Shown piece by piece: positions 1 to 64,000 of a stretch of DNA of 64,000 nt (position 1 is the first letter of the stretch; each line of letters starts with the position of its first letter). Below the pieces are notes generated by a model. The model was not told the origin of the DNA and made no database searches. It saw nothing but the letters and a program-made list of their open reading frames with translations. This DNA is from Romanomermis culicivorax. Taxonomy: Eukaryota > Nematoda > Enoplea > Mermithida > Mermithidae. The stretch lies in assembly GCA_963922205.1 (NCBI GenBank), contig CAWUHX010000010.1:1736001-1800000 (forward strand), given 5' to 3'. Position numbers and translations under genes: made by a program.

Positions 1-448
1 TGTGAGCATGGAAATTAAGAATAAATTAAAGCAAGAGGCGTGGCGAAAGAAGCATACAGTAGGCGGAAACAGGTAAGCGAAGCAGCGATTGGTTAGGCGA
101 GCCGACAGAAGCACCACCTTCCGCGACGCCCAGGGAGTGGCCAAAAACATCGTATTTAAAGAGAAGCAAAGTGTGATTTTGATTATTATTATTGTAATTC
201 TCCGTTTTTCGACCCCCGCCCATTTCATTTGCAAGCATTTTGTATCGCGAGTGAGCGTCCTTTTATCAGGAAGCAGTTAAGCTGTTGTTATACTCGCCGC
301 GTTCCCCCCTTTGTTGTGTCGACATCTTAAAGCAGCCATCGATTAGTATTACCCGTATCGCCCCGTATTACACGCCCCGCGCCCCTTTTTGTCCGCCGTA
401 ACGTCCAATTGGATAAAGTAAAGTGCTTCACAAAATCTGGTCGTTACA
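1..448 (+). repeat. Diverged LTR remnant, same family as the LTRs at 20798 and 24122
   Basis: This stretch aligns with the last 410 bases of the LTRs at 20798-21625 and 24122-24948. It shares the AAGCAAGAGGCGTGGCGAAA block, the CGACGCCCAGGGAGTGGCC block and the terminal ATCTGGTCGTTACA at 435-448. It carries many substitutions and small indels, so it is an older copy. The window begins inside it, so a solo LTR cannot be told from the end of a full element. Confidence 0.8.
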
Positions 449-789
449 GGGGTCTCTCCCCCTCTGTTTCCTCTCGCCGGGTTAGCATCAGGGTAAATAC
501 ACGTTAGGATCTCCCAAGAATCGCATCCAGGTAGCCAGGATATACGCAGGCCTAAATAACAACATTTTCATGTAGTGCCCATCGTACATATTCTGTCAAG
601 AAGATTCATGCACGAAAGAATCATGAAATGACGTGAGCAAAGTGGCAGAAAATAGAAAACAGATATTGTAGTGAAAGATGACCAACTGAGGATTAAAAGA
701 GTTGTTTTTTAATCAGATTTTTTTGTCGATTTTCTGTCAATCTGTCTTCTGTGATACCAACAATAATCGGAGATTAGTCTTAATCGGCC
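449..789. other. No gene recognised
   Basis: I see no supported coding region or repeat family here. The first bases, rich in C and T, directly follow the LTR end and could be decayed internal sequence of that element. Confidence 0.4.
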
Positions 790-1176
790 TAGGGCCTGTC
801 ATTCGACCCCAAAGCAAAAAATAATGTGACGGCAATAGCAAAGAGTTAGGTGGAGAAAATGATAACAAATATTCAGAATATGCAACTTATAGTTTGTTTT
901 TTTTGAAATGCTTGTAACCAAAAAAAGATGAAATAAAGTATGCATTGCTTGCTGAATTACCGCGCGTGCGCACAATATACTGTATACAATAAAAAATGCG
1001 GTAATTGAAGTCATTGACGAAATTGAAGGCTCTTTGTTAGGAAAAAAGTTGGAAATTAGAGTAAATTTTCCCACATGGTTCTCATTTAATGAAAAAAATT
1101 CGGGAATCAAGATCGTGATACAATTGGTGTGCTTTGGAAACTTGAAATCTCAAAATCCGGCGCATCGCGCCACAGC
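790..1176 (+). repeat. Old relic of the GAGGAAAAA repeat family
   Basis: The bases around 1070-1172 (GGTTCTCATTTAATGAAAAAAA, then a TCTCAAAATC block, then a CCGGCGC hairpin at about 1157-1172) follow the same order as the copy at 30880-31001. It has no open frame of interest and is a decayed mobile-element fragment. Confidence 0.5.
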
Positions 1177-1183
1177 ACTGGTC

Positions 1184-1515
1184 TATAGAATGCGACAGGG
1201 GCCATTTCATTTTTCAAGAAATTTTGAGAAACCCGATATAATTTTCCGGAAATCAAATGAGTTTCCAAAATCTTATTGACTTTTTCAAAAACTTACCAAG
1301 TTTCTCAAAAAATATATCGGTTTTTTCAAATACTGTCGGAAAAACCTATCGGTTTTTTCAAATACTGTAAGAAAAATTTATCGGTTTTTTCAAAGTGAAA
1401 ACGTATCGGTTTTTTCAATTTGCTAATTTGATTGACTGAAAATCCTAGTCACGTGATGATTGTTGATTGGTCGATAGGCGGCTCTTGTTGTCTTCTGATT
1501 GGCTGGGCAATTATC
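1184..1515 (+). repeat. Left inverted arm with ATCGGTTTTTTCAAA array
   Basis: The outer end reads GAATGCGACAGGGGCCATTT. Inside are four or five copies of ATCGGTTTTTTCAAA (about 1315-1420), then CCTAGTCACGTGATGA and two ATTGG (CCAAT-box-like) motifs. The reverse complement of 20165-20482 has the same blocks in the same order. Confidence 0.75.
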
Positions 1516-1634
1516 TGAACGCCTCCGTACCCTAATTTCCATTGTTATTGGATTCTAGTGACGCGCTGCGCGAAAATTCTCTACAACTTCATTGCAAATG
1601 TTGTTTTTTCCTACACAAATTCTGATATCCATAG

Positions 1635-3112
1635 TGTCACGTGCCGCTCAATTCTCCAACGTCACGTGATCCCGATCATGCCGACATTTTGTTATTTTTT
1701 CATGTTTTGTTTATTACTCGATCATGCTTTCGTTTATTTCATTTTTACACATGCATTTTACGTTCGTTTTTATATTTTTCATGCATTTCTATGTTCCGTT
1801 TTGTTGTAGTTTTATTTCTTTACAAACGCGGGCTACAGTAGGCCCTTTAGCTAAAAACTTCCGCCAGTCGTGCTCCACGAGCACATGGCTATTTTTGGTG
1901 CGCTTCATGCACCTCTTATCATCAAAATTAGTGTCGTTTTTGTTACGCAAAAACGACTAGCTAAGAAGTTTTAGCTAAAGACGTTTATATGCTTAGCATA
2001 GGCACTGCAGCCGGCCTCAGTGCTAAACGCATGTGAACGAAAAATGTCTATGTGCTCATAGGCATCTTCTGCATCGCATCTAGCTGCAGAAGTTAGCTTG
2101 AGCGCCGAGAAACTCCGCCCAAGCTGCAGCTGTAGCCAAACATGTCCTTAAAAGGACATGTTTCTTTAGTTTTTCGCTCATTCTTGGGTTCACCAAGCTT
2201 TCGTCCGGTTGTAACTCCGCGTCCGCCGCCCTTCGTCGAATTTGCATATTTTTATTGTACACCCGTGCGTCCGCCGCCTTACTACCAATAAATTTGCATA
2301 AATTTACCCTTGTTTACTGCGTCCGCTGCTCCCCGCCTACAGTACCCCGCTGCCCATCAGTGCCAGGTGTCCGACCGCCCCGGTTCGTGAATTAAACGTT
2401 GGAGTTTCGCCTCCCGCTCGCTCCCGCTCCCTCCCGCTCGCCGCCGCTCGCCGCCGCTCGCCACTAGGACGCTTTGAGGATCGTATCCCCGCTCCCAGTG
2501 CCAGAAGACCGAAAGCATCCAGGGACTTGCCGCCCGTTGCGTCGTAATCGCTTGAGAAACAGGACTAGGTGAGTCTTCTCAGGGGATTATTGTTATTTGT
2601 GGGTTATTTGTTGGGAAATCCTTCCTAAGTCGGTTTCCCAAGGTTTCCACAGATAAGTAGGGCCTCCACCTCTCAGGTTCGGGCTAGAAGGGGCTGTCTG
2701 GTTCATAATCGGGTCCCATAAATTAGGTCATTTTACGGGTGACCCTGTCCCCACTCTCACTGAGTAGGACTCGGGGATTGTCGCACCTAGCCTGGCAGCG
2801 TTGTCCATTACCCTACAGCAAGACCCCCAAGGACACACATGAGAACCAACTATAGACCTCTCTATAGCCACCATTTGCCAGGTTAGGCCCCAACGCCAAC
2901 TTGGGAAGCCTGGGGAAAATGCCAGTATCCATCAGGAGTCACAGTCTATTACTCACTGTAATAGGATCAATCTGATATGGTTCACCATCAATGTGACGTC
3001 TAAAACACGGTATTACCTGATGAGATACCCAAACCTCCCCAGCTCTCCCAAATCCCCATGTCATACACGTGGCATGGCGAAAAATGTGACATCGATGGCG
3101 TAAAATGTGACA
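1635..3112 (+). repeat. 5' LTR (1478 bp)
   Basis: It is nearly identical to 16460-17924. It has a 13-bp insertion near 2341 that the 3' LTR lacks, and scattered substitutions (for example near 1807, 1957, 2078, 2397, 2632, 2839 and 2945). Ends are TGTCAC and GTGACA. The repeated CTCGC/CCGCTCG stretch at 2410-2462 is a short imperfect tandem. The promoter lies in here, but I cannot place a start site. Confidence 0.95.
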
Positions 3113-3131
3113 TGGCGAGGCTGGAAAATCG
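3113..3131 (+). other. Candidate primer-binding site
   Basis: The bases TGGCGAGGCTGG directly abut the LTR end and start with TGG, as expected for pairing with a tRNA ending in CCA. I could not match it to a specific tRNA. Confidence 0.5.
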
Positions 3132-3480
3132 ACCTTAAGTCTGGCACTCGCCCTTAAGTGCAAAAACTTTACCCTTGGGTCAGAACTACCCCCAGGTCGG
3201 GTCAATTCCCATTTTAAGTCGGACAAGCCCCCTTAAAATCGGGTACTGGCCATCCAATAAGTCAGAGACCCCCCCAAATTCGGGTTTACTGCCTAATGGG
3301 TCGGGAATGTCCCTTATTTTGGATTACCGCTACTGTAGGTCGGATACCTCCCCTCACGTCGCGTGTTATTACTGTAAGTCGGAAATTTTTCCTGTGCCAC
3401 CGAGAGTTATTACTGTAGGTCGGGAATTTATTCCTTAACATCAAATTAAATTACTGTAAGACGGGATTTGCCCTTACAAG
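3130..3480 (+). repeat. Degenerate array of AAGTCGG / TAGGTCGGGA units
   Basis: The words TTAAGTC, GGGTCAG, CAGGTCGGGT, TTTAAGTCGGA, AAATCGGGTA, TGGGTCGGGA, GTAGGTCGGA, GTAAGTCGGA, GTAGGTCGGGA and GTAAGACGGGA recur every 25-50 bases, mostly preceded by ACTGTA or TTA. Spacing is irregular, so this is a motif cluster rather than a clean tandem repeat. Confidence 0.6.
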
Positions 3481-4280
3481 TGATCTAAATGTGATCTATA
3501 TGTGTAAATAATTATCTCATGCGTGTGTATAACCCCCTATGAGTAATAAATTTCCCCTGAGTCGAGTTACTTATCCCCAGAGTCGAGTTATTTGTCCCAG
3601 AGTTGAGTTATATATCGAGTATTCTGTATTTCTCCTCTGATTCATTCTGTACATTCTGCATACTTAATCTGTGTTGTAAACTACCTTATCTGTTTCTTTT
3701 CCCTTATTTCCCCCCCTTCTCTAATCCTGGGTGGTATACTGTAGCCCTCCGGGTGGGTGCCATTACAGTACGCCTGTGCCCATTCCCGTACTGTAACTAC
3801 AGTATACCCATACGCGGGTACTGGTATCACAGCTGTAGGGGTTTACGGCCTCTCCTGGCTGTTGGTGGTCCGTGACCCCATGATACCGTACACCCTCCAC
3901 GTGTGATTCTGGACGTCATACGTGGCTGCGATTTGTTAATTGTGTACAGTATTTTTGTCTGTCGGCGGAAACTGTCGGAATTGCTCACTTTTCCAGCCCC
4001 AAAATTTTACACTGACTGTTTACACATTTAACACGCGTATGTCCAACTCTCGTATTCCCCGTCTTCGGTTGTTTCCCTTCCCTTTCCCTTTCGCGGTCAT
4101 CTGAGCGGTGTCGAAAAAAAAAAAAAAAAAAAAAAATTTTTTTGTTTTTCTGATGCCACCGCTACAGTATGACACCCTTACGTAAGTTTCTCTCTCCTTC
4201 TTCTCTACTTACTGTAAGGTCTGTTTCTTCTACTTTCGGGTTGTTGCATCTAGACCATAGACTTTACGGGTCATGTTCTT

Positions 4281-5318
4281 TGACGTCAGCAACGACAACG
4301 TTACGGGTTGTTGTTGTTGTGTGGTTCAGCCTCACAGATGCAACCACTGACGTCTGCAACAGCCGCTTCACTTGCTGTTGCTTTAAGGGGTGGGTAGCAC
4401 TCCGGGTTCTACTCCTGATGTCAGCAACCGACATTACGTGTTATTGTTTAAGTTAACACTTCCGCAGTAATGACTTCTGATGTCTGCAACAGGTGAAGCC
4501 AACGTTGTTGTAACAGGTTCGGCTGGTTCTCTGCACCCCATCTGTGACGTCAGCAATGGTGACGCACCGTGTCACTATTCAAAGATGTGCAGGTCTTACG
4601 GGTGCCACATCTGACGTCTGCAACAACTGCATCTCATGTCATTGACTTAAGGTGTCAGACCCTTGGTTCCACCTTTTGACGTCAGCAACGGCACCACCAC
4701 GTGATGCTGTATACCGATAGTTGGCTTCAGGGCCCTATTGCTGACATCAGCAATGACAATGTATCATGCTCTCGCAGCAGGAATTGAGGTTACATGATCC
4801 TATTTCTGACGTCTGCAACGGTAACATTACGTGCTACTGCAGGGGTTTGCTGGCCTTAGGCACTCACCCCTGGCGTCTGCAACTGCGACATGATACTTGA
4901 ATACTCTTATCCCAGGCACCTGCAGTCAGCACCAAGGTCATGTGTTGGTTCATACCCCTACCTTTTGACGTCCGCACCAGGTTACTGTCGGCCCTATGAG
5001 TATTCCACTTGAGATGTAGGTGGTTACTGGCGCATGGTCCTATCACCTACCTCTCTTGTCCAAGGGTTTGTGTGTGTCTGGGGGCTGATGCCTGGGAAAC
5101 ATCAGTCCACATACATACACTACCTGAGATGCTCGCTAGCCTGCATACTGATCAGGTTGTCCGCCCGGGTAGCGGCACTGTTGATCAGCACGTGGCTGTT
5201 TTCAAGCTTTAACTGCAGGTTTGAACGAGTTACACTCGGCCTCAGCTGGGTTGGTTGTCTGACTCGGGCAGGCAGCAGACATTTGCAGTCGGTACTGCCT
5301 GTGTCTGACGTCTGCAAG
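4281..5318 (+). repeat. 66-bp-period array of TGACGTC[A/T]GCAAC
   Basis: The motif starts at 4281, 4348, 4416, 4478, 4545, 4612, 4677, 4742, 4807 and 4871, with spacings of 62-68 bp. Weaker copies start at 4966 and 5306. The first seven alternate strictly between GTCAGCAA and GTCTGCAA. The core TGACGTCA is the CRE/ATF palindrome. Between motifs the sequence is mostly divergent, with some TTACG and TTGTTG words shared, so the motif is under more constraint than the spacer. Confidence 0.85.
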
Positions 5319-6855
5319 GGTTCGGCAATCTTCTTGTAAATTTCTTATCTAAATTCACTCATTCTCTTTCATCTCATCGAGCTGTCATACATAGATCTTC
5401 TTTAGTGTCCCCGCCGTAGTAGTGGTTCCCAAGGGACCGCGGCACAGCCTCCGGTTGGGCCTAGAGTGTATAGGACCCCCTGTCATATTACATTCACTCG
5501 AACGCCTTCGTTAACTGGCTTAACGATGCCCGCGCTAGAGTCGCCACTGACCCAGAGTCCGCCTCCGCGGTCCACCCTCTATTAGTCATGTAAGTAATAG
5601 GCACCGTTGAGTCCGCCTCAGCGAAGGTATTGGGTACGCCTCGATACATACTTTACACTCATATTCAATCAGGGACACCTTGTACCCATGATCCCTTAGA
5701 TGTTTTCGGGTGCGCCCTCGAAACATCCAGAGTAATTCATCCTAACTGACTGAGTGTGTCAGAATAGCACCCTTGGTACCCGTGCTCTTCCTCTCTTCTA
5801 CTGTGTGACCTGCGAACCTCACTTCATCTCAGTGATCGGCAAACCCGGCAACCAGCTGTATATAATACTCCTGGAGAGTGTCCGTTCTGTTCGAAATGCG
5901 GGCCCCCGTTTCGGACACGGCTGTAAGTTACTTGCGAATGTCGTCCAACACGGAACCTCCTGTATAGTCCATCTCACTATGCAGAGATCGCAATCGCTCC
6001 TGGCGAGTGAGGCCCGTTGCGTAACTGCGCGACCCCTTTGCGTAACTGGGTTTGTAAATTAGTTTTGTCCCTATTTATTGCTCCCTTTTGAGTTCACTTT
6101 CAGTTGCCCCTGTCCTTTTCACTTTATGCCACTTTATGGGCTACTCCTGGTGAGTAGGATCTTGCCGGCTACGAGTCCGCCTCGCCCCAAGGTTTGTAAA
6201 CTAGTACAGCGGTCGAACCTCCAGGAAAAAATCCCTCCTGAGCGGGTTTATCCGTCATTTATTCCTCGGCAGGAAAAACCGCCTCTTCTCTCCTTTCTAC
6301 ACGATCTTCTGTCCTCTTCAGCTATTCTAATTGCCGGGTCCAGGCCCCAACCCTACATTTTTGGTTGGGATCGATTCCCCCATATCTCAGGCCATGCCTC
6401 TGTCCATCACGGGCGACCAGATAAATTCCCTTCTGCGTCACCCTGATGTACTCTGATCTTACATCTTATAATCCTATTCCATTCTAGCTCCCTTTTCGTG
6501 GTCGCTAGTCTTAAGCTAAACCAAGTTTACGTCACAAACGCCGTCGCGCACGCGTTTCCCGAATTCACGCGCTCTTTCGCCGCGAATTCAAAAGTAGTAC
6601 TCACTTTCATTTTACACAATAGAGACACCCCGTCGTTCCTGCCGTCTCAGTACCCAGCCTGTACAGACCAGTGAGCCGCTCTCTATTCAATTTGACTTAA
6701 TTGCTTCACGGGCAAGGACGTCTGTTCTAACCACCTTACGGGAAAACGAACCCTCGGACATGAAGTCGGAAGCTGATCTCCCTTAACAGATCGAGAACAA
6801 AGTCCAGGCAGCATTTGAGAATGCTCTTGGACCCCTCAACCAAAAGTTAGAGGCC

Positions 6856-9302
6856 ATGAATGGTCGGAGGCACCCTCCCGTGTCCAGCTTTATGGCCCCT
6901 CCCACCTTCTCCGGTGCTTTTGGTGAGTCTATCACCGATTTTATGTCGCATCTTACTCGTTTCTTTACACTCCAGGGTGTAAGCGAAATGGATCATGCGT
7001 ATAAAATCGCCTTTCTGGAGTCATGCCTCACGGGTCCTGCTCTTGCCTCCTACCGGGACTTTAGCAGTAGCACTCCGATACCTACCCGCTACGAAGAGTT
7101 TACGGCTTTTCTACAGAGAGATTTTCCGGTAGGGCGCGACTCTGATCTGCATCAGCAGCTGATCCAAGATCGACTGCAGAAGCCGACAGAGTCCGCGATA
7201 GTCTACCTTGAGCACCTCAAGAGACTATCCAGGGTAGCGTATCCAGATCTCGCGACGGATGTCCGAGATTCTATCATCAAACCTATCTTTCTGCGAGGAC
7301 TGAAGCCGGTCCTCCGAGATAGTATCAAGTTTAGGGAGTTCACGACTCTTGAAGAGACACTCAAGGCAGCCTGTTACGCAGAATCCCAAATCTTTCGGGA
7401 CGAGATCCGGTACACTGCTCCATCTAATGCCGTTTTCTCTTCAGAACCTAAACACGCCGGATATAATCCCGATATGCCTAACAGAAGCACAAACGGTCAT
7501 CAGAGCAACGCTCCAACGTCGTCATCCTCCGCCGATGAGGTTCGCCGCTTGAAACAGGAAATGGCCAGGCTCACGGCCCCCGTAGCGAAGCTCACGGCCC
7601 AGCAACGTGCACCCGCGCCAATCCAACAGACGCCGCCTCCACAGCCGTCGACACCAAATCAGTCCGCCGGGCGACGCTTGTCGGGAGCACACCTTCAAAC
7701 GTGCTCCTTCCACGGACTGTGTACACATAGCGACGCCGACTGCCGGGCCCAGTGTCCCACCGGTGCCGCTCCCGGTAACAACGCCGCTAACGGTGGTCGC
7801 TGTTATTTTTGCCGTACACGTGCCCACCCCACGGACCGATGTGATAGGCCATGCCCTCATTGTCGTCAAGTGCGAGTGCACCGATCAACTGCCTGTCCGC
7901 AGCGCAATCCGGCAAACACGGGTGAGAATGTCTACCAAGATACTGGTTATTCTTCCCAGGGGACAAATGTGCATCATCAAAGAAATGGTTATCACCCTCC
8001 CAACGGGATAGGAAACCAATATCGGCAGCCCATACGCCGCAATAACGCCGTTGGGGCTACCGATGGCCCTCTTCATCCAGATCCTCTTGACCTGGATGAT
8101 GAGGCACTTGCTGAACACCTGACAGATTCTTCACAACAGTGTTATCCTGTCTGCGTAATCAGTATTGGATTTTCAGTGGTCCAAGCAGCCCAGGTACCCG
8201 TACCGATAAATGTATCGGACATACCGCTGCCACCACCACCACCAAAGTATGCGATGCCGGTCACTCTGGACCCCTCGACGACACCGCAGTTTGTTGGCCA
8301 CGCTAACATCCTCGCATCGTATCGCATTCCTAAAATCAAGACTGCCGAGCCAGCTCCAGCCGCAAACACGACGTCTTCGGCGCCACCGGCCCGCATCGTC
8401 CCTCCAGGACCACCACCTTCGATCCCCACGGATTCGGCTATGGAAGTCCTCGACCAGGTCGAGCCCATGAATTTGTCAGGTATACTACCTTCTTCTTCAG
8501 GTGATCCTAGAGTAGGAACCAGAAATCTATCTCAGTCCACGACTCTATCGATTTCTTGTTCACAGCGCCATCGCCCGTCCAAGACGCGATGTTGGCCATC
8601 TGGTCAGTCGACCTGGCCAAGAAATACCCGCATTTGCCGTGGACTCTGCTCAACGAGCCATCGAATGTCGAAGCGCTCACGGCCGCCGACGTCGTGCTTG
8701 CAGCACCCGTCTCAATGCCCCTCTTACGACCCGACATCGCCCGACAGGCACTCGAGTTCATTGCCAATGGGACTATCACCATCTCGCCCGTCGAAAAGTT
8801 CTTATTGGACGGGGAGCCATCCTCGCCTTCAGTCGATGCCGTCCGCCGAGCAGTCGAACAGGCCAGTCGGATCCTCCTGCCTGCTGCCGCCGCTACATCA
8901 CCGGCAACAGCGCCTCCTGTTGCCGCGATATCGCCAATGAAAATGGACATTACTGCTTCCTCGCCCCCGGCCAAGGAACCCGCAAATGATCCTACACCGC
9001 CGGCAACAGCCCAACATACATCGTCGGCAACAGCCCAAGTCAAATCGCCGGCACCAGCCCAAACGACATCTCCGACCGCTGCGACCAAGTCGCCCGTCGT
9101 CGAACACATGGCCGTCGACGAGACCTTACGTCCGGTTAACGAAGATGTCAGCATCGTTGAGGAATCTCCGTTCCCAACGGCAGTCGCCCCACGGTCGCCA
9201 AAAATCGGTATCCTCCGGGAAATCCACCCGTGCGGTGGATTGGTCCTCGATTTCCCCGGCCAGGAACCAATTTCGTCCGACAGCGACGAAGAAGAAATCT
9301 GA
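6856..9302 (+). CDS. gag: Gag polyprotein of the LTR retrotransposon (frame changes near 8480-8565)
   Basis: This is the structural protein of the particle. The 6856 frame has a retrotransposon-gag domain at about residues 15-190 and three Cys/His fingers: a CX2H variant at 283-296, a canonical CX2CX4HX4C knuckle at 316-329, and a CX2CX5HX4C variant at 333-347. Past about 8500 the protein-like reading switches to another frame, which runs to a TGA at 9300-9302 and ends in a Pro/Ala/Thr-rich region and an acidic tail. Removing a GT-AG segment at 8480-8565 (86 nt) connects the two frames; a natural frameshift or an indel could also do so. An in-frame ATG at 6760 is separated from this start by a TAA at 6784, so the true N-terminus may lie upstream. 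Confidence 0.85.
8480..8565 (+). other. Possible 86-nt intron in gag
   Basis: The donor is G|GTATAC and the acceptor is TTCTTGTTCACAG. The length is 2 modulo 3, exactly the shift needed to join the upstream gag frame to the frame open to 9302. Both frames look protein-like only on their own side of it. The alternative is a frameshift in the overlap between about 8511 and 8560. Confidence 0.45.
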
Positions 9303-12300
9303 CACTGCCCCTCAGGCCAGATTTGTGAAATTGAGTGAACACTTACAAATTACGTTTGTACAGTTGTTTTTGACAATAAAATTGACCTTGGTAGCATCAC
9401 TGTTTCTAGGGGTGAGTTTGTCAGCACCGGCGGCTCAGTATCAATTTTGCGGTCTCTCAAGAAGCGGACATCCACTTGAGTTACCCCAGCGTGTAGAGTG
9501 TAAACCACCGCAATCTTCATGGAGCCCGCGGCGCATGAATGTTACGGTGTATGTCCCTAGCTCAGACCCGATTACAGCCACAGCGTGGAAATGCACATTG
9601 CGCTCCCGCAAAGTCTGCACCAACACTGGTTTCTTCGGCTCTAGGGGCATCACTGCAGACGTCATCACCACTCAGCACTTAGCGCCTGCGGCATGCACGC
9701 TAGCACATCGCACTAAGATGTTTGGTTCACAAAAACTTGTCGGCATTCGCCCTGGCTTTTATAGCACAAACCAAACATTGGAAGTGATGTATGAATGGTG
9801 CTGCAGCGACGTCTGCAAGACAGTGACTAACCTCTTCATCGAGGAGGGACAAGTCGCTTCGTGGGACGGCACTACGGCCCTAAGCACCTTAGGCGATGTA
9901 GGTGGATGCAGTCCCACTGCAGGCCAGTGCACTACTCTAGACGGGGTCATTGTCTGGCCTGCGCAAAACTTCACGGCGCGGTGTCATTATCACCCCAAGG
10001 GAAATTACACTGCGTCCATGTCAGGGAACCACGTCATCATCGATGATCTACAGGTTGCCCTCAAGATCCCGGGAAACTCCTGCGTCTTCCAACTGTGCCC
10101 AGAACTACGTTCCACCACAGTCCGGACGGATCAGGGTCTTCTCCTTCGCATCCACGGGAGATACAATTTGACCCAAAACTTGTTCAGAGTGGCAACGGAC
10201 AGCCGTCCCGATCTTGTAAATGCCAAACTGAACTATCTGGCTCAGCAGATCAAGGAGTCGGAAATTAACGGTTTCCGGTTCACGTGGCTTGAGCTTTGCT
10301 CTCACGCTCAACGCTACCTTGATCTGACTTGGCAGTTGCTTCGCTTCGACCCCACCCTGGGTGCCCGGGCATTCCTCCAGAGGAATGACCTGACGGCGGA
10401 ATTCACAGGCGATGCGCTGACAATATGGCCGTGTCAGAAGGTCAACGCCACCTACATTTACCACTCGTACCGGGTGGGGAACGTTTGCTACAAGTACTTA
10501 CCTGTACAGGTTGGCGGCACCATCTACTTCGCCACCCCCGGTGGTCCGGATCTCATTAAATCTAGCCCAATTGTGCCGTGTCATCACCACTATGCAGGGA
10601 TTTTCCGAAATCGCTCGGGCTGGTTTACTGAGTCTGGCGCGGTCCATGTGAGCCACATCCCACTAGAACTCTACTGGAAGCAGCGTTTCAACATCACTCA
10701 CTTTGAGGCGCCGGCGCTCTTCCATGACCAGTTGGCAATGACCCCTTCAAACTTTGCCTTCTTTAAACAGTACGTTTACAAGACTGAGCAAATTGAAGCG
10801 GTACTCAACCGGCTGGTAAACTTTACCGCTGGTCTATCCCTGCAACCAGACGCCATTTACCAGGCCTTTGCAGGGGTAGGAACCGACATCAAGGCCTCTC
10901 TGGAAGGTGTCCGTTTGGCAGCAAACCATGTTATTACGGGTCAACAACACACCCTCGCCCAGGGCTTGCATGCTGTCCTGAGCGGGCCGGTCCAGTTGAT
11001 CTTTAACATCCTAATTACCCTGACCGTGCTGATGGGTGTCGGATACCTTGCCTATCTTGGTGTATCTTATTATCTCAGCTACCGTCTGCGGAGCAAACAG
11101 GTCAGGTTTGTTAGCCGTTTCTCCCCGTTGGGTCTTTACCGCAAAGTCCAACGCTGGATCGGTTTTCACTACGTGCAAAACGATGTGCCCTCCCAGCTTG
11201 ACCGAATCACACCGTGCTTCGTCGTGCTGCTGGATACCAAGGAAACTCCTGCTTTCCTTGACACGGGTTGCCCCCGCACTATCATTAGCCAACGCCTTCA
11301 TAAGGCCTTGGCTAAAGAAAGTCCGAAGGCGGTCATGGCATTCCAGCAACATCATGACTTTAACCCATTGATGAGCATCAATGGTAAAGCCGTTCATACC
11401 ATCCTTTCGGGACCATATGAAATCATGTTGCCCGGAAACTGCCAGCCGAACACACGGATCGATATACATCTCCATGTGTGCAAGACTACGTCTCCCTTCT
11501 GGGCACCTGTTGACCTCATACTCGGACTGGACTTCTTAGAACAGTTCAAGAACATTATGTTTGACTACCAACGTAATGTTTGTCGGCTGGACGCGGTAGA
11601 ATTACCCCTCCTGCTGACCACGCGGGAGATTGACCAGATCGACCCCTGGTGGGAGAACACCCGCGCTCTCTCGCCAAACTCACACAGGTCGGGATCACGA
11701 TCGCGGTCCAGGGCTTCGTCCATCTCTCGGCCACACTCACGGGCCTCCTCAGTTGCCTCATCACGTGGGTCAACTAGGGGATCCCGGGCCTCTTCTAGAC
11801 GGGCAAGTCGTCATCTGTCGACCTTGCACGGGTCAGGTTGCCCTCGACCTCCGCCTGGAACCTCTCCAGTTACGCTAGAGAAGGGCCGATACCGTGAGCC
11901 AAGTGATTCAGATGCTCCGACATCACCCGTGCCAAACGCTCCTCCGCTATCGGACACCGAGATTGAATCACTAGGAGCTACTCAGAGTCTGAAGGATCAC
12001 TCAGACCACGTACTAACGGTGCAGGATGAGTCCACCCTTCTGAATGACCCGGAACCCTCCATCGGATACGCTCTAGTAGGTCTTCTACGTCGTACGGGAC
12101 TGCCGATTCCAAAGCGGTCCGGTAAGGCCAAACACACTTGTGGTGCCACCACACCTGATTCCGGTCATGTGGTCACTGCTTTTTACCCAAATGATATTCG
12201 GACACCCCATATCAAAGTTCTCCTCAACAACTGGGTAGAAGCAAAGGCACTGGTCGACACAGGAGCTGTTTTCTCACTCCTGGACCACAAGTTAGCAGCC

Positions 12301-15300
12301 CAGCTGCCCAACTTGTCACTCTCACCAACCAGGGCCCGCCCTATCGCAGCCAATGGGTCCCCGATCCCACTGCTAGGAGCAGCCTACATCACAGTTACAG
12401 TGGCTGATGTCTCTGAACGGATTCAGGTCCAAATACAGGAGAACTGTTCAGCTGAACTGGTCCTTGGAACCAACTTCCTCGGCCGGTTCAATTGTGTCAG
12501 TTTGAACTGGGAGAAATCCTTCCTCCAGTTCAAAGAAAGTAGAATCCCCTGTGACGGTCTCATCCACAGCCCACCTTCTGCCCGCGGTGCTTTGCCCCTG
12601 AAGGACTTGGTGATTCTAGAGCCTCGCTCCCTGACACGATTCACTGTGCCTGTCCCACCAATCTATACGAACGTGCCTGAGGTGGCCTTCTTTCCAAAGC
12701 ACCTCACCGGATCTCAAAGACACGTATATTTTGCTGGAAGCGTGAGTACCGTGACCAACGGTCACATACCACTTCAGGTAGTCAACCCGAGTACTCATTC
12801 CGTGGTTCTCTACCCGCACACGACCATCGGTCATGTGCAGATGCATAGTGAGCCCTCACGGGAATCACTGGTCGACTCAGACACCGTCCTCGATCGTCAG
12901 TGGGTCGAGGCCAATGCTGTAATCTCACCGGACATCTCCCCTCGGGACCGGGCAGCCTTACTCGATCTGCTGGTTGCATACACCGACCTTTATGCTCTTG
13001 ATGAAAAGGACACAGGTTCCACTGATCTCATCCAGCACGAAATCAGCACGGGCGATGCCCGCCCAGTCCGCCGTTTCCCTTACCGGTCCTCACCTAAGGA
13101 AAAGGATCTCATCATGCAAGAGGTCAAGGCGCTCCAGGAGAAAGGTATTATTCGGCCAAGCACGTCTCCGTGGGCTACTAATACTGTCCTGGTGCGCAAG
13201 AAAAACGGTTCTCACCGTATGTGTGTTGACTTTCGTGGTCTTAACGAGGTCACGAAAAAGGATGTCTACCCTCTCCCACGGATAGATGACATTCTCGACA
13301 CACTCAAGGGTATGAAATATTTCACTACCCTTGACCAAGCTAACGCTTATTGGTCAATCCCGATTGCCGAGGCGGATAAGGAAAAGACGGCCTTAAATAC
13401 GCCTATTGGACTTTACGAATTCAATTATTTGCCTTTCGGTTTATGCAACGCGCCAGGGACATTTCAACGCCTTATGGACCTCCTCCTTACTGGAATCCAA
13501 TGGCGCACGGTTCTGACCTATCTCGACGACATTTTGGTGTTCGGGAACTCTCACACCCAAATGCTTGAGCGCCTGGCAGATGTGTTCGCCCATCTTCGCC
13601 GGGGTGGAATGAAGCTCAGACTGAGCAAGTGCAAATTCTCGCACTCAGAGGTAGAGTACCTAGGCTATCGCATCTCACAGAGCGGCCTAGAACCTGACCA
13701 AGCCAAGCTGGCCGCCGTCCAAAACCTACCCATTCCACAAAACGCCAAAGACATCAAGTCCTTCCTAGGCCTCGTGTCTTACTACAGGTGTTTCATCCCT
13801 GGTTGTGCCCGGCTCAGCGAGCCACTCACCAAGCTCTTACGGAAGGAAACTACTTTCCTGTGGTCAAAACCTCAGCAGGAGGCGTTTGATGAACTCCGCC
13901 GCCTGCTGACCAACCCTCCTATCCTGCGCCATCCGGACTTTTCGAAATCCTTTATCCTTCAAACTGATGCGAGTATTTCGGGGATAGGAGCGGTTCTTAG
14001 CCAGTTAGACGAACATGGATACGACCATCCTGTCGCGTACGCCAGCCGAGGGTTAACAGCGGCCGAGAAAAACTACTCCATTACAGAACTGGAGACTCTC
14101 GCTGTTGTCCATTTCGTCAAGCACTTTCGACCATACCTCTTCCAGCACGAGGTGGTCGTTCAGACTGACCATACCGCGGTCAAAGCAGTGTTGGAGAAGC
14201 CTAACCCCTCTGCTCGGATCGCTCGGTGGGGACTCGCGCTCGCCGAATTCAAACTGACAATTCGGCCGCGAAAAGGTCAGTCTAATGGTAATGCCGACGC
14301 ATTATCACGCCTGCCGGATCCTAACTCCCTCACCGGTCAGAGTATTGATGATACTCCCCTTTACAGACCTGAGGGGCATGTCATGATGATCACCGATGGT
14401 GCGCAGCACCTGGCGCGATCCAGGACCTTGACCGATGGTGTGCAGCACCTGGCGCGTTCAAGTAATTCAGCACCGATCACTGTTGGCGCGGAGCGCCTGG
14501 TACGATCAGAGTCTTATGCCGAGATATACGTCGGTGCGCAGCACCCCGACCTTTTCGCTGCTCAGCTGGAGGATCCGGAGTTAGCCGACATCATTCGCTC
14601 TCTTAAGCCTCTGGGCGACCAGAATGATGTGCGAGGCTACCATCTGTTGGATAACGTTCTTCAGAAATGGACAGGCGAGTCCAATAAGATCGTCATACCC
14701 AGATCCATGGTTACTACCATTATCCGGGCTCATCACGATGACATCTTAGCGGGACACTTTGGTGCTAAACGTACTGCGCGGCTCATTGCTCGCAGATACC
14801 ACTGGCCCTCCCTCAGTCGGGATGTCAAGTCCTTCTGTCAGCGGTGTGATCTTTGCCAACGGAATAAGCCCGCTCGACAGAAAACCACTGCGACCCTGAA
14901 ACCTATCACCATCACGGGACCGTTTCACCGGGTAGGTGTCGACTGTATGGGACCAATGACCACTAGCGAAGCTGGCAACCGTTTCATCGTAGTCTTTATC
15001 GACTACTTTACGAAATGGGTCGAGGCTTTTGCTACTCCGGACATCACTGCGCACACCATAGCCCGGCTGTTTGTAACGCAAATTGTCTGCCGGCACGGGG
15101 CACCGCAGATTCTTCAGTCAGATCGTGGCACTGATTTCACATCAAAACTGATGACTGAGATCACTGCGATCTGCGCAACGAAGAAAATCCACTCTACCGC
15201 CTATCATCCGATGACCAACGGCGAGGTGGAGAGAGCTAATCAAACGCTAGCCACACGGCTACGTATGTATGTCCATCAAGGACATACCGATTGGGATGAA

Positions 15301-15900
15301 CACCTACCATACGCTGTGTTTGCCGTCAATATCAGCATGAATGAGTCAACAGGGTACTCGCCCTTTGAACTCATGTACGGTCGCACACCCATGCTCCCTG
15401 TTGATGCCGCGCTCTCGTTCAACCCTCCGGCCCATATCATTAATGTTTCCTCATATGATATGGAGGTCAAGCGTCATTTCACGAATGCGTTAACCTTAAT
15501 CCAGAGTCGGATCGAGAAAGCACAGGAAGCCTATGCATGGTCGTACGACCGGAAGGCGCATGATGTCTCGTACAAAGTAGGGGATCAGGTGCTCCAACTG
15601 CGCACCTCCAGCAAACGTGGACTCACTCCTAAATTGCTGCCCATCTACGATGGACCCTACCTTGTCACAAGTGTGGCATATCCCAATGTCACACTTCGTT
15701 TCGAGATGGATCAGGAAGACACTGTACATGTCAACCAGCTTCGACTTTATGTGTCCCCTGAACAACCGAGTGAAGCAGAGGATACACCTCCCACTTTACA
15801 GGCAACAGGTTCGGCACCCTTATTGTATCCCTCAATAAGCCGGGACTTTACACCGAACCTGATTGACCCACATCTTGATGCAGAGGTCCCCGACCCGTAA
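8986..15900 (+). CDS. pol: Env-Pol polyprotein: glycoprotein, two retropepsins, RT, RNase H, integrase
   Basis: One frame stays open for 2304 codons. The first 110 residues overlap gag in another frame and look like shadow sequence. The likely protein starts near 9316, after a CCCCTCAG acceptor-like site or by +1 shift at the gag stop. In order: hydrophobic leader (126-150), Cys-rich ectodomain, membrane segment (671-699), first retropepsin with DTG at 759-761, Ser/Arg linker (about 900-945), second retropepsin with DTGA at 1091-1094, RT with catalytic D1450 and YLDD at 1512-1515, RNase H with D1661, integrase with a zinc module from H1916/H1917 and D1986, D2046, E2082 (D-35-E), then a GPY motif at 2223-2225. 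All catalytic residues are present, so the enzyme part looks intact. Confidence 0.93.
9316..11130 (+). other. env: Envelope-like glycoprotein region, upstream of protease
   Basis: This region lies between gag and the first protease. It has an N-terminal hydrophobic stretch ending in a signal-peptidase-like Ala-rich site, nine N-X-S/T sequons, 17 cysteines all in the first two thirds, and a C-terminal membrane segment (about 10996-11080) followed by basic residues. That is the plan of a type I viral fusion glycoprotein. I cannot assign its family from the sequence alone. Capture from an RNA virus glycoprotein is a hypothesis. In known gypsy-type errantiviruses env follows pol, so this order is unusual. 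Confidence 0.7.
11190..11640 (+). other. First retropepsin-like domain (DTG)
   Basis: An FLDTG motif (D759) follows a beta-rich stretch, and an LILGLDFL motif lies about 84 residues later. This is the usual spacing of a retroviral-type aspartic protease. The domain begins about 50 residues after the membrane segment, so it would be membrane-tethered unless cleaved. Confidence 0.75.
12190..12560 (+). other. Second retropepsin-like domain (DTGA)
   Basis: An ALVDTGA motif (D1091) and an ELVLGTNFL motif about 70 residues later define a second, diverged protease domain. It sits in the usual place just upstream of RT. The sequence differs strongly from the first domain, so this is not a recent duplication. 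Confidence 0.8.
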
Positions 15901-16459
15901 CTCAAGATGCATTCTCTTCATTGTCCCCGCTTACGGACGAGGACGTCCTTTTTCGAAGGACCGCCGTGCCCCTCACGAAGTATCCACTCTTGTCCATGCT
16001 GGATCTTAGTGGATAGAAGAGAATGTTCAGCAACCAAAGCGTCACGCCTTAGGCGCATCCTCACGCGATAGCCTACACCTCACTGGGTGCATCCTCTGCG
16101 ATAACCCGATAATCTGTGCCTCACTGGGTGCATCCTCTGCGATAACCGGAAAATCTGTACCTCACTGGGCGCATCCTCTGCGATAGCCTACATCTTGCCC
16201 TGAAAATTTTTCTTTTCTGTGTTCTAGACTGTCGCACAGGATATTCAATGGCTGCAACTTCACGCATCAACAACCCCCGGTTACCATACCGCAGGACGAA
16301 TTACGATCAAAGAAGGCTCCATTTGCCGACAACCCAACGGACCTATTCGACCACTCCCGCCATCACACCTTGGAATGACCTACGACCATGGACACGCCGT
16401 ACAAAACCTCACTACTAACGACTGCAAGGACGAGGACGCCCTTTTTCGAAGGACCGCCG
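15901..16459 (+). other. 3' untranslated region with duplicated pre-LTR motif
   Basis: The block ACGAGGACGYCCTTTTTCGA, continuing AGGACCGCCGTG, occurs at about 15939-15970 and again directly before the 3' LTR (about 16429-16460). The unrelated-length element at 20798 has ACGAGGACGTTCAACTTCGG followed by a purine run at its own 3' LTR, so this block is the plus-strand priming region. Here the purine tract is weak. Confidence 0.55.
16050..16195 (+). repeat. 41-bp tandem repeat, about 3.5 units
   Basis: CTCACTGGGTGCATCCTCTG followed by CGATAACC recurs at 16081, 16122 and 16163 with a period of 41. A degenerate unit precedes them at about 16045. Confidence 0.85.
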
Positions 16460-17924
16460 TGTCACGTGCCGCTCAATTCTCCAACGTCACGTGATCCCGA
16501 TCATGCCGACATTTTGTTATTTTTTCATGTTTTGTTTATTACTCGATCATGCTTTCGTTTATTTCATTTTTACACATGCATTTTACGTTCGTTTTTATAT
16601 TTTTCATGCATTTCTATGTTCCGTTTTGTTGTATTTTTATTTCTTTACAAACGCGGGCTACAGTAGGCCCTTTAGCTAAAAACTTCCGCCAGTCGTGCTC
16701 CACGAGCACATGGCTATTTTTGGTGCGCTTCATGCACCTCTTATCATCAAAATTAGTGTCGTTTTTGTTACGCAAAAATGACTAGCTAAGAAGTTTTAGC
16801 TAAAGACGTTTATATGCTTAGCATAGGCACTGCAGCCGGCCTCAGTGCTAAACGCATGTGAACGAAAAATGTCTATGTGCTCATAGGCATCTTCTGCATC
16901 GCGTCTAGCTGCAGAAGTTAGCTTGAGCGCCGAGAAACTCCGCCCAAGCTGCAGCTGTAGCCAAACATGTCCTTAAAAGGACATGTTTCTTTAGTTTTTC
17001 GCTCATTCTTGGGTTCACCAAGCTTTCGTCCGGTTGTAACTCCGCGTCCGCCGCCCTTCGTCGAATTTGCATATTTTTATTGTACACCCGTGCGTCCGCC
17101 GCCTTACTACCAATAAATTTGCATAAATTTACCCTTGTTTACTGCGTCCGCTGCTCCCCGCCTACCCATCAGTGCCAGGTGTCCGACCGCCCCGGTTCGT
17201 GAATTAAACATTGGAGTTTCGCCTCCCGCTCGCTCCCGCTCCCTCCCGCTCGCCGCCGCTCGCCGCCGCTCGCCACTAGGACGCTTTGAGGATCGTATCC
17301 CCGCTCCCAGTGCCAGAAGACCGAAAGCATCCAGGGACTTGCCGCCCGTTGCGTCGTAATCGCTTGAGAAACAGGACTAGGTGAGTCTTCTCAGGGGATT
17401 ATTGTTATTTGTGGGTTATTTGTTGGGAAATCCTTCCTAAGTCAGTTTCCCAAGGTTTCCACAGATAAGTAGGGCCTCCACCTCTCAGGTTCGGGCTAGA
17501 AGGGGCTGTCTGGTTCATAATCGGGTCCCATAAATTAGGTCATTTTACGGGTGACCCTGTCCCCACTCTCACTGAGTAGGACTCGGGGATTGTCGCACCT
17601 AGCCTGGCAGCGTTGTCCATTACCCTACAGCAAGACCCCCAAGGACACACACGAGAACCAACTATAGACCTCTCTATAGCCACCATTTGCCAGGTTAGGC
17701 CCCAACGCCAACTTGGGAAGCCTGGGGAAAATGCCAGTATCCATCAGGAGTCACAGCCTATTACTCACTGTAATAGGATCAATCTGATATGGTTCACCAT
17801 CAATGTGACGTCTAAAACACGGTATTACCTGATGAGATACCCAAACCTCCCCAGCTCTCCCAAATCCCCATGTCATACACGTGGCATGGCGAAAAATGTG
17901 ACATCGATGGCGTAAAATGTGACA
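16460..17924 (+). repeat. 3' LTR (1465 bp)
   Basis: This is the partner of 1635-3112, with TGTCAC and GTGACA ends. It is followed directly by the ATAG target duplication at 17925-17928. Confidence 0.95.
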
Positions 17925-17928
17925 ATAG

Positions 17929-20164
17929 TTTTGAACTTGTTACGATTCAAATAATAAAAGTAACTACTTTTTTGGTAAGCTGAGCGTTCCGTGGTATGGG
18001 AATGTGTGAATACTGAACCAATCTTTTGAGCGAACATTCTACAGGAAGGCTCATTTACATAATTTGCTATTTTGCAGTTCTTGATCATTTCGTGATAGTA
18101 GACTTCGACTCTACATTTTGCAGTAATATAAAAGCGTTAATAAGCAATAAAGGCTTTCACAAGAAAGGAAGAATTCTATAAAATATGTGATAATTGTGAT
18201 AAAAAATACAAAATTTGACAAATTCAAAGCAAAAAATCGAGAAAAACGAGCATTGTGAATAATTCGTATACATTCCAAATTAAAACCTGGAATATTTTCA
18301 TTTTTTCTCAAAATTTTTCGTCGATGCGCTGATGACTTTTTTCGCTAGTATCGTTGTTTGATTGTCATCATAGAAATTTTTGTCACTGGCGGCACCTAAC
18401 TTCTTTCCGCTGTTGCCAAAAACTTCACAGCGGAGTTTTCATTTCTGGGCGGCCGATTGACCTACGGTGGCGGAGCTTTTGCGTCTGGCATTCAACGAAG
18501 GGCTCACCAAATTTATCGAAAAATCAGAACTCTAGATGTAAAAAATGTAAAAATTGTTTTCCATTACAAAATATACATAAAAATCAACAATACTATCTTC
18601 AAAAACGTTCAGGGGGGTGTTTGACAATTTTTCTCAGGCTGGAGGGTGTCCAGGGTCTCGAGTAGGAGAGTTTACTCCCTACTCCCTATGTGCATGTATC
18701 GTCCAAATCTACACTCTCATCACACCATAAACCAGGAAAAAACAGAGCTGGCAAAGATATACTTTTCGGAATTCTGAACTTTGGGTTTCTGATAGTTTTT
18801 CTGTCAGATGAGTTGGCATTTGAATCGATAATTCGAAGACTTTACTAAAACCTTCAATGTGCCAGTTGTAAGTTAGAACTAATCGAAATAAAAAATCTTT
18901 AGACTTATGTTAATGCTGAGCTGGATTACAGAAATATACAAATATTACTATAAACATAACAAGCACTTCACGCCAAAAAAATTTTGGGGTTTTGACCTTC
19001 TAAAATGAAGTTGAAATGACGTCCTCTCGATTTAGAAATCCTAAAATTTTTTTCATCATGTAGCGGTAGCACCCAGTTTATTTACATTGCAGAATACCTC
19101 TTGTGACATCAACTTGGCGAAAGAAATGCGCTCAGAAATGTTTGAATTATGTAGCAATCTGTGGCATCACCATTCGATAGTGAGGCCCATATCAAAAATT
19201 TTTTAACAGGGCATGTATATGTTTAATAAGAAAAAGGCCAGGAACGTAAAGTGAGTACCAAAATTGACATTATATATAATATTAGAATATTTTTTAAATG
19301 AACAATTTATATAGAAAAACATTCGTGATTCGTAAAATCGTACAGAGCGACGAGAAAGAATTTTTAATTTCTGGCAACTAATATCCCAGAAAAATCACTT
19401 CGAATGTGAAACGGCTCTTGATTTGTGGGTTATTTTTGAGCTTTTCAGGTTGGTGATAGAACTCTAATGAAATATTGAATCAAAAAATGCAAAAATTCTT
19501 GTCAAAAAACACATTAATATCTAAGCAAGAACCCAAACTTCAGTCAGACCTGTAAAAATAACAACCTCAAGGCTAAATATGCTGATTTTCATTAAAAGTT
19601 TTGAAAAAGTTGATTTATTTGATGCTTCGTACCATAAAGTGTTATTTGTGGACATTTTTATACTTAGGAATGCATATTTGATTTTCTTTCTATTGGAGGT
19701 CAAAATTCGTGTTTTTGGGCCACGTCCAGTTCGCCCCTTCCCACTAATGAACCACATCAGCTTATCCCGCACCAAAAAACGTGCTAAAGCCCTAACATCA
19801 TGGAGTTGTTACATGTATGCTCGACGAAATAGTTCTAACATAGCAACCCATTTAAAAATCTTGATTATGGATTTATCGAGGTCAATCAATTCTTATCATT
19901 AGCATTTGATTATCTCACATGATTCAAAACTCACTAGCAGAGCAGTGTCAAAAAATGTTCTAAACCGTCGCGAAAAACTGATAATCCTCCCCATAGTCGA
20001 TCGATGATGTCAAATTAAGCTAAACAATTCTGTGATTAAACTGCTCACCAATATTCTTTAAAAAATCGACAAGATCTTATCAAATATCAACGAAAATCAT
20101 CGATGTGATCACAGAAAAATGCTATTTTTCTGCCTTTCGAGAACCGAAAAACCCAAAACATTAG
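17929..20164. other. Interior of the TIR element, no gene recognised
   Basis: About 2.2 kb of AT-rich sequence holds only short frames without family features. It contains a degraded fragment of the CAGACATG/CATACATG MITE family at about 18530-18700. No transposase motif is visible. Confidence 0.5.
18530..18700 (+). repeat. Degraded MITE fragment (family ending GTGCATGTAT)
   Basis: The right half (GTTCAGGGGGGTGTTTGACA to CCCTATGTGCATGTAT) matches the complete copies at 27413, 29079 and 44607. The left half is heavily diverged. Confidence 0.6.
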
Positions 20165-20482
20165 AGCAGCGCACTGTTGCCAAGAATAATCGGAAAACAC
20201 AAAAGACCGCCTATCAGCCAATCGGAAGTCATCACGTGACTAGGATTTTCAGCCAATCAAATGAAGAAATTGAAAAAACCGATACGTTTTCACTTCGGAA
20301 AAACCAATAGAATTTACCTATAGTATTTGAAAAACTCGATAAAATTTTGAAAAATTAAATGATTTACGGAAAAGTGAATCGGGTTTTTCAAAAAAAATTT
20401 AGATGAAAATCAAATGATCGATGTCATATCGGTTTTTTCAAAAAGTTTTTTGGAAAATCAAATGGCCCTTGTCGCATTCCGT
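20165..20482 (-). repeat. Right inverted arm of the 1184-20482 element
   Basis: On the minus strand it reads GGAATGCGACAAGGGCCATT, then ATCGGTTTTTTCAA-type repeats, then CCTAGTCACGTGATGA and ATTGG motifs. This is the same order as 1184-1515. The ACTGGTC duplication follows at 20483-20489. Confidence 0.75.
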
Positions 20483-20489
20483 ACTGGTC

Positions 20490-20793
20490 ATTTGCTTAGC
20501 TTTTTCTGCGCAGAGCAGCGAATATTTCTTATAGCCGTGCTAAGTTTTTTTTGGACATTTCTCGCATCGGACGGAAAGTATTTTAAGAGTTATCGAGTTG
20601 AGTTGAGAGTTTAGTCACAGTTTACAGCCGCCGGTTGATAGATTTCTAACTAGTGTAATTTTGAACGATTCTACTCCTTTCAAAAATGTATCCAATTTTG
20701 TTCTAATTTTTCCATCAGTTTTGTTTTGCTCGTTAATGTAGTGTACTTTATTTTGTTTGTTTCCCAAACGACAAATGCAATGAAAATTCTATT
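20490..20793. other. No gene recognised
   Basis: This is unique-looking AT-rich sequence between the TIR element and the gag-only LTR element. I see no supported feature. Confidence 0.4.
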
Positions 20794-20797
20794 CAGC

Positions 20798-21625
20798 TGT
20801 AACGTACATGCTGAAGCAATAATGTAAATACAAATTGTACAGTATGTGATATTCATTTATTAGATATATTTTCATTTATTAATCTATCGTCTCAAGGGTG
20901 TCTGGAATTCACACCCAAACATTCTTATAAATTTATGTGAAGCACTTTATTTTGATCTTCCCACACCCCATCGACCCAATTAAAGACACACATAATTATT
21001 TCCACATTGGCACCTGGCCCTCGTAATGCACATGAAGATACACATTTTGTAGGTACAATAATCCCCTCCAAAACGCGTAAACACACCTGCCTATGTAGAA
21101 AGTACAGAAATTCCGACCCAGACAAACGATTTAGGAGGAATGCATGGAAAACCGAAAAACACATGAAAAACTAAAAATCATAGGCGGCAAAGCATACTGT
21201 AGGTTAAAAGGCATGTGAGCGCGGAAATTAAGAATAAAGTAAAGCAAGAGGCGTGGCGAAAGAAGCATACAGAAGGCGGAAACAGGTAAGCGAAGCAGCG
21301 ATTGGTGGAAGAAAATCGACGGAAACACGACCTCCCGCGACGCCCAGGGAGTGGCCAAAACGTTGTATAAAAGAGAAGAAAAGCGTGATTTTTATGATTA
21401 TTTTGGTCGCGATTATTATTCGTGGGTTTTTTAATTCGTGGTTCGCATTCCTATTTCCTATTGCAAGCAAACGTGCCGTTCGAATTGTGTATTGTCGACG
21501 TTCAAGCGACCGTCGATCACCCGTTGTTATTGTAATCGTACCGCCCGCGCCCCGTCCCGTTATTTACCCCGCCGTATCGACCGATTGGTCCAAGTAAAGT
21601 ACCTCACAGAAATCTGGTCGTTACA
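20798..21625 (+). repeat. 5' LTR of the gag-only element (828 bp)
   Basis: It is nearly identical to 24122-24948. It contains a TATA box. A candidate primer site (TTGGTGACCG) begins about 5 bases after its end. Confidence 0.95.
21366..21373 (+). promoter_or_regulatory. TATA box in the 5' LTR
   Basis: TATAAAAG sits about 250 bp before the LTR end, in the position of a U3 promoter. The same octamer is at 24689-24696 in the 3' LTR. Confidence 0.65.
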
Positions 21626-21776
21626 TATTTTTGGTGACCGTACCAGGGGCGTTAACCAGTGGAACTCCCTGCCCCATTAAGGTGCATCCTATATCCGGGC
21701 ATCCCTAAGCAGTAATCGCATATAGTCGTAATCGTTTCCTACAGTAGGACAGCTATTCTTAAAACACAAACTGAAA

Positions 21777-24146
21777 ATGACCCACCATACACGAGACCAC
21801 TTAGGAGAAATTGTAAGAGAGCAAATCAACGAACTTTTTGCAGAAAATTTTCGAACTTTACACACACAATTGAGCAAAAACACTATGAATCCCACCCTGA
21901 TAGAGGATTTAAGAACGGCCAACATCTGTAACAGTATGACAAACAATTTTTATGCAAAACCTACAGTATTTACGGGAGGAGTAACCCAACATTTCGGCCA
22001 ATGGAGCAAGCGACTAGAACAGTTCATGATACTACAAGGCATGAAAGATACTGACGAGCAACTCAAATTAGCATGTTTTGAAATTCATTTGGGTGGTGCA
22101 GCATTAGCAAAATTCAAAAGTTTAGAAAATTCTGAAAACCCACCCCAAACGTATGAACAGTATAAAACTGCATTACAAGCATGTTTCCCCGACCACAGAG
22201 ACACAGATTTACACCAACATTTTTTGCATGAACGGAAACAAAAAAGTTCGGAAACTGTCATTGAATTTTTGTTTGACCTCGAGCATCTAGCGACCCTCGC
22301 CTACCCCAATTTCAATTCAGAGGCACGAGAAATGCTAATCAAACCCCTTTTCATGGAAGGCATGCAGACCGAAATTAGAGAGGCACTCAAGTACAAACGA
22401 TTCACCTCCCTAACAGACATGTCTGATGAAGCAGCTTATGTTGAACAACAAATTTTCAGAAACAGATTGAAATCTAGCCCCATACCCCTCATATCCCCTG
22501 AATCGGAACCCATCCTTTCATTAGGCAATCACACTGAACAGCAGGGAATCCTACATAAGTTAGAACAAGTCATGGAGTTGCAATTGCAAATACTGCGAAA
22601 TTCTCAAACCCAACCCCAGCATGATAACAGTAATTCGAGACAGATCACATGTTTTCAATGCAATCAAGTCGGGCATTTCGCCAGAAATTGTAATTCACCA
22701 GGTACTCAAAAGTCATGCCAAATTTGCTTTAGGAGTAATCACATGACTCGAGACTGTAAAAGCAGATGCATTCACTGTTCTCAGACTGGTCACAGATCCA
22801 GCCATTGCATGTCAAAAAGCTACTCAAATGCAGAATGTTTTCTTTGTAAGCAAAAAGGTCACACGAGTAGATATTGCCCCAACCAAATGACCCCTAACGT
22901 CCAAAATCGCGTTGAAGAGAGACTACCCCCACCACAAATGAACATTGATGTCCCAGTCACGTACTCCACATTGCCCACTGTCCAGCATCAACCTCAACAT
23001 GCTTTAAATACAGTCCTGCCCAGCAGTCATAAGCAGTTTGACCCCCAGTATGTCCTTGACATACCCCTTCCTGATACAAGCAGCACTTCAGAAATTGCAT
23101 CACCAAAAAGCAGTGACATGTTGAAATCCAAACTCCTCCAGCCAAAAATTGCACAGAAACATAAACATCCTGAAACCAGTGAGACGTCCAAACCTGACCC
23201 AGCATGCAAAAAGGAACGCCCAATGTTTTCACAATTGCAGGACCTTCCCACAGACCCCAACACATTCCCCAGGCGAAAAACTTCTCTTCCTACCCCCAAA
23301 GCACGAAAAAATCGTAAAATTCATTTTGCAGCTAGCATTTTCCAAAGTAAAAATAGTGGTATCTGCAGTCCTGTCTCAAACGACGTCAGCAAGCCCCAAA
23401 TCCCCCATCCTGATACATGCATCGACCCTGTTTCTTGTCCCCTCCCAATGACAGACCCCAACACATTCCCCAGGCGAAAAACTTCTTTTCCTACCCCCAA
23501 AGCACAAGAAAATCGTAAAATTCATTTTGCAGCTAGCATTTCCCAGAGTAAAAGTAGTGGTATCTGCAGTTCTAGCTCAAACGACGTCAGCAAGCCCCAA
23601 ATCTCCCATCCTGATCCATGCATCGCCCCTGTTTCTTGTCCCCTCCCAGCGAAAAATTCAACCGCCCAATCTCATTTTCCCACCCAAAACAAACAGAAAC
23701 GTCTTCATACATTCCCATGGGTAAAAGGCAAAGTAGAATCGACCAAAACTGACAGGATTGAAACGGAAAAAGCTGAGTTAATCAATTTCTTATCCAAATA
23801 TCAGCTCCTTCACACTGAGCCAAAAACACATGTGAGTCACAGGCCACTTGTGTCCCACAGCATTGGTACAAGTAATTATAAACACAGACACAGACCCCTT
23901 TTTCGAAAACCACCAAAAGCAAAACAAAGCATCAAACACAAAGTTGAGCAATTTAAGAAAGCTGATGTTATCAATCAAAGCACATCCCCTTCATGTAAAA
24001 CCGGCAGTTCAATCGTTCAGACAAATTCCCTATTCCCCCTATCCCTCCAAGTCTTCGACCCCAAAGCCCTCTCTCCCTCGACCCCTTTGAACGAGGACGT
24101 TCAACTTCGGAAGGAGGGAAATGTAACGTACATGCTGAAGCAATAA
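21777..24146 (+). CDS. gag: Gag protein of the non-autonomous LTR element
   Basis: This intact 789-residue frame has a retrotransposon-gag domain at about residues 60-230. Four canonical CX2CX4HX4C zinc knuckles lie between residues 292 and 367, followed by a long Pro/Ser/Lys-rich tail. Its core resembles the gag at 6856 in layout (HFLHERKQK versus QLIQDRLQK region), and both have an IRE/IEN-type coiled N-terminus. Within the tail a 201-bp unit is duplicated in tandem in frame (23253-23453 and 23454-23654). The frame reads through the purine tract into the 3' LTR and stops at 24144-24146. I chose the first ATG, which lies about 150 bp after the LTR. Confidence 0.92.
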   Translation: MTHHTRDHLGEIVREQINELFAENFRTLHTQLSKNTMNPTLIEDLRTANICNSMTNNFYAKPTVFTGGVTQHFGQWSKRLEQFMILQGMKDTDEQLKLACFEIHLGGAALAKFKSLENSENPPQTYEQYKTALQACFPDHRDTDLHQHFLHERKQKSSETVIEFLFDLEHLATLAYPNFNSEAREMLIKPLFMEGMQTEIREALKYKRFTSLTDMSDEAAYVEQQIFRNRLKSSPIPLISPESEPILSLGNHTEQQGILHKLEQVMELQLQILRNSQTQPQHDNSNSRQITCFQCNQVGHFARNCNSPGTQKSCQICFRSNHMTRDCKSRCIHCSQTGHRSSHCMSKSYSNAECFLCKQKGHTSRYCPNQMTPNVQNRVEERLPPPQMNIDVPVTYSTLPTVQHQPQHALNTVLPSSHKQFDPQYVLDIPLPDTSSTSEIASPKSSDMLKSKLLQPKIAQKHKHPETSETSKPDPACKKERPMFSQLQDLPTDPNTFPRRKTSLPTPKARKNRKIHFAASIFQSKNSGICSPVSNDVSKPQIPHPDTCIDPVSCPLPMTDPNTFPRRKTSFPTPKAQENRKIHFAASISQSKSSGICSSSSNDVSKPQISHPDPCIAPVSCPLPAKNSTAQSHFPTQNKQKRLHTFPWVKGKVESTKTDRIETEKAELINFLSKYQLLHTEPKTHVSHRPLVSHSIGTSNYKHRHRPLFRKPPKAKQSIKHKVEQFKKADVINQSTSPSCKTGSSIVQTNSLFPLSLQVFDPKALSPSTPLNEDVQLRKEGNVTYMLKQ
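24105..24121 (+). other. Polypurine tract before the 3' LTR
   Basis: CGGAAGGAGGGAAA immediately precedes the TGTAAC start of the 3' LTR. It is preceded by the ACGAGGACGTTC block also found in the other element. Confidence 0.8.
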
Positions 24147-24948
24147 TGTAAATACAAATTGTACAGTATGTGATATTCATTTATTAGATATATTTTCATT
24201 TATTAATCTATCGTCTCAAGGGTGTCTGGAATTCACACCCAAACATTCTTATAAATTTATGTGAAGCACTTTATTTTGATCTTCCCATCCCCATCGACCC
24301 AATTAAAGACACACATAATTATTTCCACATTGGCACCTGGCCCTCGTAATGCACATGAAGATACACATTTTGTAGGTACAATAATCCCCTCCAAAACGCG
24401 TAAACACACCTGCCTATGTAGAAAGTACAGAAATTCCGACCCAGACAAACGATTTAGGAGGAATGCATGGAAAACCGAAAAACACATGAAAAACTAAAAA
24501 TCATAGGCGGCAAAGCATACTGTAGGTTAAAAGGCATGTGAGCGCGGAAATTAAGAATAAAGTAAAGCAAGAGGCGTGGCGAAAGAAGCATACAGAAGGC
24601 GGAAACAGGTAAGCGAAGCAGCGATTGGTGGAAGAAAATCGACGGAAACACGACCTCCCGTGACGCCCAGGGAGTGGCCAAAACGTTGTATAAAAGAGAA
24701 GAAAAGCGTGATTTTTATGATTATTTTGGTCGCGATTATTATTCGTGGGTTTTTTAATTCGTGGTTCGCATTCCTATTTCCTATTGCAAGCAAACGTGCC
24801 GTTCGAATTGTGTATTGTCGACGTTCAAGCGACCGTCGATCACCCGTTGTTATTGTAATCGTACCGCCCGCGCCCCGTCCCGTTATTTACCCCGCCGTAT
24901 CGACCGATTGGTCCAAGTAAAGTACCTCACAGAAATCTGGTCGTTACA
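24122..24948 (+). repeat. 3' LTR of the gag-only element (827 bp)
   Basis: This is the partner of 20798-21625. It ends GTTACA directly before the CAGC duplication at 24949-24952. Confidence 0.95.
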
Positions 24949-25129
24949 CAGCGGTATTCGAGGTGGGGATTCTGTGATGATGATTTTTCTACAAGTCATT
25001 TAATTTACAATTACAGACGCTGAATTTTCTTAGATACTGTGCTTTACAATTTGCAGATTCGAATTTGGGTCAAAAATATCATACAATGTAAAATTTACAA
25101 ATTTTTTCGATACAATACAGTAAGAAAAT

Positions 25130-25552
25130 TCATACAAATGCTACATGTTTTTCCACTAAATCGTTCAATTGAGAAGCGAAAATTTCGCTGTTTATTTCGT
25201 CGTTCAACGGCGCCAGCCTATTTTTCGTAACATAAGGAACGTAAATTTCAGCGTAAATTTGCCTCAATAAGTCATGCACAGACGGTGCATTACGGTCCGT
25301 ATTCATCACAAATTTGAAATTCGTCGGCGTTTCGAAATATGTCATTTTGTATTGATTGGTCGTGAAACTTCGAACCGTAGCTTTGCAATCAAACGGCGCT
25401 AATTTTGAAGAAAATGATTTTAAAGAAATTAACATTCCGTACAATAATTTATTCTCTTCCGACGCTTGAACGCGCGATTTTCTTGAACGTTTCCATTCTC
25501 GGTAGAAAATACAAGTGCCGTTTCGGTCAAAAATGTATAAATTAAATATCAT
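25130..25552 (-). CDS. TRAPPC1: Trafficking protein particle complex subunit 1 (Bet5 homologue)
   Basis: TRAPPC1 is a longin-fold core subunit of the TRAPP tethering complexes, which act as Rab1 exchange factors between ER and Golgi. The 140-residue product opens with NLYIFDRNG and has LLYGMLISLKSF, KMTYFETPTNFKFVMNTD and YVPYVTKN, all family landmarks. Human TRAPPC1 has 145 residues. It is a single exon. The start is the ATG directly before IFNLYIFDRNG. A more upstream ATG (25621) would run through a splice-acceptor-like tract and add 23 residues without family match. The gene follows mL41 on the same strand, about 375 bp downstream. The gag-only LTR element lies 180 bp past its stop. Confidence 0.95.
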   Translation of the reverse strand: MIFNLYIFDRNGTCIFYREWKRSRKSRVQASEENKLLYGMLISLKSFSSKLAPFDCKATVRSFTTNQYKMTYFETPTNFKFVMNTDRNAPSVHDLLRQIYAEIYVPYVTKNRLAPLNDEINSEIFASQLNDLVEKHVAFV

Positions 25553-25570
25553 TGTGCCTGGAAAGAGGGA
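25553..25570 (-). other. Splice acceptor just upstream of the TRAPPC1 start
   Basis: On the minus strand TTCCCTCTTTCCAG is followed by GCACA and then the ATG. It fits either the 3' end of a 5'UTR intron or a spliced-leader addition site. Confidence 0.55.
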
Positions 25571-25905
25571 AAATGTAAGTTTTTTAAACGGAAAGTAAAA
25601 CTTAGTAACAAATGGTGTCAAACTGTGATTTTCTAGAGCTGATGAAAAGCAATGCAGAGAAAGTACCTCTTAACTTTCCTATTCTCAATGAAGTACTAAA
25701 CAAAAGATGGTTTCTTAATTCACCTATCACCACAGCTTTTTCCGCAAATTAATCTGTAATTAATAAATTTTATAAAAATCGCCAAATGCCGAGCACCGCA
25801 GCGCCTAAGAGCAACAAAAAATTTATTGTATAATTCTTAAAATTTGCAGTAATCTTGATACAGGCCTACTACCAACTTTAAAAAAAAGCAAACTTGACGC
25901 AAAAC

Positions 25906-25911
25906 TTTATT
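25906..25911 (-). terminator. Polyadenylation signal of mL41
   Basis: AATAAA on the minus strand lies 18 bases after the mL41 stop codon. Confidence 0.6.
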
Positions 25912-25929
25912 GAGAATATTCTAAAATTC

Positions 25930-26604
25930 TTATTCTTCGGATTCTTGTCGTTCAAAAATAGAAGCGTGATTTTTATAATGGCCGTCTTTCCAAGCTCGTT
26001 TGATACTATGACCATAGCATGCATCGAATAATTTTTTGGCTGTGAATGGTTCATCGACGACAGTTTCATTTTCCCCAGTGTATCGGAAAGAAACATAAGG
26101 TTTCAGCTGGAAAAAGCAAAAAATCAATTAATGAAATTGGCTGCAGAACTTAATTTTGCATGATATCATCTTGCTTGAAGTACTTGCATTATCGAGACTC
26201 TATTATCTATATAATCTAAGTAGTCACCTCAAAATTTGTGAGGTCAGGTGCAACGATTTCCGGAATCATTTCTGGAACAACGATGAACTTTCCCGTCTTG
26301 TCTACGTAGCCAGTGGGTTGACAGCCAGTATAATCTACAGATATGGATTTAGTCTGAGGATTAATATTCCACAAAAAGACATACCTCTGAATTCGCGACG
26401 ATTCTTTTGTTTACGTGTTCCGTATTTAGGTGATATAACGTTGTGACCGCTTTTCTTCGTCGGCCAATCCCATCGGCTATCGTAGACGGGTCCGACGCTT
26501 TGAATTCCTTTGCGGCGATGAAAAAAGCTAAACGGTGACTTGAAATAAGCACTATTCATTGTACGAACGAATCGTTTCGATACAACACTGGTCAATGATT
26601 CCAT
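25930..26604 (-). CDS. MRPL41: Mitochondrial large-subunit ribosomal protein mL41
   Basis: This is a component of the mitochondrial 39S subunit. Three exons read 26604-26385, 26334-26228 and 26106-25930, with donors GTATGT and GTGACT and acceptors TCTGTAG and TTTTTCCAG. They give 167 residues. Landmarks are GTRKQKNRR, GYVDKTGKFIVVPEM followed by IPEIVAPDLTNFELKPYVS, and a C-terminal FDACYGHSIKRAWKDG. These match the VPEFVVPDL...LKPYVSY core of animal mL41. An N-terminal Ser/Arg-rich stretch fits a mitochondrial presequence. The human protein has 137 residues, with the difference mostly at the N-terminus. Both introns are short (50 and 121 bp). Confidence 0.93.
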
Positions 26605-27404
26605 GTTCCAAGAAATCTCTCAAAATAATAACACAAACTAACAAAATATAAATGCTATCTCTAGTAAAGCGATGAATTCAGATGATTGAGACAAAGCGAA
26701 TCGGAAAGTCAATGACAAAATGTCAACTTTGATATGCATTTGCCATCTTAGTTGTCTGGCGTGAGTTATGTCAAAAAATTTACTGACTTTTTCGAATGAA
26801 AATCGGTGGATAAACCCATATTATACATGTCTAGCTCCGACGAGTGACTCAAATCACATGCAAAATTTTTTTCTTGAATGAGGACTATATGTTGAAATCT
26901 TTTTCAATATTCCAAATTTTTTTCATTCAAAATATCACATTTGAGGGAAAAACGGACATCGATTGATCATCTAGAGACTGACTTGATATAAAATCTACAG
27001 TACCTAATTTATATTTCACAAATAGTTTTTTTGGCCATCTTCCTTATAGTTGTCGTCTTTTCAATCTAGAATCGGAGATGCTGTCATTAATATTTCACGA
27101 GAGATTAGTGACTCGAATCGGTTTATTGTGTCTCAACCAAGCCATACGGTTTCGATATGATGTTGTTTCTCTCACATCCATTTTAAGAGCAGACATTCGA
27201 TCTGGAATATGAAAAATTGAAAATGAATCATACCCGAAAATACGGTGTATTGTGTGGTTTTACATACTTAGTTTGAAAAAATTTTTCAAATGTTTTTCAC
27301 GTTTTGCACTTTTTAAAGTGTTCAAAAGTAGGCGGAAAAAATCATTCGGACCTCTATTTACCTTCCCATGATGTCTCAGAATGTTTTAACCATTCTTGTA
27401 TTGA
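26605..27404. other. Intergenic, upstream of mL41; no feature recognised
   Basis: No supported gene or repeat was found. It must include the mL41 promoter. Confidence 0.4.
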
Positions 27405-27412
27405 CCAATGTC

Positions 27413-27627
27413 CAGACATGCACGGCAAGAATTTTCCAGGGGGTAGGGTCCTTGGACTTTTTATCCAGAATGGTAGGGAGGGTGAGTGAGCGAAAAACCA
27501 AAATAAGTTCTGAAAGCTTGTTTCTCATACTAAATATGCACAAAAATCATCAGAAAAGCTGTCTTGAAAAAAGTTCAGGGTGTTTGACGATTTTTTTTTT
27601 GGCCAGGACCCCCTATGTGCATGTATG
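27413..27627 (+). mobile_element. hAT-like MITE, CAGACATG...CATGTATG family
   Basis: The ends are CAGACATGCACGG and TATGTGCATGTATG. It is flanked by CCAATGTC (27405-27412) and CTAATGTC (27628-27635), an 8-bp duplication with one change. Close copies are at 29079-29341 (inverted) and 44607-44829. Confidence 0.8.
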
Positions 27628-27784
27628 CTAATGTCAAACATATTATGTTAAAATTTCAATACGATTTGTGTGCCGGTTTTTAGTTGTAGCGTTTGGCACA
27701 CACTGCACTGCCATTCAAATATATTTGTGAACCCGAATGAAGCTTCAACCAATAAAGTGCTGAGAAAACAGGATTCGCCATCAC

Positions 27785-28193
27785 CATACATTTAACGGGG
27801 CCCAGGGATCTGGGGGTTCACTTTTTGGGGCCGGGGGTCAGTAATTCCCAAAATTTTAAGGGGAGGGGTCTCTGAGTAAAAACAATCGATTTTTCAGGAA
27901 AAAAGTCCGAAAAATAGTTCAAAAAATAGTAATTTTTTCTAGAAAGACGGAGAAAATGTATTCGTGGCGAGAAAATGAGCGTTTTTGACCATTTTTGTTC
28001 AAAAATTGACATTTTTCATCAAAAAATTGATATTTTTCCGACCAAGAGTATGGGGGTTCCTACGGCTACCATATGGCTAGCCATAGGATTGGATATTCCT
28101 GTGGGGGGGGGCGGTCGCCCAATGGCTAGCCATATGGTCGAAGATTTCTGGGGGGGGGGGTTCCCATCGCAACTCCCCCCAATTACATGTATG
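27785..28193 (+). mobile_element. hAT-like MITE, CATACATNTAA...GGGG family
   Basis: The termini are CATACATTTAACGGGG and, inverted, CATACATGTAATTGGGG. An exact 8-bp duplication GCCATCAC flanks it (27777-27784 and 28194-28201). It contains the palindromic pair CCATATGGCTAGCCATAGGA ... ATGGCTAGCCATATGG. A second copy lies at 52447-52850 inside an MDC1 intron. Confidence 0.85.
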
Positions 28194-28201
28194 GCCATCA
28201 C

Positions 28202-28988
28202 CCATATAATACATAAGAATAAAAATGTGGCTTCAAAGATAGATAAATTTCGATTTTTTTAGCTTTGGTATTTGCTGAACGACATGCTTCAAATGAAAGG
28301 TCAACAAATTTTAAATGAGAAAAAATTTTTTTTATAAAATTTAAAAAATTGAGCCATACTGACGTTCCTTTACAGGAAAACGCAAGGGCTATGAATGTTT
28401 TGGATGTTTCCTGCATCCCGTCGATGGTAATTTAGTGGCATCACACAGCATTTTTGTATAAAGTTTCAAAATGTGTAGACGTTGCGCAAACCTAATGTAA
28501 ACTTTAAAACTATGTCTTGGACATAAGTGGCTACAGAAATAGAGAAAAAATTCAGTGGCATTTTATAGGAGGATTCCAAAAAAGGTTTCAAATTTTTATT
28601 TTTGACAGTTGAAGTAAAATTTTTTCATACCTTCTGCATTATAATGAACATTTGAAAATTTATATTTCGAAACATACATAGAGGCTGAGAAATGCCAAAA
28701 AATGTAAAACTTTCACCTTTTGCAGTGCTGTAGGTATGCGAATTTTGACTTTTGCGCCGAATATATGCTGTCACAATACTCACCATCTAAAACCACTCAA
28801 GATATCTCATTTTCAGTATTATTGATTTCCAACTTATCATAGGTCAATGAAGCAGTAGGTCAAATTTCTCCGAAATTGTGTCTGAATGATGTCACACAGA
28901 ATAGCATGTGGAAAAATAATTGTGTCTGAATGATGTCACACAGAATAGCATGTGGAAAAATACCCCAAATGAGACCCAAAATCACCCC
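28202..28988. other. AT-rich stretch without recognised gene
   Basis: The only structure seen is a 44-bp tandem duplication at 28875-28962 (TGTGTCTGAATGATGTCACA onward, two copies). Confidence 0.45.
28875..28962 (+). repeat. 44-bp tandem duplication
   Basis: Two nearly perfect consecutive copies (starts about 28877 and 28921) contain TGATGTCACACAGAATAGCA. Confidence 0.85.
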
Positions 28989-28989
28989 A

Positions 28990-29414
28990 CTATTTTGCTA
29001 GACCCGGACCCGATATTTTCAAAATTTAGGACCCGGAACCGGACCCGATATTCTCAAAGTTTTGGACCTGGACCCGGTCATATACATGCACATAGGGGGT
29101 AAGGGGTAAACCCCCTTACCTGAGACCATGGCCACCCCTCCTCATCCAAAAATATCGTCAAACACCCTCCCCCGAAATTTTTTCGACAGCTTTTTTGATG
29201 ATTTTTGTGCATATTTTGTATGAAAAAGCAGGCTTGCAGAACTTTTTTTTGTTTGTTTGCTCGCCTACGCCTACCCCCCTACACCCTGGATAAAAAGTCC
29301 AGGGACCCTCTCCCAGGGAAAATTCTTGCCGTGCATGTCTGGACCCGATATTTTCAGAATTTTAGAGACGGAACCGATATTCTTAAAATTTTGGACCCGA
29401 TACATCTCTCTTGT
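28990..29414 (-). repeat. GGACCCGATATT-array element, interrupted
   Basis: GGACCCGATATTYTCAAA-type units repeat at 28996-29070 and resume at 29342-29405. The right end (CCCGATACATCTCT) matches the inverted terminus of the element at 48971-50214. The array is split by the MITE at 29079-29341. Confidence 0.7.
29079..29341 (-). mobile_element. hAT-like MITE nested in a GGACCC array
   Basis: This is an inverted copy of the 27413 family. Flanks are GACCCGGT (29071-29078) and GACCCGAT (29342-29349), an 8-bp duplication with one change. The target was a GACCCGAT repeat unit. Confidence 0.8.
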
Positions 29415-30019
29415 GGATGTATGATTTAGATACACGGAAATGCAATTTTAAACTATCAAACATGAAGATATGGCAAGTTTCATCGCGCTGGTGCAATGTT
29501 TTTTTTAAAATTTAATTATCTTTCTGGTAGTTTACTGATCAGTATCAGGTTGCTTAGTTTTTTGTAGAGTGTAAATGGCACATTTATAAAGGAAATTAGG
29601 CGTTAAATCTCAAGGATCACGATGATTTGCAGTCAATGTATTCTGGCATATATGCATAAATGCTTTCTCTTATCTAATTTCAAGGATTTTCTCTCTGATG
29701 AAGGGGTTGGATGATTTACTCTTCCCCAGACCCAAAACCACAACCACATGAGTGCACCAGCAATCCTATCATTTTCGGAAATAATTTGACAGCCCCAAAC
29801 TGCGAAAACCCTAATGACGAGAGGATGTTATTTCACATGAGCTCCGTACCGGAAATCGTTTTCACATGCACCACAAAAATCCTGGCAACGCTCCTGGGTG
29901 TGGAGGCAAAGAAAGTGCTGAAAATGCGCTTATAGTTGATAATTTTAGACTTTATAAGTGATGCCTAGCACCATTTCAGAGCAATGCCCTGAAAACTAAA
30001 AAGTAGTTTTCAAACAAAA
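29415..30019. other. No gene recognised
   Basis: This is AT-rich sequence. A 74-codon frame at 29711-29935 has no recognisable family features and I do not call it. Confidence 0.4.
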
Positions 30020-30181
30020 GATTTTGTGGCACAAAATTTTTGGCTGATCAAACATTAAATTTCCTTGATTTTTAGACGTCTTAGGGGCTGAAAATGTAAA
30101 AAATTTTCGGCGCTTCGCGCCGAGTCATCGAATATAATATTTTCTATTTGTATATTTGACCCGAACGCGAATGATTCCTCT

Positions 30182-30252
30182 TCGAACAGTGTATTAGTAT
30201 CGTTGCAGCAAACTCTATCGAACAGTGTAAGTATCGTTGCAGCAAACTCTAT
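30182..30252 (+). repeat. 35-bp tandem duplication in the left arm
   Basis: TCGAACAGTGTA...GCAAACTCTA is present twice here but only once in the related segments at 36650-36700 and 40800-40850. The duplication is therefore specific to this copy. Confidence 0.75.
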
Positions 30253-30822
30253 AGGCTGTCAATGTCAATGACTCATGGATGAAAAGAAACTCCGAATATT
30301 CTCTGTCCATTCAGTCAAATTCGGATTTAAAACTGAAATTCTCACTTTGTGTTTGATTGATTCAAATAGAATAATAAAAAAATCGATATCGTTGGTAATG
30401 GTACAATGTTTCGATCGAAAATTTACACAATTTTCGACTTTATTTTCTCTAATAGTCTTAACATTCTTGTTAAATATATCTTACCTGAAGATAGATATTC
30501 ATATTCGTAGTCAAAAATTGAATCAGTTTGGATTTCCCGAACAATTCTAGGGTTATTTAAATTTTCTCAGCATCCATTACTTTTTGAGTCATCGCGAACT
30601 ATTCTCCCGCACAGTTTTTTCTCATCTAACTGACATGGTTAGCTGAAAAATAGGTAGGGCACGATTTTTACAAAAAAGTAATGCGTAAAACGTTAACTTT
30701 CCATCAAAATTTTTGGCCTAAAACTTTTCCGCAGTTTCCAGTATGTTTCTAGTAGAAGAAAATTTTTTGTGCCATTGGCACAAATTTTTTGGTCTCTTGT
30801 GCCAATCGGCACAAATGTCTAT

Positions 30823-31860
30823 GCCACCGTTTTTTTTCCTCAAATGGGGTCTTTTGATGAAAAAAATTTCGAAATGAGGAAAAAAATTTTGGGTATGGTT
30901 CTCATTGAGGAAAAAATTTTGGGGAATTCCAAACCGAAAAGATGCGTTTTGATGGACTTAAAAGGGTCAAAATCTCAAAATTTTCCGGCGCTTCGCGCCG
31001 GTCACGGGTACAATCCTGACTATTTTCTATCAGGCGCGGCCAGGCCATTAGCATATCTACTTCGACTTACTAATTAATGCTCAACAGTTTCTATCAATCA
31101 AGTTAGTTCGTTTCATTTTCTAATCGTTAACAGTCAATGATGTCGCCCAATATTGAGATTTTTCATCAATTTTCTTAATTTTTTCTCTCGATGTTTGGAA
31201 CTTTTTAAACGTCTGCAACCTGAACTTTTGCGTTTAATGAAGATAGAAATTGAAGACATCATTCTAGACTGCGATTTTCGAACTTCTGTTCATGAATATC
31301 TGTTGGAGAGATTTATTTTCCAGCGTTTTAGAATATAAAAACTGAAAAATTTTCCCGGCGCTTCGCGCCGGAATGGGAAACAAATTATACTTCATGAGTC
31401 GTATTTTAATTTATTTCCCAACGTTGTGAAGGTTCAATTTCCAGCGTTGTAGAAAGTGAAAATCCAAAAATTTTTCCGGCGCTCTGCGCCGGACGAAGGA
31501 CTAAATAAAATTAGATGATTCTAATGAGAGCCATAGAAATGTTAATAGCGGATAAATTCCTGAAAACTCTATCGTTATTCGTTAACATGCTTGACCCGCT
31601 CCTGAAGAATACCAATATATTCTTCATGAGATCATTTTGGCTAATATAACTTGGATTTTCTCAATTTTTTCTCATTTTTGCAGATTTCTGACTCCAAATA
31701 CAACAAAATGCATGGGTATGCTCCTAAAATGCATAAAAAAGCATCCGTAGCCACATTATAAGCGTTTTTAAAAATGTGGAAAATTTTTGGAAAATGAGGA
31801 AAAAAATTTTGGGTCCGGTTCTCATGTGGAAAAAATCTTCGAGGAAAAAAAAACGGTGGT
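30823..31860 (+). mobile_element. GAGGAAAAA-family TIR element, about 1.04 kb
   Basis: It starts CACCGTTTTTTTTCCTC and ends GAGGAAAAAAAAACGGTG. GAGGAAAAA or GTGGAAAAA words are clustered near both ends, and three CCGGCGC/GCGCCGG hairpins lie inside (30985, 31355, 31476). It is inserted in a GTGCC-type repeat in the loop of the fold-back element. No coding frame is seen. Confidence 0.7.
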
Positions 31861-32879
31861 CCGCGTCCGTGCACAAAAAAAAACGCTGGGCTGCTTGCGA
31901 CGTTATATCATCGTCATAATACACAGTACAACTCAGTCAAGGCCTGGAGCTACAACTAACAATTGAAACCTACGTAATTGATATCATTTTATCGATTTTT
32001 CCTCGAGGACATATTATTCGTCAATAATGCAATATGGTCGATAACGGGTATATGATTTTCATAAATTTCGCTCCTAGAAGTTTGTATATTTATTTATATA
32101 AGGCGCAAAGTTGAAGTCAATTCACAGTAGACTGTTTTTTCTCAAATAGGGCCCACGGAACGGACAGCGTTTTTTTGTGCACGGACCTTTGTGCCAAAAA
32201 CAAGACGCCAAAAAAGATTGAGCTAATGGCACAAAAAATTATTTTCAACTGGAAACCTACTGAAAATTGCGGAAAAGTTTTAGGCCAAGTTTGATAAAAA
32301 GTTAACGTTCAACGCATTAATTTTTTGAAAAAATTGTGCCCTACTTATTCTTCAGCTATCCATGTCAGCAGTGTTGCCAGATGCGGCTATTTCCCGCCAT
32401 TTTCGCGGTTTTCAGACCCCTGTGGCGGTTTTTGCGGCGGGTTGACTGTTTGGCGGTTTTTGTCGTGGTTTTTGGGTTTTTGCGGCGGTTTTGGCGGTTT
32501 TCAATTTTTTGCTTACCACATAAACGCAAGATCAGGGTTAGCCGCAGCGTTTTTTCGTGCACGGACATTTGTGCCAATTGGCACATGAGGCCAAGAAATT
32601 TGTGTCAATCAGAATGCTTGGAATTTTCCCAGTATTTTTAACATGAACTTTGGGTATTGAAAATAAAAATTGAAGACATCATTCTAGACTGTGATTTTAG
32701 AACTTCTATTCACGAATATCAATAAATAATGTGCGGTAATATTGAATTAACCACGAATCGTTAAAGTTAAAAATACTTCGTCGACAGCAAAGAGCAATTT
32801 GATCAAAGCTGTGAATGAAAACCAAGGGGACGAAGTTGATCGCAATAGCCGTATATGTGCAAGGCCAGATTTAACTTTC

Positions 32880-33060
32880 GCAGAAAGAGAGCAGGGTCGG
32901 CGTTTACCATACCTGTACTTGGGGGGGGGGGACCCCCCCCCCCAACTTGGCCAACCCAGTACCCAAAATCATTTACCCCCCAACCCTCCCCCCAGTTGGG
33001 AAAAAATTAAAAAAATTTTAAATCTAGTGATCATAATTGGAAAATCGACTATACACGTGG
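32880..33060 (+). repeat. G/C-run repeat (CATACCTGTA...GGGG family)
   Basis: A run of ten G then ten C is followed by AACTTGGCCAACC and CCCCCAACCC...CCCAGTTGGG. The same layout recurs at 41060-41170. Confidence 0.6.
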
Positions 33061-33378
33061 TATTCTAATTCAAAAGCCTCGTATTTATACAGCATGAGTA
33101 GCCACTGGATCTGACTCAGAATTCTTGATAGGTAAAAATGGAAATAGTATTGAATCAAAAAAACTAAAATGTATTTTATTTAATGCCGGTAGCATTGTAA
33201 ATAAGCTTATAGAATTTCATGACTTACTGATCTCCTTAAAATTTGACATTATTTTCATAACTGAAACATTGTTATCTGATGAGATCCCAGATGCTCTTAT
33301 TTGTATTGATGCCGATTATGAAGTATTACGCTGTTATAGAAAGGTCAGAATGGAGGCGGCGTTGCTGTTGTATATCGG

Positions 33379-33709
33379 GGGTAAATTACGGATGGCAGTG
33401 ACCACCGCAAATTTTTTTGTGCCAAAATTTTGGCACAAAAAAACACTGATTAGGGACGCGCTTTATTGTCGAAAGTCAACGAATTTGGAAATCTAATTTG
33501 AGTTTATTTTTCCTTCAAAATTTTCCTTAGGCTTAGGCTTAGGGTACAGCAGCTGCGCCCGAAGGGCGCAGCGCTGTTGAGGCTCTTCCAAATTTTGGCG
33601 CTTTTCCCATGCATAATTTCACTTGTTCTTTCTTCCATTCATTGTGAAAACCCCCAAAAACCGGCGTCAGAGAAATTTCGGCGTGGCCACCGCCATCCGT
33701 AGAAATTTC
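33379..33709. mobile_element. 331-bp MITE inside the LINE endonuclease
   Basis: It is flanked by the exact 8-bp duplication TATATCGG (33371-33378 and 33710-33717). Inverted ends share TACGGATGGC and TG(A/G)CCACCGC. It contains a 32-bp perfect palindrome at 33412-33443. Confidence 0.88.
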
Positions 33710-34299
33710 TATATCGGAAAAATTTGAAGGTTAAAATGTCTAAAATAGCCCCGGAAAAATCTCTACCCGATGTTGTAACTTTTGAAATTATTTTGACTGG
33801 TGTCAAACTTAAATGCATACTCCGTTATAGACTACCCAGATATGACATTGAACTTATGGGTAAATTTATATTGCTTCTTGAATTTTATGTTGCAGATAAT
33901 TCCAAATGTATAATTCTTGAAGATTTTAATCTACCATCTTTGAAACAGTATGGATATTCTTTCCATATTGACAATTTTGCCCTTCCATTTTACAATTGTT
34001 TGACAAGAAACGGTTTTGAGCAATTTGTAATGAAACCAACTCGTGGCTATAATTTTCTGGATTTAGTATTCTGTAATTTCCCTGGTCTTGAGAATAATTG
34101 CACCACAGGGGAAAATTTTTCTACGAGTGACCATTGTACTGTCAATTTTAGTATCAATGTTAGAATCAAGGATAAAATCATTTATGATGATAAATTTGAT
34201 TTCAGGAAAGCTGATTATGAATCTCTTCAAATCTATTTGGCAAAAGTCGATTAAACAGATTTTTTTGAACAATGCATTACGACTTCTATCTTGTCTTTT

Positions 34300-34365
34300 T
34301 AGAACTAGAAAGAAAGAAAGAAAGAAATTTATTAAAAAGCTCATGGACGTGACAAAAGCACGTGC
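34300..34365 (-). repeat. Antisense fragment of the LINE 3' end inside the LINE
   Basis: GAAAGAAAGAAAG, an AATTTATTAAA block and CATGGACGTGACAAAAGCAC are the reverse complement of 36005-36095 with an internal deletion. Confidence 0.8.
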
Positions 34366-36099
34366 GAATGAAGAAATTAATACTGGACTTTGTTCCCAAA
34401 AAGAAAAAATTCTCAAAAACCTCTAATTTGCCAAAGTATCTTTTGAAATTAAAATCAATAAAGAAAAACTTGTGGAAAAATTATGTTGAAAATCGTAGTT
34501 ATGCTAACAAAAATAGACTGAAACACAATTCCAAAATCTTGAAAACTGCAATGATCAAATATTATGCTAGAAAGGAAGAATGTTTGCTAAAATCGAATTC
34601 AATCAAGGATTTTTATAGATTTATCAATAATAAAACTCAGTTGAGACACACTATCCCTGTTATTGTTTCTGGTGTGTCTGATATAACTGATGATAAAATG
34701 AAAAGTGAAATATTCAACCAATATTTTGAATCAGCAAAGGTAGAAAATTATAGACCAGTTTCTTTATGTTGTGTCTCATGTATGTAAGGTTATGGAAAGT
34801 ATTATAAATGTAGACATAATGGCTTATTTTGAGTCAAATAATTTTCTGAATAATAGACAATTTGGATTTAGAAAGAAAAAATCTTGTGTCCTTCAGCTTT
34901 TAAGTTGTAAAACATTATGGGCTTAAAATTTGGATAAAAAAGTAGCAACAGATTCAATTTATATCGATTTTCAGAAAGCATTTGATACTGTTTCTCATGA
35001 AAAACTGTTTGGAAAATTAGCTTCCTGTGGCATATCTGGTTTTTTATTGAGATGGTTACATGGTTTTTTATTTAATAGGACTCAACAGGTAAAAATTGGC
35101 TATCGCTTCTCTAATCCAATTAAGGTTACTAGTGGGGTTCCTCAGGGTAGTGTATTGGGACCAACATTGTTCCTAATTTTCATAGTTTCATGGTATTAGC
35201 AGTGAAATTTATCTTTTCGCTGATGATGTGAAAATTTTCAATGCTACAAAAAATGCTGAAGTACTACAAGGTGATCTTGTCAAAGTTTATGAATGGTCAT
35301 TGAAATGGCAATTATCTATTTCTCTGGAATAATACTCTGTTTTGCATCTTGGGAGTAATAACCCCAAAGTTGAGTATTATATAAACGATTTTCTGATTCG
35401 TACTGTTTCAGAGATGAAGGATCTTGGTGTTATGTTCAATGACAAATTGTCAGCAACTGCCCACTGTAATTATGTGGTTAAAAAAGCATCTAGGGTGGCG
35501 AATTTGATTTTAAAATGTTTTCACTCGAACTTCAATGAATTAAAAATCAGGGCTTTTAAATCCTATGTTCTCCCTATCCTGGAATATGGTTCACCACTCT
35601 GGAATCCTAGTCTGGTTGAGGGTACTAAATTGGTGGAAAAAGTTCAACGAAGGTTTACAAAAAGACTTTTTGGATATAAAGATTTAAGCTATAAGGAGCG
35701 CCTCAACAAATCTGGCCTTGATGACCTTGCGTTTAGACGTACGTGTATCGACTTATCTTGCATGTTCTTAATTTTGAAATTTAAAGCTACTCCACCTGAC
35801 TTATTTTTCACCTTTAGTCCGTTCAATTATCGCGCGTCCAACTTATTCAAATTGTATAAATCGAAATATAACTCTAATGCTTTAAAACACGATTTTTGCT
35901 CGCCAAATATTGATGTTTGGAATTCCCTACCCAATGATACCATTCATTCCAACAATATTCCCTATTTTCGGTCTAAATTGAGCCATTTTTTAAAGCGCAA
36001 TTCGCACGTGCTTTTGTCACGTCCATGAGCTTTTCTGTATTAGTCGTATTTACTCTATTTATTCGCATTTAATAAATTTCTCTTTCTTTCTTTCTTCGA

Positions 36100-36545
36100 A
36101 TTATACTTCATCAGTCGGTTCCCAACGTTGTAAAGGTTCGATTTCCAGCGTTTTAGGAAGTGAAAATCCAAAAAATTTTCCGGCACTGCAGGACTAAGAT
36201 CAAATAAAATTGGATAATCCTAATTAGAATCACAGAAATATTTATAAAGGATAAATTCATGGCAACTTCGTCGTTAAAATGCTTTCTCTGCTCTTGTAGA
36301 ACACCAATATATTCTTCATCAGCTCATTTTGACTAACATAACCAGAATTTTCTCAATTTTTTCCTAATTTTTGCAGGTTTCTGAATCCAAAAGCATCAAA
36401 ATGATCGATTTATGCTCCTAAAATGCATTAAAAAGCATCTGTAGGCACATTATAAACGTTTTTAAAAATGTGGAAAATTTTTGGACAATGAGGAAAAAAA
36501 TTGGGTCCGGTTCTCATGTGGAAAAAATCTTCGAGGAAAAAAATG
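36100..36545 (+). repeat. Truncated GAGGAAAAA-family copy
   Basis: It matches 31390-31855 in the same orientation, including CAGCGTTTTAG, an interrupted hairpin (CCGGCACTGC) and the terminal CTTCGAGGAAAAAAATGGTG. The left half is missing. Confidence 0.75.
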
Positions 36546-36745
36546 GTGAATCAAACACAAAAAAAGTAAGAATTTCAGTTTCAAATCCGAATCTGACAGG
36601 ATTAACAGAGAATATTCAGACTTTCTTTTCATTCATCAGTCATTGACAGCCTATAAACTTTGCTGCAACGATACTAATACACTGTTCGAAGAGAAATCGT
36701 TCGCATTCGGGTCAAATATATGTGCGAATAGGAAATATTATATTG
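36546..36745 (-). repeat. Inverted copy of the fold-back arm segment 30128-30345
   Basis: On the minus strand it shares TTCGAACAGTGTATTAGTAT, GCAGCAAAGTTTATAGGCTG and a TGAATATTCTCTGTTAATCC-like block with the left arm. Confidence 0.7.
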
Positions 36746-36756
36746 CTGATGATGAT

Positions 36757-37055
36757 GACTTTATTTGTAACGGCACTAAGCAATGTTAGGAGAATATAAT
36801 AAAATAAACGAATAAGTTAATTAAATCAGAATAAATATGCAGTACATTTACGAATATGCTGTGCTTGGTCAAAAAGGCATATACAGTTGACCAAAATTGA
36901 ACTTATCCAATTTAAGCGAAAAATTGTACTATTTCTAGATGTTTATCGATTCAGGAAGTTTATTCCAAATAGGAATAACTCTATTTGTAAAGAAGTATTT
37001 CTTAATATCAGTCCTTGGAATATCTGTTTTTAACTTCCAATTGTGGTTGGACCGG
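36757..37055 (-). pseudogene. LINE reverse-transcriptase C-terminal fragment
   Basis: On the minus strand it encodes WKLKTDIPRTDIKKYFFTNR followed by VIPIWNKLPESI. This is the conserved C-terminal tail of CR1-like LINE proteins. It is cut at 37055 by the insertion of 37056-39360 and continues past it. Confidence 0.8.
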
Positions 37056-38151
37056 CATAGTTTTTTTTAGCATTTTACAAGCCATGGCTTGTTGGACTGA
37101 CAAAATGGCTTGTAGAATTTTAGTCCAACAAGCCAAAATGGCTTGTCAGAATTTTTTGATTTATGTGTTTGATCATATCGGATACAGGAAAGATGCATTT
37201 TGGTGCATTTTCGAAGGTCATAATCTCGAAATTTTCCGGCGCTTCGCGCCGGTTATAACTTAAATACGTATTATTATTTATTTTCTAGCTCAGGTGCTGC
37301 TTCTAACATGTCTACCTTCACTTATCATTTAATCTTTAATAGTTTTAATCATCTTAAACGTATTATCTCATGTTTTAATTGGTAATCTTCAATATTTCAT
37401 CTTGATATTTAATGAAGATTCACATTTTTCCCTTAACACATTTTTTGAGAAAGATCAATACGTCAAGTCTGTAAACTTTTTGAAGTGGTTATTCCTTTCT
37501 CAACGTAAAATCAATCCAAAAGCTTCATGGAAGTAGTTTTTGGAAACTTCTACTCTTCTTGCTTATATCTATTTGGCCAAGTTCATTAGAGTGAGTGAAT
37601 AAATTAATGATTTTAAAATTTTTCAAACATGAAATTCCAGAAATTACGACCTTTGAACAGAAAATTCGAAACTAATTCTTCAAACAAGTGGTTGGAAAAT
37701 TGATTTTCCAGCATCGCAGAATGTCAATACCCAAAAAAATTTTCCGGGGTTTCAGGCAGGAAAGATTAATAGCTTTTTTGGGCTCTCACTTGTCATCATA
37801 GAGGACTTAGCCATCGATTTCTCATGTAATTCAAAGTCATTATGTTCTTGTATAGTTTGCTGGAAAATTTGTTCCACAATGCTTGTAGATTAGACTTCGA
37901 TCAAACTCAAAAATTTCAAATGTTTCCTGAATTTTAATGAATTAATGGCTCTAAAATGTTATTGAATAATGTTGAATGACATTTTTTTTTTGATCAATTG
38001 CCGTGATGCTCAATATATACATTTCTTTAAAAAATAACCTAGCATTGGAATTTATTCACGTATATACTGATATTATAAAATTGGCTTGTAAAAATTTGGA
38101 ATGGCTTGTAAAATTTTAGGTCGACAAGCCACTTGACTTGTGACTCGTAGG

Positions 38152-39336
38152 CAGTGTTTTTTTTTTGTACATGACCCATTTGCACATGTACAAACGAGTA
38201 GGCAATTTTCATTTGTACATATTTGTACAATGAAAATATTAGTTTTTTAAGCGATTATGTTTGGGTACTTATTGGCACCATTTTTTTTCCTCGAAGATTT
38301 TTTCCACATGAGAACCCGACCCAAAATTTTTTTCCTCATTTTCCAAAAATTTTCCACATTTTTAAAAACGCTCATAATGTGGCTGCGGATGCGTTTTTAT
38401 GCATTTTAGGAGCATACCCAAGCATTTTATTGTATTTGTAGTCAGAAACCTGCAAAAATGGGGAAAAAAATTGAGAAAATTCTGGTTATGTTAGTCAAAA
38501 TGAGCTCATGAAGAATATATCGGTCTTCTATAGGAGCGGATAAAGCAAGTTAACGATAGAGTTCTCATGAATTTATCTGCTATCAACATTTCTGTGATTC
38601 CGATTAGAATCATCTAATTTTATTTAGTTCTTGGTCCGGCGCGGAGCGCCGGAAAAATTTTTCGATTTTCACTTTCTAAAACGCTGGAAAATGAACTTTC
38701 ATAACGTTGGGAAATAAATAAAAATCAGACTGATGAAGTGTAATTTGCTTCCCATTTCGGCGCGAAGCGCCGGAAAAATTTTTGGGTTTTTGTATTCTAA
38801 AACGCTGAAAAATAAATCTCTCCAACAGATAATTCGTGAACAAATGTTTTAAAATCGTGTTCTAGAGTAATGTCTTCAATTTCCACCTTCAATAAACGCA
38901 AAAGTTCAGATTGCAAACGTTTAAAAAATTCCAATCATCGAAAGAAAAAATTGAGAGACTTGATGAAAAATCTCTATTTTCGGCGACATAATTGACTGTA
39001 AACGATTAGAAAATGAAAGAGCTAACTTGATTGATAGAAACTGTTGAGCATTAATTAGTAAGTCGAAGTAGATATGCTAACGACCGCGCCTGATAGAATA
39101 TAGTTATAATTATACCCATGACCGGCGCCAAGCGCCGGAAAATTTTCAGATTTTGACCTTTTAAAGTCTACCAAAATGCATCTTTTCGGTTTAGAGTTCC
39201 CCAAAATTTTTTCCACAATGAGAACCATACCCAAAATTTTTTTCCTCATTCCGTTTGTACATGTACAAATGACGACTCAAAGTTCATTTGCCGCTAGAAA
39301 TTTTCATTTGCCAGCGGCAAAAAAAAAAAAACACTG
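38152..39336. mobile_element. hAT-like element with CATTTGTAC arrays, nested
   Basis: Ends are CAGTGTTTTTTTTTT and AAAAAAAAAAAACACTG, flanked by the exact 8-bp duplication CTCGTAGG (38144-38151 and 39337-39344). CATTTGTACA and TGTACAAAYG words lie inside both ends. The core (about 38277-39247) is a GAGGAAAAA-family sequence on the minus strand. Confidence 0.88.
38277..39247 (-). repeat. GAGGAAAAA-family copy in the core of the nested element
   Basis: It is the reverse complement of 30880-31860 over nearly its full length, with three CCGGCGC/GCGCCGG hairpins (38636, 38758, 39122). It lacks the first 50 or so bases of the family's other end. Confidence 0.8.
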
Positions 39337-39419
39337 CTCGTAGGTCAAAAAAAAACCCTGTGGACCGGGTCTGAGAATGTGTAATGGTGCAGAAATCACT
39401 CAATTTTACATCTACTTCA

Positions 39420-39920
39420 TGGTTTATTATCTTGAAATGAAATGAAAAATATTTATTGCTGTTACACAAAACAAAACGAGAGAAAAATGCAAAGTGAAAT
39501 ACATAATATAATGTCATATAAAGAATAAGATTAGTAAATCGACTCGCAAGAAATGTAAATATTTTAAGAAATAGATAAATCATGCAGCAATAGGGTGCAA
39601 AGGTTACTTGAAAAGTAACAACTTACATGCACCCCCCAATTCGATTATCAAAGTTTAGAAGTTTAATTTCTTCTTTGAAAGTTATCTTATATATAACATA
39701 ACCAAATCATTCAAACGCCTTCTACTTTCAAATGTCTCTAACTTCAATATAGTTAAACGATCATTATAAGAAACCTCAGGATAGTTGAGAACCCCTTTTG
39801 TGAAGTATTTCTGTACTTTTTCAATGGCTCTGATGTTCTTACTTGAGTGGGGTGACCAGATGGTAGTTGCATATTCCAGAATAGGTCTGACGTATGTTTT
39901 GTATGCATTAGTCACTAAAA
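39420..39920 (-). pseudogene. Second LINE reverse-transcriptase C-terminal fragment
   Basis: The minus strand encodes YKTYVRPILEYATTIWSPHS and IRAIEKVQKYFTK...YNDRL, the YVRPxLEYxxxxWSP and VQRxFT motifs of CR1/jockey-like LINEs. The 3' end falls near 39440. Confidence 0.85.
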
Positions 39921-39934
39921 ATTTTCATATTCGT

Positions 39935-40149
39935 AAATTTCGTAGATATATTCATTGACTCGGCGCAAAGCGCCAAAATTTTTTTTGAATTTTCAACTCC
40001 TAAAATGTCTAAAAATCAAGGAAATTTAATGTTTGACCAGCCGAAAATTTTTTGTGCCAATCGCCATCGGCACAAACGCTCAAAATTTTTTGTGCCATTC
40101 CAATTGCTTTGTGCAAAAAGCCATGTTTTGGCACAAAAAAACACTGATT
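39935..40149 (-). repeat. Extra copy of the fold-back arm end (TTTGTGCC/GGCACAAA palindromes)
   Basis: Its blocks match the minus strand of 30030-30130 and the plus strand of 40890-41037, ending AAAAAAACACTG at 40149. Confidence 0.7.
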
Positions 40150-40225
40150 AGCGGGCATTTGGTTTTTGGGTTGAGTGGTTTTTTGGGTTGAAAAATTGGA
40201 CATTTTTGGGTTTTTTAACTAAAAA
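40150..40225 (+). repeat. TTTTTGGGTT motif cluster
   Basis: TTTTTGGGTT or a close variant occurs five times in about 75 bp. The parent element is not defined. Confidence 0.5.
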
Positions 40226-40438
40226 ATTCACTTTTTCCATTTTGTTCTCAAAAATACACGTTTCTTACTGATTTAAGAATCAAATTGAGAGTTGAGCCAA
40301 CTTTAGTAACTGCAATGCAGTCTTTTCTGACACGTCTTGTGCGGCGGTTTTTTGGCGGTTTTCACATTTCTTGTTGCGGTTTTTTTCAGGTCATTTGGCG
40401 GTTTTTCACTAAAACCATCTGGCAACACTGCATGTCAG

Positions 40439-41037
40439 TGAAATTAGAAAAAACTGTGCAAGAAAATAGTTCACGGCGACTCAAACAGAAATGGCATACT
40501 GGGAAAATTTGAACTACTCTAGAATTGTTCAGGAATCAAGATATTCAAATTGATCCAATTTTTGAATACGAATATGAATATCAAACATATTCTCTGTTCA
40601 TTCAGTAACATTCGGATTTAAAACTGAATTTCTCACTTTTTGTGTTTGATTGATTCAAATAGAAAAATCGATATCGTTGGTAATGGTACAATGTTTCGAC
40701 CGAAAATTTACACAATTTTCGACTTTATTTTATCTAGCCTTTACATTGTTGTTAAATAAGATATTATTCAAAATTTATTTTCATTCATCAGTCGTTGACA
40801 GCCTATAAAGTTTGTTGCAACGACACTAATACACTGTTCGAAGAGAAATCGTTCGCGTTTGGGAATCGTTCGCGTTTTTTTGCATTTTCAGCCTCTAAAA
40901 CGTCTAAAAATCAAGGAAATTTAATGTTTGACCAGCCAAAAATTTTGTGCCAATTGGCCCAAACGCTCAAAATTTTTTGTGCCATTCCAAATTTTTTTGT
41001 GCCAAAAACCATTTTTGGCACAAAAAAACACTGCCAC
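40439..41037 (-). repeat. Right arm of the fold-back element
   Basis: It is the reverse complement of 30020-30630 apart from the co-oriented inner segment at about 40590-40760. It ends in GTGCC palindromes and AAAAAAACACTG at about 41033. Confidence 0.75.
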
Positions 41038-41039
41038 CG

Positions 41040-41440
41040 AATTTTCCTCAAATTCTTTCATACCTGTTATTAAGGGGGCTTGGGGGCATACCTGTAATTG
41101 GGGGGGGGGGGGTTGGGGGGACCCCCCAACTTGGCCAACCATATACCTAACCCCCCAACCCCCCAGACTTGAAAAAATTGGCAAAAGGTGATTTTTTGGC
41201 TTTTTTGGGAAAAATTTCGACTTTTTCCGACTCCCTCCCCCAAAATTTCGTGTTTACCTCCCCAACTGGTCGGACCTCTTACAGGCTTGGAGGGCCCCCC
41301 AACTTGATTAAAACCTATACCCCAATGTCGAAACCCACAGCCTTTTTCCTCAATTGACCATTTAGGAGGAATTTTTTGGAAATTGAAATTTTTTTTGTTA
41401 GGTAAAGTGGGGTGACTTTGATCAGAGTATGGCATTTGAT
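41040..41440 (+). repeat. G/C-run repeat, second copy
   Basis: CATACCTGTAATT, G runs, CCCCCCAACTTGGCCAACC and CCCCCAACCCCCCAG parallel 32900-33000. A weaker related block lies at 41938-42119. Confidence 0.6.
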
Positions 41441-41937
41441 AACTATTTGAGATCAGCAGTTTACCTTAGTTGGGTTTCACTTTGAGGAAAAATTTCTTGA
41501 CGGTCAAGCTGACTGTCCTTTTGATTGGGTTATAGGGTTTTCTGTCCGGTCCGGACATGCATTTTTACGCCTTATAAAAGAGAAAATTGTTAGAATTTTC
41601 CGACGCTCCGCGCCGTATTTAAATTATTTAATAATTTTTATATATTATTCCAGTGCGCGGTCGGTTAGAAAATGTCAGTCTAGCTAATGCTTATAGCTTT
41701 TGATTATCAACTTATTATGGACAAATGTTTGATCATCCTGTGTTTTTAATACAGAACTTTTTGCAAAAAATGTCGGTTTTTTGTGGAATAAGATGCAAGT
41801 TTATGAGAAACGTTCAAAAAACACATCAGAAATGCTTGATTTTTAAGCAAAGAAACTAGAAAATTGTTTTGCTCATGAGGAAAAAATTTTTGGGGGTTTT
41901 CCTCAAATGAGGCAAAAGTTTTCGGCAAAAAAACACT
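41441..41937. repeat. Relic with ATGAGGAAAAAA words and one GC hairpin
   Basis: GAGGAAAAATTT (41483), ATGAGGAAAAAATTT (41874) and AAAAAAACACTG (41927-41938) bracket about 460 bp. A degenerate hairpin CGACGCTCCGCGCCG is at 41601. No clear TSD is present. Confidence 0.5.
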
Positions 41938-42127
41938 GTCGGAACCTAGTCCCGCAACTTGTCGAACCCTTATACTCAAATGCTGAACCTCCTCTCAACT
42001 CGGAAAAATGTGGAAAAATAGCTTTTTTTGCATTTTTTGGGGGAATTTTTGCGAGTTTTTTTGCGATTTTGTCGACCCCCCCCCCCCGAAATTTTGGGAC
42101 ACCCATCCTAAAATTGTGGGTTTACCC

Positions 42128-42577
42128 CAATTTTTTTGTACTCGGTCCATTTGTACTGGTACAAACGACCTCTCACAAACGGTTTGTACTCCAAAATTTG
42201 GGAAAATTTGTTGAAAAAAAAACATTCATTGCATTTATGCTACAAACATGATGCGAAATATGAATATGTTGGCCATTTTCACGAGACACATAAGGAGACT
42301 ACGAATGCACATATACATAAAACAGTTGATCATGAGGCACAGAACATTACTAGTAAAATACTCCACAAAAAGCTTTATGTCCTAGCTGCTAGTTTGTCGT
42401 TATCGATGCGGGTGCATAAGAAATAAGTCCTAACAAGTCTGTTGATATTGAATACTGACGGTTGTTGAGTGAAAAAAATTTTTTGCGCTAAAATTTTCGT
42501 TTGTACTAGAACGAACGAAGCCAAAATTTTTGTTTGTACTCTGGACTGTTTCGTTTGTAAAGTACAAAAAAACTCTG
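42128..42577 (+). mobile_element. 450-bp hAT-like element with TTTGTACYGGTACAAA palindromes
   Basis: Ends are CAATTTTTTTGTAC and GTACAAAAAAACTCTG, flanked by the exact 8-bp duplication GTTTACCC (42120-42127 and 42578-42585). TTTGTACTGGTACAAA and CGTTTGTAC words lie near both ends. A homologous copy in inverted orientation is at 59120-59578. Confidence 0.88.
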
Positions 42578-42599
42578 GTTTACCCCCCTGACCAAATGG

Positions 42600-43305
42600 T
42601 CGGACCACTCACAATGTCTCTTGAGGAATAGAATTTGGTAATGAGAAAAAAGTTTTGGATTCTTGTTGTGGATTGTGGAAAAAAATTTGCAGAATTCAAA
42701 ATTAAAAAGATGCATTTCAGTGAACTTGAGAAAGTCAAAATCACATAATTTTCCGGCGCTTCGCACCGATCGTTTGTATAATAATCATTATCTTCAATCA
42801 GGCACGGCCGTTAACATATCTACTTCCTCTTACTAATTAACCCTTAACACTTCCTATCAATTGAGTTACCTCGTCTCATTTTTTAATCGTTAAACGTCAG
42901 TATTTCGCCGAAAATCTAAATTTTTCTTCAATTCTCTCAATTTTTTTCTCTTGGGGTTTGGGATTTTTCAAACATTTTCAACATGAGCTTTTGTATTTAT
43001 AGACGATAAAAATTGAAGATGTCATTCTATACCGTAATTTCTAAGCTTCTATTCAAAGATGTTTGTTTTGGACATTGATTTTTTAACGTTTCAGAAAATG
43101 AAAACTCCAAAAAAAATTTCGGCACTTCCCGTCGGAATGAGAAACCAATTACTACACCTATTAATTTGGTTTTAATTTTTTTCCCAACATTGTAAAAATT
43201 CCTTTTCCAGCGTCTGAAAAGTTAAAATCCGGAATATTTTCCGGCGCTCCTCACCGAACTAAGAAATAAACGAAACTTGATAAATCTAATCATTACCACG
43301 CAAAC
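42600..43305 (+). repeat. Old GAGGAAAAA-family copy
   Basis: The order of blocks follows 30880-31500, with hairpins at 42753 and 43241 now mismatched. It is more diverged than the 30823 copy. Confidence 0.65.
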
Positions 43306-43309
43306 ATTA

Positions 43310-44440
43310 ATAGCAGATATCTGCCCGTTACAAGTGGTGTACCACAAGGAAGTGTTTTTGGTCCTACCCTCTTTTTGATGTTTATAAATGATTTGGGTAC
43401 CTTTGGAATATCAAAGTGATCTTGTACTTTTTGCTGACGATCTAAAAATTTTCAACAAAGCAGTAAACTGTGGTCAACCGCAAAATGATTTGAATAAGTC
43501 TTTGTGGTCAATGCAAAATCGATTTTCTGTAGCCAAAAATAAGAGTAACGTCCTACACCTTGGGAAAAACAACACAAAACAAATTTAATCGTTGAGAGAT
43601 TCAACTTTACCTGGGGTTAGTCAAGTAAAAGATCTTGGAATCATAAATACTGACACTCTCCCACAAGCTTCTTAGTGCGCTACTCTGTTTAAGAAAGTTT
43701 CCCGGATTTCTCCACATCCAGAGGTAAAAATTTATTGACAAAGGCTTTCGTCACAAATGTTCATCCTATTCATGAATATCTACAGTTGTATGGAATCCAA
43801 ACTCACAATCTGATATCAACAAAATTGAAAATTTTCAGCGGAGCTTTTCAGAGAAATTATTCACATCAATCTTGAGCGTGTAAACATCATGAACCTTGAA
43901 CCTCTTGATCTCCGACGCCATCGCTTTGACCTTGTTTAGACCTTTAATATTATACTCTGTAACAGGGATCTTTTTCCGCACAATGCGGATTTTTTTGGGG
44001 TTGTGCGGAAAATTTTTAGGGCTTTCCGCACGGAGCGGAAACTTTTTAATGTTTTTAGTGGCCAATTTCCGCAAGATGCGGAAGGACTGGTGCGGACAAA
44101 ACCTCGCTCTGTAATATTTTACCTTTTCAATAATTTTTCACTACGTTCATAATAACAATCGTGCAAAAAATTCATTCAAATTAGGGCTTTATTAATTTCA
44201 TCGTGATGTTTTTAAATATGGCTATTGTAATCGTGTTGTTAAAGCGTGGAATTCTTTGGACGAAGATATGGTGTCCTCGAGTAGTGTAAACATTTTTTCA
44301 AATGATATATGTAAAAACGCATTTTGACATCTATGATGATGTGTAAACTTCGTTTGCTAATATTATTTAGATTTCAAACTTTTCCGTTTATTTTGTACTG
44401 TATTAGCATTAACTTTTGTAATTAATAAATTATCTTATCT
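43310..44440 (+). pseudogene. Third LINE fragment with RT core
   Basis: [17 protein letters not shown] is followed in other frames by VLFADDLKIFN and an LHLGKNN block, the RT motifs of CR1-like elements. The later part is scrambled by frameshifts and by the insertion at 43963-44106. An AATAAATTATCTTATCTTA end is at about 44425-44442. Confidence 0.8.
43963..44106. mobile_element. 144-bp hAT-like element with TTTCCGCAC/GCGGAAA palindromes
   Basis: It starts CAGGGATC and ends AACCTCG, flanked by the exact 8-bp duplication CTCTGTAA (43955-43962 and 44107-44114). TTCCGCA / TGCGGA words occur seven or eight times in 144 bp. It sits in the LINE fragment. Confidence 0.88.
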
Positions 44441-44606
44441 TAAATATAATGTTTAATGTTATTGATAATATCATTAATAAACAATAGGAATAGCGTACAG
44501 GTCCCCGAACACCACCTTGTGTAACTCCACTTAAAACTGGTTTATTAATTAATAGATTGGATTCAATTCTAACTCTGTGTTTTTGAAAAATATTAACCCT
44601 CAAGGA
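44441..44606 (-). pseudogene. LINE fragment with RT motif GVTQGGVRGP
   Basis: The minus strand encodes ESNLLINKPVLSGVTQGGVR followed by GP. This resembles the GVPQGSVLGP block of LINE RT, with degenerate flanks. It is truncated by the MITE at 44607. Confidence 0.65.
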
Positions 44607-44829
44607 CAGACATGCACGGCAAGAATAAGTCTTTGGACTTTTTATCCCTGGGGTAGGGGAGTAGGCGAGCCAAAAAACAACAACAAAAAGTTCTGCAAGC
44701 CTGTTTTTCATACAAAATATGCACAAAAATCGTCAAAAAAGCTGTCTTGGAAAAAATTCAGGGGGTGCTAGACAATTTTTTTGGCCCAATGTCTCAGATG
44801 AGAGGGTTTACCCCCTATGTGCATGTATG
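44607..44829 (+). mobile_element. hAT-like MITE, CAGACATG...CATGTATG family
   Basis: The termini are the same as at 27413-27627. Flanks are CTCAAGGA (44599-44606) and TTCAAGGA (44830-44837), an 8-bp duplication with one change. Confidence 0.82.
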
Positions 44830-44839
44830 TTCAAGGAAT

Positions 44840-45540
44840 AAAAAGAGATAGTTATTCAATTGATAGAAACTGTTCAAGATTAATGAAGTAGATATGCTGA
44901 CGGCCGCGTCTTATAGAAAACATTGACTTTCAACGGGAAAATTTTCAGATTTTGACCTTCTAAAGTTAACCAAAACGCATATTTTCGGTTTTGAACTCCC
45001 TGAACGTTTTTCCTCGATGATAAACATGCCGAAAATTTTTTTCCTCTATTTGCAAATTTACTTTCTTAAAACCTCGTTCGAGGAAAAAAGCGGTGATTTG
45101 AGTAGGTTTTTTTATCACGCAGCAAGCAAATTTCGCCCTGTCCCACAAATTTTTCATGCTAGTAGCACAGTGCAACTTGAAACCTTGCGGCCGTTTTGAT
45201 TTGGCTACAGGGTACCTTGTCCTGAGATGTTTTTATGCGTTCTAAAATAGAAAATACTGAAAATTTTCCGGCGCCTCGCGCCGACTTTTAAAAAATTTAT
45301 GCTTTTTGGTTTTGTTTCTAGTGCGCAGTCAGAAAATGCCGTCTTAGCTCATGCTTATAGAACGTCAACTTATTGTGGATAAATGTTTAATCTTGTATTT
45401 TATTATAATCTTTCTCTGCTCTGGTCCTTGAAAATTTTACGTATAAAACGTATTTAGAGTTCTCGAAGTCAAAATTATCCGGCGCTAGTCGCTGACTCTA
45501 GCCAGCTTTTTGATTTTTCCTCCAAAACTCTGGAAATTCA
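44840..45540. repeat. Mixed GAGGAAAAA-family relics and GC hairpins
   Basis: TTTTTCCTCGATG, TTTTTTTCCTCT and TTCGAGGAAAAAAGCGGTG occur at 45005-45095. Hairpin-like CCGGCGCCTCGCGCCG is at 45268 and a decayed one is near 45478. Confidence 0.55.
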
Positions 45541-46169
45541 GTTTTATAAGTTAGGAACTAATGCGAAGTTAATGATATTCAAGGGGAGTAACTTTTAATC
45601 ATGTTTCTGATGAAACTACGCGAATTTATCAATTATAGAGTGAGCAACTAAAAATTTATCTGCACAGCCAAATTTTTTCCCATGGTTGCACATTGCGACC
45701 TGGCTTGTGCAAAAAACCCTGATGTTTAATTTGAATAATGACTGATCTAATATGTGAGTTCTATTATTGTGTGTGTATGATTGAGAAATAAGTATTCAAA
45801 ATGATTGATATGTTATTCGGGCTTATTTTGAAGAGTGTCTTCGAATAAATTTGTTGAAAAAACATTGTTTTTTACTACCACATTCATTCACAAACTTTTT
45901 AGTTTTGCTAGTTGAAATTCGAATTGGGCTGCAAAGGTTTGACACTAGGAGCCAATTGGCCTGTCAAGAAAAAATGAAAAGAACTCTGGACTAACGTCAA
46001 AAATCTGATTTATGTGTTTAAACCAGCTAAACAAAAACAGGTAAACCAAAGCAACGGGAAGAAGTGAAAACAATAAATACATGCATTTTAATTTATGGTG
46101 AAAAAGTACTTATACCGCCACCTTTTTTTAATCATTTTGTCTTATTTTGACGTTTTTCTTTTCGTATTT
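45541..46169. other. No gene recognised
   Basis: This is AT-rich sequence. A short GCACA/TTGCAC palindrome cluster ending AAAAAACCCTG is at 45660-45721 and may be the end of another small element. Confidence 0.35.
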
Positions 46170-46378
46170 TTGGGTGGGAAGGCCTGTAGGCAGAGGGAGT
46201 TGGGGGGGGGGGACTTGACCCTCCGAAATGTTTCAAGTGTTGAAAAAAGACAAAAGTAGGACGTTTGGTTCTTTCTTCAAAAAAGTCAAGTCAGAAATGG
46301 AAATTTTATAGTAAATTAAGTGAAAAAAAACGTGTGCCCCCCCCCCGGAAAAAATTTCTGGCTACACAGGCGTGTGGG
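46170..46378 (+). repeat. G-run MITE, copy also at the right edge of the window
   Basis: CCTGTAGGCAGAGGG, AAATGTTTCAAGTGTTGAAA, AAGTCAAGTCAGAAATGG and GTAAATTAAGTGAAAAA match 63862-64000 in the same order. Confidence 0.7.
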
Positions 46379-46404
46379 CAGCTAACAATCCTTCTTGAAT
46401 AAAG

Positions 46405-46704
46405 CTAATTTGCGAATAAATTTGGCCGCAAAAAATTTTCGTTAGTCATTGAAAAATCAACTTTGATATTTGAATATGTTTTCCCAGCATTTAAAACTCC
46501 AATATAATCCGTGTGAAATTCGTCAGCTCTGTCCTGCGGGATTTTCATTGTTTGTTTAAATAATTTTTTTAATTGTCTCATTTGTGTTGAAATTGTCTTT
46601 GGGGTCCAGTAGAAATAAATCGGTTGGAAAATTGTAAGTCGTAATGGCGGTTTTGCAGCAACTTTGGTCCAAAATTTCGATTTTTTTAGTTTGATAATCT
46701 TCAT
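46405..46704 (-). CDS. Uncharacterised 99-residue basic protein (possibly a decayed gene)
   Basis: I do not recognise it. The product is rich in Lys, Thr and aromatics, with MKIIKLKKSKFWTK at the start and a DYIGVLNAGKTYSNIKVDF segment near the end. The same frame continues upstream beyond a single TAA to an ATG at about 46815, and a short Lys/Asn-rich frame precedes that in another frame. This could be a small gene with a missed intron or a recently broken one. It would be divergent from MDC1, with 585 bp between the starts. There is no family evidence. Confidence 0.3.
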   Translation of the reverse strand: MKIIKLKKSKFWTKVAAKPPLRLTIFQPIYFYWTPKTISTQMRQLKKLFKQTMKIPQDRADEFHTDYIGVLNAGKTYSNIKVDFSMTNENFLRPNLFAN

Positions 46705-47275
46705 TTCTGATTCTTAAGATTGTATTCGCCGAATAATAGACACTGGTACGTCGCTTGTTTCATCCTGACCTTTTTCAGGTGACTTTTGATCTGAACATTT
46801 GTCCAATCTCATAATTTTGGTCGTTTTTTGGAATTTTCGTTCAATTTACGTTTATTATCATAATTTTCCATTGAAAAACTTAAAAGACGATTAAAAATTT
46901 AAAATATAAGAAAAATAACTCCTATACAAGGTTCGTAATTCGTGCAGAAATCAGTAAAAATCCACGTTGTTGCACACACAAGTTATATAAAATTTACACA
47001 AAACTGTCTTTTGTGCTTAACTGAATAATCTTCCCAACACGAACACTTTTTGTGTATAGACTATAGGTGCACAAAAGGAAAAAATAGCACCCTCCAGCAG
47101 GTCTGTGGAAAAAGGAACAGGAAACGGCTTTCAGAAGTTATGAAATTTTCTGATTGTTCAGGGAACGAATCGTTTTTCGCCCAAACTAAGTAACTCCATT
47201 ATCAAGTACATGGACTTTTCCTCTGCTCTGTCATTTCGTATGTTTTCATTTTTCAAGTCATCTCAGAATCCTCTG

Positions 47276-47289
47276 TACTTCTCTTCAGT
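47276..47289 (+). other. Splice acceptor one base before the MDC1 start
   Basis: CTGTACTTCTCTTCAG is followed by a single T and then the ATG. As with TRAPPC1, either a 5'UTR intron or spliced-leader addition would explain it. Confidence 0.5.
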
Positions 47290-50200
47290 ATGGATATCTG
47301 CGCTCAGCCAACCCAACCGTTAATCACAGCTGATTTTAGTCAAGAGGAAAGCAACGATTTAGACGATAACTTGCTTTCTTTCAGTAAAGGAAAACCGGTA
47401 AGGATAGAGTTCAACTCGGCTCCGTGGCTCTACGGACATTTTAGGATTATTCCTCATTTTAGGTGGCACAAATTATATTAGCATCGCAGGGAGATACCTT
47501 CTCCATCTATAGAGGAAAAAATTTTATTGGCCGAGATGCTGACTGCAATGTAATTTTGGACAAAACGAATACGGTAGATGTTTGAAGTTGGCAGAATAGT
47601 TAATTATTATGACTTCATTTTCTCTTTAGTCTATATCAAAAAGACACGCATGCATCGAAGTGATGGACGATGATCATTTGATTTTTGATCTGAATAGTCT
47701 GAATAAGACTGAATTAAAGACAGTAAGATAAACATTTTTATATGTGTGACAGTCGGGTGCCCTCCTCATCTCATACTGCTAAAATTTGAAATTTCGTCTA
47801 CGGAGATTGTTATCCTAGATTTGGATTTCCTGGGACTTCATTATCTGTTGGCTGTTACACGAGAGTAATATCATATTGGCATCGAATGAACAAATGAAAA
47901 TGATACTTAACATGTGCATGAAGAGTATGGTAGGGGTATTACCCCTACCAGGCATGGCGGATGTATATCGGGAAAGTTAAGCTACAGCTGAGCTGCAGCT
48001 CAACGGCAATGGTATGACATATAAAGTTAAGCTACAGATTAGGCTGCAGCTCAGCTAGAGCTTAAGTCTCTTTGATGGAACCGGCTCTTGGTTTTTTGAA
48101 GCGTATGTGAGTTGCTACCAATCTTTTAACCCAGAAATCGCTCTACGTGCACTTTTTTGACAGGAGCCTATTTACTACCAAAGGATTTTTGCCTTTCAAG
48201 CTTTCTCTACGCGGGTTTTCTTAGAAAAAACCATTTAATATATATTAACTAGCCTGGCAAAATCCCAATTGACAATGCACAGGTGGATACTTGACGTGTG
48301 TGTTCGTTAAGCCCAGTTACTTCTGCTCGGCGAGCAAATTACCCTGTGCATGCTCGACAAACATCTCTGAACACAGCTCTGGCATGCTCGGGGATGTCCG
48401 GCGAGCAGCTTGCCCGCCGAGCATGCTCGGAGTTGGTTCATACTTCGCGTGCAAATTTTCCCCCTAAAATGCATACCTATTTCTTTCCATGTATGCACCA
48501 TAAAATCAGTACCTTGAATACTTATAGTTTCTTCCTTATAAAATGCTTCTAAATCGTAAAATGACGCATATGATTTGTGAACTAAAAATGTTCTACATGA
48601 ACTTATAACAGAAAAATTTTTTGCTCAAAAAATTACTCAGTGTTGGTTGAGTTTTGTCACAAATTTTCAGTTCCATATGATTTATGGATCGTTAGAAAAT
48701 GCTTAAAATATAAAATAGAACTTGCTTTCCAAATTCATTATTTCGAAGCATTTTGAGAAAAACAGACTATAGTTCTTCCTAAATTTTTTTGAAGACAAGG
48801 CGTTTTTTCATAACGTCCTTGCAATCAGAGGATTGAACGTTAAACAGGAATTCTTTTTCATGAACAAGTTGAATAAGTTCAAATTCTTCATAATATGTTA
48901 ATTTTTTTCGAATAGATATGACAAAAACTTTACAACAAAAAAATGAAATCCCACAAATAAATCTAGTGATTAGGGATGTATCGGACCTTTCGACCAAGTA
49001 TGCTACTTGATCCTACCCGATATTTTCTGACCTAATCCGAAAGAGGAAAATAATCTATTTACCTTACCCGTTATCCAGAATACCTCTGTGCCTTGAAGGT
49101 CACGGGTCAAAAAATTCAGCTAATCATCTTCACTGATAGAAGAAAAAACAGATAAAATTTTACATTACATGAGCTTAATTTAGTCATTATTACGTATATT
49201 TCAAAAATAATATTTTCTCGGTAGTTTTCCAATGAAGGTGGGAGGTGGTCGATGTATTGGCATCGGCTAATGATCGACTTTTCAAATATTGGCCGGTGAT
49301 TTTTTGGGCGAGCTATGATCGATAATATCTTGTTTTCTATGGCAATTTTTGCATTTATCAGCCCTGCATGTGACTGGGCAAGTGTAAATCTTGGATCACT
49401 TTTGGTTATTTGTGATGAGTTGAATGTTATGAATTGTGATTGTGATGAGTTGAATGTTAGTTGAATGTTATGTTTGTTGAATGTTATGACTGTGATTTTT
49501 TCCTTCAATGCATTATGACGCAAGGTTGATGAATAATTTTCAGCCTTCATTTTCGGAAAAGTATGCTTAAAAGTCCTTCCATTTTTATAATTCACGAAGA
49601 ATTATTCTACAATATCATGTTGAAAGCAAAACTTTTCGAGATAAAATACTGTTTCAAATTGGATGTTCTATAATTTCTATTGTGTTCAAAAAGTTTTATA
49701 GTGAAACTTTCGTGTGAACACCGATGTTGGTCATTCTTCAATTTACAAGCATTTAATAAAAAAGAGACAAAAATAAATCTTGTACCTGAGAGTTTTCAAG
49801 GAGCATTTTTCGAGATTAGGAAAAAATCAAATTCTAAACAAAAAATTTTCCCGCAGACAGGGAGGGCATACCATTTCAGATTTTAGATCGTTTGATTTTC
49901 GTTTTTTCCTTTAATAAGAGAGAGATTTTGTTTATTTCTCATTTCTCTGTCTCGTTTAATTTCTCGTTTCTCAAAACAGCAATTAGTATTTAAAAGCAAT
50001 AAGATGAGTCATTTCTCATTTTCAATGGTTATTTCCACTAAATAATAAACAAGAATGTAACATGTCGAGTATGTGCTTGTGTTACACTTTATGAACTGAA
50101 CATATTTTTTTACCCTTGATCTGGTTTGCTAGAGGTCTCTGATCCGACCCGGCCCGACTCGGCGTTTTTACTGCCTGACCCGACCCGATATTCTCTGGCC

Positions 50201-53200
50201 CGATACATCCCTGCTACCGACATTTCGCATTTTGATAGATTAGCCCTGTCTGGGACTTGCCTATACTTATAACGTGTGTTGCTCGCCGAGCATGCTCGGA
50301 GGAGTAGAAAAATTTTCTACTACCCCGAGCATGCTTGGCGAGCAAATTTTTTGTGCTCGGGGTTCTGCTCGCCAAGCAAATATTTGCTTGCCGAGCATGC
50401 GCGGCGAGCTGCTTGCTCGGAGCTGTGCTCGCCGAGCATCTCCGGTCACAGATCCGAGCATACTCGCCGAGCAACGAGCAGAAGTATGAACTGGGCTTTA
50501 TCCTTACTGGTCTCTTCCGAGCGCGCCGTTTTCGGATCACAATTTGTCGTTTATCATATTTTCATCTATATATCTTATACTTGTATCACAAAATTTTACT
50601 CAATCAACGTATGCTCTTTCAGAAAGTTTTACAACCAGAAGTTCGTTACGAATTAGTTGATGGCGCAACGCTCACTTTTGGTGACATTAAATGTTCGTAC
50701 AAAAAGTTAAAAACGGTAATCTTCATGTACATTAATTAAGACTGTGCTCCGACCGATCCGTTGATAGTGTTCAACACAAGTTTGAGACTTTAGACTCAGA
50801 TTCTCACTGGAAAGTTACATTTTTTCTAAAGTTTAAACACGGTTTCCATTACCGTTGTAATCTATAAACTTTTCCAGACTTCTGCATCGCAATGTTCAAC
50901 GCTTTCGGCTGACTTATCAATTACTAGTACATTCAAATCTATAGTGTCGACTTTATTGGCCAATCATATTAACGACGATGTCGACGAAGAAATCGACGCG
51001 ATTGCGAAGTTGCGTGAAACTTCCGCCAGAAAACGAGTGTCTTTCGAAAATGAACGCGACGAAAATCGTGAAGATTATTCCACAATTTTGGTTCAAGAAA
51101 CGCCTTATTTTTTGGATGAATACAGAACAGAATCTACTAAAAAACGGCTCGAAATTTTGGACGATAGTTTGAATAAAATGCCTGCGAAAGACGACAATGA
51201 TGAAAAAAGTTTATCAGCGAAAAAATTAATTCCCGAAACTCAAAATGAAACCGCCCATAGTGGAAATTCGGCATTAATCCTACGTTTAAGTGCTGACTCG
51301 GATAACGACGAATCAGTTGTCTTTGCTGAAGATTACAATCAAGGTACATACAACATGCAGTTCTTTTTTATCACAGCGGTGAAATGTTTGAATTAGATCG
51401 TAATTGTTTAATCAAATATCTTTTATTGTTGTGAGTTATTTTCAGTTGAAGTTCTTTCAAAAGAGCGGATGTCAAAAGCTTGCCTATCGGAGGAAAACAG
51501 GTGCCGAATGCGAGACAGTGCAGCGGGCAACGGTATGCCCAATGAATCAACGTCTAATTCTCCCAAGTCTTCGATTTCGCCACTTTCCGTCAAATCTGTA
51601 CAGCTAAAATGTCAAAGTAAAGATAGTCGATGTCAAAAAAAGAAGAAAACACAGAAAAGTTTGAAAGTTAAAGCCAAATGTAAAGTTCTAGTACGTACTG
51701 CTTGAGCGATAGCCCTTTTTGATTATTGCCTGTGTTTATGTATTTAAAGATTGAGAGATCTGAGAAAGTGACCAGAATGCTGGAACAGATGACCGAAGAA
51801 TTGAATGACGATCAGCCGTTGAAATTATTAAAAGAAAAGCTGTCCGCAAATGGTTCGTCGGCCAAAACTCCAGATACTAAAGCTAAAACGGACGTCGGAA
51901 CGTCGAAATCATCTGTCGCTAAAAATAGTCGGAAGAATCTTAAGCGTAAGTAAAACGGAAGATGTCTGACGCGGTGATTACTCACACTCCGTAAAACTGG
52001 AAGCTGATTGTCTTCCAATTAATACCAACCGAAATGATTTTTTATCGAATATTGCAAAGACAATATTCGCTAAGAACATCGGTCGACTAGAAATTTCTGT
52101 CAGCGCTTGATCATGTCTATTATGTGACTATGAAGAAAATGAACATATTTTTTCTTCTCTAATTTTTTATGTAAAGCTATGAGCTTGGAACATTAGGAAG
52201 TTTAAATACTCAGTTTCTTCATTTCTTCTTTTAAATCATCTTACCATAACGCATTATGCCAATTTTTTCGTCGCACTGTTTTTATTTCAGGCAAAAAAGA
52301 AAGTGATGATGAAGATATCTCTTTACAGGAAATTAAAAAAACTATTTCCAAGAACGCGGCCGATGCAGCTTCAAGTAAAGTGAATTTAATTTCATTCTTG
52401 GTAGTTTTGTCTATATTTCTTTAAAGCTTTGAACTGCCCCCTGATACATACATGTACCGGAGCCCCGAGGCCTGGAGGGGGTCAGTAATTCCCAAAATTT
52501 TGGGCGGAGGGGTCTCTCAAGGAAAAAAATCAATTTTTTCGCGATAAAATCCCGAAAAATAGTTCAAAAAATAGTAATTTTTCTAAAAATACCGAAAAAA
52601 TGTATTCGTGGCACGAAGCGCCCAGAAAATTCACATTGACCTTTTTTTGTTTGAAGATTGACATTTTTCATCAAAAAATTGACATTTGTTAGTATTTTTC
52701 CGACCAAAAGTATGGGGGTTCCTAGGGCTACCATATGGCTAGCCATAGGATTGGAAAATACTGGGGGGGCGATCGCCCAATGGCTAGCCATATGGTCGAA
52801 GATTTCTGGGGGGGGGGTTCCCATAGCACTTCCCCCCAATTAAATGTATGCTGAAAACACCAGTTTTCGAATTTCTGATCAAATTAGTATTCGTTTGTAC
52901 AAGACGGGTCGCAGTACGCACATAGTACAACAATATGTAAATCATTCCTTGCATAACGTGTAATTGGGGCCAAGTGCCATAAGAACGCCCATCTGAAATT
53001 GTCGGTCATGTCAATCATATGGCTGAAAAAAGGACCATGTGCTTTTGAACAAAAAATTGAAAAACGTCGATTTTTTGATGAGAAATAGCTATTTTTCAAC
53101 AAAAAATGGTCAAAAATGTAAATTGTGCCTTAAATATTTACATATTTGTAAGGTTTTTTCATAAAAATGAATATTTTGAAACATTTTTCGGGCTTTTTAA

Positions 53201-55356
53201 ACGAAATGATCACATTTTTCTCTTCCCCTTAAAATTTTGGGCGGTAGATCACTGCGACCGCCAGACTTCGTAGCTCCATTTTATGCATGAAGCTGGTGTT
53301 GAGTTCAAAATCATAAATCTGTAAGTTATAAATGCTCCTCTGATTTACCCTAACAACAAATACAAGTTACTGCTTGTCAAGCGTTTTTGTTGATTTTACC
53401 CACGCGAAACAACTAGTTGTTACGGTCTGTCGTCATTTTTTAAACGCACCCTATGCTTTCAGCTGCCAGAAAAAGAAAGAAAATCCGAAATGATGGAAAC
53501 GAATTCCGTAAGATTTTGCGCAGAAACTTCAATGTCGAGAATCTTTCAATAATTAAGCTAATTTTCATTTTTTCCTTGCAGTCGAACAGAGTTTAATCAG
53601 TCCGAAAAGCCAAAAAGAACGCACCTCGAGAATATCTAATCAGACTGTGTCGTCAAAGAAAAAGATTCTACAGAACATGAAAATGGCTTTAACTGGATTC
53701 GAAGAATCCGAGGCTTCACAGTTATCGCAAGTTAGTAGTGTTTTAAAGATTTGGATTACTATGAAGTCGAGATTTTTTATACGTTATCTCATTGTACACA
53801 TTGCTCATAGACTGTTGTTTGATTTTTCACCGTTCTATATTTTACCTTTTTTTAGCTCGTCAGAAAATTAGGTGGTCATGTCGTTGATTCTGCCAAAGAA
53901 GCGACATGTTTGGTTACTGATAACGTAAGTAAGTGTGTTCGATTCTTGATTTTTAAGATCAGTCGGCAACTTTTCTTAGGTTAAAAGAACCTCGAAATTG
54001 CTATGCGCCGTTGCCAAAGGCCGCCCAATTGTCACATCTAGTTGGTTGAAAAAGTGCAGCGAAAGTGAAGAACTTTTGAGTATGTTGCGCTAAGTTCTAA
54101 AGTTCTTGCCCCTCATGTATGTTCATTGTCTTCAGATTTCTCGGAATATATTGTGCATGATACAAATCTCGAACGACAATATGGCTTCAGTTTTCAGCGT
54201 TCCATAGAAATTGCTGAAGATAAGCCGATGTTACAGGGATTTTCTATATTCGTGACACCGTCGGTAAAGCCTGAGGCAAAACAAATGAACGGTATTTGTG
54301 GACTCTTTTACTAGCGCCATCGTCACATATTATCAAATTCAATTTTCCAGACCTGTTGATTCTCTAAGCTATAGCATATAATTTAGATTGCTAGACCTGA
54401 TTTTTGGTGCTGATTCCATTAAATTATCAGCACGTGCACTTACAGTGTTAGGCTACTGAAAGAAAAGATCATCCTTTCAGAATTCGTGTTCTGTTGTTAT
54501 TTTAAAACATTATAGTTAGCTAGTCTTTCATAAAATGGGAAAATACCATAGGGATCCCCTCCATGAAGTCGTCAACCATATGGTGACTCAACAAGATTTG
54601 CAAATCATATCTTAGGGATTGGGTATGGGACCCCGTCATTTTGGATGCAGAAGGCTAAATGCTGCCAATTTTTTTGTAAGAAAATAATTATTTTCAAACA
54701 AAAAATGATGAATATGGTTTTTTCGGCGCTTTGCGTCATAAATGTCATTTTTGGATTTATGGATTCCGACTATTGCGGAAAAACTATCGAACTTTTTATC
54801 TAAATTTTGGCTAACTTATGACCCCTTCCATAAAATACCGATTGACCCTTCGGACCTCGTAGTTCCGTTTCATTGTATTTGATAATCCTATCCAATAAAA
54901 ATTCAGAAGCATACTCGAACTTAATATTCGGGAAAAACATATAATGAATTCGCTTTAAATCAGTAAAGATTAAAATCTGATTGTCATGATCTATATGGGT
55001 AGGGGAGACAGTTTATATGCGGAAAAATCTAGATTCTTGTTTTAAATACTTGAGCTTACTTATTAGCAGACCAGAAAGTGTTGGAAATTTTTTTATGTTT
55101 TAGAAATCGTCGAAAGCGCCGGAGCATTGGTAAGAAGAATTTGTTTTTAATGGCGTCAAATTTAATCAATGATCCGTTTTAGTCGTTGAAGAAATTTCCA
55201 ACTAAGCGCACATGTACGCAAAACACTGTTGTGGTTTCGTGTTCTGAAGACCTGAGCGCCTTTTTATCCAAAGCAAAATTATTGAACATACCTATGGTTT
55301 CATCCGAATTCATATTAACTGGCATATTGCAGCAGAAAGTCGATTTGGAAAGGTAA
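47290..55356 (+). CDS. MDC1: MDC1-like DNA-damage adaptor (FHA + tandem BRCT)
   Basis: MDC1 binds phosphorylated H2AX at DNA breaks and recruits repair factors through its FHA domain. Fifteen exons: 47290-47397, 47463-47573, 47630-47722, 50623-50715, 50878-51343, 51446-51690, 51750-51945, 52291-52374, 53463-53507, 53582-53730, 53856-53924, 53980-54079, 54136-54291, 55104-55129, 55183-55356. Phases are consistent and give 704 residues. FHA spans about 37-135, with G59-R60, S76..H79 and the D93..S96.N98.T100 motif. Residues 136-510 are charged and Ser/Lys-rich. The BRCT pair spans about 511-704, with TG at 518-519 and R556/K559 aligning with the human phosphoserine-binding residues T1898, R1933 and K1936. 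A TQ at residues 8-9 recalls the ATM-phosphorylated Thr4 of human MDC1. Human MDC1 has 2089 residues, and the long middle repeats are absent here. Exon 8 to 9 boundaries are the least certain. Confidence 0.92.
48307..48440 (+). repeat. TGCTCGGCGAGCA palindrome cluster (left), MDC1 intron 3
   Basis: AAGCCCAGTTACTTCTGCTC precedes several CTCGGCGAGCA/TGCTCG words. The inverted counterpart of this end is at about 50470-50505, so the pair may bound one element of about 2.2 kb within the 2.9-kb intron. No TSD was found. Confidence 0.6.
48971..50214. mobile_element. GACCCG-array element with CAGGGATGTATCGG ends, MDC1 intron 3
   Basis: The left end is TAGGGATGTATCGGACC and the right end, inverted, is CAGGGATGTATCGGGCC. 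GACCCG/GATATT words lie inside both ends (48990-49035 and 50135-50205). Flanks CTAGTGAT and CTACCGAC agree at five of eight bases, which fits a decayed 8-bp duplication. It is related to the array at 28990-29414. Confidence 0.6.
50270..50505 (-). repeat. TGCTCGCCGAGCA palindrome cluster (right), MDC1 intron 3
   Basis: About twelve CTCGSCGAGCA or GAGCATGCTCGG words occur in 200 bp, including an inverted pair around GAAAAATTTTCTAC. The end GCAGAAGTATGAACTGGGC mirrors 48310-48325. Confidence 0.7.
52447..52850 (+). repeat. MITE copy in MDC1 intron 8 (family of 27785-28193)
   Basis: CATACATGTACCGGAG and the inverted CATACATTTAATTGGGG ends, the CCATATGGCTAGCCATAGGA block and the G-run match the 27785 copy over the full length. 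The 8-bp duplication is not clear here. Confidence 0.8.
53030..53240. repeat. Fragment related to the 52447 MITE family
   Basis: CAAAAAATTGAAAAACGTC, ATGGTCAAAAATG and CCCTTAAAATTTTGGGCGG resemble internal parts of that family in inverted order. A second faint fragment is at 54540-54880 (CCATATGGTGAC, then a GCGCTTTGCGTC hairpin relic at about 54727). Confidence 0.4.
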
Positions 55357-56684
55357 TCGAAGAGTAATGATTATACATGTCGAGCTTCAGTCATTTTGTG
55401 AGTCCTTACTAGGATAACAGAAGTTAGTTTGCGATGTGCCAAATTATCAAGAAATGCAAAAATGTAATATTGAATACTGTCTTTGGAAGTTTATATCGTT
55501 GGGAAATTTTGTTTTCATCAGGAGGATGAAAGTTGCAGTTTATAAAATGCTTTGTAAACGTCTAGCAGGGAGTATTCGAATGCATTCCCAATCTGAAATG
55601 AAAAAAGATAATAGTCATTATGAAGTTGCGCCTGTATTTTCATTCCAGAAATCAGACTTTTCATCCCTTATTTCATTCTATATATTTTCATTTCAGAAAT
55701 CAGATTTTTCATCCCTTATTTCATTCTATATGACAATTGGTTTTATCAATCTATCGTCAGGTATTCTTCAATTTTTTTCTTCGAATCATCGTTCAATGAC
55801 TATTCTTTCTTTGGACATATTTAAAAATTTGTTCTCGGAAATTTCATACTCCATTTGTTTACGTGATATTAAGAGCACGAAGACGAAAATTTTTGAAGAC
55901 GGGTATATTCTTGATATGCTGCTTTCCTATCCGCAATAGTCAATTTCAGAAAAATGATGACTGCTTGTTGGTTTATTCTCTGTCTAAGTGTCTTTTTGGA
56001 TTGCCAGTCTCGTTTACAAAAAGGTTTGACGTGTTACATGGATTTTCTCGCAATAAGTCATACCTGCAGAAATTACAGAATTTTACCTATACTTTAGATT
56101 TTCCCTTCAAACGTAGTTTCCGAAGTATGATTCGAATAAAGTCAGAATATTGTTGAAGATATCTTTAGAACTTTTATCCGCATGAAATTGTGAATACTTT
56201 TGAGCTATAGTCCGTTTGTCTACTTCTAAATTATTTTCCTGATAACAAAGGAATCGGCTGGCACTTGATATTTTTTAGTGAAAAATTCTATGGTAGGACC
56301 CCTATGAAAATTGTTTTGACGATGGCATCATTTTCGTTATTTTTGCCAATTTACAAACATTTTATAAGACAGACTATAGTTGTGCACTTTAGTGTTATTC
56401 TTGTTGTTTATATATATATATATCGATGCAATTTTTTGTAAAAATATGTAGCCCACGATGTCAGTTCTTTGCCCATCGTGCTCTTGTCAAGGTCAATGTT
56501 ACTCATCCGGTATGTTGATTGGCGAGGATATTTTTTTGACACAAGTTGTTATGTCTACTATTTTGCTACCAGAAGTTATCCGATTACTGTATACCACGCG
56601 CCCAGAATCCTTTCCCAGAAAAGAAGCAGGACGCGGGCGATGGCGTGTTATTAATCAACAAATTGATCGTTTAATTATTGTATA
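55357..56684. other. MDC1-PHRF1 intergenic region
   Basis: It contains a 48-bp tandem duplication and a (TA)8 run at about 56407-56423. The 167-codon frame at 55436-55939 consists of AT-rich, low-information sequence and I do not call it. The PHRF1 promoter should lie here. Confidence 0.5.
55641..55736 (+). repeat. 48-bp tandem duplication
   Basis: CATTYCAGAAATCAGAYTTT, then a TCATCCCTTATTTC block, occurs at 55641 and 55689. Confidence 0.85.
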
Positions 56685-59600
56685 ATGTCTGAGGACGAAA
56701 ATATACCGGGAACATCGCATAGGCATGCAAATAAAGAAACGTGCGCGATTTGTTTGAATAACTTTACGAATCAAGAAATCGGGAAGCCCGAAACTTGTGA
56801 TCACACATTTTGTCTCGACTGTATCATCGAATGGTCAGCCGTGAGTATTTGCGCTTACTTCATTTCACCTCTATTAGGACTGATACTTTTTTATCTTTTT
56901 TGATCATTCTGTCGAGGCCGACCAGTTTGGGGTGGGTGGTCGAAAAACGTTGAAAATTTTCAAAAAATGTGCCTTTTTCCTAGTTTGGGGGGATTGGATA
57001 TAGAGTTGACCAATTTAGGGAGGGCTCCAACCCCATCCCAACTTACAGGTATGCGACCAAACTATTACACGTTGTAAATATAGAGAGAAATAGTGCTTCC
57101 AATCTTAGTAATCCGTTATCCAGTTGTAGTTATGATGTATCTGCAAAAAATTAATAATCGTTCATTTCTTATGAAAAACGATTAATATTTTTCCAAATTC
57201 ATCACGCAAACTGGTCACTGTTTTAGCTATTGTTCTGTATGCAGGTTACGAATACTTGTCCAATCGATAGAATTCAGTTTCGAAGTATCTGCGTCAAGCA
57301 CAACCTCATTGGAAAAATCTTGAAAAAGGTATGTCCAAATTGTCCTGTTTTTCAGTTTTTCATACATTGTTTAACTATTTTTTAAGTTAATGTTTAGTCC
57401 TCTACCTCTACTTGAGTCAACCCTGAATGTCTTTTTAGGTTCCCGTCAAAGTCAAGCATAATGAAAATGACGAGTTGCTAGACGAAGATAGAACATTTTG
57501 TGAAATTTGTGGTCAAGCCAACCGTGAAGACCGACTTTTGTTGTGTGACGGTTGCGATAAGGGGTATATATTTGCACATAATTCTTGCACATATAGTGCT
57601 TATTTAGCAGCGCGCTGTTATGTGGACAGTATATAGTTGATCAAAATTTAGCAGTTGCTTTTAAAGGGTAAAAAATTTTCATCAAAAAGAGAAATTTCTG
57701 ATGTCAGGGTAGGTTGCTCAAATTAGTAGGGGCTCCAACCAGCCGAGCGCAGAAGTAAAAGCGGTGTATGTTTTTTCGCTAAAAAATAGGAAAACTGACG
57801 TTCATTGATTTTCATTTTAAAAGCGTTTATTCAGGCGCGAAGCACCGTTTGGGTAGTGAAGTGGTCTGAAACTCCCTGTACGACTGAACTTTTAATTGGG
57901 TGGTAGGGTTTCCTCAATCCCCACCGAATAGAGGTCGCATAACGTGTTGAAAACACCGGAAATCCTTGATTTTAGATTACTTATAAATGATTTAGGATTT
58001 CATTACACAATTGGAATTCAGTATTAATTTAATTCGAAGCTGCTATAATTTTCTCGTTGTCAGATTATAGAATCTAAATATGCCGACTGTTCTGCAGTTT
58101 TACTTCATTTGCATTTTAAGATTCCACCTTGAATGCTTGACACCTCCACTCCAAGATATCCCTGTCGATGAATGGTTTTGCGCTCATTGCGCACCGAGGT
58201 ACAAGCAACGCATCGGTAAGTAGATTTATATCTATCTCTTGGATGGTAAAATTATGTATAAGACTGGGGTTTTTCGGACCTCTGACCAGCAAGCTCGGGA
58301 TCCAATAATTGGCCATAGGCCTTAGGTTTTAACTTTGCAATATAGATGACGGAAAGTCAACATACTACTACTGACATGATTTTGCTTTCACATGTAAGAA
58401 ATCAATAACGTTATAATTTTCTGGATCATAAACATTATAAACATGGATCATAAACGCCATTCATACTTTTTTTTACCATTTATACAAATTGAACCGACTA
58501 CTAAACACAGTACCGTTTTTTCCATGTTTTTTATCAATAATTTCAAGAAGTGCACAGGTATGATTGGTGTACATCTGAATATGGATTCCTCTGTTTGGGG
58601 GTCTCGCCAAGGCAGAGATGAGTGCCTTCTGTGCGAGAACGTCTAAAATGAAAAAATGTGCTCTTAGAAAGGATGAAATAAATGCTTAACTTAATCAACA
58701 TGAGTTACGGGAAACACATAGTTATTCCTTCCAATTAAGTTTGGTTTATAGTTCAGAAATTTGGAAATTTATTCGTCTCATATCTTAGTTGTGAAAATGC
58801 TAGGGATGTTCCGGTTGACCGAAACCGTGAAACTCTAAATTGGAAAACCGAAACCGGGATTTTGAGCGGTAAACTTTACGGTTTTCGCAGTTGTCTGCAT
58901 AGTCTTAAAATAAGGTATAAGATAAGATGAGGTATATAAAATAAAATAAGGTATAAGATAAGATGAATTCACGACTCCATGAGAAGATAAAAATAATGCC
59001 GATGCAATGAAAACTTTATTCAATAACAGAATTAATCCCCTGCACGCAAAATCAAATTTTATTTTTATATTTTGAAAAATTCAATGAGATTATATTTCAA
59101 AAATAATATCTTCTCCACTCAGTGTTTTTTTTGTACTTTACAAACGAAACGGTCTAGAGTACAAATGAAAATTTGGGCTTCGTTTGTACCGGTACAAACG
59201 AAAATTTTTGGACAAAAAAATTTTTTGTTACTCAATAGCTGTCAGTATTCAGTATGAATGGACTTTGTAGGACTTGTTTGTTATGCGTCCACATCGAAAA
59301 CGACAAACTAGCAGCTGTGGCATAATAATAAAAGCTTTTTGTGGAGTATTTCACTAGTGCATGTTATGTGCCTCATGATCAAGTGTTTTATGTGTCTGAA
59401 TTTGTAGCCTTTTTATGTGTCTCGTGGAAATAGCCAACTTATTCATATTTCACAGCATGTTTGTTGCATTTTATAACAATGAATCCCTTTTTCAGCAATT
59501 TTTTGCAAATTTTGGAGTACAAACGGTTTGTGAGAGGTCGTTTGTACCAGTACAAATGGGCCGAGTACAAAAAAACACTCTCCACTTATTCGCCTGAAAT

Positions 59601-62600
59601 ACGATTTTGTAATAGCTGAATGATGATTCCTCTACCAGTGAATAACTGTTCTGAGGGCATACTTGTGACTGGTGCTCTGAGGTAAAGCCTTGCGAGTTGG
59701 GTGTCAAAGTTGTGTACGCTTTTTTAATTTGCCACTGTTGAAACGGATCTATGTCATCATGGGATACCCGTTTTTTGTTCATGTACGTTTTACATTAGCT
59801 ATTCAGGTTTCTGTATGTATTCAATATTCGTGATTCAAAAACTCTCTTACCTTAGTGAGCCCTCTTGCTCATTGGACCATAAATCAAAGGCGAAAGAAAT
59901 TCCTCTCGAGGCATTTTTACCTATAACTAATTTCAGTCGATTTTTCAGATCATCATATCGCTTTCAAATTAGTCTTTTATAGAATTTTCTTTCTTCAAAG
60001 TGATAAATCGAGATCTAAAATTTGTTGAAAAAATCTATCAGTACTTTGATTAAATTTGCCTTAATTTTAGTCTCATCACTCATTATCCCCAACTCGCTTT
60101 TTTGATCAAGTTGATGAAACCTTGATTCTCGAAAAAAATTGCCAGGTAACAGCAACCAATGTTCGGGAAACCTGACGCTCATCAATCTAGATGTTCAACT
60201 GTTCTTGATCAATTTTTAGGTTGTAGCTTTAATTTATTATTTAAAATTTAATCTGTCAGGTTACGGAAGGACATGTAGATTTTACATTTAGATAGAAATG
60301 CTCGGGCCCGAAATCAACGAGTCATTCCTCGCACGAGGGCAATTGAACGAGTTAGGAACCGTATCGCCGACATGTTTGGCGATCAAAGTGAATCTGACAG
60401 CTCTGAAGTGTGTTCCATTTTTTATTAAATTTTAAATTTATTTTATGCGTTTATGATTCAAAAAATTCGGAATTTTCAATCTAGCAATTGGTACGGCCAA
60501 CTTGATGTAGATTAAAATTTCTCTACGAGCCATGATTAAACAAAAAGTTGAAATGTTTATAGCGACCAGCACGCTTGTTGTAGATGAGATTTGTTGTTGA
60601 ACTCATTTGTTCATTACATTATTAGTTGAAATCTTTGTTTGTCTGATATAGATTAGAGATTCTCTTTAGTATGGCGTGGTCTTCCGTTAGATCGTCTGCA
60701 CAGGACTAGCTGGAATGCGACGGAATGCGCTGCAACTTGTTTGAAAATTTTAAATTATCTTGTGCTTTGCAGTACAGCAGTGAAGAAGACGACGAAGAAG
60801 AAAGCAGCAATAGTATTCAATCCGTTGATGACGAAGGCGATGAAGGTCTGCCTAATGGCTTTAACAGTGGAGACTATTTGTTTTCATCGGACGACGACAA
60901 CGATGATATACTCTATTCCTTGACGGACGAAAATTTGCCTTCGGCGTCTAGTCCGCGTAAGCGTCGTATTGTTTCGAGAACGACTAGACGACGAAAAACA
61001 AGACGTTGTAGGAAAGTAATTTTTTTTTAAATCGTGATAAAACTGGAAATGTGCGTAGTGTACAAATTGCATATAATTTCTAGTCTTCAAGCAAAAAACG
61101 GATTGAAAAATCGAAAAAAGGTTGCCGTCGCAAGGGCAGACGTCGTCGAAAAAGTAAAAAAGGTCGGAAGAAAAGCGCCTTACGTCGAACGCATTCGGAA
61201 GGAGAAATTGATGATCAGGTATTAAAATAATACTTGATATTCTTAACAAAATATAATCAGTTTTGATCGAAATACGAAATGACTCCCATGAAAATTACTT
61301 TGTTGACGTACACGCTATTGTAAACTTTATGAGTTATGTTTATATGATAAAATTTTCATGTGATAGAATTACTTTTCAATTAGCTATTGTTTCGAAAGAT
61401 GTTTCTCTTCTTTCAAAGCTGAGCGAGAACGCCAAAATTCGTGGACGTTTGGCTAGCACGCTGAACATCGTTGTGCCGTCAAAAAAGGAAGTCGGTGCTA
61501 GTTTAGTACCCAAAGTTAGAGAACCCTACAAAGAACCTACAGTCCTACCCGGCCCCAAATTGTCGCTTTTGGGAAATAATTATGATTTACTTGATTTTGA
61601 CGATGGAACGTCAAGCGAAGATGACAGTGGGTTGTGAGTACATAAGTTCTTCAATTTCCTATATGGTATCTTTTCGAAACTCTTGAAAATCTTTGATTAC
61701 TTTTGTGTAGCTTATAAATTTTAGTAATTTCTGTGAACTCTACCCTGAAACAAGTAATCATTGTACCTTTTGTTTCTTTATAGACCCCATTTATCAAAAA
61801 ATGCTCGAAAGTTTGACAGGCCGATTCGCAGGCATAACCGGTTAGTCGTAAGCCGTTAGAATTTGAGATAACTCCGTAAATTGGCTATTCGTATGACAAT
61901 ATCATTCTGATAGTTGACTGTGGCATTGAAAACTCACGTCTATGCATTATATTTTCTGGAATATAGCGTATGAACTTCTTCAGGGTGCAGGAGGCGAACC
62001 GTGAACAGGAGAAAAAATGCGAATCACTGCCTAACGATGATATTCTGGCGTCAATTATGGCTGATCAGAATTTGTTACACACTCCCAGTTCCAGCATAGT
62101 TATTCGTTCGGATGGCTCATTGGAGGCTAAATCTGCTCTCCATGCTGGTAAAGTTGTCAGTCCACCTGCGGTTCTTATAGACATACAAGAAGCACCGAAA
62201 AATCCATTAGCTGCCGAATTAGCGCCATCGAGTGCTGGTAATTTAATATTTATTATTATTTAGATTGTGTAATATGAATACTCTAACTGGGGTTCAAACA
62301 TGCGCGTAGGAGGGGGGAGCCCGGGGATTATCCGCTGGCTGAGCCTTAGGTTCAGTCAATCTTGTCCAACTAGTGGCGCATACATGCACACGGTCAGGGG
62401 TCGTAGGCTACAGAAAATGGTCCTCTAACTTTTTTCCAGAAATCAGGTATAAATAAATTTTTTACATTAAAATGAAATTTTATTGCTTTTTGTATCAATA
62501 ATTACTCAGCAAAGTTGTTTGCTGACATTAGTCAAATACTGTGTTTCAAATTTATCTTATTTGGTATAATCTAACCTTTTCAAAATGTTTGTTGCATTTT

Positions 62601-63355
62601 ACTTTGCCAAATTTTTGCCTGTAGTAAACTTCTGCCAAATTTTTTAGGCTAGGGTAATCCATACCCTGTGTGCATGTATGAGTGGTTGCAAGTTTTTTGT
62701 GATTGTCTAATAAGCAGGTTGTTATTGACAAATAACAACCTGTTTATTAAACAACCACATTATTGACAAATCGATATTTACACTGAACAGGTTGTTATTG
62801 ACCAATAACAACCTTTTCGTTAGACAACTCCATTATTGACAAATCGATATTCACACTGAACATTAAAAGTGCCAGTAAGTAGAAATAACTGAACATCATG
62901 TTGGTATCCTAAATAAACTGTACTTTTATAAAATTAGGAAAAAGATTTGCTACCCAACGATTTCAGGATTTATCCCCGGCCTGAAACTGGTACCATGCAC
63001 ATGTAATGCTGGAGTTCTTATGCTTACAAAAGGAAATCATTGAATTTTTAGGCTTGAAACATTGATTAATTACGTTTTTTAAAATTATCCAAACATTATA
63101 TAGTATTCTTCAATGTTGAAAAGTTTTCCTTCATTTCAGACAATCTAGAGTTGGACTTGAAACGGAAAGTGCCCAAGCGGCGTTCCAGATGGTCAGACGA
63201 AAAGCTGATCACCTCCGATAATGCGGTCATTAACAAACACATTGTGCACCACATGGAACAAAGGGAAAATTACACAGCAAATATTGATACGAAATCATCC
63301 ACGAACTTGTACCACGATTCGCCTGACCCTCGTGCAAGAACTCAAATAAGAAATG
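56685..63355 (+). CDS. PHRF1: PHRF1-like RING-PHD protein (5' part; runs off the window)
   Basis: PHRF1 is a nuclear E3-type protein with RING and PHD fingers that interacts with RNA polymerase II through a C-terminal SRI domain. Eleven exons are visible: 56685-56840, 57245-57328, 57439-57563, 58121-58215, 60292-60407, 60773-61015, 61084-61218, 61419-61633, 61784-61840, 61984-62237, 63140-63355, giving about 565 residues. The RING spans 20-60 (C20.IC23, CDHTFC, CPID with Asp in the last ligand place). The PHD spans 101-145 (C101EIC, LLCDGCD, HLEC, WFCAHC). An acidic Ser/Asp block, an Arg/Lys block (exon 7) and the family's DILASIMADQNLL block at 427-439 follow. The SRI region lies beyond the edge (human total is 1649). 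The start is the ATG whose frame leads into the RING. Confidence 0.9.
56910..57060 (-). repeat. G-run repeat fragment in PHRF1 intron 1
   Basis: GACCAGTTTGGGG, TTTGGGGGGATTGG and a CCCATCCCAACTTACAGGTA end resemble the inverse of the 41040-41180 family. Confidence 0.5.
57700..57930. repeat. Decayed hairpin-bearing repeat in PHRF1 intron 3
   Basis: GGCGCGAAGCACCG at about 57835 is a mismatched version of the GC hairpin found in the GAGGAAAAA family. The flanks are not assignable. Confidence 0.35.
58800..58900 (+). repeat. AACCG-rich cluster with TAGGGATGTTCCGG end, PHRF1 intron 4
   Basis: TAGGGATGTTCCGGTTGACC is followed by ACCGAAACCG, AAAACCGAAACCGGG and ACGGTTTTCG. The end resembles the CAGGGATGTATCGG terminus of the 48971 element, but the array motif differs. 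The other end was not found. Confidence 0.45.
59120..59578 (-). mobile_element. 459-bp hAT-like element in PHRF1 intron 4 (family of 42128-42577)
   Basis: Ends are CAGTGTTTTTTTTGTAC and GTACAAAAAAACAC, flanked by the exact 8-bp duplication TCTCCACT (59112-59119 and 59579-59586). It contains TTTGTACCGGTACAAA and TTTGTACCAGTACAAA and is a full-length inverted homologue of 42128-42577. Confidence 0.88.
62715..62862 (+). repeat. 73-bp tandem repeat with hairpin, PHRF1 intron 10
   Basis: Two units begin at 62715 and 62788. Each starts with AGGTTGTTATTG, a 1-4 base loop region and its inverse AATAACAACCT, then shares ATTATTGACAAATCGATATT. Confidence 0.85.
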
Positions 63356-63861
63356 GTAATTCATTAAAGATGTTGTACGTTATATTCTTTATCATTTTCA
63401 ATAGTTTTGATGAATACATTTTGATGACACGGAAGTTGAATGTGAATAGGCGCACATACTTTGAAAAATTCTTTCGATTCATTTTGTATCAGCCAGCCCC
63501 TAAATTTGGTTGGTTCCTCAATCATTTTCGTGATTGCCGAACTGTACATTACGAAACCATTTAGTATATTTAATCTCGTCAAAAATATACTCAGTGCAAC
63601 CGAAACCTATTTTCAAGCCTATTCCTGAGTGTCTGTACACTTGTAGGTCGTCCTAAAAAATTCAACACTAAACTGTTGAAGATAATATTAATAAGTATGT
63701 GTGCAGTTGGAGGGTTATTAAATCAAATCGGTCAAGACAGGACCTCCGATGTGCTCTTAACCAACTGTTCTGGTATCTAGTTTACATCTAGTTGATCTGG
63801 TATAATCTTGTCGTTCTGAACCTATATTTTAGTTTTTAAAAATCGATTGTTATGATCAGGC
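63356..63861. other. Start of PHRF1 intron 11, no feature recognised
   Basis: The donor GTAATT follows 63355. I found no convincing further exon before the window end. Confidence 0.4.
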
Positions 63862-64000
63862 CTCTAGACAGGGGGGTTTGGGGGTGCCATGCCCCCAAAA
63901 TGTTTGAAGTGTTAAAAAAGGCAAAGGTAGTACCTTTTTTCCAAGTCAAGTCAGAAATGCCAATTTTACAGTAAATTGAGTGAAAAAATATGTGGTCCTC
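63862..64000 (+). repeat. G-run MITE, cut by the window edge
   Basis: It matches 46190-46330 (AAATGTTTGAAGTGTTAAAA, AAGTCAAGTCAGAAATGC, GTAAATTGAGTGAAAAA). Confidence 0.7.

What the first reader, a model, noticed from the sequence alone, without database searches (positions are those of the whole stretch)
8986..15900. Envelope-like glycoprotein fused upstream of protease-RT-integrase in one frame
The sequence shows a signal-like leader, nine N-glycosylation sequons, 17 clustered cysteines and a transmembrane segment, followed without a stop by DTG, YLDD and D-35-E enzymes. Known errantivirus and gypsy elements place env after pol and express it from a spliced RNA. In this order the whole Pol would be made as the cytosolic tail of a type I membrane protein until cleaved. 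I know of no standard element class with this layout.
Basis: partly seen in the sequence, partly recalled or inferred. Interest (0 to 1): 0.88.

Follow-up and report, generated by a model that had tools for sequence, protein, structure and literature searches.

The report
Retroelement with envelope inside its polyprotein
This is a young, many-copy virus-like jumping element in a eukaryotic genome whose membrane-fusion envelope protein is encoded in one continuous reading frame between its capsid and its enzymes, with a small intron that probably switches between making capsid alone and making the whole chain.

Summary
One frame, 8986-15900, runs envelope-like ectodomain, transmembrane segment, protease, RT, RNase H, integrase without a stop. 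It lies in a 16.3-kb Ty3/gypsy LTR element (1635-17924, TSD ATAG). Position 8986 is not the true start: a stop private to this copy (8938) cuts a longer Gag-Env-Pol frame; in 47 of the 72 env copies scored in this genome the open frame is at least 3091 aa. The envelope is a class III fusogen (Pfam Monjiviricetes_fusion; gB/rhabdovirus-G-like fold) under purifying selection (pN/pS about 0.1). The 5 long protein relatives found carry Gag-like and Env parts in one frame with a protease motif after Env; 3 also show RT and integrase. Before env, 8511-9302 is coding in a second frame. Two of 72 copies lack exactly an 86-nt GT-AG stretch (8480-8565), probably lost twice: the mark of reverse-transcribed spliced RNA. 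Splicing joins gag to the second frame (Gag plus acidic tail); unspliced RNA encodes Gag-Env-Pol. In-frame env between gag and pol is already published for planarian Burro elements, so the layout is not new; this compact form, its spread and the intron switch go beyond what I saw described. Protein expression is inferred.

The parts
1631..1634 (.). target-site duplication ATAG, 5' side
   Evidence: matches 17925-17928
1635..3112 (+). 5' LTR, TGTCAC...GTGACA
   Evidence: 98.6% identical to 3' LTR, 7 mismatches and 1 gap over 1479 aligned columns
3113..3132 (+). putative primer binding site (TGG... directly after LTR; tRNA not identified)
   Evidence: position only
6856..8479 (+). gag, Ty3 capsid-like (Ty3_capsid aa 25-173) and Cys/His-rich part; first exon part before the 86-nt intron
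   Evidence: (E 2.1e-7)
8480..8565 (+). 86-nt GT-AG intron (CAG|GTATAC ... TTCACAG|CG), read in gag frame when unspliced
   Evidence: exactly absent from 2 of 72 copies; those two are 2.22% apart and each nearest to intron-bearing copies
8511..9302 (+). second-frame open stretch (acidic Gag tail after splicing), TGA at 9300-9302
   Evidence: open in 71 of 72 copies; frame-0 pN/pS 0.27 on shared polymorphisms; codon usage
8938..8940 (+). in-frame stop in the Gag-Env-Pol frame, private to this copy
9316..11130 (+). envelope: class III fusion glycoprotein block
9364..9420 (+). internal signal-like hydrophobic segment (aa 127-145)
10213..10665 (+). Pfam PF24664 Monjiviricetes_fusion match (aa 410-560)
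   Evidence: E 2.3e-13, 49.5 bits, cut-off 27
10996..11052 (+). transmembrane segment (aa 671-689)
11203..11595 (+). PR1: extra retropepsin-like domain with DTG, not aligned in P0005 or P0006
   Evidence: weak Pfam (E 0.0087); pN/pS 0.12-0.18; gap in alignment
12217..12486 (+). PR2: gag-asp protease (aa 1078-1167)
   Evidence: E 1.2e-9; pN/pS 0-0.07
13192..13674 (+). reverse transcriptase RVT_1 (aa 1403-1563)
   Evidence: E 6.5e-34
13861..14250 (+). RNase H (aa 1626-1755)
14695..15210 (+). integrase H2C2 zinc finger and rve core (aa 1904-2075)
15898..15900 (+). stop of the Gag-Env-Pol frame
16460..17924 (+). 3' LTR
17925..17928 (.). target-site duplication ATAG, 3' side

Best explanation
A young, multi-copy Ty3/gypsy LTR element of retrovirus-like build. 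Its unspliced RNA encodes one polyprotein: Gag - linker - class III Env - PR1 - PR2 - RT - RNase H - integrase. Gag is cytosolic; an internal signal segment passes the Env ectodomain into the secretory pathway; the TM segment returns the chain, so Pol is cytosolic again; proteases on the cytosolic side and signal peptidase on the lumenal side would free the parts (topology and cleavage inferred). An 86-nt intron (8480-8565) is removed from part of the RNA; this moves gag into the second frame, giving Gag with a ~245-residue acidic tail that stops at 9302, just before env (the splice is shown by genome copies; translation inferred). The element thus chooses by splicing between Gag alone and Gag-Env-Pol, reversing the usual retroviral scheme in which splicing makes Env.
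For: LTRs, TSD (6 of 8 copies with both LTRs readable, this one included, have 4-bp TSDs). 47 of 72 scored copies have an open frame of at least 3091 aa (my count); 15 of 20 are open through 1.5 kb before env, env and 1.5 kb after. Class III fold. pN/pS: env ectodomain 0.09, PR1 0.12-0.18, PR2 0-0.07. In the overlap the second frame is constrained (pN/pS 0.27) and the Gag-Env-Pol frame is not (2.97), yet shared stop changes in the latter are 0 against 5.2 expected. Exact 86-nt GT-AG loss in 2 of 72 copies, in which no second-frame stop remains in the 984 nt up to the TGA; the two are 2.22% apart, one identical over the piece to an intron-bearing copy. The 5 long relatives show the same order in one frame.
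Against: No RNA or protein data. The donor CAG|GTATAC fits the consensus only moderately. The stop-avoidance signal is modest: 0 vs 5.2 on shared sites, but 5 vs 11.7 when single-copy changes are included, and 7 of 72 copies do carry a stop in this frame before env (2 of these through the intron loss). An acceptor-like site at 9315, identical in 72 of 72, could serve a separate Env-Pol RNA. The second-frame tail has no Pfam match and none in P0005, so the switch may be peculiar to this family. Copies were picked by env similarity, which favours intact ones.
Confidence: 0.68

Rival explanations
1. Env-Pol or Env is made only from a separately spliced RNA using the acceptor at 9315; the continuous frame with gag is a by-product and the full polyprotein is never important.
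For: Acceptor-like CTGCCCCTCAG at 9303-9315 in 72 of 72 copies, right before the env signal; no in-frame ATG near the env signal, so a leader exon could supply it; Cer1 shows a same-frame spliced protein in a Ty3/gypsy element (passages of PMC10309623).
Against: The Gag-Env-Pol frame avoids shared stops through the overlap and is continuous in 47 of 72 copies and in the long relatives; copies are so alike that a constant site says little.
Confidence: 0.25
2. The second frame is reached by programmed -1 frameshifting rather than splicing.
For: Second frame is -1 relative to gag and constrained.
Against: By eye there is no X_XXY_YYZ heptamer in the entry region printed; exact GT-AG loss in 2 of 72 copies.
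Confidence: 0.05
3. The env block is a one-off insertion into this copy, or a host domain.
For: None found.
Against: Present in 72 of 72 scored copies and in the long relatives; viral fusion profile and fold.
Confidence: 0.01
4. The 86-nt absence is a single deletion passed between copies by recombination, not evidence of splicing.
For: Only 2 of 72 copies; template switching between copies could move a deletion onto another background.
Against: Boundaries are exactly GT-AG: of 800 possible 86-nt deletions in the piece, 4 start positions (by the shared CAG, one and the same deletion) read so; the loss places gag in exactly the frame that selection marks as coding.
Confidence: 0.07

Closest known systems
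Burro (GYPSM1) giant Gypsy-like LTR elements of planarians (PMC6431247; section 7 read)
   Same: Gag, then env with hits to mononegavirus fusion glycoproteins in frame, then PR-RT-RH-IN in one polyprotein; proposed to be integrated proviruses
   Different: Burro exceeds 30 kb with a 4,873-aa ORF1 and extra domains (BCL2, BIR, MATH, ankyrin, dUTPase-like); none of these was among the Pfam matches here; this element is 16.3 kb, has a second protease-like domain and an intron-switched second-frame Gag tail
Errantiviruses (gypsy and kin)
   Same: env-bearing Ty3/gypsy pol
   Different: env after pol as a separate ORF (established knowledge; PMC6431247 states it is expressed as a separate ORF in other gypsy-like elements)
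Anakin: BEL-Pao elements with chuvirus glycoprotein in mosquitoes (PMC7642597; passages)
   Same: captured glycoprotein of a negative-strand RNA virus type
   Different: BEL-Pao, not Ty3/gypsy; the follow-up paper found no clear capture by Gypsy elements in arthropods (PMC10084718; Results and Discussion read)
BARE (Ty1/copia, plants; PMC3735527, abstract only)
   Same: single-ORF element with a spliced subgenomic RNA encoding only Gag
   Different: no env, another superfamily and host
Cer1 of C. elegans (PMC10309623; passages)
   Same: Ty3/gypsy element without a stop between gag and pol and with splicing that adds an exon in another frame
   Different: its extra ORF lies after pol and is not a fusogen
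Class III viral fusion proteins (herpesvirus gB, rhabdovirus/nyavirus/chuvirus G)
   Same: predicted fold and Pfam family of the env
   Different: encoded inside a retroelement polyprotein

Membership tests
Ty3/gypsy LTR retroelements (Metaviridae) | paired LTRs with TG...CA ends and 4-6 bp TSD | tested here: met
   4-bp TSD in 6 of 8 copies with both LTRs readable (not in C24 and C69)
Ty3/gypsy LTR retroelements (Metaviridae) | pol order PR-RT-RH-IN and Ty3-type capsid | tested here: met
   (Ty3_capsid E 2.1e-7, 31 bits, cut-off 29.1); relatives' pol best matches Ty3 Gag-Pol 7q5b, E 2.1e-170 (the window row of that profile held env only)
Ty3/gypsy LTR retroelements (Metaviridae) | RT falls inside the Ty3/gypsy tree | not tested
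   no reference RT set was at hand; no tree built
Errantivirus | env downstream of pol as its own ORF | tested here: not met
   env precedes PR in one frame
Burro | env in frame between gag and pol | tested here: met
Burro | giant size with BCL2/BIR/MATH/ankyrin/dUTPase domains | tested here: not met
   16.3 kb; no such Pfam match in gag, env-pol (E up to 1) or the tail
Burro | sequence kinship with Burro env and pol | not tested
   no named Burro sequence was available
Class III fusion proteins | gB/VSV-G type fold | tested here: met
Class III fusion proteins | trimer, fusion loops, membrane fusion activity | not testable with these tools
   needs protein work
Anakin / BEL-Pao | BEL-Pao pol | tested here: not met
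   Pfam and solved-structure matches are Ty3 type

The most novel reading that the evidence does not exclude
An inverted retroviral expression scheme: unspliced RNA makes a membrane-threaded Gag-Env-Pol polyprotein with Env as the lumenal loop between cytosolic Gag and Pol (in the manner of flavivirus-type polyproteins), and removal of an 86-nt intron switches the ribosome into an overlapping frame to make Gag with an acidic tail alone. The Env loop would anchor Gag and Pol to membrane and fix Env:Pol stoichiometry. The lineage would be old and widespread, since relatives with env only 30-40% identical to this one share the order.
Probability: 0.45. Interest if true: 0.82.

Novelty: new variant of a known kind. 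Interest (0 to 1): 0.68.

Why it matters
It shows that the Gag-Env-Pol order, published once for giant planarian elements, is a repeated and selected arrangement with compact members, and gives a testable answer to how such an element makes excess Gag: an intron whose removal changes frame. It also documents a class III fusogen under selection inside a Ty3/gypsy element, where a 2023 arthropod survey (PMC10084718) reported no clear capture by Gypsy elements.

Tried and rejected
One-off insertion or host domain: rejected. My first reading that this copy carries frameshifts in gag: rejected when other copies proved to have the same two open frames and only the stop at 8938 is private. Programmed -1 frameshifting: no slippery heptamer seen by eye; superseded. 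A 56-nt intron ending at 8535: considered, superseded by the exact 86-nt loss. First structure model with 4 sequences was poor (pLDDT 47) and not searched. One sequence against PDB: only a weak gB match, E 0.093. Scans of IMG/VR with env, the full alignment and RT gave no relative. The second-frame tail matches no Pfam family at E up to 5 and nothing meaningful in P0005. Host identity was not settled: insect odorant receptors (PF02949) gave no match, but the 14 controls also gave none, so this says nothing; PF01060 and PF00115 did not complete. No tRNA or Rfam match in the window. No RT tree was built. No paper search was aimed at splicing in env-bearing elements, so I do not claim that the intron switch is absent from print.

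Limits of the relatives: of P0005-P0009, protease Pfam matches reach the cut-off only in P0005; the Gag calls rest on sub-threshold Pfam matches (P0005 zf-CCHC is above its cut-off), CCHC motifs found in 5 of 5 and capsid-region alignments of 25-58%; P0009 has no gag, RT or integrase Pfam match and P0007 is partial.

Full report
What is there. The frame 8986-15900 is open for 2304 aa. It sits in an LTR element: a 1.48-kb repeat at 1635-3112 and 16460-17924 (98.6% identical, 7 mismatches and one gap), TGTCAC...GTGACA ends, and a 4-bp duplication ATAG outside. The total is 16.3 kb. Upstream, 6856-8940 encodes a gag with a Ty3_capsid match (E 2.1e-7); the finding's frame holds a Monjiviricetes_fusion match (E 2.3e-13), protease, RT, RNase H and integrase.

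The true frame. In the gag/env/pol frame there is one stop, at 8938, between 6856 and 15898. Searching the window's own genome (359 Mb, 595 contigs) with env gave 72 scored matches out of 4217 first-look candidates, all full length, 98-100% identical, 71 without a stop; by my count 47 of 72 lie in an open frame of at least 3091 aa. A gag search gave 84 scored matches. In 20 copies with 1.5 kb on each side, 15 are open in this frame throughout; the window copy has the stop at 8938, which no other of 72 copies has at that place. So the usual element reads Gag-Env-Pol as one frame, and this copy is broken in gag by one stop. Intact copies exist; none is singled out here.

Relatives. A protein search with env found one stand-alone relative, P0004. 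With the length of the whole frame it found P0005 and P0006, and with P0005's env P0007, P0008 and P0009. These five carry PF24664 above its cut-off inside a long frame with CCHC motifs before it and an aspartic protease motif after it; RT and integrase match in P0005, P0006 and P0008. Env of the five is 30-40% identical to the window's; RT is 61%, 39% and 42% identical in P0005, P0006 and P0008. Most protease and gag Pfam matches in them are below cut-off, and the search by length favours fused forms.

The overlap. From about 8540 to 9300 codon usage favours another frame than that of gag and env. That frame is open in 71 of 72 copies to a TGA at 9300; on polymorphisms shared by two or more copies its pN/pS is 0.27, that of the gag/env frame 2.97 (20-copy values 0.22 and 2.96). 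Yet the gag/env frame is open over the last 800 nt before env in 65 of 72 copies, and 0 shared stop changes were seen against 5.2 expected given the constraint on the other frame (Poisson 0.006, computed by hand). Counting single-copy changes as well it is 5 against 11.7. Synonymous shuffles leave the gag/env frame open in about 2% and the second frame open in 0.3-0.4% of cases, for three copies tested. So both frames appear to be used: the second for its amino acids, the gag/env frame for remaining readable.

The intron. Two of 72 copies lack exactly 8480-8565, 86 nt beginning GT and ending AG; in both no second-frame stop remains in the 984 nt up to the TGA at 9300, whereas the two intron-bearing copies checked have such stops. 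The two copies differ by 2.22% from each other; one is identical over the piece to an intron-bearing copy, the other nearest to another at 1.21%, so two losses are likelier than one, though recombination could mimic this. Loss of a GT-AG stretch at exact boundaries in a reverse-transcribed element is what spliced RNA leaves behind. The length, 2 modulo 3, moves gag into the constrained frame.

Mechanism. Shown: the single frame, the class III env, selection on env, PR1, PR2 and on the second frame, and the intron loss. Inferred: unspliced RNA is translated as Gag-Env-Pol; the internal signal and TM make Env a lumenal loop between cytosolic Gag and Pol; proteases separate them; spliced RNA supplies Gag with an acidic tail. 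BARE, a single-ORF element, makes a spliced RNA for Gag alone (abstract of PMC3735527), which is the nearest parallel for the switch. An acceptor-like site before env (9315) leaves room for a further Env-Pol RNA.

Age. LTR divergence in copies with both LTRs readable is 0.48% in the window and 0.14, 0.34, 0.41, 0.48, 0.48, 0.75 and 1.64% in 7 of 10 others fetched; in three of the ten an LTR was missing at the expected place, truncated or not fully readable. Four-bp TSDs are present in 6 of these 8. The family is young.

Known or new. Burro elements of planarians already have env in frame between gag and pol, with hits to mononegavirus fusion proteins (PMC6431247, section 7). That section calls it the first case. 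My other layout searches turned up no second case in what I saw, mostly listings and passages of an open-licence library. A survey of arthropod genomes found no clear capture of such glycoproteins by Gypsy elements (PMC10084718). I file this as a new variant of the Burro-type layout within Ty3/gypsy, without claiming kinship to Burro by sequence, which I could not test.

Noticed in passing
21777-24146 (+): Another gag-like ORF (789 aa) with two CCHC stretches and a Retrotrans_gag match, with a 201-bp tandem repeat inside: a second retroelement.
   Followed up: partly
25133-25669 (-): Single open stretch with a strong Sybindin (TRAPPC4-type) match, E 8.7e-37: probably a host gene.
   Followed up: no
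33703-34251 (+): Weak endonuclease-reverse transcriptase (Exo_endo_phos_2) match below cut-off: likely a decayed non-LTR element.
   Followed up: no
3113-6855: A 3.7-kb leader between 5' LTR and gag with no open stretch over 127 aa on the + strand, long for a Ty3/gypsy element; might hold leader exons.
   Followed up: no
11203-11595 and 12217-12486: Two protease-like domains in one polyprotein, the first right behind the Env TM and under purifying selection.
   Followed up: partly
1-194 and 21214-21405: Repeat shared between the two flanks of the element (87% identity), a further repeat family.
   Followed up: no
P0009 residues 645-703: A weak RRM-like match (E 0.12) between Gag and Env of one relative, which has no RT match.
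   Followed up: no
second-frame tail, near 8620: A YPHL string that resembles a YPxL late-domain motif (recalled, not tested).
   Followed up: no
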